A stretch of 39,637 nucleotides of DNA from a bacterium (GCA_016932575.1 JAFGCO010000040.1:1-39637); one strand, 5' to 3'; counted from the stretch's first letter, positions 1-39,637 are shown. The notes: generated by a model from the letters alone, not told the origin. A program made the numbers and translations.

Positions 1-2039
1 GTGATATCCGAATGCGTGTTTCCCCAGTTCACGCCGATCCCGATCACATCTTTCTCATCCACGGTCCCGTCCCCGTTCGCATCCGCGAAGGTGGAAATTG
101 CCGGATACCAGCTTTCTGCCTGAGAAGGTCCCCAGGCGAACGAGACCGTATCACGTGCGAATCCCTCGCTTAAAAAATTCAGACCAATGGGCAGCACATC
201 CAAAGCATTCACCACACCATTGTTGTCTGTGTCTCCCGGGTATACATTAAAGATCATTCTCAAATAAGCCGGCACATTGGTTAATGTCCAGAACATGCTG
301 CTTTTCAAAGGCATGCCCGGGTTTATGGAATTGGTCGAGCCGTCATCCCTGGACACCACCGAGTAAAAATAATCAAATCCCCGGTACACGTTCACATCCT
401 CATAATCATGCACGGCATCGGCCGCGTCGCATGAGAAAATCAGGGTATATTCGGTTTCGGGAGTCATCACAGTGCCTTCGGCCCGGTAAATCTGATACCC
501 GTTAAAATGGGGATGCAGGGTGGCATTGTCCGACCAGCTCAGCTTGATGCGGTCACCGCCGGACCGGACGGTAAATGTCTCAGGCGGCGGAGGCGGCTGG
601 GGCATTGTGTATCCGCTATAAAAATTTTGCAACGCATTCTGAAAGGTCTGAAGAACAGAATCTTCGCCGGTTTTCACCCATTCCCGTTTATAGGCGTCAT
701 AATCCGTGGTCACACTGCCGTCCGGCATGATCAATGCAGGGGTTCCGACACCATTGTACCAGGATATCCAGTTTCCGCCCACCTCCCGGTTCTTCTCCCG
801 GGACAGACCGGCTGCTCCCTCTGCAAGCACGATATGAATGCTGTCACCCGGTTCCAGCACATAAGGTCCGAATCCCTGTGTCTGTGTATATCCTCCCCCA
901 TCATCACCCCACTCGTTCGCATAGCCATCGCCGACTTCTTCGGCATGGGTCTTTTCCGCGTGCCCGGCAGTCATAATTACATACCGGGCTTGCATAAAGT
1001 CTTCATTGTACTGGCTGTAAGGCGGTTGAACAGTGATATCATCACTTCCCATATAATGGGTTGTAGCTGGCTGACATATATCATCCGACTTATCGTGAGC
1101 CGATTTATCCGCGTGAAGCACAACCGCACCCGCATACCTGGCCGCACTCATCATGCCATCTTCCCAGTAATCGGGACATCCCCAGTCATCACTGACCGGC
1201 TGCATTGAATGCGGACCGTACCAGGAATACAGGGCGCGAAAACGGTAATCCGGCGCGGTGGGATCCGTTCCAATCACCTGATTCACTGTATTCCTTCCCC
1301 AAGTCGCTTCAAACTGCCCCCACCCCTGGCCCCAACTGGTCATCGCTTCTCCAACCAGCGCATAGCGATACTGCAGAAAGAAAACAAAATCCGTCAGTGT
1401 TTGCTGATAAATTTCGCCTTCCCCGTTAATAATCCCCGTATTTTTCAGCACGTAATCGTAAATAAAATAATTATCGTGATACGGCTGCGCCCAGGCCATG
1501 ATTTTTTTCGTGACAGTCACGCCGATGGATGTGTGAAACCGCGTCACGATCATCCGGTCACAGGGAAAATCCGGATCGACTTCATCCGGCGCATCATAGA
1601 TATCATGAACGGAAGCGGACAAGTCATCCACAATCACAGTCGGATGTAGATACTTCCCGATCAAAAGAAAATCATACGGGAAAACCCGACTTGAGTCATC
1701 AGCATCCGACCTCGGACCAATACCGACCACTTTAAAGTAATACGTTCGGTCGATTACCGGATCATAAAAATTCCTGGCCCCGAGCCAGAATGCTTTGGCG
1801 CGCGAACAGGTTTGCTCCAGCCCGTAAGCCGCCGGCCAGAACATATTATTGGCTATGCTTCCGGGGCCTGTACTTTCCACTTCTGTGCCATATTCCGAAA
1901 AACAATCCTGCAACTCGCCGATGCGCAGCCATTTGAGATCACCCCCCTGCGCCTTTAAAGCAGACAGCCCGAAAAGAATAAAAAACAGGCTCATGCAGAT
2001 AATCCGGCATGTCCTCATTTTTTCTGAGAGTTGTATCAT
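1..2039 (-). CDS. Secreted protein with fibronectin-like and dockerin-like C-terminus (3' end outside window)
   Basis: The minus frame is open from an ATG at 2039 to the window edge, giving at least 679 codons. The start is supported by GGAGG five bases upstream. Residues about 10-30 form a signal peptide ending in LKAQ. The bulk (about 35-480) is an extracellular-looking region rich in aromatic residues and Asp that I cannot assign. A proline run (PQPPPPPE) near residue 485 leads into a fibronectin type III-like stretch containing YQIYRAE and YSVVSRDDGS. From about 600 there are two calcium-loop-like segments, GDTDNNGVVNALD and DANGDGTVDEKD, typical of a type I dockerin-like domain. In this kind of bacterium such domains often sit before a C-terminal sorting module, which would lie outside the window. 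The function is unknown; the protein is probably surface or secreted. The dockerin call rests on the paired loops only. Confidence 0.85.
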   Translation of the reverse strand, partial: MIQLSEKMRTCRIICMSLFFILFGLSALKAQGGDLKWLRIGELQDCFSEYGTEVESTGPGSIANNMFWPAAYGLEQTCSRAKAFWLGARNFYDPVIDRTYYFKVVGIGPRSDADDSSRVFPYDFLLIGKYLHPTVIVDDLSASVHDIYDAPDEVDPDFPCDRMIVTRFHTSIGVTVTKKIMAWAQPYHDNYFIYDYVLKNTGIINGEGEIYQQTLTDFVFFLQYRYALVGEAMTSWGQGWGQFEATWGRNTVNQVIGTDPTAPDYRFRALYSWYGPHSMQPVSDDWGCPDYWEDGMMSAARYAGAVVLHADKSAHDKSDDICQPATTHYMGSDDITVQPPYSQYNEDFMQARYVIMTAGHAEKTHAEEVGDGYANEWGDDGGGYTQTQGFGPYVLEPGDSIHIVLAEGAAGLSREKNREVGGNWISWYNGVGTPALIMPDGSVTTDYDAYKREWVKTGEDSVLQTFQNALQNFYSGYTMPQPPPPPETFTVRSGGDRIKLSWSDNATLHPHFNGYQIYRAEGTVMTPETEYTLIFSCDAADAVHDYEDVNVYRGFDYFYSVVSRDDGSTNSINPGMPLKSSMFWTLTNVPAYLRMIFNVYPGDTDNNGVVNALDVLPIGLNFLSEGFARDTVSFAWGPSQAESWYPAISTFADANGDGTVDEKDVIGIGVNWGNTHSDI

Positions 2040-2115
2040 GATGCCTCCGCGATATATCTTTTAATCATATTGATAAAATTTTATTATCCGCCGTTCAACA
2101 AAGGCTGTTCAGCAG

Positions 2116-4221
2116 TCAGCGTCCGTAATAAGGCGCGCCGGGCTCGCCCATATCGATCCGGATGAGATCATCCTCTGTAACCGCGTACAGATACGTGCTG
2201 TTTCCCCAGACCATATCCAACACAAACGAAGTGATCAGGCCTTTGTAGAGAATATCCAGGGTTCCGTCCGGTTCAACCATCAGAACAGGATCTTCATGAT
2301 CGGTACCGAAAACCATTGTACCGCTGGCGGAAAAAGTAAAACAGACAGGATCCGATTCTGCAAATTCTCCGGTTTCCGCCCAGTCCAGTACCAGTTCACG
2401 GGTGCCCAAGGTGCCATTCGCATCCTGAATCCGATGGCGCCAGACAGCCAGCTCCGGAATATTGATGTCATCATAGCCTGTTTCAACCAATAAATACACA
2501 TAATCATCGTAAACACGGATAAAACGGATATCATCTGTGGCATAAAATCCGAGTGATTGAAAGCTTAAATCCGGAGCCGCCACGATCAGGTCGGTCCTTC
2601 TTCCGCCGATATAGAGATTGCCCTCGGAATCAAAATCCCCGCATCCAATCCTTTCTCCCGTATCCAGCCATTCTGTTTCTGCTCCGGTCATCACATCGAG
2701 TTGATTGATTCGCCGGTTATTCATAAAAAGGACGAGTTGCCCGTCAGGGCCCATGATGGCATCTGAAACCGGGCGCTCTGTTTCGCCAACAGTAAATTGA
2801 TCTCCGGAAGGCGCGATCCGAACCACGTTCCGGGGCATCGATTGAAACACATAGCAATTTTCATCCGTATCCATGGCCAGCGCACGCAAAGGATTCTGAT
2901 CATAAAAATGTTTGTAAATTTCCACCACTGTATCCACCTGATAAGGCGCATAGGTGGCTGTGAGCACACGTGCGTTTTTAATCACTTTGACAACAATGGT
3001 GACCGGGGATGATAATATTCCAAAATTCAAAGCCGGCCGCCGCACCTGAATATGCGTATCCGAGGCCTCGATAATCTCCGCCGGATATTCGTCAAAATAG
3101 ACCTCGAGTTCTTCGATCGCAGAAGAAAAATGCTCACCCGTGATGGTGATGTAATTCGCACCCCCGGTACAGACCTGGGGACTGACTTCTGTAATGACTG
3201 GTTCATTGTATTCGGGTTCCAGGTCCGGCAGGCTCCGGCCGTAATACGGAGCGCCCCGCATACCGAATTTAACTTTAAAAAGTCTTTGATTAATCGTATG
3301 ACTTCTGGACCTGAGTACGTACAATGTTTCACCATTGCCCCACATGATTTTATGCAATGGAGGGGATACCGTTGTGTCTTCCACGGCCGGCCACAAGCCC
3401 TCCCCGAGCGCGTAAATATCATCATTGGGATACCGGTCCCCTTTTCTGGGCACCACCAGCACCGGATCCTTATGGTTGGTGCCGATGAACATGTCTCCCT
3501 TTTCCGAGAAAGTCAGGGATATAAAATTCGACCGGGCAAAGTCTCCGGCCTGGTCCCAGTAAAACACCAGCTCTTCTTCCGAAAGATCCCCGGTATCGGA
3601 TAAAATTTCACTTCGCCAGATACCTGAAGTGGGCGCATCCACACTCATGCCCCGATAGCTTCCGGCAATGTAGACATATCCGTTGTATATCCGGACACAG
3701 GTGACAGAGTAATCGGTAAACCGGCCGGTTTCCTGAAGTCCGGAACCGGGGTTGTAAACCATCAATCCACTTGATGAGGGAATATACAAATTCCCCCTGG
3801 AATCAAAATCCATGGAGTAAATCTGGTCCTGAAAACGGATAAAGCCCGCGCCATCTCCGCCGCCCGGCGGAATCCTCCCCAAATCAATCCAGTTCAAATA
3901 GGATTGGGAAACGTAAAGATATCCGCCCGGTCCCATTTTCATATCAAACCAGGAATGATACGCCCAGGCAGCTCTGCCATACGATGTTTTTTCGCCGTTC
4001 GGGGACAACTGAAAAACCGTTTCTCCCGCCCAGGCGTACAGATTACCCGCGCTGTCCATGGCCAGGGCCCTCACATCATCTGACGCAAAATCATTCAGCT
4101 CCGTAATGGTGGGTTCCACAGGCGCTTTCCCCCCTTCCGGTCCCGAGGGTGATTTATCACAACCCGCCACGATGAACAAAATCAGAGTGAATACACAAAG
4201 CATGATATTCACAATCTTCAT
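2116..4221 (-). CDS. Lipoprotein with duplicated beta-propeller halves flanking an IPT/TIG domain
   Basis: I start this 701-residue protein at the ATG at 4221. GGAGGG lies eight bases upstream and the N-terminus is then a lipoprotein signal with lipobox IVAGC (Cys21). The longer open frame to 4380 adds a non-signal extension that runs across a palindrome. Residues about 35-335 and 450-701 are two copies of one unit. Each begins with (V/L)RALAMD, contains GD(L/S)-type beta-propeller strands and a DPVL(V/M)V segment, and ends with GAPYYGR. Between them (about 340-440) is an IPT/TIG-like immunoglobulin fold (EPVITEVSP, ITITGEHF). The protein is probably anchored to a membrane and exposed outside the cytoplasm. 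Propeller lipoproteins of this type usually bind ligands or act as scaffolds; no catalytic residues are apparent. Confidence 0.85.
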   Translation of the reverse strand: MKIVNIMLCVFTLILFIVAGCDKSPSGPEGGKAPVEPTITELNDFASDDVRALAMDSAGNLYAWAGETVFQLSPNGEKTSYGRAAWAYHSWFDMKMGPGGYLYVSQSYLNWIDLGRIPPGGGDGAGFIRFQDQIYSMDFDSRGNLYIPSSSGLMVYNPGSGLQETGRFTDYSVTCVRIYNGYVYIAGSYRGMSVDAPTSGIWRSEILSDTGDLSEEELVFYWDQAGDFARSNFISLTFSEKGDMFIGTNHKDPVLVVPRKGDRYPNDDIYALGEGLWPAVEDTTVSPPLHKIMWGNGETLYVLRSRSHTINQRLFKVKFGMRGAPYYGRSLPDLEPEYNEPVITEVSPQVCTGGANYITITGEHFSSAIEELEVYFDEYPAEIIEASDTHIQVRRPALNFGILSSPVTIVVKVIKNARVLTATYAPYQVDTVVEIYKHFYDQNPLRALAMDTDENCYVFQSMPRNVVRIAPSGDQFTVGETERPVSDAIMGPDGQLVLFMNNRRINQLDVMTGAETEWLDTGERIGCGDFDSEGNLYIGGRRTDLIVAAPDLSFQSLGFYATDDIRFIRVYDDYVYLLVETGYDDINIPELAVWRHRIQDANGTLGTRELVLDWAETGEFAESDPVCFTFSASGTMVFGTDHEDPVLMVEPDGTLDILYKGLITSFVLDMVWGNSTYLYAVTEDDLIRIDMGEPGAPYYGR

Positions 4222-4345
4222 GGTTTTCGCCCTCCATATCAAAATGCAGATGAACGAACGCATTGAAATCATCAATGAAAAATCTGGAATCCGGTATTCG
4301 AGGATTTTATAAAAATGCCACTCCCCCCGATCTCGATACAAATCC

Positions 4346-4374
4346 TTACCGGATGAATAATATTCATCCGGTAA
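4346..4374. terminator. Perfect 29-nt palindrome between tldE and the lipoprotein gene
   Basis: Two 14-base arms, TTACCGGATGAATA and its exact complement, flank a single central A. It lies about 50 bases past the tldE stop and 125 bases before the lipoprotein start, so it could be the tldE terminator or a dimeric-repressor operator for the lipoprotein gene. There is no strong T-run on the minus strand after it, which weakens the intrinsic-terminator reading. Confidence 0.5.
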
Positions 4375-4427
4375 AATCAAAATCTACCTGTACAAAATCC
4401 TGATAAAACAGGCGTTACAAAAAAACA

Positions 4428-5750
4428 TCAGATCCCGCTGAAATCCACATCTTCAAACATCAGGCTGGGCAGGCGCCATGAGGAATAGGGATAAGGATCA
4501 TTGCCCACAGCCGCCAGCTTGTTCCAAAACGTCAAGGCATTCCCCGAAATATTCATTTCATTCACCGGCTGAACGGCTGCCCCGTTTTCAATCAGCAGTC
4601 CCATAATACCGAAAGAAAAATCGCCTGTCGTCGAATTGGAGTTGCCGCCGATAAACCCGGTGATCAGAATGCCTTTGTCAATGGTTTGAATCAGCTCTTC
4701 GTGGGATTTTTCGCCGTAATCCAGCAGAATATTGGAAGTGCCGCCCGAATTGGGGGTCATCCCCAGCTTGCGGCCGTAATAATTGTCGACCAGGTAGGTA
4801 TTTAAAACCCCTTTATCGATCAGGGTCCGGGTTTGGGCAGCGATGCCTTCTCCGTCATAATATCGGGATCCCAGCCCCTTTTCAAGAAACGGATCGTCCG
4901 TGACCGTCAATATTTCCGGAGCAATCGGCTGCCCCAGTTTTCCGTCCAGAAATGAGCGCTTCTGCTGCAGTGCCCGTGCGGTCATGGGAAACTGAAACAT
5001 ACGCAACAGTTGGGCGCTTGAGCTGTTCTCCACCAGCATAACATATTTTCCGGAGTCGATCTTTTCCTGCCCGATTTTCCGCAGGGCACGCTGAGCCGCC
5101 CATTTTCCGATCTGATCGCATGGCGGCAAATCCTTGAAATACCGGGTTCCTGCGTAAAACCAGTCCTCGGGCCGGCCGCCCCGCCCGTCATCTACCGTGA
5201 CTTCCGCACCCATCCAGAACTGCGTGGTGCTGATTTGTCCCTGAAATCCGTTGCTGTGTACTTTCACGCTGCTTGCCATGACATCCGAATAGCCCGCCGT
5301 CGTGGAAATAATCCGATCGCTCTGGGCCAGGGCAGCCTCTTCAATTTGAGCCGCCAGCTCGACCCGCTCCCGGGAATGAATCTGCTCATAACCCGCATCC
5401 AGAATTTTTAAATCCTTATCCATGGATTCAGGATACAATGACGGATCCGGAAGTGTCCGGTAGGGATCCGCGCTCAGATACCGGGTGCTGCGAACCGCTT
5501 CATCAATGAACGATTTGAGCGATTCCTTTCTCAAATCGCTGGTGGAATGCCCGGAATACTTCTGATCCACATAGATGTTTAAATCCAGGGAATTCTGTAC
5601 GGACTCCTTGACTTTGTCCAGCTGCTTGTCCCGGTATTCAATCTCGACTTCTCTCCGGTTGGACAGGCTGACGGCCGATTCGTCGGCGCCGCATTTGACG
5701 GCGGTCTTTATCACCCATTGGGCCAGATCCAGTCTATCTTTTAATTTCAT
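4428..5750 (-). CDS. tldE: TldE/PmbA-family subunit of the TldD/TldE protease
   Basis: This 440-residue protein matches the PmbA/TldE family in length and in its conserved C-terminal half. Recognisable segments include YDGEG, VLNTYLVDNYYGRKLG, TGDFSFGIMGLLIENG and PVNEMNISG. TldE is the subunit that does not carry the zinc site. With TldD it forms a heterodimeric metalloprotease that degrades unfolded peptides and matures some ribosomal peptides. AAGGAG before the ATG supports the start. The gene follows tldD by 139 bases on the same strand, so the two are likely co-transcribed. No signal peptide is visible, unlike its partner. Confidence 0.93.
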   Translation of the reverse strand: MKLKDRLDLAQWVIKTAVKCGADESAVSLSNRREVEIEYRDKQLDKVKESVQNSLDLNIYVDQKYSGHSTSDLRKESLKSFIDEAVRSTRYLSADPYRTLPDPSLYPESMDKDLKILDAGYEQIHSRERVELAAQIEEAALAQSDRIISTTAGYSDVMASSVKVHSNGFQGQISTTQFWMGAEVTVDDGRGGRPEDWFYAGTRYFKDLPPCDQIGKWAAQRALRKIGQEKIDSGKYVMLVENSSSAQLLRMFQFPMTARALQQKRSFLDGKLGQPIAPEILTVTDDPFLEKGLGSRYYDGEGIAAQTRTLIDKGVLNTYLVDNYYGRKLGMTPNSGGTSNILLDYGEKSHEELIQTIDKGILITGFIGGNSNSTTGDFSFGIMGLLIENGAAVQPVNEMNISGNALTFWNKLAAVGNDPYPYSSWRLPSLMFEDVDFSGI

Positions 5751-5889
5751 GGATTTCTCCTTGGTTGAATATCAATCGATTTGGCTCTCTGAATCATTTC
5801 GGGAAATGTTATCATTCATGATCACCGTGTCCCGGACTCATGCGTAATACAGGACGCCCTCCGATGCTCATTAAGAACGGATGATAAAC

Positions 5890-7440
5890 TTATGACGACA
5901 CTCCGCCCACTGTGATTTCTGATACCAGTACGGTCGGCAGTCCCATGGATACGGGAACCCCCTGACCGCCTTTTCCGCACGTCCACCCGCCTTCGGCCAT
6001 TTTCATATCATTGCCCACCATAACGATATTCCTGAGCACTTCCGGACCGTTGCCAATGATGTTGACATCCTTTACCGGCCGGGTAATTTTACCGTCTTCA
6101 ATCAACGCGCCGGATTTCACATAAAACGTAAAGTCGCCGGCACCGATCGCCACTTCGCCATTGGTAAACGCTTCTGCATAAAGCCCTTTCTTGACGCTGG
6201 CGATAATTTCTTCTTTGGTATGCGGACCGTTTTCCATATAGGTGTTCCGCATGCGCGGCTGGACACTGTACCGGAAGGATTCCCGGCGGCCGTTTCCTGT
6301 GGGCTTGACGCCGTAATACCGGGCGCTGATCCGGTCATGCAGATAGCTTTTAAGAATACCGTTCTCGACAAGATATGTTTTCTCCGTATCATTGGCCTCG
6401 TCATCCACATTTAGCGACCCGCGAATATGCGGATTGGTACCGTCATCCACAATGGTGACAAAGGATTCGGCCACCGGCTTGTTGATTTTATCCGAAAAAA
6501 TGGAAATTTTCTTACGGTTGAAATCCGCCTCCATGCCATGGCCGATGGCCTCATGAAGCAGAATACCTGAACTGCCTGCGGCAAGCACGACCGGCATGAC
6601 GCCGGCTTCCGGTTTTACCGCCTTAAACAGGGCGGTTGTTCTCTCCACGGCTTCTGATGCCAGGCGATCCACATTTTCCGGCGTAAAAAATTCGATGCCC
6701 TGACGGCCCGCAAGATCAAAATAGTTGGATTCACGCCGGCCATCCTGTTCCGCCGTGCAGGTGACAATAATCCTTGCCATCGGCCGATAATCATAAACAA
6801 CCCGTCCTTCCGACGTGGCAATCAGAATCATGCTGGTTTCATTGATAAACCAGATATTGGATTTAATCACCCGCGAATCGAGGGCAAATACTTTATCGTT
6901 GATATTCTGAAGATAGGGGATTTTCTGATCGATGCCGACCTGCTCCCAGGGGGTTTCGATCGGATAGTAACTGGGAATATCATGGAGTTTCAACGCCTGA
7001 GGAGGGGCCGTCTTCCCTGAATTGGCAATGGCTGCCGCGGTCTTTGCCGCAAGTTTCATGGCTTTCGGGGACAGTTCTTCGGTGAACGAATACCCGGTTT
7101 GATCACCTTTGAGTACCCGGATGCCCGCCCCGAGGCTTACATCTGTATAAGCACGGTTGACTTCCTTGTCTTCAAGACCGATGGTGTTGGTGACGTTCTG
7201 CTCAAAATACACATCACAATAATCTCCGCCCATGGATAATGCTTCGGCTATCACATCACGAATGATTGCCTCTGTCACACCAAAATGATGATATGCGTCA
7301 CTCAATTGCATATTGTCAGGATCGGGGACGGACAGTGCCCGGGCAGGCTCCGATCTAAAAATAGCAGGAATCGTTGCTGCTGCGATCATGGTCTGCGAAC
7401 TCCTTTTGATAAAATCACGCCGCGTTATGGATGGTTTCAT
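5890..7440 (-). CDS. tldD: TldD-family zinc metalloprotease with Tat signal
   Basis: This 516-residue protein has the TldD active-site helix HEAIGH (His296, Glu297, His301) and the C-terminal GGWTCGKGGQ segment with the conserved metal-ligand Cys (about 488), so it should be the catalytic subunit. The N-terminus, TRRDFIKRSSQTMIAAATIP, is a twin-arginine signal: RRDFIK, then a hydrophobic stretch and a small-residue cleavage region (EPARALS). Classical TldD is cytoplasmic, so this one may be exported folded with its metal. The start has GGGGG seven bases upstream. A promoter and a 7-bp palindrome lie just upstream. tldE follows downstream. Confidence 0.93.
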   Translation of the reverse strand: MKPSITRRDFIKRSSQTMIAAATIPAIFRSEPARALSVPDPDNMQLSDAYHHFGVTEAIIRDVIAEALSMGGDYCDVYFEQNVTNTIGLEDKEVNRAYTDVSLGAGIRVLKGDQTGYSFTEELSPKAMKLAAKTAAAIANSGKTAPPQALKLHDIPSYYPIETPWEQVGIDQKIPYLQNINDKVFALDSRVIKSNIWFINETSMILIATSEGRVVYDYRPMARIIVTCTAEQDGRRESNYFDLAGRQGIEFFTPENVDRLASEAVERTTALFKAVKPEAGVMPVVLAAGSSGILLHEAIGHGMEADFNRKKISIFSDKINKPVAESFVTIVDDGTNPHIRGSLNVDDEANDTEKTYLVENGILKSYLHDRISARYYGVKPTGNGRRESFRYSVQPRMRNTYMENGPHTKEEIIASVKKGLYAEAFTNGEVAIGAGDFTFYVKSGALIEDGKITRPVKDVNIIGNGPEVLRNIVMVGNDMKMAEGGWTCGKGGQGVPVSMGLPTVLVSEITVGGVSS

Positions 7441-7453
7441 AAAGCCCCCTTAT

Positions 7454-7470
7454 CAGGAATATGATTCCTG
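7454..7470. promoter_or_regulatory. Palindrome in the tldD leader
   Basis: CAGGAAT and ATTCCTG are separated by three bases, immediately downstream of the proposed -10 box and 14 bases upstream of the tldD ATG. The position suits a repressor operator or a short leader hairpin. No regulator can be named. Confidence 0.35.
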
Positions 7471-7472
7471 TA

Positions 7473-7501
7473 AAAATACGCTTTTTTATGATTAAATGCA
7501 A
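7473..7501 (-). promoter_or_regulatory. Sigma70-like promoter of tldD-tldE
   Basis: On the minus strand TTGCAT and TATTTT are separated by exactly 17 bases, with the -10 box about 33 bases before the tldD start. This is the best match in the 380-bp divergent region for the minus direction. It is a sequence match only. Confidence 0.5.
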
Positions 7502-7612
7502 GAACCAACCGCTCTGATATTTCTTCTTCATGTGAACTGAATGTTCCTTCACAGCTCGAAACAGCGCATCAGCATTTTTATTGATCAGAATGGCATTTTT
7601 TCATTTCATTCC

Positions 7613-7641
7613 TTGACATTTATGAAATTGCCTTCTATATT
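7613..7641 (+). promoter_or_regulatory. Sigma70-like promoter of carB
   Basis: TTGACA at 7613-7618 and TATATT at 7636-7641 have a 17-base spacer, close to consensus. Transcription would start near 7648 and leave a leader of about 170 bases before carB. The leader is AT-rich, and I see no convincing attenuator or PyrR-type hairpin in it. The rest of the 7441-7821 gap holds only the tldD promoter and palindrome. Confidence 0.6.
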
Positions 7642-7821
7642 CATACATATTTGTTTTACTCTATTGAATATTTATTTACAATGATGACAGGAAAAACATA
7701 TTTTTTCGAACAATAGCAACAAAGCTTTGATTGAAGCGATTATCTTCTTTGCCTGCAATCCGGCAGCATTTTCGTGCTATTTTATTACCTATAATTATCG
7801 TATAATAACTCAGGAGACCTT

Positions 7822-10800
7822 ATGCCGAAACGGGATGACATAAAAAAGGTCATGATTATTGGTTCCGGACCGATTATTATCGGCCAGGCCTGCGAATTTG
7901 ATTACTCAGGAACTCAGGCTTGCAAAGCCTTGCGTTCCCTGGGGTATGAAATCGTTCTGGTTAATTCAAATCCTGCCACCATTATGACGGATCCTGACAT
8001 GGCGGATGTGACCTATATTGAGCCTCTCAATTTGGAATATTTAACCCAGATCATCGAAAAGGAAAAACCCGATGCCCTGCTGCCGAATCTGGGCGGTCAA
8101 ACCGGACTCAATCTCTCGTCCCAGTTGCATAAATCCGGTGTGCTTGAAAAAAACGGGGTGAAGATCATCGGAGTGAATGTCGATGCGATTGAACGCGGAG
8201 AAGACCGAACGGCATTTAAACAGACCATGGAACGCCTTGGCATCGAGATGCCCAGAAGCCGGGCAGTAAATTCCGTAAACGATGCGTTGAAAGTGGCGGA
8301 TGAACTGGGATATCCGGTGGTGGTGCGGCCCGCGTATACTCTGGGAGGCACCGGAGGCGGCCTGGTGTACAATATTGAAGAATTAAAAACCGTAGCGGCC
8401 CGCGGCCTGTCCGCAAGCATGGTTCATCAGATACTCATCGAAGAATCTGTGCTGGGCTGGGAAGAGCTGGAACTCGAAGTGGTGCGGGACGCCAAAAATC
8501 AGATGATCACCGTGTGTTTCATTGAGAATGTGGATGCCATGGGCATACATACAGGAGACTCATACTGTACGGCGCCCATGCTGACCATCGATCCGGAGCT
8601 TCAGAAAAAATTGCAAAAATACTCGTATGATATTGTCGAAGCCATTGAGGTAATCGGCGGCACCAACATCCAGTTTGCTCATGATCCGGAAAGCGGCCGC
8701 GTCGTCGTAATCGAAATCAACCCCCGGACGTCGCGCTCATCCGCCCTGGCGTCGAAAGCCACGGGATTTCCGATAGCGTTTGTATCTTCATTGCTTGCCG
8801 GCGGCCTGACCCTGGATGAAATTCCTTACTGGCGGAACGGCACACTGGACAAGTACACGCCTTCGGGAGAGTATGTGGTCGTGAAATTTGCCCGCTGGGC
8901 GTTCGAAAAATTTGAAGGCGTCGAGGACAAGCTCGGCACACAGATGCGGGCCGTCGGAGAAGTAATGAGTCTCGGCCGAAATTACAAGGAAGCGTTTCAA
9001 AAAGCCATCCGGTCGCTCGAAATCGGACGGCACGGTCTTGGATTTGCCAAAAATTTCAACACGCTTTCTCTGAACGACCTTTACAGCCTGCTGGGAACGC
9101 CTTCCAGTGAACGACAGTTCCAGATGTATGAAGCGCTGCGCAAGGGAGCGGATATTCAAACACTCTATCAAATCACCCATATCAAACCCTGGTTCTTAAG
9201 TCAGATGAAGGAACTGGTCGATCTCGAGCAGCAGCTGCTTGAACACAAAGGCACTATGCCCCCGGATGATTTGTTGATCCAGGCAAAAAAGGACGGATTC
9301 GCAGATAAGTACCTGGGCAAATTATTGAATCTGCCGGAAACAGAGATTCGAAAAAAACGGATAGCCCTGGGTATCGAAGAAGCCTGGGAACCGGTTCCGG
9401 TCAGCGGTGTGGAAAACGCCGCCTATTATTATTCCACTTATAACGCGCCGGACATCGTCAAAGTGAAAAAATCAAGAAAAATCATGGTACTGGGCGGTGG
9501 TCCCAACCGGATCGGTCAGGGCATAGAATTTGATTATTGCTGCGTTCATGCGGCATTTTCGATTCGGGATGCCGGATATGAATCCATTATGGTCAATTGC
9601 AATCCTGAAACCGTATCTACGGATTATGACACTTCTGACAAACTCTATTTTGAACCATTAACCGTGGAAGATGTGTTAAGCATCTATACCAAAGAAAAAC
9701 CGGAAGGGGTTATCGTGCAATTCGGCGGACAGACCCCTTTAAATATTGCACGGGAGCTGGAAAAAGCCGGTGTGAATATTCTGGGCACTTCTCCGGAAAC
9801 CATTGATCTGGCCGAGGATCGCGACCGGTTCCGTAAAGTGATGCGTAAGCTTGGCATTCCCCAGCCCGAATCCGGCATGGCCAGCACGCTGGATGAGGCT
9901 CTGAAAATCGCCGGGCGTATCGGGTATCCGCTTATCGTGCGTCCCTCCTATGTCCTGGGAGGACGCGCCATGATGATCGTTTTTGACGAGACCATGTTGA
10001 AACGGTATGTGACAGCCGCTGTGGATGTCTCGCCGGAACGCCCCATACTCATCGATAAATTTCTGGAGAATGCCATCGAAACTGAAGCTGATGCCATTTC
10101 CGACGGCACAGATGCCTTTGTGCCGGCAGTGATGGAGCACATTGAATATGCCGGTATTCATTCCGGAGATTCAGCCTGCGTCCTTCCGCCTGCAAATATA
10201 CCCCAAAAACACATTCACACAATTGAAGAGTATACCCGGAAAATCGCCATTGAATTAAATGTGATGGGATTAATGAACATTCAATATGCCATCGCTGAAG
10301 ACATCGTCTATATTCTGGAAGCCAATCCCCGGGCCTCACGGACAGTCCCGCTGGTTTCGAAAGTATGCAATATTCCCATGGCGAAAATCGCCACTGAAAT
10401 CATGATGGGAAAAAATTTGAAGGATTTCAAATTAGCTAAAAACAAAATTCATCATTTCGGCGTCAAAGAAGCGGTGTTCCCCTTCAATATGTTCCCTGAA
10501 GTGGATCCCATACTCGGGCCGGAAATGCGGTCTACGGGTGAGGTACTGGGGCTGGCCGATTCATACGGGCTGGCTTTCTATAAATCCCAGGAAGGCACAC
10601 AATCTCCCCTGCCCCTGAAGGGAACGGTCCTGATCACGGTTGCGGACCGGGACAAACCTGGGATTCTTGAGGCGGCCAGATTCTTTAAAAAGCTGGGATT
10701 CAAAATTCTGGCGACCAAAGGCACACGAAATTTTCTTGCAAAAGAAAATATCTCCTCCGATCTGGCTCTGAAAATCAAAGAGGGACGGCCAAATATTGTG

Positions 10801-11040
10801 GATATAATTAAAAATGAAGAAATTCAGCTGATCGTGAATACGCCTCGGGGGCCGTTAACTGAAATCGATGATTCGTATATCCGAAAATCCGCAATTAAAT
10901 ATAAAATTCCTTATATTACCACAACTGCGGCGGCCCTGGCCGCCACACGGGGTATCGAAGCCCGGCAGAACAATCATACAATTGTTCAATCACTTCAGGT
11001 TTATCATGCGAATATTCTGTCAGACAATGCCGGCAAATGA
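7822..11040 (+). CDS. carB: Carbamoyl-phosphate synthase large subunit
   Basis: This 1072-residue protein has the full length expected of CarB. It makes carbamoyl phosphate from bicarbonate, ammonia (delivered by CarA) and two ATP, feeding pyrimidine and arginine synthesis in the cytoplasm. The N-terminal half opens with KKVMIIGSGPIIIGQACEFD and the second half repeats it as KIMVLGGGPNRIGQGIEFDY, the two pre-ATP-grasp repeats. Each half has an ATP-grasp region (EINPRTSRSSALASKATGFP; EANPRASRTVPLVSK). The last 130 residues are the allosteric MGS-like domain (TVLITVADRDKPGI). AGGAG precedes the ATG. The small-subunit gene carA is not in the window; the gene downstream is a DUF4954 protein. Confidence 0.98.
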   Translation: MPKRDDIKKVMIIGSGPIIIGQACEFDYSGTQACKALRSLGYEIVLVNSNPATIMTDPDMADVTYIEPLNLEYLTQIIEKEKPDALLPNLGGQTGLNLSSQLHKSGVLEKNGVKIIGVNVDAIERGEDRTAFKQTMERLGIEMPRSRAVNSVNDALKVADELGYPVVVRPAYTLGGTGGGLVYNIEELKTVAARGLSASMVHQILIEESVLGWEELELEVVRDAKNQMITVCFIENVDAMGIHTGDSYCTAPMLTIDPELQKKLQKYSYDIVEAIEVIGGTNIQFAHDPESGRVVVIEINPRTSRSSALASKATGFPIAFVSSLLAGGLTLDEIPYWRNGTLDKYTPSGEYVVVKFARWAFEKFEGVEDKLGTQMRAVGEVMSLGRNYKEAFQKAIRSLEIGRHGLGFAKNFNTLSLNDLYSLLGTPSSERQFQMYEALRKGADIQTLYQITHIKPWFLSQMKELVDLEQQLLEHKGTMPPDDLLIQAKKDGFADKYLGKLLNLPETEIRKKRIALGIEEAWEPVPVSGVENAAYYYSTYNAPDIVKVKKSRKIMVLGGGPNRIGQGIEFDYCCVHAAFSIRDAGYESIMVNCNPETVSTDYDTSDKLYFEPLTVEDVLSIYTKEKPEGVIVQFGGQTPLNIARELEKAGVNILGTSPETIDLAEDRDRFRKVMRKLGIPQPESGMASTLDEALKIAGRIGYPLIVRPSYVLGGRAMMIVFDETMLKRYVTAAVDVSPERPILIDKFLENAIETEADAISDGTDAFVPAVMEHIEYAGIHSGDSACVLPPANIPQKHIHTIEEYTRKIAIELNVMGLMNIQYAIAEDIVYILEANPRASRTVPLVSKVCNIPMAKIATEIMMGKNLKDFKLAKNKIHHFGVKEAVFPFNMFPEVDPILGPEMRSTGEVLGLADSYGLAFYKSQEGTQSPLPLKGTVLITVADRDKPGILEAARFFKKLGFKILATKGTRNFLAKENISSDLALKIKEGRPNIVDIIKNEEIQLIVNTPRGPLTEIDDSYIRKSAIKYKIPYITTTAAALAATRGIEARQNNHTIVQSLQVYHANILSDNAGK

Positions 11041-11066
11041 ATCAGACGAAACTGGGAGACAGAATT

Positions 11067-13271
11067 ATGGATCACGTAAAAATTCTCCAGACCAATCAGA
11101 TAGGCAAAGACTTTATCCCTGCAGAATATCTTCCCAAAGGCAAGGATGAATATTATTTGAGGGACATGCAGTTTCCGAAAAAGGAAAAAGCATGGCGGCA
11201 TTTAAACCATGTGGAACTTGAACAGCTCATCAAGAACGGAAATATTTCCAATAACTGGGACGATATCTATGTCATCGATCCGTTCGATCCCGGTCTGATT
11301 CTGAATTCGGAATTTTTCGGGCGTGTTTATATCGGCAACTTAAGTCCGCTTGTACTTGAACATCATGACCTGCAGATTCCCACGGGAATCGTTCAAAGTA
11401 AAATTGTGGCCTGTGATATAGGAAATGATGTGGCCATTCATAATGTCAGTTATCTGGCGCATATGATCATTGGGGATCAGTGTATTTTAATGAATATCGA
11501 TGAAATGCATACCACCAATCACGCCAAATTTGGAAACGGCATTATTAAAGAAGGCGAATCCGAAAGCGTGCGAATCTGGCTGGACGTTATGAATGAGACC
11601 GGAGGCCGGAAAATAGCGCCCTTTGACGGTATGATTCCCGGAGATGCCTATTTATGGGCCAAATATCGTGATGATCATGTGCTGCAGGAAAAGCTGCTTT
11701 CAATGACACAAAACCGGTTTGATGCGCGGCGGGGCTATTATGGAAGCGTCGGAAACCAGGTGGTCATTAAAAATTCCCGAATTTTAAAAGACGTCAAGAT
11801 AGGCGACTGCTGCTATATTAAAGGGGCCAATAAATTAAAAAACCTCACCATTAATTCCAGTAGCAACGAACGTTCTCAGGTCGGCGAAGGCGTCGAACTG
11901 GTCAACGGTATCGTCGGTTACGGGTGCCATATATTCTACGGAGTCAAGGCAGTGCGGTTTATCCTGGGAAACCGTGCCAACCTGAAATACGGCGCCCGGC
12001 TGATCAACTCCTTTCTGGGAGCCAATTCAACCATCTCCTGCTGTGAAGTTCTCAACAATCTGATTTTCCCGGCCCATGAACAGCATCACAACAATTCATT
12101 TCTCATTGCCAGTGTGGTACTGGGTCAAAGCAATATGGCCGCCGGCGCCACCATTGGATCGAATCACAACAGCAGGGCGAATGACAATGAAGTTCAGGCC
12201 GGCCGCGGATTCTGGCCGGGTTTGTGTTCCAGTATCAAGCATTCGTGCCGGTTTGCCTCTTTTGTGCTGCTTGCCAAAGGAGATTATCCGGCCGAGATGG
12301 ATATTCCCCTTCCTTTCAGCCTGCTGAACAACAATGTCTCCGGAGACCGGCTGGAGGTGATGCCTGCTTTCTGGTGGATGCACAACATGTACGCTCTGGC
12401 ACGGAATGCATGGAAATTTCAAAACCGGGATCAACGGCAGGTCAAGATTCAAAATATCGAATTTGAGGCACTGGCCCCGGATACGATTGAAGAAATCCTC
12501 AAGGCCCGGCATTTATTGGAAATCTGGACCGGCAAAGCCCGACTGCATGCTTCGGGAAAATTACGCCGGGATCAATCAGAAACAGAAATCGCTGAAACCG
12601 GCCGGAAATTATTAGCCGCGGCGAGGGATGAAACTCAGGATCTCGAAGTACTGGGCGAGCACATGGAAAAATCAAGACGCAAGGTGGTCATTCTTAAGGT
12701 CTGGGCCGCTTTTCAGGCGTACGGACAGATGCTCTATGACTATGCAGTGAAGAACATGATCCGGTATCTCGATGAACACGCCGAAGCGAATTTCGATACG
12801 ATGAATCAGGCCCTGACCGCCCCCAGAATTCAGACATGGGTGAACCTCGGCGGACAGCTCGTTCCGGAAAAAGATGTGGATAAATTGCGCTCGGACATTA
12901 ATAAAGGAAAATTGAAATCCTGGGAAAGCGTTCATCAGCGGTATGATGATCTATGGGATCAATATCCCCTGGAAAAGCAAAAACACGCCCTGGCTGTTCT
13001 GTGCGGATTGCTCAATACAAGGACATTGACCCAATCCCAATGGATCGACGCGCTGGATAAGGCCGTGAGCATTCAGGAGTACATCCGGGATAAAGTGTAC
13101 GAATCGAGAAAAAAAGATTATGACAATCCGTTCAGGCAGGCCACCTTTAGAAATCCGGCGGAAATGACAGCCACGATCGGTAAAGTGGAAGAAAACAGTT
13201 TCATCCGGCAGATTCGTGAGGAAACAGAAATTTTCAAAAAGAAGGTCAGCGAAATAAAAAAGAGAAGCTGA
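11067..13271 (+). CDS. DUF4954 family protein, left-handed beta-helix type
   Basis: The protein has 734 residues from the ATG at 11067, which has GGGAG eight bases upstream. An alternative ATG at 11037 overlaps the carB stop by four bases but lacks a good ribosome site. I recognise the DUF4954 pattern: an N-terminal segment, then hexapeptide-like turns (IGNDVAIHNVSYLAHMIIGD, VKIGDCCYIKGANKL), the motif NETGGRK, and a helical C-terminal 250 residues rich in Lys and Glu. The beta-helix resembles sugar-nucleotide acyl- or nucleotidyltransferases, but no activity is established as far as I know. Position right behind carB implies joint transcription. The protein has no signal peptide and is probably cytoplasmic. 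Confidence 0.85.
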   Translation: MDHVKILQTNQIGKDFIPAEYLPKGKDEYYLRDMQFPKKEKAWRHLNHVELEQLIKNGNISNNWDDIYVIDPFDPGLILNSEFFGRVYIGNLSPLVLEHHDLQIPTGIVQSKIVACDIGNDVAIHNVSYLAHMIIGDQCILMNIDEMHTTNHAKFGNGIIKEGESESVRIWLDVMNETGGRKIAPFDGMIPGDAYLWAKYRDDHVLQEKLLSMTQNRFDARRGYYGSVGNQVVIKNSRILKDVKIGDCCYIKGANKLKNLTINSSSNERSQVGEGVELVNGIVGYGCHIFYGVKAVRFILGNRANLKYGARLINSFLGANSTISCCEVLNNLIFPAHEQHHNNSFLIASVVLGQSNMAAGATIGSNHNSRANDNEVQAGRGFWPGLCSSIKHSCRFASFVLLAKGDYPAEMDIPLPFSLLNNNVSGDRLEVMPAFWWMHNMYALARNAWKFQNRDQRQVKIQNIEFEALAPDTIEEILKARHLLEIWTGKARLHASGKLRRDQSETEIAETGRKLLAAARDETQDLEVLGEHMEKSRRKVVILKVWAAFQAYGQMLYDYAVKNMIRYLDEHAEANFDTMNQALTAPRIQTWVNLGGQLVPEKDVDKLRSDINKGKLKSWESVHQRYDDLWDQYPLEKQKHALAVLCGLLNTRTLTQSQWIDALDKAVSIQEYIRDKVYESRKKDYDNPFRQATFRNPAEMTATIGKVEENSFIRQIREETEIFKKKVSEIKKRS

Positions 13272-13426
13272 TGCTTCTTTTACTCTCGGTTCATACTTAC
13301 AATCGCACGGAATGGTGCATTCTGTGAAACATGTCCATTTTAAAAATTTATATACCTGTACGCTAATGCTTTTCATACAGATCATTCAGATTTCCCGATT
13401 TTTGACATCTGAAATCTGATTAAAAT

Positions 13427-13456
13427 TTGACATTTTTCATGAATGGTATGTATATC
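13427..13456 (+). promoter_or_regulatory. Sigma70-like promoter of the SIS gene
   Basis: TTGACA at 13427-13432 and TATATC at 13451-13456 are 18 bases apart, about 64 bases before the SIS-protein ATG. A second TTGACA at 13402 has no matching -10. The rest of the 248-base gap shows nothing recognisable. Confidence 0.5.
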
Positions 13457-13519
13457 ATCACTTTTTTTCGAATTCAGTCTTGACTGCATGATATCATATA
13501 AAAATAAGGAGTCAGCTTC

Positions 13520-14539
13520 ATGAATCTTCAGGATGACAGGTATTCCAAATTCGCTCTGGTTCAGGAAATGATGGAAACGGCAGACGTTGTACGACGGTTC
13601 AATCCGGATCAAACCGGTCCAATCGTTAATGATATTCGCTCCGCAGGTCGATTGCTGCTGACAGGCGAAGGATCCAGCCGGATTTTTCCCGCAAAAAATA
13701 TGATACGCAAGGCTCTGCGCCGGGGCTCGCCGTTCATGATCGTCACAGACGGCTCTCGCCAGTCGGCGCAATATGATCTGTCTCAGTTTGCAGTCTTTTG
13801 CGCTTCCAATTCCGGGCGTACCAAAGAAGTGGTGCTCCTGGCCAAACAGCTAACTGAAGCAGGAAATCCACGCCGATACGCGCTGACCGCCAATAATAAT
13901 ACGCTGCTTGAAAAAGCATGTAATCAATCCTTCGTGCTGACATGCGGCTGGGAACAAGCCGTCGCTGCCACGAAAAGTGTGGTCGAGCAGGCATTGTTTT
14001 ACGAGTCCATCCTCTGGAATTCGGAAAATAAAGACATGAAATCCGTGCTCCCGGGACTCGCGGACCAAATTCAGAAGGCGCTGACGCAGACAATCGATCC
14101 GAAAATCATCGAAGCGGCCACCCGGGCTTCGACCCTCTATTTTGCAGGATATAACGACGGAGTCGCGGAAGAGCTGACTCTGAAAACCAATGAAATCACC
14201 CGCCGAAAATCCGACTTTCTGGAAGGCACATACGCCGTTCACGGTATCGAAGAAGTGATGCAGTCAGAAGATGTGGTGTTTGTCGTGGATCCGATAGATA
14301 CCGAAATAGAGAAATTTCAGGAAGTGCTGACCGATGGTGTCGGATTAAGAGTTGTCGCGATTGCGGATCGCGATACACCCCTGGAAACCATTCGCATTCC
14401 CGACGCCGGTGAAATGGCACCTTACTGCTATCTTTGCGCCGGATGGAATTTGCTTGTGGAAATAGGATTGGCTCTTGGTATTAACCTGGACAAACCTGAA
14501 CGTGCCAGAAAAGTCGGTAATGAATTTCTCGGTCAGTAA
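13520..14539 (+). CDS. SIS-domain sugar-phosphate isomerase/aminotransferase-like protein
   Basis: This 339-residue protein has two sugar isomerase (SIS) domains in the arrangement of the GlmS C-terminal half. The first (about 40-170) contains LLTGEGSSRIFPAKN and the phosphate-binding SNSGRTKEVV. The second (about 190-320) contains LYFAGYNDGVAEELTLKTNE and the ETNEI-like segment typical of GlmS/AgaS/FrlB proteins. There is no glutaminase domain, so it probably isomerises or deglycates a phosphosugar. AAGGAG lies upstream. The DUF1846 gene follows after 61 bases on the same strand, which suggests a shared transcript. The substrate cannot be told from sequence. Confidence 0.88.
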   Translation: MNLQDDRYSKFALVQEMMETADVVRRFNPDQTGPIVNDIRSAGRLLLTGEGSSRIFPAKNMIRKALRRGSPFMIVTDGSRQSAQYDLSQFAVFCASNSGRTKEVVLLAKQLTEAGNPRRYALTANNNTLLEKACNQSFVLTCGWEQAVAATKSVVEQALFYESILWNSENKDMKSVLPGLADQIQKALTQTIDPKIIEAATRASTLYFAGYNDGVAEELTLKTNEITRRKSDFLEGTYAVHGIEEVMQSEDVVFVVDPIDTEIEKFQEVLTDGVGLRVVAIADRDTPLETIRIPDAGEMAPYCYLCAGWNLLVEIGLALGINLDKPERARKVGNEFLGQ

Positions 14540-14600
14540 GGAATCGAGGCTTCAGCCGGTTATAATATAGTCCTCCAACCATTTCAACAAGGAGTCTCCT

Positions 14601-16118
14601 GTGCCCCAAAAAATCGGATTCGATAATGACAAGTACCTCATCGAGCAGTCTTCTGCGATCCTGAAACGCGTCGAACAATTTGATCATAAACTCTATCTGG
14701 AATTCGGCGGCAAAATTTTATTCGATTATCATGCATCGCGCGTACTTCCCGGATTCGATCCCAACGTGAAAATGCGTCTTCTGTCCCAGTTGAAAAACAA
14801 GGCGGATATCATTCTCTGCATCTATTCCGGTGATATTGAGCGGAAAAAACTGCGGGCCGATTTCGGCATCACCTACGACGCTGATGCACTCAAACTTATA
14901 GATGACCTTCGGGACTGGGGACTCGACATATGCGCTGTGGTAATCACCCGCTATGAAGAGCAGCCGGCAGTCAAGGTATTTAAAAACCGGCTGGAGAACC
15001 GGGGCATTCACGTATACACACATCGATTCACAAAAGGATATCCCACAGATGTGGACTTAATCGTCAGTGATGAGGGATATGGGGCCAATGACTATATTAA
15101 AACCGTCAAACCGCTCGTGGTTGTCACCGGTCCGGGACCGGGCAGCGGCAAACTTGCCACCTGCCTGTCTCAACTCTATCACGAATACAAACATGGCGTG
15201 AAAGCAGGATATGCCAAATTCGAGACATTCCCCATCTGGAATATTGCATTAAAGCACCCTGTGAATATTGCTTACGAAGCGGCCACCGCCGATCTGAAAG
15301 ATTACAACGAGATCGATCCGTTTCATCTGGAAGCCTACGGAAAAACCGCAGTAAATTATAATCGGGATGTGGAAGTCTTCCCCGTATTAAGACGAATTCT
15401 CGAAAAAATCACGGGATCGAAATCCATCTATCAGTCACCGACAGACATGGGAGTCAACCGGGCCGGCTTCGGTATTGTCAACGATACGGTCGTTCGGGAA
15501 GCGGCGAAACAGGAGATTATTCGGCGCTGCTTTCGATATCAGTGTGAAGAGGCCATGGGATTTGTGGGCAAAGACACGGTTCAGCGAGCCGAATTGCTGA
15601 TGAAAGAGCTGGGATTGAAGCCCGAGGATCGTCGCGTGGTTGAACCGGCCAGACAGGCGGCCCGGGAGGCCAAAGAAAAAGGCAAGGGCAATGAAAACAT
15701 CTACAGCGGAACGGCACTGGAGCTGGCAGACGGAAAAATCATCACAGGCAAGAATTCTCCTTTAATGCACGCGGCTGCCAGTCTGATATTAAACGCGATC
15801 AAGCATCTTGCCAAAATCCCCGACAATATCCATCTGCTGTCGCCGAATATCCTTTCATCAATCGAAGAACTGAAACGCGACACACTGCAGTCCAGAAATA
15901 TCAGTCTGGATCTTGGAGAAGCGCTCATCGCCCTGAGTATCAGTGCCGCGACCAATCCGTCGGCAGAAGCCGGTATGGCAAAATTGAAAATGCTGAAAGG
16001 GTGTAACGTGCACACCACACACATTCCAACACCGGGAGATGAAGCCGGACTGCGAAAATTAGGGATCAATGTCACCAGCGACTCGGATTTCTGCTCAAAG
16101 AATTTATTTATGGATTGA
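14601..16118 (+). CDS. DUF1846 family protein
   Basis: The gene starts with GTG at 14601, supported by AAGGAG nine bases upstream. The 505-residue product matches DUF1846 throughout: [20 protein letters not shown] at the start, a glycine-rich [15 protein letters not shown] loop near residue 178, the [12 protein letters not shown] segment near 280, and a C-terminal [18 protein letters not shown]. The glycine loop resembles a nucleotide-binding site but is not a canonical Walker A. Structures exist for the family, but I know of no settled function. It lies directly behind a phosphosugar-type SIS gene, suggesting a linked metabolic role (inference). Confidence 0.92.
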
Positions 16119-16145
16119 TCGTTTTATCAATCCTGCCCGTCAGAG

Positions 16146-16271
16146 TAAGTAGGGTGGGGCTTGCCCCGCCTTTTTCATAGATGATTCAACTTCTTAATGT
16201 TTTATACAGGCGGCGGGCTTTTTGCGCGGACAGGAGGAATAATAAATGTATGGCAAGCCCCAACCTGCTTA
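16146..16271. repeat. REP-like inverted repeat pair
   Basis: A GC-rich hairpin sequence at 16146-16170 (TAAGTAGGGTGGGGCTTGCC and onward) is followed 81 bases later by its inverted copy at 16252-16271, which differs at two of 20 bases. The left unit folds on itself (GGTGGGGC with GCCCCGCC). A third copy is at 18870-18900. It fills most of the 313-base gap before the GH5 gene; the remainder, 16272-16431, is AT-rich with nothing recognisable. Pairs of such units are typical of bacterial REP/BIME elements. Confidence 0.65.
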
Positions 16272-16431
16272 CTGGTCTGGGATCTGCCCATATAATTAAG
16301 GATATTCATCTGTTCATTTTTCCTTGCTTTTCTGAATTTATCCTTTATCTTTCTAATTATTCATACCTTTCAAAAGTGACAGAATGACAAAATTTACCGA
16401 TGATTTATCTATCGAATCATAGGGGGATGGA

Positions 16432-18864
16432 ATGATGGCAAAACGGCATTTATCCTTTCTCTCATCGATACTTGTATTGATCATGCTATTGGCAAATCAT
16501 TCGATGCTTTATTCTCAGTCACATTCTGTTTGGATGGAAGCGGAAAACGGCGCTGAATATGATCCCATGATCGTGAAAAGTGATACTTCCGCTTCACAGC
16601 AAATTTATCTGGCATCATGGAAACCGGATGAAGCCATTTTTCATCCGCCTGCGGATGGACATATCATCTTCACTTTTGAAATAGAGGAAGCCGGATTCTA
16701 CCGCCTCTGGGCCAGAGCCATGACACCGGATACATTGTCCGGCTCTTATTGGATCAGGATGGATCTGGAGACCTGGATCGGCTGGGAGAACATCGGCCCT
16801 TTTCCCTCCTGGGGCTGGAAGGACGCAGACTCTCTGTTTCAGTTATCCGAAGGAGAACATACACTGATAATGACCTACCGGGAAAGGGACACCCGGCTGG
16901 ATAAGATTCTGCTCACAGATGACCTCACCTATGTGCCTTCGGGTCAGGGAGAACCCGTTCCCCGGCCCGAGGGATTCAACCCGTACCGCTCGGAGGTTGT
17001 GGATACGCATGGTCACCTTCAGATCATCGGCACACATTTATGCAATAAACAGGGGATTCCCGTCCAGTTAAAAGGCCTTTGCACACATGGAATACAATGG
17101 TTCCCCCTGTATAAGGATCTGACCGTTCCCAACGCCGTGGAAAGCATGGGCATTGAAATCATCAGGCCGGCCATGTATGTGGAGGCCTGGTACAATGAAA
17201 ATGATTTTTGGAACGGATACATGGCCCATCCGGATGAAATGAAAATGTGGGAAATGAATATGATTGAAGATGCCATAGAAGCCGGTATTTATGTGGTGAT
17301 CGACTGGCACATCCATTCCGATCCGACCGGGTATACAAACGCGGCTGCGGACTTTTTCACAGAAATGTCGCAAATCTACGGAAATTATCCCAATATATTA
17401 TATGATATCAGCAACGAGGCGCCCGAGGGCATCAACTGGAGTACGATTAAATTATATTCGGAGCAAATCATCACAGTGATCCGTGAGAATGATCCGGATG
17501 ACCGGGAGAATATTATTATTGTCGGTACGCCAAGATGGTGTCAGGATGTGGATATCGCCGCAAACGATCCCATCACCGGATACAATAATCTCACCTATGC
17601 CCTGCATTTTTACGCCGCATCGCATAACGAAATATACCGGGAAAAAGTGAAAGACGCTCTTTACGGATTGAACACACAGGGAAACAACCTGAGTTGTCAA
17701 AAAATTCCACTTTTTATCAGCGAATTCGGAACCACAGATTACGGAGCCGCTCAAAATGATTTCATTCAGACGGATATATGGTTTGATGAAGTCATCGATG
17801 TCAATATGTTAACCTGGATCAACTGGTCTCTCGGTAACAAAGACGATGCCAGTTCCATGATCAAACCGACGTCGTCTCTGATCGGCCCCTGGGATGAATC
17901 AGACTTTACCGAGTCAGGTGACTATATCACATCTCGCTTATCCGAAGAATATCTGGCAATATCACATGGAAGCATTTTCAGTGATTCATCATCAATCCTG
18001 GACACGCTCTACATCTATTCCAGCCTTGATTGGGAGGTGACTGCAGACCCGATATGGATTCATGTCACTCCAAATACTGGCTCCTGCACAGGAATTGTGG
18101 TGGTTGCCATCGACGAAAATATAACAAACAATCGGCGCGATGGAAGTATTACAATTTCCGGACAGGAGAAGACACGAAAAATCAGTGTCATTCAGACAGG
18201 GAAAGAAGGAGGCAGCGGAATAATCAGCATATACGCGCGGGGTAATTGCGGTTCTGAAATCATGACATTGATGATCGACGAGAAAATAGTACAATCATGG
18301 ACTGTCAGTCGATCCATGGAGAATTATACCTATCGGGGAATTGCCGGTTCTCACCGTATTCAAGTGGGCTTCAGCAACGACGGTCTGGAACCCTGTGACA
18401 GAAATTTATTTGTCGATTATATCGATGTCAACGGGTTCAAATATCAGACGGAAATATGCGCGGCAAGAACAGGATGCGGAGATGCTCAATGGCTGTGGTG
18501 CAGCGGCTATTTTGATTTTGGAATGATCGACATGAATGGTGACAATGACACACAGGTCCAGTCCGTCAGAAGCATTGCATATCATCTATTTCAAAATTAT
18601 CCAAATCCATTCAATCCAAAAACACATATCCGTTATGAAATCCCTGAACAGGCCAGAGTCACAATAGAAATTTATAATCCGCGTGGTGAAAAAATAAGAA
18701 CATTGACGGATAAACGAAGCGCTCCCGGTATGTATGATATTCTGTGGAATGCCACCGATGATCAAGGAAAACGGGTGCCGGGCGGATTGTATATTTATCG
18801 TATGACTGCAGTCGGTTCAAATCTGTTATTTACAGAAAACCGAAAAATGCTGATACTGAAATAA
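16432..18864 (+). CDS. Modular GH5 glycoside hydrolase with BACON, CBM and C-terminal sorting module
   Basis: This 810-residue secreted enzyme has a signal peptide (residues 1-30). An N-terminal beta-sandwich (about 33-165; EAENGAEYD, GFYRLWARAM) is CBM6/35-like. The GH5 catalytic barrel spans about 190-500: acid/base Glu329 in DISNEAP, His392 and Tyr394 in LHFY, and nucleophile Glu431 in FISEFG. A BACON-like domain follows (about 521-591), then a cysteine-containing module (about 594-690; RNLFVDYIDVNG) resembling CBM36/60 calcium-dependent xylan binders. The last 95 residues (YPNPFNPKTHIRYEI to the end) form the FlgD-like sorting module seen in other proteins here. It probably cleaves a beta-glucan or mannan outside the cell. 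AGGGGG lies upstream; the ATG at 16435 is an alternative start. Confidence 0.93.
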   Translation: MMAKRHLSFLSSILVLIMLLANHSMLYSQSHSVWMEAENGAEYDPMIVKSDTSASQQIYLASWKPDEAIFHPPADGHIIFTFEIEEAGFYRLWARAMTPDTLSGSYWIRMDLETWIGWENIGPFPSWGWKDADSLFQLSEGEHTLIMTYRERDTRLDKILLTDDLTYVPSGQGEPVPRPEGFNPYRSEVVDTHGHLQIIGTHLCNKQGIPVQLKGLCTHGIQWFPLYKDLTVPNAVESMGIEIIRPAMYVEAWYNENDFWNGYMAHPDEMKMWEMNMIEDAIEAGIYVVIDWHIHSDPTGYTNAAADFFTEMSQIYGNYPNILYDISNEAPEGINWSTIKLYSEQIITVIRENDPDDRENIIIVGTPRWCQDVDIAANDPITGYNNLTYALHFYAASHNEIYREKVKDALYGLNTQGNNLSCQKIPLFISEFGTTDYGAAQNDFIQTDIWFDEVIDVNMLTWINWSLGNKDDASSMIKPTSSLIGPWDESDFTESGDYITSRLSEEYLAISHGSIFSDSSSILDTLYIYSSLDWEVTADPIWIHVTPNTGSCTGIVVVAIDENITNNRRDGSITISGQEKTRKISVIQTGKEGGSGIISIYARGNCGSEIMTLMIDEKIVQSWTVSRSMENYTYRGIAGSHRIQVGFSNDGLEPCDRNLFVDYIDVNGFKYQTEICAARTGCGDAQWLWCSGYFDFGMIDMNGDNDTQVQSVRSIAYHLFQNYPNPFNPKTHIRYEIPEQARVTIEIYNPRGEKIRTLTDKRSAPGMYDILWNATDDQGKRVPGGLYIYRMTAVGSNLLFTENRKMLILK

Positions 18865-18869
18865 GCCTT

Positions 18870-18900
18870 GTAGGGTGGGGCTTGCTCCGCCATATTCATA
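18870..18900. repeat. REP-like unit, third copy
   Basis: This 31-base stretch matches 16149-16179 with three mismatches, including the trailing TTCATA. It lies directly after the GH5 stop and before the bidirectional terminator. Unlike the upstream site, no inverted partner is near. Confidence 0.6.
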
Positions 18901-18906
18901 AATAAA

Positions 18907-18935
18907 AAAAGCGTCCACAATTCAGGGACGCTTTT
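18907..18935. terminator. Bidirectional intrinsic terminator
   Basis: AAAAGCGTCC and GGACGCTTTT form a ten-base stem around a nine-base loop, with an A-run on one side and T-run on the other. It sits between the convergent GH5 (plus) and pentapeptide (minus) genes and can serve both. Confidence 0.8.
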
Positions 18936-18972
18936 ACACAATTCAAGGATTTAAATACATAAATAACCGGAT

Positions 18973-19542
18973 TCAGGTAATACAATCCTTCATATCCGCT
19001 TTATCAGTTTTTGCATCCGACAGGTCCGCATATTTCAGATTGGTCCCGTGTAACCGGGTATTTGTTAAATTTGCATTCTTAAACACAGCCCGCTGACAGT
19101 GCGCTCCGGACAAATCGGCGCCCCGCAGATTCGTGCCAATCAAACTCGCCCGCTTCATTTTCGTGCCGGCGAATACAGCGCCTTCACAATTGGCCCCGTC
19201 CAGATTGGCACCAAACATCGAAATCCCGCTAAAATCGACACCTTTCAAATTTGCGCCTTCCAGGTTTGTGTCCTGCAAGTTGGCATCCTTGAGATCAGCG
19301 CCCTCCAGATTGGCGTTTTGCAGATTCGCGCCAAATAAAAATGCATTCCTGAAATTGGCATTCTTCAAATTGGTATTCCCGAGATTGGTATTCTGTAAAT
19401 GTGCGCCTGAAAAATCCGCACCCGAAAAATCACCGCTTTTTAAGTTGGAGTAAGAAAGATCTGCCTGCGTTAAATCACTCCCGGACAGAGACATGCCCTT
19501 CTGGATACGTTGAACAACTTCTTCCCTTGTATAAATGGTCAT
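18973..19542 (-). CDS. Pentapeptide-repeat protein
   Basis: This 189-residue protein starts at the ATG at 19542, one base after the STAS stop. GAGGAGGGG, inside the end of the STAS gene, is its ribosome site. Apart from a 30-residue N-terminus (MTIYTREEVVQRIQKG), nearly the whole protein is A(D/N)LxG-type five-residue repeats, roughly 28 of them, such as LQNANLEGADLKDANLQDTN. Such repeats fold as a right-handed square beta-helix. Some members mimic DNA and protect gyrase, but most have unknown roles. The coupling to a STAS protein suggests a signalling-linked adaptor or effector (inference). No signal peptide is seen. Confidence 0.93.
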   Translation of the reverse strand: MTIYTREEVVQRIQKGMSLSGSDLTQADLSYSNLKSGDFSGADFSGAHLQNTNLGNTNLKNANFRNAFLFGANLQNANLEGADLKDANLQDTNLEGANLKGVDFSGISMFGANLDGANCEGAVFAGTKMKRASLIGTNLRGADLSGAHCQRAVFKNANLTNTRLHGTNLKYADLSDAKTDKADMKDCIT

Positions 19543-19543
19543 G

Positions 19544-19891
19544 TCACCCCTCCTCATTAAAACTATTGATGGCAGCATCAACCGAATCATATATCTGGAG
19601 TACCCGGTTCAATTTAGTAATTTCAATCGGGCGCCGAACACGGTCCGACAGGCATGCCAGTTTCAAATCACCATCACTGCTGCGCAGTGTGGTGAGTCCT
19701 GCCATTAAAGTGCCCAGTCCCGAACTGTTCATCCATTTGACCCCTGACATATCCACAACCACATGTGTTTTACCTTCACGAATTGCTTCATAGATCCGTT
19801 CCTGGAATGATTTCGTTTCCTCACCTCCCATCAACTCGCCTTCCAGTTTTAAAATCAGTCCCGATTCCAAAACAGTCTCTGTCATATTCAT
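19544..19891 (-). CDS. STAS-domain anti-sigma factor antagonist
   Basis: The 115-residue product is a single STAS domain of the SpoIIAA/RsbV type. The start is the ATG at 19891, preceded by GGAGG seven bases upstream; the longer TTG frame includes that ribosome site in its codons and is rejected. The hallmark MNSSGLGTL holds the serine that partner kinases phosphorylate in this family (usually DSSGLG; here Asn replaces Asp). Such proteins bind anti-sigma kinases in a phosphorylation-dependent switch. No sigma factor, kinase or phosphatase lies nearby, so its partners are elsewhere. It is translationally coupled to the pentapeptide gene. Confidence 0.92.
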   Translation of the reverse strand: MNMTETVLESGLILKLEGELMGGEETKSFQERIYEAIREGKTHVVVDMSGVKWMNSSGLGTLMAGLTTLRSSDGDLKLACLSDRVRRPIEITKLNRVLQIYDSVDAAINSFNEEG

Positions 19892-19909
19892 GGAGCCACC
19901 TCCGTCCAA

Positions 19910-20257
19910 CTTTTAATTATATTCTGTCTTTATTTTTTACGATAAAATCCTGTCGTTTTAATCTTTTTATCTTTCTTATTTATTCGAATATCTTATTCTA
20001 CTGCAGACCGCAAACGAAAAATACCAAATCCCAAATAACAAATTCCAATCAAATTCCAAGCACTAAAAAATAAATCCCCAAACCAGATTTGAGCGGTTTG
20101 AAATTTGACATTTGTGATTTGATTATTATTTTTCATTTGTGATTTGTAATTTGTTATTTATGTATCCTGAATCAATGTTTTACTTGAGAATCCTTTATCA
20201 TTCAACATTCATTTTTTTATCTCTGCGTTCTTTGCGTCTTTGCGGTTTTCATTTAAG
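19910..20257. repeat. AT-rich intergenic repeat region
   Basis: No gene is apparent. The stretch contains many AAATCCCAAAT / ATTTGTGATTTG words arranged as a loose inverted repeat. The clearest arms are AAATAACAAATT at 20033-20044 and AATTTGTTATTT at 20148-20159. Near its end, 20221-20250 is a CTCTGCGTTCTTTGCGTCTT-type sequence, a word I recall as a common dispersed repeat in many environmental genomes. Start-to-start it separates the efflux operon's last gene from the STAS operon and should contain the STAS promoter, which I cannot pinpoint. Confidence 0.5.
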
Positions 20258-21502
20258 TTACTCGTATCTCAGAGCCGTAATCGGATCCATTTTGCTGGCT
20301 TTCGCCGCCGGATATACGCCAAAAATGATGCCTACAGCAGCACATACAATAAAACCCAGAAAGATCGTAAAATATGGAATCGCCGCCGGAACAGGAGTCG
20401 CAAGGGCAATCAATTGAGAGAGCCCCACGCCAATCAGAATACCGAACAGTCCTCCCATCACTGAAAGAAAGATTGCCTCAATTAAAAACTGAAGCCGGAT
20501 ATCCGCTCTCCGCGCGCCAATCGCCATGCGGATGCCGATCTCGCGCGTACGCTCACGAATCGATACCAGCATAATATTCATAATCCCGATGCCGGCAACC
20601 AGAAGCGCGAATGAAACAATGACAATCGCACCGATACGAACGACCCGGGTCATGTCGTTAAACGCGCTGATCAGCGTATCACTTGTCCAGATCTCAAAAT
20701 CATTCGGCTCGCCCGGAGGCACTTTACGGATCGCCCGAAGCACACCGATCACCTGCTCCTGGGCTGTTTCCATCATGTCCACACTGGCCGCCTGAACTGT
20801 AATATTCAAAGACCGGTTGGTTCCGTAATACTTTAAAAAAGTCGAAAGAGGAATGGCCACCTTGTTGTCTTCGCTGCCCCCGAATCGTCTCCCTAACTCT
20901 TCGATCGTGCCAATAACCTCATAACGGCGTCCGTCCACTATGATCGATTTCCCGATCGGATCCTCAAAAGGAAACAGGGCATCGACAATATCTTTTCCGA
21001 TAACAGCCACATCACGTTTCTGCTGGACATCCACCTCTGAAAAGGCGCGTCCCTCGTCAATATAATAACTGTTATTGGCAAAAAAATCAGGTGTACCACC
21101 GGCCAGAACATTGGCCGGGCTGGTTTTACGGTCACGATACTTGATAACGATCTCAAAATGCCAGGCTTCTGGCGCGACCCGTTCGACTGCAGGGCAGTAT
21201 TTTTCAATGGCTCTGGCATGCTCCCAGGTAATGTCTTTTCGATTCCGGTATTTATCCCTATCATGATGACCGACATTCACAGGATATTTCTGCACCTGAA
21301 AAACATTCGCGCCCAATTGCTCAATCTGATCATGAATGCTTTTCTGAAATCCCTCAATGAGCGATTGCACACCGATAATGGACATCACGCCGATAATCAC
21401 GCCCAGCAAGGTCAGAAAAGAACGCATTTTATGATTCCGGATCACATCCAGGGCAATGACCACATTTTCTTTCAGCTGGACAGCAGACTCTCTCAGACGC
21501 AT
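20258..21502 (-). CDS. MacB/FtsX-type ABC transporter permease (second copy)
   Basis: This 414-residue permease has the MacB architecture: one membrane helix after a short N-terminus (MRSFLTLLGVIIGVMSIIGV), a large periplasmic domain (about 65-280), and three C-terminal helices with the FtsX signature IMNIMLVSIRERTREIGIRM. It ends in DPITALRYE, the usual MacB-like terminus. It follows the first permease by 17 bases and shares its layout but not close sequence, so the transporter is probably a heterodimer. The ATPase is a separate gene rather than fused as in E. coli MacB. Confidence 0.92.
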   Translation of the reverse strand: MRLRESAVQLKENVVIALDVIRNHKMRSFLTLLGVIIGVMSIIGVQSLIEGFQKSIHDQIEQLGANVFQVQKYPVNVGHHDRDKYRNRKDITWEHARAIEKYCPAVERVAPEAWHFEIVIKYRDRKTSPANVLAGGTPDFFANNSYYIDEGRAFSEVDVQQKRDVAVIGKDIVDALFPFEDPIGKSIIVDGRRYEVIGTIEELGRRFGGSEDNKVAIPLSTFLKYYGTNRSLNITVQAASVDMMETAQEQVIGVLRAIRKVPPGEPNDFEIWTSDTLISAFNDMTRVVRIGAIVIVSFALLVAGIGIMNIMLVSIRERTREIGIRMAIGARRADIRLQFLIEAIFLSVMGGLFGILIGVGLSQLIALATPVPAAIPYFTIFLGFIVCAAVGIIFGVYPAAKASKMDPITALRYE

Positions 21503-21519
21503 AAGTTATATCCTTTAAG

Positions 21520-22755
21520 CTATTCGTATCTCAGGGCTTCAATAGGATTCAGCCTGGCCGCTTTTGAAGCCGGATAAAGCCCGAAAAAGATCCCGATACT
21601 GATGGTAAAACCGATACCGAGAAAGGCCACCCATGCAGAAATATTCACCGGAATCGGTGATACCTGTTTCACCAGAGTGGCGAGACCAATCGAAATGAGG
21701 ATGCCCAAAGTCACTCCGATACTCGAAATAAACATGGATTCCACCAGAAACTGCCAGAGAATCACGCGGCGTTTGGCGCCAAGCGCCTTGCGAATACCGA
21801 TTTCCCGCGTTCTTTCCGTCACTGAAACCAGCATAATATTCATGATACCGATGCCCCCCACCAGCAGTGCGATCGAACCGATTCCGATCAGAACAATCCA
21901 TAAGACTTTGGTGAGATTATTATACACTTCTAAAAGCTGGCTCTGTTCATTCACAGAAAAATCGCTTTCCTCACCCACCCGTAATCCGCGCGCCCGCCGC
22001 ATCAATGCTTCCAGTTCATCTTTCAATTCACCCACAACTTCAGGGCTGAGCGCCTTGGCCTGAATGTCAAGCGACCGGTGCTTTCCAAAGACTTTTAAAA
22101 AAACCGTATAGGGAATCATGACATTATTATCCATGCTGAAATCAAACATCTGGCCCCGTTTTTCCATGACGCCCAAAATACGAAAGGATTGCCCCCCGAT
22201 CTTGATCCGCTTACCTACAGGATCTTTATTCTTGTAAAGTTTATCCGCGACTTCCCATCCAATGACGCAGACATTTCTCCGGTGGTGGATTTCATTATCC
22301 GTAAAAAACCGTCCGAATTCAGGCATGGCATTGGAAGAAACCATATATTTATCGGTCGTACCGTAAATAAAAACACCGCCAAGATCCTCCGTTCGGTATT
22401 TTACGGTCCGCCGCGTCGCCACTTCAGGAACCACCGCTTCGGCCAGGGTAACATACTTTTCCAAAAATTCGAAATGTTCCTTTTCGATTCTGGGCCTTTT
22501 GCGAACCCTCAGCCACTCCTCCCAGCTGGTAATCATCCAGGGGTACCGGCTGACAAATACATTATCCGTTCCCAGAGAAGACAATTCACCGGTGACATAG
22601 GTATTCATTCCCTGAATCACCGAAATAATCACAGTTACCACAACCACGCCGATAAGAATACCTAACGTGGTTAAAACAGACCGCAATCGATTCGCTTTCA
22701 ACGCCTGCGTGGCAATACGGACGCCCTCTCCGAATTCAGTCCAGGAATATTTCAT
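21520..22755 (-). CDS. MacB/FtsX-type ABC transporter permease (first copy)
   Basis: This 411-residue protein has an N-terminal helix (RSVLTTLGILIGVVVVTVII), a periplasmic MacB-like domain (about 60-280), and C-terminal helices containing GIGIMNIMLVSVTERTREIG. It ends in NPIEALRYE. It sits 23 bases after the ATPase gene and 17 before the second permease, in a tight operon. The pair probably transmits ATPase motion to a periplasmic adaptor and TolC rather than carrying substrate through the membrane, as known for MacB. The substrate could be a macrolide-like compound, lipid or peptide and cannot be told. Confidence 0.92.
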   Translation of the reverse strand: MKYSWTEFGEGVRIATQALKANRLRSVLTTLGILIGVVVVTVIISVIQGMNTYVTGELSSLGTDNVFVSRYPWMITSWEEWLRVRKRPRIEKEHFEFLEKYVTLAEAVVPEVATRRTVKYRTEDLGGVFIYGTTDKYMVSSNAMPEFGRFFTDNEIHHRRNVCVIGWEVADKLYKNKDPVGKRIKIGGQSFRILGVMEKRGQMFDFSMDNNVMIPYTVFLKVFGKHRSLDIQAKALSPEVVGELKDELEALMRRARGLRVGEESDFSVNEQSQLLEVYNNLTKVLWIVLIGIGSIALLVGGIGIMNIMLVSVTERTREIGIRKALGAKRRVILWQFLVESMFISSIGVTLGILISIGLATLVKQVSPIPVNISAWVAFLGIGFTISIGIFFGLYPASKAARLNPIEALRYE

Positions 22756-22778
22756 GGATTTATTTCCCGTTTAACTGG

Positions 22779-23456
22779 TTATCTTGCTTCATCCCGTTCA
22801 ATGTGCCCGTCCCGCAGACGAATGATCCGGTCCGAATGTTCGGCGATATATTCTTCATGGGTCACCAGAATAATAGTATTGCCGCCGTCATGCAGCGTTT
22901 CGAACAGATCCATAATCTCGTCACCGGTCCGGGTGTCCAGATTTCCCGTTGGTTCATCCGCAAGAATAATGGACGGATTGTTTACCAGGGCCCGGGCAAC
23001 TGCCACCCGCTGGCGCTGACCGCCTGAAAGCTCATTGGGCCGGTGCTGCATCCGGTCTCCTAATCCGACCTTGGTCAGCGCTTCCGCAGCCAGGCCATGT
23101 CGCTGAGAAGAAGGTGTCCCATTATAAATCAGGGGAAGCTCCACATTATGCAGGGCCGAGGCCCGGGGCAACAGGTTGAAATTCTGAAACACGAATCCGA
23201 TTTCGCGGTTGCGTATCTCGGCCAGATTATCGTCATTCATGTCACTGACATCAGATCCGTTCAGACAATAGGTGCCCTCGGTGGCCGTATCCAGACAGCC
23301 CAGCAGATTCATTAAAGTGGATTTACCGGAACCGGATGGTCCCATGATGGCCACATACTCGTTTTCATCAATGTTCAGGTTGATGCTCCGCAGCGCATGC
23401 ACGGTTTCCAGGCCCAGATGATAATCCTTTTTAATATCTTTTAATTCAATCATCAT
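22779..23456 (-). CDS. LolD/MacB-type ABC transporter ATPase
   Basis: This 225-residue ATPase has Walker [11 protein letters not shown]-loop [10 protein letters not shown], signature [16 protein letters not shown], Walker [12 protein letters not shown] and the switch histidine in LVTHE. This composition is typical of MacB/LolD/FtsE-like ATPases that energise FtsX-type permeases. ATG codons at 23456 and 23453 are both possible; GGAGAA lies upstream. The adaptor gene ends 26 bases before and the first permease follows after 23 bases. Confidence 0.95.
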
Positions 23457-23482
23457 AAAATGGTTCTCCTTCGGCGGACGCC

Positions 23483-24739
23483 TTAATCCGTTTCTTCTTC
23501 ACGTACCTTCTGTTTCATTGAATTGTCCACAGTCACGGCATCACCATCCTTCAACTGTTTCGAAAGAATGCGGTAGGGACCGCTGACAATGTCACTGCCC
23601 TCTTCCAGGCCGCTTTTAATTTCCCATTCCGTATCACTGGAGATGCCGGTTTTGACTTCCACCTGATGCGCGATTCCCTCTTTAACCTGAAATACCACTT
23701 TCACAGGTTCCGCTTCATCCATTTGCTTCTCCTGATCTTTTTTCTCAGTAGAATCGGGCGCGGTCTTTTCATTTTCCGCCCGGGCGGCCAGGGTGTCTTT
23801 CTGTACCGGTTTTCTCATGGTAACGCATTGAATGGGCAATTTCATTACATCGTTCAGAGATTCAGTAATCACATCCACAGTGGCCGACATGCCGGGACGA
23901 AGATTCTTCGGCTTTTGAATCATGCCCACTTTCACCAGAAAGTTGGTCACTTCCTCCTGTGTGCCCGAACCCGTGGTCGTGCCGCTGTGCGCTATTTCCG
24001 TGACAATGCCTTTAAATGTGGTATCCGGAAACGCGTCCACCAGAATGCTGGATGTATCTCCCAGACTTACGTGAATCACATCGTTCTCATCGATTTCCAC
24101 TTCGGCCTGCATTTTTGTCAAATCCGCAACCAACATAATCACATCCAGTGTGAACTGGGATCCCATGGCCATTTCACCCTCTTTCTTATCGAGCCGGGTC
24201 ACAATACCATCCATGGGCGATTTAATCGTGGTTTTTGACAGGTAGTCCTGCGATTGCCTCAGCGATGCTTTGGCCTGCTCGACTGTGGATGCAGCCTGTT
24301 CAAACGTGGATTTTGCGATCTCCAGCTCCGCGTCGGAGATCAGATTGTCAGCGTGCAGTTTTTTCGCCCGTTCATATTCATTTTTGGCTTTATTATAGCC
24401 TGCCACAGCATAATCCCGGTTCGATTGTGACTGTTCAACCGACGCTTTGTATTCTTCGGGATCCAGCTGCACCAGAAAATCACCGGCGCTGACCGAATCT
24501 CCTTCATTGACACCGAGTTTGATGATTTGTCCGCTGACCTTGGCGGAAATTTTCACTTCGATTTCAGGCTCAATTTTTGCCGGGCCGGATACCGTGGATA
24601 CAAGACGGCCGCGGCTGACTTTTTCGGTCTGCACCTTGATGCCTTCCTTTTTGCGGGCCAGTGTGGCAATAACGATGAACACAACGAATAAAATAAAAAT
24701 TCCAAATATAATCAGTTTCTTTTTCTTTGATTTTGCCAT
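23483..24739 (-). CDS. MacA-like periplasmic adaptor (HlyD/RND family)
   Basis: This 418-residue protein begins with a membrane anchor ([20 protein letters not shown]) and then has the adaptor layout: a lipoyl half ([20 protein letters not shown]), a long helical hairpin (about 95-165, rich in Ala/Gln/Lys), the second lipoyl half ([20 protein letters not shown]), and beta-barrel and membrane-proximal domains. A Glu/Lys-rich insertion near 325-345 is unusual. It should link the MacB-like permeases to the TolC protein encoded just before it. GGAGG lies eight bases before the ATG. Confidence 0.94.
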
Positions 24740-24776
24740 CTTGAGCGCCTCCTTGTCTCATTCTCACATCAGGGAC

Positions 24777-26102
24777 TTATTGCGATAATTCTCCCATCGC
24801 ACGCTTTAATTCGGCCACAGCCAGTTTATAATCATATAATGCCTGAATTCGATTGCTTTTCGCTTCAGTGTAACTTGATTGCGCGTTGATCAAATCGAGC
24901 ATGGTGCCCGCACCCAGGTGATATTTTTCTTTATTTAAACGCAGTGTTTCGTCTGCAGCCGCTTCAGCGTCTTCGGTGACACTGATTTTCTTTTTGGCCT
25001 GCTGCACACTGAAATAGGCCTGTTTCACACGAAGATCCACCTGGCGTGTGTAATAATTGAGCACTTCACGGGACATTTTATAATTCAGTATGGCGCTTCC
25101 CATCTGCGCGCACCTTGAAAATCCGGTAAATATGGGAATGGAAAGCGACACACCCACAGACCAGTTATAATTATCGTCCCTTATGTGTTTGATTTCATTG
25201 AAATCTTGGTGATTCCAGGAATACCGGTAGGATAATGACACCCGCGGCAGATACTGGCTGGCCGCCATCCCGATATAGGTCTTGGCGCCGTCCACATCCG
25301 CCTTGCCTTTCAATAGAATGGGATGCCTTACAGAACTGATTTGCACGGCCTGCTCGAAATCGACATTGACTTCCGGCAGTTCGAGATCGTCGACCACCTT
25401 TGTGTCCGCGTCCATATCCATGCCCAGCACCTGGTTCAGGCTGGTCCGGGCGATCGAAAGATTATGCTGCGCTTCGATCAATGCCAGCCTGGCGTTTTCG
25501 AGTTCAACTTTAAACTGAAGCATTTCGGATCTCGGCGCGGTGCCCACCTGATATCTGGCTTCTGCCAGTTTAAAAGTTTCTTCCGAAGACTTCATCGATT
25601 CCTGGCTGACTTCCAGCAGTTTTTCCGCTTTCAAAAGGTTATAATATTGCTCCTTGACCGCATAGATGATCTGCTGTCTCGTGTCTTCAAACTCGAATTT
25701 CGCGCTGCGCCTGCCTGCCAGGCTGTTTTTCATGTTAAAATAATTATAGCCGCCGCTGAACAGCGATTGTGATACCGTGAAAACAGAAGAAGAAAACCAG
25801 GATTTCTCTAATTCGTTTTGTTCGGGTTTTTTCAATCCCGTGACCGGATCGACCCACATTGTGGTTGAAGGGCCGGTCACGGAATGATTATAGCCCAAGC
25901 CTAATTCTGCGCTTGGCAGAAAGTTCGAAAACGCGACAATCACATCCTTACCTGCAATGGCTTTCGAAAACCGGCTCTGGGCCAGCTGCGGATTGTGCTT
26001 TAAAGCAATCTCCATACATTGATCCAGGGTCATGGTTTCGCCGGCCGTGACTGCCAGCGGGATCATCATACTGAGTATAAAAATAACCAGATACTTTCTC
26101 AT
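24777..26102 (-). CDS. TolC-family outer-membrane efflux protein
   Basis: From the ATG at 26102 (GAGG seven bases upstream) the protein has 441 residues and a clean signal peptide (MRKYLVIFILSMMIPLAVTA). A longer reading to 26267 overlaps the Yip1 gene and adds no signal, so I reject it; the ATG at 26108 is a close alternative. Two TolC-type repeats are visible, each with coiled-coil Ala/Gln/Glu-rich helices and beta segments (AEARYQVGTAPRSEML; KEKYHLGAGTMLDLINAQSS). It should form a trimeric outer-membrane channel for the MacA/MacB-like components encoded downstream. Confidence 0.94.
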   Translation of the reverse strand: MRKYLVIFILSMMIPLAVTAGETMTLDQCMEIALKHNPQLAQSRFSKAIAGKDVIVAFSNFLPSAELGLGYNHSVTGPSTTMWVDPVTGLKKPEQNELEKSWFSSSVFTVSQSLFSGGYNYFNMKNSLAGRRSAKFEFEDTRQQIIYAVKEQYYNLLKAEKLLEVSQESMKSSEETFKLAEARYQVGTAPRSEMLQFKVELENARLALIEAQHNLSIARTSLNQVLGMDMDADTKVVDDLELPEVNVDFEQAVQISSVRHPILLKGKADVDGAKTYIGMAASQYLPRVSLSYRYSWNHQDFNEIKHIRDDNYNWSVGVSLSIPIFTGFSRCAQMGSAILNYKMSREVLNYYTRQVDLRVKQAYFSVQQAKKKISVTEDAEAAADETLRLNKEKYHLGAGTMLDLINAQSSYTEAKSNRIQALYDYKLAVAELKRAMGELSQ

Positions 26103-26137
26103 AGCCATGCCTCGCTTTATTCCTTGTTGAAAATGAA

Positions 26138-26857
26138 TTATATAAAATCTCCAAAAAAGTGCACGATCACGCTGCTGATCACAATCCAGATAAACCAGAC
26201 TGAAAACGCGACTGTCAATCCATCTGTTTTCTTGATTTTCGCGACCACAGCCAGCCCCATCGCCCATAGCACCACCTGCCAGACCATAAAGGGATCCATT
26301 TTGCTCGCGATATGATAAAGGATCGAAGGTTTCTCACCGATCGGATGTACCTTCATAAATGCGGCCAGAGAGGTGTATATGCCATGCGGTGTATTTTCCA
26401 AAAAAACAAGAACGGATTTAAGAATGCCGCCGATCATGGTGACCAGACTGCTCCATGCCACGACACCCAGAATCTGGCTGAATTTCGCTTTTCCGTCCAT
26501 CAGGCTGTTGCTGCCCGCCATCATCAATGCAGCGGTCAGCAGCCACGCTGCCATAATTAAAACAGGTGTGATCGCTATCCCGAAATATCGTCCCGGGCCT
26601 TCAATACGGGCCTTTGCCGCTTTGATTTGCTCTTGGGTCATGAATTTGTTCGCTTCGACTTTCTGTTTCTGATAATCCACATAAATATCCATCAGCCAAA
26701 TTTGAGCCCCAATCGCGACAATGATAACAAGAATTAAAGGCACCCACCAGAGGGGCCTTTGCTCGACGCTTTCAAATGTCTCTTCTGGAGACATAAAAAT
26801 GTTGCCGATGCGCCCAAACACGCCCATGGATTTGCTGCTGTCTGACCCGTTTTCCAT
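26138..26857 (-). CDS. Yip1-family multi-pass membrane protein
   Basis: This 239-residue protein has the Yip1 pattern: an N-terminal soluble segment (GRIGNIFMSPEETFESVEQR), then five probable membrane helices, beginning WWVPLILVIIVAIGAQIWLM. The loop between helices 1 and 2 is charged (KQKVEANKFMTQEQIKAAKA). AAGGAGGG stands before the ATG. It is the first gene of the efflux operon; TolC follows after 35 bases. Bacterial Yip1 proteins have no defined role. The context suggests a membrane accessory of the exporter (inference). Confidence 0.88.
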   Translation of the reverse strand: MENGSDSSKSMGVFGRIGNIFMSPEETFESVEQRPLWWVPLILVIIVAIGAQIWLMDIYVDYQKQKVEANKFMTQEQIKAAKARIEGPGRYFGIAITPVLIMAAWLLTAALMMAGSNSLMDGKAKFSQILGVVAWSSLVTMIGGILKSVLVFLENTPHGIYTSLAAFMKVHPIGEKPSILYHIASKMDPFMVWQVVLWAMGLAVVAKIKKTDGLTVAFSVWFIWIVISSVIVHFFGDFI

Positions 26858-26923
26858 AATTCCCTCCTTGGATTCAAAGAATCACTATAAGTAGACGGAT
26901 TTTACAAATAATTGTTTCAAAGG

Positions 26924-26953
26924 AATATACACGAGACACTCAATTTTATTCAA
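26924..26953 (-). promoter_or_regulatory. Sigma70-like promoter of the efflux operon
   Basis: On the minus strand TTGAAT and TATATT are separated by 18 bases, about 67 bases before the Yip1 start. The rest of the 26858-27101 gap holds only an inverted TCAGGA/TCCTGA pair (26986-27014). Confidence 0.45.
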
Positions 26954-27101
26954 CAACCGGTCAGGGGATTGTTCAAACACTGAATCAGGACTCTAACGCC
27001 CATAGAATCCTGAACTTAAACGATCCCATCAAAAGGTCTGATGCATTCAATATATATGGCATTGTATTTAAAAGGCATTATGACAAACGCATGATTTCAG
27101 G

Positions 27102-27905
27102 TTAAAACAGGCTGAATAAAGGCAGGGTCACCAGCAAATTCCGGAAAAAATGATACACAATCGAGGGATAAAGCGATTTGGTGTACTGGTACAGAAAGAA
27201 GGAGAGGAGCTGGGAGGGGAAAATAATCATGAATCTGATTATTGTTGTTTTATTTAAATGAATCATATCCCCAACATTATGACCAAATGTAAAAATTAGC
27301 CCCGTAATCACAAGAGCCCACAAAATTCCAATTTTGTTTCGAAATGCAGGGTAAATGATACCAGTAAAAAGGATTTCTTCAAGGAATGGGGAAAAAATGA
27401 GTACCGTGACTAAGTGGGGGATAAAATAAATAAGTATGCGGTAAATATCATGTTTGTAAATGGTATATTTTAAATAATAAGGTGCCTCGATTTTAAATAA
27501 GGGATCAAGCGAAGAATTATTTAACAATAACAAGTAGAATAGAAGGATTAAAATAGGTAATACAGCAGCAAAAGAAATAAGAATCGTCTTCGCATCACTA
27601 CTAAGGTCACGTGCCAATCCAAGGGAATACTGGTTGATCTTACCTGATTTGATAATATAAAATATCATTAAAATAATAAATAGGTTAATCTGGCCGCGCA
27701 TGTAATAAATCGGGAAAAAAGGACTTGTGGGATTGATGACAGGAATAAAATGATCGATAATAACAAATAAAAGCGTAAAAAGAGACAAAAAAACAGCCTC
27801 AGAAAATGACCATTGGATGTGTTTGAGTTGACTGTAATGATTATTAACCTTTTGTCTGGTTTGTAGGATTGAATTTATAAAATTCATTCTTATAAAATCT
27901 TTCAT
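27102..27905 (-). CDS. CPBP-family intramembrane metalloprotease
   Basis: This 267-residue protein has about seven to eight hydrophobic segments and the three CPBP (CAAX protease / bacteriocin-processing) motifs: the glutamate pair in SPFLEEILFTGIIYPAF, the histidine in IFTFGHN, and the C-terminal YHFFRNLL. The usual Arg of the EExxxR motif is replaced (EEILFT), so activity may be altered. In bacteriocin loci such proteins often serve as immunity factors or in peptide maturation. It is the last gene of the AT-rich peptide island, 140 bases past the peptide gene, behind a hairpin. No strong ribosome site is seen; ATGs at residues 1 and 7 are both possible. Confidence 0.85.
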   Translation of the reverse strand: MKDFIRMNFINSILQTRQKVNNHYSQLKHIQWSFSEAVFLSLFTLLFVIIDHFIPVINPTSPFFPIYYMRGQINLFIILMIFYIIKSGKINQYSLGLARDLSSDAKTILISFAAVLPILILLFYLLLLNNSSLDPLFKIEAPYYLKYTIYKHDIYRILIYFIPHLVTVLIFSPFLEEILFTGIIYPAFRNKIGILWALVITGLIFTFGHNVGDMIHLNKTTIIRFMIIFPSQLLSFFLYQYTKSLYPSIVYHFFRNLLVTLPLFSLF

Positions 27906-27984
27906 GATTATAAAAATAATTAAAATAATTGACTTAATTAATTTATTAAAAACAGAAACTAATCAATTTTATCAATAATAAATA

Positions 27985-28025
27985 TACAAGTACTGAGAAG
28001 ATTTTAATGCCCCTCAGTACTTGTA
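27985..28025 (-). terminator. 13-bp stem hairpin after the peptide gene
   Basis: TACAAGTACTGAG (27985-27997) and its exact complement CTCAGTACTTGTA (28013-28025) flank a 15-base loop. It starts about 20 bases after the peptide stop on the minus strand and is followed by a T-rich stretch (TATTTATTATTG). It probably ends or attenuates transcription so that the peptide is made in excess of the CPBP protein. Confidence 0.65.
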
Positions 28026-28045
28026 CTAGATTAAACTAATTAATA

Positions 28046-28228
28046 TTAACCATGTGTTATTGCATCAATATCATGAAAATCAGGAGGATTATCATGAGTT
28101 AGCTTATGACTCATATATACTCCCCATGCAGCACCTATCAATCCACAATCAATTGCAAGGACAGCTAAAAAAAAGGCCATACTGCCCCCATTTACTGAAT
28201 TCATTTCATTCAATGTCATTTTTTCCAT
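28046..28228 (-). CDS. Double-glycine-leader peptide, candidate bacteriocin or peptide signal
   Basis: This 60-residue peptide is read from the ATG at 28228, preceded by AAGGAG seven bases upstream; a GTG-started extension to 28264 contains that ribosome site and is rejected. Residues 1-15, MEKMTLNEMNSVNGG, are a classic double-glycine leader with the Met/Leu, Glu and Val spacing recognised by C39 peptidases. Cleavage after GG would release a 45-residue core. The core has a hydrophobic helix (AFFLAVLAIDCGLIGAAWG) with a GxxGxxxG zipper, as in class IIb bacteriocins, followed by a polar tail with four His and several Asp. One Cys rules out an internal disulfide. The C39 exporter gene lies upstream. 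Activity is untested. Confidence 0.82.
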   Translation of the reverse strand: MEKMTLNEMNSVNGGSMAFFLAVLAIDCGLIGAAWGVYMSHKLTHDNPPDFHDIDAITHG

Positions 28229-28262
28229 TTTATTTCTCCTTATTTTTTTTTGAATGCTACCC

Positions 28263-28307
28263 ACGGCAAAATGTATACTTGGTGCCGTTAACCATACGTT
28301 CCGGAAC
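28263..28307. promoter_or_regulatory. Palindromes upstream of the peptide gene
   Basis: ACGGC (28263-28267) and GCCGT (28284-28288) bracket a GTATAC-centred spacer, and a ten-base palindrome GTTCCGGAAC lies at 28298-28307. The patch is visibly richer in GC than the island around it and stands 35-80 bases before the peptide ATG, a plausible operator zone for the island's AraC-type regulator. Confidence 0.35.
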
Positions 28308-28380
28308 CGTTGGTTTTTAATTAATTCCCAAGTTTGTTTTATTCTTTAGAAAGTTCACCCTATTAGATCTAAAAGACTTT

Positions 28381-28551
28381 TTAAGAACAACTGATGAAAA
28401 TAAAATGTACAATCATCATCACCACACAAACTCCTATAGCAACTTCAATGATTATTAATATCGCATATAATATAGATATTCTGTCAGTTTTGAATAAGAC
28501 ATTTGTTAAGATCGCACACCATGAAATCTGAAGAAGATTAAAATTATCCAA
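28381..28551 (-). CDS. Possible small hydrophobic peptide
   Basis: The minus frame downstream of the exporter is open for about 75 codons. With a TTG start at 28551 it gives 56 residues, LDNFNLLQISWCAILTNVLF at the start, then one long hydrophobic stretch (ISILYAILIIIEVAIGVCVV) and a terminal FISCS. There is no ATG start and no good ribosome site. It could be an unrecognised membrane immunity peptide or just AT-rich open frame. The whole 28229-28611 gap otherwise contains only the palindromes. Confidence 0.25.
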   Translation of the reverse strand: MDNFNLLQISWCAILTNVLFKTDRISILYAILIIIEVAIGVCVVMMIVHFIFISCS

Positions 28552-28611
28552 GCAACCATATATATTGGGTGAATAATTTTTGAATATAAATAATTTAGTT
28601 TAAAAAGTTTA

Positions 28612-30819
28612 TTAAAACGCCTTTACCCTTTGATATTGATTTGCATTTCTTTGGATCAATCGAGTTTGTATTTCAAAAAATTGTTTAAACTGACTCATAT
28701 CTTGCTTTAACAATTTAAAAACACAACCTGCTTCGTCAATGCCATCATTTCCAATGTGAAATAAATAATCTGCTCTAAGTAGTAGATTGATATCATGAGA
28801 GATTAAGATGACTATATTCTTTCGGGAGTAATCTTGAATAATGTTAAAAATAATCTCTTTTGTTTCAATATCTACTGATGATAAACCCTCATCGATAATC
28901 AAGACTTTTGGTTTTCTTAGAAGTGCTCTACATAATCCGACAAGCTGTCTTTCACCGCTTGAAAGATGTCGGCCATCCTCACCAAGTATTGTTATAATTC
29001 CATATGGGAACTTTTCAATAATTGCATCAAGCCTAAAAGGTTTAAGTAAGACCTTAATTTCATTATAACTACTAACAGAGCGTCCACATAATATATTTTC
29101 ACCCAATGTTCCATTAAAAATTTTACATTCCTGATCCACTACAGCAATACATCGACGAATATCATCGCGATTTATCTGTTCAACTGGTTTGCCATCAAAT
29201 CGTATCTTTCCAGTACAATAAATATATTTACATAGAAGCAAATTTATCAATGTACTTTTTCCACTTCCATTTGAACCCCATAATCCATATAATTTTCCTG
29301 ATTCAAATCGTAGTGATAAATTTTGAAAAAGTATTTTTGATTTTGGATATGAAAAAGATAATGCATCAATCTCAATATTATTTTGAATCGTTTGAATATT
29401 ACTTCCATTTTTAAATTCTCGTTCTATTAAAAGCAGATCCATCAACCGATGGATTGCAACACGTGCACCTTCTAAAGATACAATCGATTTAATTAAAGTA
29501 TTTATTGAAGGTAATAAATAAGAAAATAACGAATAAACAGCAATCATCCGTCCAAGCATAATTTCACACTTCGCTACCAAAAATGCTCCCATTGTGACAG
29601 TCCCAACCAAAAGTAAAGCCATACTGGATTCGGAAAATAGGTTCACTCTTAATTGAAAGAGACCAAAATTCTGTAATGCAGATTGAAACAAATCAAATTG
29701 CGTTTGATTTCGAAGAATAGCGTCGTGTTGACCATTATAATTAATCAAAGTATCATACCCTTGAATACTATCAATATATGTCGATTTTAAATTAGCGTGG
29801 GTACGCATTGTGGTATATTGTTTTTCTCTAATCTTACGTCCCATATAAAATACCATAATTGAGTAAATTGGTAGAACCGGTAGGGCAATCAATACAAGTT
29901 TTGTTGAGAAATAAAACATTAATAATAATGATCCAATAATAACAAGCCCATCTATAACAACTGAATTGATTAAAAGAAGAATTGATTCCTGAATTTTCAA
30001 ACTATCATCAAGTCTTGAAGTTATATCTCCTGTTTTCCTGCTATCAAAGAAAGTTTTTGGCAACAAAAATAAATGGTGCAAAAAATCATTGTTAATCTGT
30101 GTACTAATGCCTTTATTTAAAATTATAAATATCTTTGTACGAATAAATCCCATTATTGCTCGAATTAAGAGAACAAATAAAAGCAATATACCTGTCCAAA
30201 TAATCATTGGTATCGATTTTTTTGGAATAAAATAATCAATAACTAATTGAATAGCCTTCGCGGGTATTAAGTTCAAACCTGCACACAGCAACCCGATAAA
30301 TAATGTTTGTTCCAACTGAATGGAATGGCTTACTAAATAAGGTTTAAACCATTTCCACCAGTTTGTTTCAAGATCATTAAGTAAATTACTATCAGGAATC
30401 AATAGTATTACACATTTACTCTTCCAGATAGATAAAAAGACCATTTTATTTATCCAATGCAATCCTTTGGCAGGATCGCCTAATAATAATTTATCCTGCG
30501 TTATACGATAAATCACAACATAATGCTGATAACCATTATATTCTACATGAGCAATACAAGGCATTTTTTCGCGCAATAATTCTTCATATGACCCTTTTGC
30601 CCCCCAAGCTTTAAATCCTATTCTATTTGCTGCATTAACTATATCAACCAATCGCGTACCTTGTCTGTCAGTATGACAAAGTTCTCTTAAATAGACAATG
30701 GTACTGTTACCCTTATAGAATTTAAGAATACTCAGTAGGGCAGCAGGTGCACAATCCTGTTGTTCATATTGCCGAATAACAGGATATTTTTTTGAATAAT
30801 ATAATATTGAGAAAAGCAT
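28612..30819 (-). CDS. Peptidase-containing ABC exporter (C39/PCAT)
   Basis: This 735-residue protein combines three parts. An N-terminal C39 peptidase (about 12-135) has catalytic Cys23 in QQDCAPAAL, His99 in QHYVVIY and Asp115 in GDPAKG. Six membrane helices span about 160-445. A nucleotide-binding domain follows, with Walker A GSNGSGKST near 518, signature LSSGERQL near 620 and Walker B VLIIDEG. Such proteins cut double-glycine leaders and export the core peptide in one step, and the GG peptide is encoded just downstream. In Gram-negative bacteria they usually work with an HlyD-type adaptor; none is in this island. Codon use is AT-rich, unlike the flanking operons. The start has only a weak upstream GGA. 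Confidence 0.94.
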   Translation of the reverse strand: MLFSILYYSKKYPVIRQYEQQDCAPAALLSILKFYKGNSTIVYLRELCHTDRQGTRLVDIVNAANRIGFKAWGAKGSYEELLREKMPCIAHVEYNGYQHYVVIYRITQDKLLLGDPAKGLHWINKMVFLSIWKSKCVILLIPDSNLLNDLETNWWKWFKPYLVSHSIQLEQTLFIGLLCAGLNLIPAKAIQLVIDYFIPKKSIPMIIWTGILLLFVLLIRAIMGFIRTKIFIILNKGISTQINNDFLHHLFLLPKTFFDSRKTGDITSRLDDSLKIQESILLLINSVVIDGLVIIGSLLLMFYFSTKLVLIALPVLPIYSIMVFYMGRKIREKQYTTMRTHANLKSTYIDSIQGYDTLINYNGQHDAILRNQTQFDLFQSALQNFGLFQLRVNLFSESSMALLLVGTVTMGAFLVAKCEIMLGRMIAVYSLFSYLLPSINTLIKSIVSLEGARVAIHRLMDLLLIEREFKNGSNIQTIQNNIEIDALSFSYPKSKILFQNLSLRFESGKLYGLWGSNGSGKSTLINLLLCKYIYCTGKIRFDGKPVEQINRDDIRRCIAVVDQECKIFNGTLGENILCGRSVSSYNEIKVLLKPFRLDAIIEKFPYGIITILGEDGRHLSSGERQLVGLCRALLRKPKVLIIDEGLSSVDIETKEIIFNIIQDYSRKNIVILISHDINLLLRADYLFHIGNDGIDEAGCVFKLLKQDMSQFKQFFEIQTRLIQRNANQYQRVKAF

Positions 30820-30978
30820 TCCATTTTCTATATTTTTTGAATAACCATTAAAATTAATAATTATACAAATATAATTTTATTTTTATTTATTTTTATAATC
30901 TAATTATTAATTTATTATTATAAATAACGATTTTCAATAGCGATTATTCGAATTTAATTCCGTTTTTTTGCAGTATTT

Positions 30979-31743
30979 TTACTTTTTCAAAAAGTATCGC
31001 CACATTGTTTTTCTACCTTTTATCTTAATCTCCTCACGAACTGATGTAGGAGATTTTCCAAACAATCGATGAAACATCTCATTAAAACGTCGTTGATCAT
31101 TAATTCCAATTAAATATGCTATTTCCTTTATACTATAACCATCGTTTTCCATTAGATGCATTGCATGTTGCATCTTTAACAAGTCTAATAATTTCTTTGG
31201 ACCAAAAGGATAATATTTTCTAATTTCTTTTGTTATTCTATAAATTGGGATACCCAAATATTTTGCAATATCCTTAACAGATCTTAGGTTTAAATAATTC
31301 TGTTCTAAAAATCGAATTGTTTCTCGAGCCAATGGTGAAAATTCATTAACATTAAAATCAAGATTATCCAAAGATAGCTGTAATTGTCGTTTAAAATATA
31401 TATTTTCAATAACTTTCATTAATATACAATCAATATCCTGAATAGAAACCCAATATTGAATTCCTATTTCACCACAATATCGAATGAACTCATAATGTTC
31501 ATCAATGATCACAGCAATAAAAGGAATATTTGAATAATATCGTTTTAACTTAAAAATGTGATATGGAGCTATTTGACTATTTTTTTTAATTTGGAATATA
31601 ACACAAATTATGTCTTTTGTTCGAATAATATGATTCGCAACACGAAAATCAGAACAATGGATACATGAATAAAATTCGCCAATATAATTATCTATCTTTT
31701 TAAAAACAGAAAGATCCGAGAATACTAAATAATGGCATTTCAT
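30979..31743 (-). CDS. AraC-family regulator with degenerate receiver-like N-terminus
   Basis: In this 254-residue protein, residues about 150-245 form an AraC/XylS double helix-turn-helix: SVKDIAKYLGIPIYRITKEI for the first, YSIKEIAYLIGINDQRRFNE for the second, then FHRLFGKSPTSVREE. The N-terminal 120 residues alternate short hydrophobic strands and helices in a receiver-like order (HYLVFSD, DIICVIFQIK, PFIAVIIDEH, GIQYWVS), but the phosphoacceptor Asp expected after the third strand is absent. It may therefore sense something other than phosphorylation, such as a peptide (inference). It is the first gene of the AT-rich peptide-export island, 159 bases before the exporter, and probably controls it. 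Confidence 0.85.
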   Translation of the reverse strand: MKCHYLVFSDLSVFKKIDNYIGEFYSCIHCSDFRVANHIIRTKDIICVIFQIKKNSQIAPYHIFKLKRYYSNIPFIAVIIDEHYEFIRYCGEIGIQYWVSIQDIDCILMKVIENIYFKRQLQLSLDNLDFNVNEFSPLARETIRFLEQNYLNLRSVKDIAKYLGIPIYRITKEIRKYYPFGPKKLLDLLKMQHAMHLMENDGYSIKEIAYLIGINDQRRFNEMFHRLFGKSPTSVREEIKIKGRKTMWRYFLKK

Positions 31744-32054
31744 TATAAAAAAATATTAGTTTATCACTATCTAATCAATTAAATAAGACAATCAATAAAA
31801 CATTCACAATATTGTATTTTAAAATATATAAAAATAGAAGTATTATTGCGTTATAATAACTATTATTATAAAAACAATCAAGTATTTTTTAAATTTAAAC
31901 GGATAATATAATAAATATCACGAATAATAAGAAGATATTAATAAATAATACGTTTAAAAATACTAAATATCAAGTGAAAGATAAGAAATGTGTTTTATCG
32001 ATTGATTTTTTCTGATTATCATGAAACGAATATTAACGTGTCTTTTAAAAGCTG
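31744..32054. other. Very AT-rich gap upstream of the regulator
   Basis: These 311 bases are strongly AT-rich, with long runs of A/T and no open frame of note. They mark the right border of the peptide island and should hold the regulator's promoter, but low complexity prevents a meaningful box assignment. Confidence 0.4.
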
Positions 32055-33119
32055 CTATTTGATGTTCGAGATAATAGAATCCTTCGTTGCAGAGCTCTTT
32101 TTTATCAATTGAGAAAGTGTCGATAATAACTTTGAGCGGCGGTCTGAGTCTATCTGTAGTTTCAACGCGATTTCTCCGCTGGCTTGATCCAGGGAATCCA
32201 GTCTTCGGTTCAGTACATTCAGCAGGATCCTCAATTCCTGGACGATCGGACTATCGGCATGCTCATCACCCGCTTTTAATAACCAGCTATTTAAATCATT
32301 GATGAGATCGTGCAACTTCTGCCTGGTCTGACTGGTTATTTCGTCTTCAGATCGTAATTTACCAATCTCGTTGTTCATGCCTTCAGCAGCACAACCCAGA
32401 ACATGGAAAACGAGAATCTCCTCTTCCGGCACTGAAAGGCTGCCGAACTGATCGCGCACTGCAATGATCGCTTCTTGAGAAATATCGCCGGTTGCATCAG
32501 ATAATAACACACGACGTTTAAATTCCTGCACCGCTATAGAAGATTTGCGCCTTGCGGCAGGAGACAGTAGATTACGTATTCTGTGGTGTTGGTCTGTAAG
32601 TTTTGCGTTATTGTATTGAGGTTCCTTGAGCCCGGGAGATGTGATTTTATCATTATTTTCATCGTTTCGATTCTGAGCATAGTTGACCCTGTTTTGATTT
32701 TGGTCTGAGAGTTCTTCTTGTGAGGTCGGATCCCCTGTGATTGTGAGCACACCATCGAGGGTAGCATTGCCCTGAATATCCACATCGGAAAAGCAGTAAG
32801 AGCAGGTTTGTCCGACTTGAACATCTGAATCCACAAACTGATATTCCGTTCTGGATGAGGCATTTCCATGCCCCTTAAGCTCTCCTTGGGTTTGAGAAGA
32901 GTCTGTTGCCTTCCACATCGAATTTCCCTCGATTCTTCGTCCCGGCTTAAAACCAAAACTGTCTTTTTCACTTTCTGAGAACCTCTCAAGCACAGTGTAT
33001 TTTTTTTCTGCCCGGGCAGAAAAGGAACTCTGTTCAATTGGCAATGCGCCCTCACCGGATGCTGTGAACATCATTATCATTAAAAGAGAAATGGTGATAC
33101 AGTATTTAAAAAGTATCAT
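32055..33119 (-). CDS. Secreted protein with degenerate 'ESETDNLGF' domain and helical C-terminus
   Basis: This 354-residue protein has a signal peptide (about 1-24), with GAGGTG before the ATG. Residues about 26-130 align along their whole length with the domain shared by two neighbouring secreted proteins: SSFSARAE, SESEKDSFGF, LKGHGNASSRTEYQF and YCFSDVDIQGN match SFSAR, TESETDNLGF, LKGQGNTSSQTEYSF and YRLSDVSTKG. Key aromatic and ERS positions are lost. A polar Asn/Gln-rich linker leads to an all-helical region (about 185-354) I do not recognise. Unlike its relatives it has no NPFNP sorting module, so it may be a remodelled or decaying copy. Confidence 0.75.
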   Translation of the reverse strand: MILFKYCITISLLMIMMFTASGEGALPIEQSSFSARAEKKYTVLERFSESEKDSFGFKPGRRIEGNSMWKATDSSQTQGELKGHGNASSRTEYQFVDSDVQVGQTCSYCFSDVDIQGNATLDGVLTITGDPTSQEELSDQNQNRVNYAQNRNDENNDKITSPGLKEPQYNNAKLTDQHHRIRNLLSPAARRKSSIAVQEFKRRVLLSDATGDISQEAIIAVRDQFGSLSVPEEEILVFHVLGCAAEGMNNEIGKLRSEDEITSQTRQKLHDLINDLNSWLLKAGDEHADSPIVQELRILLNVLNRRLDSLDQASGEIALKLQIDSDRRSKLLSTLSQLIKKSSATKDSIISNIK

Positions 33120-33137
33120 TTTACACCTCTTTGTTAT

Positions 33138-33350
33138 TATGATCGCCCGAGGTTTCCGCCCAAGTAGCGTGTTTCCTCATTGTAAATTCTGTATCGTTTC
33201 ATGGGGATTCATCATTGTGTTTGGAGAAGGCACAGCCTTCTTTATTTCCCGCACTGGGGTATGAACCCCAGGACGATCAATTTTTAGTATAATCAATCTT
33301 GGGGCCACCGCCCGTGTTACAGGCCCAGTACGATCAGAGCGGAGAACTCT
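33138..33350. repeat. Multi-hairpin repeat, copy D (divergent)
   Basis: The copy begins TGATCGCCC and contains separate small hairpins: AGAAGGC/GCCTTCT, and CTGGGGT with ACCCCAG around TATGA. The latter is followed by GGACGATCA, the reversed form of the TGATCGTCC start of copies A-C. The short open frames here are repeat-derived. Confidence 0.5.
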
Positions 33351-33447
33351 CGCAATTTCTTTTATTGCATCGTCCCCAATTCGGTATATGATGAAATACA
33401 TTCTGAGAAAGAACCAAACCAATACTTTTATCTACGAATGATAGTTA

Positions 33448-33629
33448 TGATCATCCTGGATTTCATAACCCAAAGACGCATTTCTAAGGGGCCTCTGCCC
33501 CATCATCAAGTGGATCAGGAAATCCACTCGGTTCGCGCCCCAACCGAACCCATCGACCACACATGGCTTAAAAGCCATGCCAAACTATTACTATTTTATT
33601 ATGTCACTCACTCGGGGCACCTGGCGGCT
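33448..33629. repeat. Multi-hairpin repeat, copy A
   Basis: A string of short stem-loops: GGATT with loop TCAT, GGGGC-CTCT-GCCCC, GTGGAT/AATCCAC, CGGTT/AACCG and CATGGCT-TTAA-AGCCATG. Then follows ATGTCACTCACTCGGGGCAC, running up to the stop of the FISUMP gene. It is colinear with copy B at 35945-36290. Confidence 0.65.
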
Positions 33630-34565
33630 TCAATCCTTAACAAGGCGGACAGAATACCCAAATAGCTCAAAGCCAACACCGCCGCCCCAACTAATGCCAG
33701 CACTCGAGTATCGCAGCTGACGATACAGCACTTCAACACTCGATGACCATAAGAAGGCATATCCGCCTATAAGCTCGAAGCTACCGCTATAACCATTGCG
33801 AGAACCACCGGGAAGAGCAGAAAAATAGCTTTCATTCGTGGCCCCGGTATTCGGGCTGTTCCAGTGGGTTGTGCCTGTTTCTTTCATTTTTCCACCGGCA
33901 GCACTTGTACCGCCAAGATAATTGACCAAGGTTGTCCATTCGTCATTTGTAGGCACATGCCAGCCCGCAGGGGCCAGATATCGGCTGTCAAACACTGCAT
34001 ACAAGTTGTATAAATAGCCGTAGGTAATTGCCGTGGATTCATTATTATTGTAGGCGCAGCGGGCCCCGGTGGATAATCCGGACCAGGCTGTATTATCCGT
34101 TACATTTGGGATAACATCACTGTTTCGATATTGAGTCTCTTTCAGATTCTCAGCCATCCACCATTGGTTGCCAATTTTGACTGTTTTATAGGTCGTGCCG
34201 TCATTCCCGGTCATGGTACCCACTTCTGAAGCTGTAACACGCACCTTGTAGCTGCTGCCGCTGACATTCGGATTGTCGGCATTAAAATCCCACACCACAT
34301 GTTTGTTTGTTCCAAGGGCAACACCGGTTCCAACATCTCCTGTTAAACTGGTACACGTCAGCGTCCAGGTCGAGCCGTTATCATCGGATGCCTCAACCTT
34401 GATTTTTTTGGTTTCGCCATCCGTATCTGACAGATCATAATAAATATCCACAAGAAGACTTCCATCGGTGCGCTGCTGAAAACTGACATTCGACACGACC
34501 GGCGCCTGTGATAACAATATTTGTGCCTGTATTAAAAATATGAATATGTATAAATGCCTTTTCAT
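33630..34565 (-). CDS. FISUMP-domain (Fibrobacter major paralogue) secreted protein
   Basis: This 311-residue protein has a signal peptide ending near LLSQA. Residues about 22-112 form an immunoglobulin-like domain (VVSNVSFQQRTDGSLLVDIY; HVVWDFNADNPNVSGSSYKV). Residues about 120-311 are the Fibrobacter succinogenes major paralogous domain: YKTVKIGNQWWMAENLK, YGYLYNLYAV, APAGWHVPTNDEWTTLVNYL, FSALPGGSRN and a terminal GYSVRLVKD, where the family usually has SVRCV. AAGGAG precedes the ATG. FISUMP proteins are surface or secreted and of unknown function, typical of FCB bacteria. The stop lies at the end of a hairpin repeat. Confidence 0.92.
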   Translation of the reverse strand: MKRHLYIFIFLIQAQILLSQAPVVSNVSFQQRTDGSLLVDIYYDLSDTDGETKKIKVEASDDNGSTWTLTCTSLTGDVGTGVALGTNKHVVWDFNADNPNVSGSSYKVRVTASEVGTMTGNDGTTYKTVKIGNQWWMAENLKETQYRNSDVIPNVTDNTAWSGLSTGARCAYNNNESTAITYGYLYNLYAVFDSRYLAPAGWHVPTNDEWTTLVNYLGGTSAAGGKMKETGTTHWNSPNTGATNESYFSALPGGSRNGYSGSFELIGGYAFLWSSSVEVLYRQLRYSSAGISWGGGVGFELFGYSVRLVKD

Positions 34566-34625
34566 GGATCACTCCTTATAATTAAATCCCCTGCCTCTGT
34601 TTGTTAAAAAAACAATATGAATAAA

Positions 34626-35630
34626 TTAATGCATAAGAACGGCTTTCTGTTTTCTGATTTCAGAATCTGTTTTCAGGACAATCAGATACGTACCGCTTGC
34701 CATCGGATTGCCCGCCCTGTCCTGACCGTACCAGTAAAGTGTGTAGCTGCCGGCCTGCTGGTTCTCATTTGTCAGTGTTTCCACTTTCCTGCCTATAAGA
34801 TCGAATATATTAATTTCAACAAAACCCGGTTTTGAAAGATGATAGCTGATCTTTGTCTGCGGATTAAACGGATTGGGAAACGGCTGATCAAGCACTGTCA
34901 TTTCCGGCGCATCCGGAAGGTCAATCCGTATCATATCATAGATGTTCACATCGCCTCGGGTGTTCACATCACTAAGCCGGTAAGTATAGATTTGACCCGG
35001 CTGAATGGTTTCGTCAAGAAAAGAATAATCGGTACGCTGAGAAGTGTTGCCCTGACCTTTCAATGCATCCTGTGTCTGGTATGAAGCGATTATTATCCAG
35101 CCTGAACCATTGTTGAAGGAAGAGGCGCGTTCCAGAATAAAGCCAAGATTGTCAGTTTCACTTTCTGTGGTCCATTGAATGAGAATGCCGCAGGGAACCG
35201 GTTTCGCAGAAAATGAGCTCAGGGTAACAGGCAGCGATGCATCGGTGGTGAATTGCCAGGTGCCTGAATAATCGCCAGTGCCTGACACGTTTGTACCGCT
35301 GACATGCCAGAAATACGTGACCGCTCCGGAAAGACCGGGAACAGTATAGGTCGTCCCTGTCAGTCCGCTTTCATCAGCTAAGGTACTGCTGAAATTAGAC
35401 ACTGTTGAAACCTGCAAATTGTATGAGGCCGCGTGATCCACACTGTTCCAGGTGACATCCGAAGAAAGGACGTCGGTGGCCCCGTTGGCCGGACTGTCTA
35501 ATGTCGGCGCGGCCGGCGGCATAGAGGTCAATGAGCCGGCTGATGATACGCCTGAGCCGGTATCGGCAAGAATCGTATGCTCTGTGGTTAAAATCAGAAC
35601 AACAAAAAGAAAAATGATTGATTTATGCAT
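34626..35630 (-). CDS. Secreted fibronectin-type protein with NPFNP C-terminal sorting module
   Basis: This 334-residue protein has a signal peptide (1-22). A fibronectin type III-like domain (about 38-130; PTLDSPANGATDVLSSDVTW) is followed by the domain shared in this region (about 135-240; SSFSAKP, TTESETDNLGFILERAS, YRLSDVNTRG), then the FlgD-like C-terminal module (about 250-334; QPFPNPFNPQTKISYHL, GTYLIVLKT). The last type resembles T9SS-associated sorting domains of FCB bacteria, so it is probably secreted or surface-attached. It is encoded upstream of the FISUMP gene with a 60-base gap. Confidence 0.9.
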   Translation of the reverse strand: MHKSIIFLFVVLILTTEHTILADTGSGVSSAGSLTSMPPAAPTLDSPANGATDVLSSDVTWNSVDHAASYNLQVSTVSNFSSTLADESGLTGTTYTVPGLSGAVTYFWHVSGTNVSGTGDYSGTWQFTTDASLPVTLSSFSAKPVPCGILIQWTTESETDNLGFILERASSFNNGSGWIIIASYQTQDALKGQGNTSQRTDYSFLDETIQPGQIYTYRLSDVNTRGDVNIYDMIRIDLPDAPEMTVLDQPFPNPFNPQTKISYHLSKPGFVEINIFDLIGRKVETLTNENQQAGSYTLYWYGQDRAGNPMASGTYLIVLKTDSEIRKQKAVLMH

Positions 35631-35742
35631 GAAATTTCCTCCTTAATAATAATGTTGATTGAAATTATTATAAAAGCATTCATTGCCATGCAATGAAATA
35701 CTAACAATAAAATCGGTCCATTGAAAACAAACTGAGATTGAT

Positions 35743-35946
35743 ATGAAAACAAATGATTCCAAAAAGCTCTCAGAAGCGGATGACCTCACAGTCGAGAAAC
35801 GGAATTTTAATCTCTCAAAAAGCTTCCTCGATGCAAGCGCACATGATGTTGTTATTTGGGAGAAATATTACGTGAAAACGATACAAAAAAAATATAGAAA
35901 AAGCAAGCACAAAAATAAAATTTATTACGATTTGAATTTTCTCTGA
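35743..35946 (+). CDS. Small hypothetical protein (doubtful)
   Basis: A 67-residue frame, rich in Lys and Asn, with no recognised motif. Its stop codon coincides with the TGATCG start of hairpin repeat copy B. There is only a weak GAG upstream of the ATG. It may be a remnant. Confidence 0.3.
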   Translation: MKTNDSKKLSEADDLTVEKRNFNLSKSFLDASAHDVVIWEKYYVKTIQKKYRKSKHKNKIYYDLNFL

Positions 35947-36290
35947 TCGCCCTGGATTTCATAATCCAGGGCGTACTTCACAGGGCCTCTGCCCCGTAAT
36001 CAACTGGGTCAGGAAATCCACCCCGTTCACTCTCCGGGTAAAATACCCGGGACGATCAGAATCACCTGAAATGCCCGTATTCTTCCACCAAGCATGGCTT
36101 AAAAGCCATGGCACCCCGTGAGATAACAGTGAAGGTTAATTTGTTATTAGGGACTTAATTTATGTTGAAATTTCTAATAGCATTTTTATGGGTTGAATCT
36201 ATTTATCTCACGGGGCCACACGATTTCTATTGGGTTATGTCATTTACTCAGGGCACCCGTCTCAGGGGCAGGAACTCTGCTAAGCGGGAA
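35945..36290. repeat. Multi-hairpin repeat, copy B
   Basis: It opens with an 11-bp perfect stem (CGCCCTGGATT, loop TCAT, complement), then GGGC-CTCT-GCCC, a GGGT/AATCC pair, CCGGGTA/TACCCGG, and CATGGCT/AGCCATG. It is colinear with copy A through ATGTCATTTACTCAGGGCAC, except for extra hairpins and the insertion at 36111-36218. Confidence 0.65.
36111..36218. mobile_element. MITE-like insertion with inverted ends inside repeat copy B
   Basis: GGCACCCCGTGAGATAA at the left and TTATCTCACGGGGCC at the right are inverted copies about 76 bases apart. Copy A continues directly from AAAAGCCATG to CCAAACTATTACTATT. Copy B has the matching CCACACGATTTCTATT only after this segment, so the segment was inserted (or lost from A). 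No coding capacity; no obvious target duplication could be fixed. Confidence 0.5.
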
Positions 36291-36956
36291 AATTGATTCA
36301 ACATAATATATTTACTCTAAGAAACCAAGTAAAATTAGAAAGATATTTTTAATGTTATCGCTGAAGCTAAGCTCTCAGATGATGTCAGAAAAGAGGGCCG
36401 GATTCTCTTTAATTTACGTTTAATCATACACAGCTCCGGTTCGATTAAAAAAATCTAATCCATGCCAAATTGGTTTGATTATTTTAGCTGTTCAGAAACG
36501 GATAATTTTAACGAAAAAAGATGTAAGATAATGCTTGACTTTTAAGAATGGAAATATAAATTAATTGTTAGTAATAACATCGGTTGGACTCTCATCTATC
36601 TGAAATACTCATCATCATCCTCGCACTTGTTGCATACGAATTCTCAAATGGAAACAGCACAGATCTTAAAAACTGGCAGTTGAAAATACAATCTTATGGT
36701 TTTAAGTTGAAAAAGGTGAATTTTCACCTTTCATATATTTAAATTTTCCCAGACATTTTGTCTATTCAGGATTATTTCGAAAATCGATGTTCGGGGATGA
36801 TACTTTTTCGAAATAGAGTACTTGCTGTCACAACTGAAGGCAATACAATTTTCTGTGAATAATAATTAGAAGGTTTCAATTCTTGGGGAAATGAAAGAGG
36901 AAAGGAGGATGATAAAATAGAAATTCATTTTTCTATATAAATTAGAGGAGGGAATA
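36291..36956. other. Intergenic region upstream of the 376-residue secreted protein
   Basis: No gene is seen. The only clear structure is a hairpin at 36712-36731, AAAGGTGAA and TTCACCTTT around two bases, 226 bases before the next start; it could be an operator or weak terminator. A TTGACT at 36535 lacks a properly spaced -10. The stretch is AT-rich and should contain the promoter of the downstream gene. Confidence 0.35.
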
Positions 36957-38087
36957 ATGAAAAAGGTTAAAATTTATATTCTTCCTGTAGTCATTTTGGG
37001 TATTGCACGTTTTGTTTTTGCGCAAGACATTATTTTCGTCAACGGCGCCAATGCAGCCCTTAATTTCCAGCAGTCTTCACCCTCGCCTCCGGAAAGCAAT
37101 TGGCCTTTCGGTCAGTTCACTCTTAGATCAGCTCCAGTACCGTCGCCATTAAGTTCGGTGACTGTAACTTTGGGAGGCACGTACGATCCGGGCGATCTTC
37201 AGTCCACACCTTTTCAGCTTTATGCCTCGAACACCAACGACTTTAGCAGTGCCTCTGCCCTGGGCAGCAGTGTGGCCGATCCGGGATCGGGCAACGATGT
37301 CACGTTCACAGTGAACGATATTATACCAAGGGGAAATCGACATTATTGGGTGACAGCCGATATTTCTGCATCCGCTGCTGTAGATGACAATATCAATGGA
37401 ACTGTCAGTGATGCTGGTGATTTGAATGTTGCCGGAACGATGAGTGGTGCATCCAGTTATGGCAAATTGAATGCAGGAACAGATGTTTCATTGCCTGTCG
37501 GGCTGGTTTCTTTTTCTGCCCGTGCTGAGGCACGTTCCATTGTCCTGAACTGGATCACTGAGAGCGAGACAGATAATTTGGGTTTCATTCTCGAACGTTC
37601 TGAAGAAGACATCTGGACTGAAATCGCTTCGTATAAAAGCAATGACGTGCTCAAAGGCCAGGGCAACACCTCAAGTCAGACAGAGTATTCCTTTACGGAT
37701 AAAACTGTGGAATCTGGAAAAAAATATACTTACCGTCTGTCCGACGTGAGCACCAAAGGCGGGATCACGGTGTATTCGCCTTTATCCATTACAATGGACA
37801 ATCTGCCTGAGGCCACTGAAATGAAGAAAGCCTATCCAAACCCCTTTAATCCAAAAACATTTATCAGTTATCAGTTAAGCAAAGACACGCGTGTTGAAAT
37901 TTCTGTTTTTGATCTGCTGGGACGTCGCTTGAGAACACTCCACGACGGCCCTCAATTTGCGGGGAGTTATCAAGTTTACTGGAGTGGGACGAATGAGAAT
38001 GGCATCAATGTGCCGAGTGGTGCATATATCATTCGCATGCAGACGGACAGGATCACACAGGTTCAGAAGGTCTTATTCATGAAATAG
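36957..38087 (+). CDS. Secreted protein with beta domain, shared domain and NPFNP sorting module
   Basis: This 376-residue protein has a signal peptide ending FVFAQ. Residues about 24-175 are a beta-rich domain (PVPSPLSSVTVTLGGTYDPG, FQLYASNTNDFSSASALG) that I do not recognise by name. Residues about 178-285 are the shared domain in its best-preserved form (LPVGLVSFSAR, WITESETDNLGFILERSE, LKGQGNTSSQTEYSF, YRLSDVSTKG). The C-terminal 90 residues are the FlgD-like sorting module (YPNPFNPKTFISYQL to QKVLFMK). GAGGAGGG four bases before the ATG fixes the start. It is probably a surface or secreted protein. Confidence 0.9.
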   Translation: MKKVKIYILPVVILGIARFVFAQDIIFVNGANAALNFQQSSPSPPESNWPFGQFTLRSAPVPSPLSSVTVTLGGTYDPGDLQSTPFQLYASNTNDFSSASALGSSVADPGSGNDVTFTVNDIIPRGNRHYWVTADISASAAVDDNINGTVSDAGDLNVAGTMSGASSYGKLNAGTDVSLPVGLVSFSARAEARSIVLNWITESETDNLGFILERSEEDIWTEIASYKSNDVLKGQGNTSSQTEYSFTDKTVESGKKYTYRLSDVSTKGGITVYSPLSITMDNLPEATEMKKAYPNPFNPKTFISYQLSKDTRVEISVFDLLGRRLRTLHDGPQFAGSYQVYWSGTNENGINVPSGAYIIRMQTDRITQVQKVLFMK

Positions 38088-38295
38088 AAAAACTTGCTCG
38101 TTCAGTTTTCCGTTTTGGGATTTAAGATCTTTGCAGGTTACATTTTTTATCCGGGAAGGTCAAATTTATTTTTCAGTCAGATTTTTTTATAGTTGAAATT
38201 CTGAAATAGGATGTGAATGAAAAACCCATCATAAGCGTGTTAAATGTGGTTTCGCTTGTTACAATACGGTATCTTTTCATTATGATGCTTTTCTA

Positions 38296-38441
38296 ATTGT
38301 CCCGGGTTTCATAATCCAGGGCGCATTTCTACGGGACCTCTACCTCATAATTTATGATCGTCCCCTATTTCATAACCCTAATACACATTTCTAAGGGGCC
38401 TCTGCCCCATAATCAAGTGGGTTATGAAATCCAATTAGTTT
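38296..38441. repeat. Multi-hairpin repeat, copy C (two tandem units)
   Basis: Two partial units in tandem: one from 38296 (GTCCCGGGTTTCATAATCCA), and one from 38354 (TGATCGTCCCCTATTTCATA) containing GGGGC-CTCT-GCCCC. The second ends GGGTTATGAAATCC, an inverted echo of the opening hairpin. The 38088-38295 stretch before it shows nothing recognisable. Confidence 0.6.
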
Positions 38442-38481
38442 GTTGCCAGTGAAAAATACACAAGATGATCAAAAACGATTT

Positions 38482-38763
38482 TTATCCATCCATTAGTTGC
38501 ACACTTAACCTCAACCCTAATGCATGAGCGTATTTTTCTAATGTTGATAGCCTTATATCTTCTGAATGATTTTCAATCCGAGAAATTGCGGACTTTTTTG
38601 TATTCATTTTTTCTGCAATTTCTTCTTGAGTGATGCCGGCTTGTACTCTTGCCTCTTTCAAGATAACACCAATTTTAAAATTACTATATCCCTCTTCATA
38701 ATTTTCAGCAAAGATCGGATCATTCGATTTCCGCTTTTTAATATATTTCTCTAAATCACTCAT
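38482..38763 (-). CDS. higA: HigA-type XRE-family antitoxin
   Basis: In this 93-residue protein the N-terminal part ([20 protein letters not shown]) and [40 protein letters not shown] and [16 protein letters not shown] match the helix-turn-helix antitoxins paired with Gp49/HigB-type toxins. The HTH covers about 31-85. Its ATG overlaps the stop of an upstream toxin fragment by the usual ATGA arrangement. With the toxin broken, it may now be an orphan; such antitoxins also bind their own promoter. Confidence 0.9.
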
Positions 38764-38849
38764 AATTTTTTTCTCCCGAAATAATCCTTTTTTCTTTCCT
38801 CTGCAATTTTTATCTCTCTTTGAGGAATTTTCTGAGTTTTCTTAGTAAT
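38760..38849 (-). pseudogene. higB: HigB/Gp49-type toxin, C-terminal fragment
   Basis: Reading minus, the 29 codons before the TGA that overlaps the higA ATG give [16 protein letters not shown] followed by [13 protein letters not shown]. This is the conserved C-terminus of RelE-like Gp49/HigB toxins (family pattern GFxKKTQKTPxxEIxxA). The homology stops exactly at 38850, where the REP unit begins, so the N-terminal three-quarters are missing. I did not find it on the far side of the element. Confidence 0.8.
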
Positions 38850-38880
38850 GTAGGTTGGGTTGAACGAAGTGAAACCCAAC
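38850..38880 (+). repeat. REP unit, left
   Basis: A 31-base REP sequence starting GTAGGTTGGGTTGAACGAAG. It is itself an imperfect hairpin (GTTGGGTT with AACCCAAC complement) and is perfectly inverted at 39264-39294. The word belongs to a REP class widely associated with RAYT transposases. Confidence 0.85.
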
Positions 38881-38894
38881 ACATCCTGTGAACA

Positions 38895-39224
38895 TCATTC
38901 CATTCCAATCGATTGATCAAAACTCACTTTCTCATGGCTTGCCCAATCATGTTCATATATCCCATTCTGAACATACTTATGAAAACTGGAATATTTCCAT
39001 CGATAAGGTGCATATACGAGCCCATGTTTCACTGGATTGTAATGAATATATTCGATATGTTTTTGATAATTTTTTTCGTCTGAAATCAGATGTTCCCAAA
39101 ATCGTCGCTGCAATATCGTCTGCTCCCGCTTTCTCTTTCTGGAATCATTTGGAGCCTGTTTGTATCGATCATCACAATACCGGCTGAAATAGGATTTTAT
39201 TGCATATTGAGATTTCCAATTCCC
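38895..39224 (-). pseudogene. REP-associated tyrosine transposase (RAYT), C-terminal remnant
   Basis: The frame is open from 39224 to a TGA at 38895 (about 109 codons). It contains RKRKREQTILQRRFWEHLIS and HIEYIHYNPVKHGLVYAPYR, then WKYSSFHKYVQNGIYEHDWA, the hallmark C-terminal half of RAYT (Y1/IS200-like) proteins. An in-frame TAA precedes it, and no HUH-motif N-terminal part or start lies between it and the right REP, 40 bases away. It is therefore truncated and inactive. It lies inside two perfectly inverted REPs. Confidence 0.85.
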
Positions 39225-39263
39225 TTATTTGATTGATAATGGATTCATTGATAAACAATGGAT

Positions 39264-39294
39264 GTTGGGTTTCACTTCGTTCAACCCAACCTAC
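39264..39294 (-). repeat. REP unit, right (inverted)
   Basis: Exact inverted copy of 38850-38880, starting GTTGGGTTTCACTTCGTTCA on the plus strand. Together with the left unit it brackets the RAYT remnant in a 445-base block. Confidence 0.85.
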
Positions 39295-39622
39295 GGGCTT
39301 GGCCGGATGGGCTTCACACCCTGTCATCAGCGCAACAGTAGCATGCCATCCTGGGATACTGACAGGAACATATCAGGTTTTGACAAAGAACAACAACTCT
39401 TTACAAAACAATCAATTATGCGACTTCGTGTCGCAAATAACGATTTGGCTCTGCGGCTGCGAGCAAACTAAATCTTTCACGAAAAAAGTAATTCCATAGA
39501 ACATCCCAACGTGGAAATAATGATCCGCGTAGCAGTCCGACAGCAGCCAATTGATATTATTCTTGTCCTAAAGAGTATTTATCCGTTTAATAAGTTATCA
39601 CTCATTAGAAACGGAGGACAAG
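39295..39622. other. Intergenic region with small hairpin
   Basis: No gene was supported. A hairpin TGCGAC-TTCGT-GTCGCA lies near 39419, followed by a GC-rich CTGCGGCTGCGAGC patch that resembles further REP-type sequence. Nothing resembling the missing part of the HigB toxin was found on the minus strand here. Confidence 0.35.
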
Positions 39623-39637
39623 ATGAAATTCTATACA
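39623..39637 (+). CDS. Start of a gene cut by the window end
   Basis: An ATG at 39623 is preceded by ACGGAGGACAAG, a near-perfect ribosome site, and reads MKFYT to the window edge. The product cannot be identified. Confidence 0.55.

Follow-up and report, generated by a model that had tools for sequence, protein, structure and literature searches.

The four genes at positions 27102-31743 on the minus strand are best explained, with moderate confidence, as a cysteine-reduced, bacteroidetocin-like bacteriocin locus that contains a CPBP protein as its probable immunity factor. The window is an entire contig of 39.6 kb from the genome (4.4 Mb in 72 contigs) of an uncultured FCB bacterium, whose phylum relatives belong to candidate division KSB1. 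The anatomy of the locus, the family of its leader, the kinship of its exporter, a gene remnant and a set of missing genes were established computationally. All four open reading frames are intact, and their ends and strand agree with a preliminary description of this DNA. The features are as follows.

27102..27905 (-), CPBP/Rce1-like membrane protein (PF02517 2.5e-14, 53.8 bits compared to a cut-off of 22.4)
27984..28026 (-), strong hairpin 3' of the peptide stop codon (17-bp stem, MFE z-score -6.5)
28046..28228 (-), GG-leader peptide gene (60 aa; leader PSSM 32.8 bits)
28049-28183 (-), peptide core (45 aa, single Cys at core position 13)
28184-28228 (-), peptide leader MEKMTLNEMNSVNGG (15 residues, ends with Gly-Gly)
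28235..28241 (-), Shine-Dalgarno AAGGAGA, read from the sequence 6 nt upstream of the peptide ATG
28384..28599 (-), membrane-protein gene remnant (last ~65 codons; matched in the window at 3e-9 by an HMM from relatives)
28612..30819 (-), C39-peptidase ABC exporter of the PCAT type (domains: Peptidase_C39 3e-31, ABC membrane, ABC ATPase)
30979..31743 (-), AraC-type regulator (HTH_18 1.1e-14; N-terminal region receiver-like)

The island is compositionally foreign. Its GC content (27-32 kb) is 0.292, compared to 0.435 (sd 0.023) in 284 sampled 5-kb windows of the same genome, which corresponds to a z-score of about -6; none of the 284 has a GC content below 0.36. GC3 values are 0.18-0.37 in the island genes versus 0.44-0.57 in four flanking genes. 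The initial observation of four genes on one strand in DNA richer in AT than its neighbours holds for reading frames, Pfam domains, GC content and GC3. A chimeric contig is unlikely because both island borders lie within one contig with host-like flanks; an assembly error may be present at the site. Convincing insertion marks (a tRNA or flanking repeats) were not found around the island. Of the horizontal acquisition proposed earlier, the foreign composition stands, and a distant donor is not supported: since the exporter is nested in a KSB1 clade, the island may have been passed on between members of the phylum or have become low in GC through local drift.

The leader was scored with a PSSM built from 48 leaders that occur beside related exporters, the leader of the window being left out. 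Among 6,262 Met-started frames from 405 kb of the genome it was the best with its 32.8 bits, the runner-up reaching 6.3 bits, and true leaders score in the same range (leave-one-out median 37.4). The peptide frame is, judged by its leader, evidently no chance ORF, and it encodes the one detectable GG peptide of the genome. The core includes GLIGAAWG, the GxxGxxxG motif noted at the outset; its N-terminal half is hydrophobic, and its C-terminal half is polar and acidic with a tail rich in His and Asp. Inspection of the other frames did not support the idea that this tail is a frameshift product. The match to Bacteriocin_IIc (0.0017; PF10439, 18.8 of the 27.1 bits needed) is below the cut-off, as is that to TIGR03949 (17.3 bits; curated cut-off 21.5). 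The core had not been recognised in the preliminary description, and convincing relatives were found neither in 82 genomes of the phylum (weak matches only, at 0.004 or worse) nor in plasmids and viral contigs. The hairpin 3' of the gene is terminator-like or may serve as a 3' stabiliser.

The exporter is the only C39 protein of the genome. It combines the C39 residues Cys, His and Asp with membrane and ATPase domains, as is characteristic of peptidase-containing ABC transporters. The residues C23, H99 and D115, which had been reported as intact, are so and are invariant across the exporter alignment; the ABC signature is LSSGE in place of LSGGE. PCAT1 (4ry2; 3e-86 over residues 8-717) and ComA (2e-72) share with it a full-length match and the catalytic triad, but are Gram-positive transporters with other cargo. 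Of 81 other genomes of the phylum, 13 encode exporters with 37-44% identity; further ones were found in Ignavibacteria. In the tree, a long branch (1.2) within the KSB1 group (97% SH-aLRT) leads to the exporter of the window; this branch and the LSSGE signature would fit relaxed constraint as well.

In KSB1 and related genomes, most complete loci follow one plan: an exporter, a membrane protein, often MauE, a thioredoxin-like protein, and one or two GG peptides. The membrane protein (~220 aa, weakly Yip1-like) directly follows the exporter, and the thioredoxin-like protein, a thiol oxidoreductase, has a CxxC pair; both genes are also present in the Bacteroidota relatives. Five long helices are predicted for the membrane-protein family (pLDDT 92), which matched no solved fold with E up to 0.001. 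Next to most complete related exporter loci there are GG peptides whose 15-residue leader is of the type found in the window. This recurrent pairing of exporter and GG peptide speaks for the peptide in the refutation test proposed in the preliminary description.

The preliminary gene inventory was incomplete with respect to this plan, having missed the conserved Yip1-like/MauE/thiol-oxidoreductase cassette of the relatives. It also overlooked the remnant, which lies in the 350 bp separating the exporter from the peptide gene and is the best match in the whole genome to the membrane-protein HMM (2.5e-7). The short ORF 28381-28551 was rejected both as a further peptide gene and as what is left of MauE; it matches the membrane-protein family at 3e-9 and MauE at 0.6. 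An intact gene for the five-helix protein was not found anywhere in the genome. The profile that finds the thiol oxidoreductase beside the relatives' exporters gave no match in the whole genome, and a search of the window gave no MauE. The accessory genes have been lost in the lineage of the window, one of them leaving the remnant.

HlyD and TolC genes were not found within the island. Directly downstream of it, an operon with host-like GC content (20258-26857, minus strand) encodes Yip1, TolC-type, HlyD-type and MacB-type (FtsX) proteins. Its Yip1 protein (26138-26857) was dismissed as the missing membrane protein: its match over the genome is 0.004, its GC content is host-like, and it belongs to this TolC/MFP/MacB operon.

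The loss of the redox gene was compared with the cysteine content of the cores in 49 loci, the window included. In all 44 loci that include an oxidoreductase gene, the core contains at least two Cys; fewer than two occur in three of the five loci without it, among them the window (Fisher 5e-4). With only two independent losses and two exceptions (L093 and L113), the tie between redox gene and paired core Cys is suggestive only. The cores of the nearest relatives are hydrophobic throughout and have a Cys near both ends, for example at positions 5 and 47 or 6 and 37. The C-terminal Cys column is nearly invariant, and the window is the exception. The three cores without any Cys (L074, L103 and L117) come from Chitinophagales loci in which no oxidoreductase was detected; L074 is cut by a contig end. 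The Bacteroidota loci (L060, L103, L119 and others) represent a broad family of GG peptide, membrane protein, thiol oxidoreductase and C39 exporter with very diverse cores. The co-occurrence of redox genes and paired cargo Cys would provide a simple genomic rule for predicting disulfide-bonded GG peptides in the FCB group.

What the relatives encode next to their exporters corresponds to the gene set of the gut bacteroidetocins (Coyne et al. 2019, PMC6671954), whose four-gene region includes genes for a thiol oxidoreductase and a five-TM protein. In E. coli, these four genes are sufficient; in Bacteroides, the activity is attenuated when either accessory gene is deleted, and the roles of the two accessory proteins were left open there (PMC6671954). 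Common to bacteroidetocins and the window are a small one-peptide locus in the FCB group, a precursor with a GG leader of 15-16 residues and a core of about 42-48 (15 + 45 in the window), and a C39-ABC transporter adjoining the peptide. The accessory genes are present in the nearest relatives of the window, where the five-helix family was equated with the published TM protein by gene set and helix number, whereas the window retains a remnant only. Three defining features are absent: the five-TM gene, of which the window has only the tail; the thiol oxidoreductase of most bacteroidetocin regions, which has no match in the whole genome; and a peptide with at least two Cys, the core having one. 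The locus is therefore not classed as a bacteroidetocin locus, and it may work like one. Furthermore, it contains additional CPBP and AraC genes. Bacteroidetocins kill Bacteroidetes through BamA. A literature search on KSB1 gave no report of bacteroidetocin-type cassettes, which the loci described here extend to KSB1 and Ignavibacteria.

The CPBP protein is Rce1-like, and it retains the EE, FxxxH and HxxxN motifs. In place of EExxxR it reads EExxxT, with Thr replacing the Arg. Relatives of the protein were not found elsewhere in the phylum at 1e-8. CPBP genes are absent from the cassettes of related exporters, one separate CPBP motif occurring near the L087 exporter, and CPBP was rejected as a conserved part of the system in the phylum. 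CPBP and the full-length regulator are local additions, since neither belongs to the cassette in the other genomes of the phylum.

On the Phocaeicola salanitronis plasmid pBACSA02, a CPBP gene (BLASTP 6e-06) adjoins genes for GG peptides, C39, HlyD and TolC. Bacteroidales plasmid loci of this type thus combine GG peptides, CPBP and a C39 exporter as the window does, and no TM or oxidoreductase gene was found in them, likewise. Unlike the window, they have their own HlyD and TolC and several peptides, and their exporter is a distant match only. CAAX/CPBP proteins have been suggested as bacteriocin self-immunity factors (PMC8692603). Given this proposal and the pBACSA02 neighbourhood, immunity is a better guess than maturation, and the CPBP protein is, by analogy, probably a self-immunity protein of the producer. 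The Abi/CPBP self-immunity proteins (Kjos et al. 2010, as cited in PMC8692603) share with the protein of the window an Rce1-like domain beside a bacteriocin-type gene; the protein of the window differs in having EExxxT versus EExxxR, and its immunity role is putative.

The assignment of the regulator to the AraC type was confirmed by its HTH_18 domain. Its predicted structure is confident in the HTH half only, the N-terminal half being too poor for naming a domain. Relatives of the protein are few; the best match (35%, 5.5e-30) belongs to a genome of the same order and is encoded beside a redoxin and two small Cys-rich peptides whose N-termini are signal-like. Such surroundings are seen at L152 (G005:C225, 5735-8896), where a relative of the window regulator has as neighbours a 6-bladed beta-propeller protein, a small membrane protein, a redoxin and two Cys-rich peptides of ~78 aa with N-termini of the signal-like type; this locus may be a peptide system of a similar kind that uses Sec export. 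HTH_18 proteins also flank two other KSB1 cassettes. Both findings favour a regulatory tie to peptide systems, and the AraC-type protein is a probable local regulator.

For cleavage, export, outer-membrane passage, killing, immunity and regulation, we infer the following mechanism. The C39 domain would bind the 60-residue precursor via its 15-residue leader (hydrophobic M-15, M-12, M-7 and V-4) and cut after Gly-Gly, and the ABC exporter would release the 45-residue peptide. In the relatives, the core is hydrophobic and rich in Gly and Ala, and a disulfide that joins the Cys near its two ends probably closes it; the thiol oxidoreductase encoded next to it would form this bond together with MauE, the five-helix membrane protein assisting. 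In the lineage of the window, redox and helper genes were lost, the peptide being a linear one-Cys form. Passage of the outer membrane might proceed via the neighbouring TolC-type protein. The most likely target of the mature peptide would be the envelope of related bacteria; the CPBP protein would most likely protect the producer, and the AraC protein would control expression. We regard it as possible, though somewhat doubtful, that the locus has evolved away from disulfide dependence, i.e. that the oxidoreductase, the five-TM gene and the Cys pair were lost together, that the linear peptide with its His/Asp-rich tail still works, and that CPBP immunity was added. If so, this form would tell which cassette parts can be dispensed with, and for what reason. 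As a natural experiment, the locus bears on what the thiol oxidoreductase and the five-helix protein do.

Because deletion of the accessory genes attenuates bacteroidetocin activity in Bacteroides, the reduced locus may also be weak or dead. The main rival is a decaying locus that has lost its membrane-protein, MauE and thiol-oxidoreductase genes and whose exporter and peptide are being lost in turn, with no active product. The remnant between exporter and peptide, the requirement for the absent genes for full activity in Bacteroides, the long exporter branch, the LSSGE signature and the missing C-terminal Cys all point in this direction. However, the remaining four genes are intact and catalytic residues are kept, the peptide gene shows a good ribosome site, its leader is of the family type and a strong hairpin lies 3' of it, and the joint loss of Cys and redox gene resembles adaptation more than random decay. 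We consider decay rather unlikely.

It is still far less probable that the peptide is a signal (pheromone) inducing the locus via the AraC-type regulator instead of a toxin. The receiver-like region of this regulator would suit such a role, and C39 exporters such as ComA process pheromones too, but the island has neither a histidine kinase nor a peptide receptor, the core is 45 residues long and hydrophobic in one half, and the cores of close relatives are long, hydrophobic and Gly-rich and accompanied by the bacteroidetocin gene set. A second maturation protease instead of an immunity protein is an unlikely role for CPBP, and one compatible with the rest of the preferred reading, the bacteriocin locus. 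The active-site Glu and His motifs are kept and the gene comes after the peptide gene on the same strand; the Arg of EExxxR is replaced, however, and related exporter loci without CPBP still have GG peptides, so CPBP is not needed for GG processing. The proposal of a bacteriocin or signalling peptide in the preliminary description holds in so far as an FCB bacterium here encodes a GG peptide together with a C39 exporter; the loss of accessory genes was not mentioned in it.

Some further features of the window were noted. The GC content is 0.14-0.18 in the intergenic regions 30820-30978 and 31744-32054 on either side of the regulator gene. Three related surface-protein genes are located at 32055-33119, 34626-35630 and 36957-38087; the first, adjoining the island, matched nothing in Pfam and is unrelated in its C-terminal half, and the other two are of the FlgD/Por-secretion-tail type. 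A TldD/PmbA metallopeptidase pair at 4428-7440 on the minus strand, 20 kb off the island, has host-like GC content. The TldD/PmbA family is known from the maturation of microcin B17; here, the pair probably has an unrelated housekeeping function.
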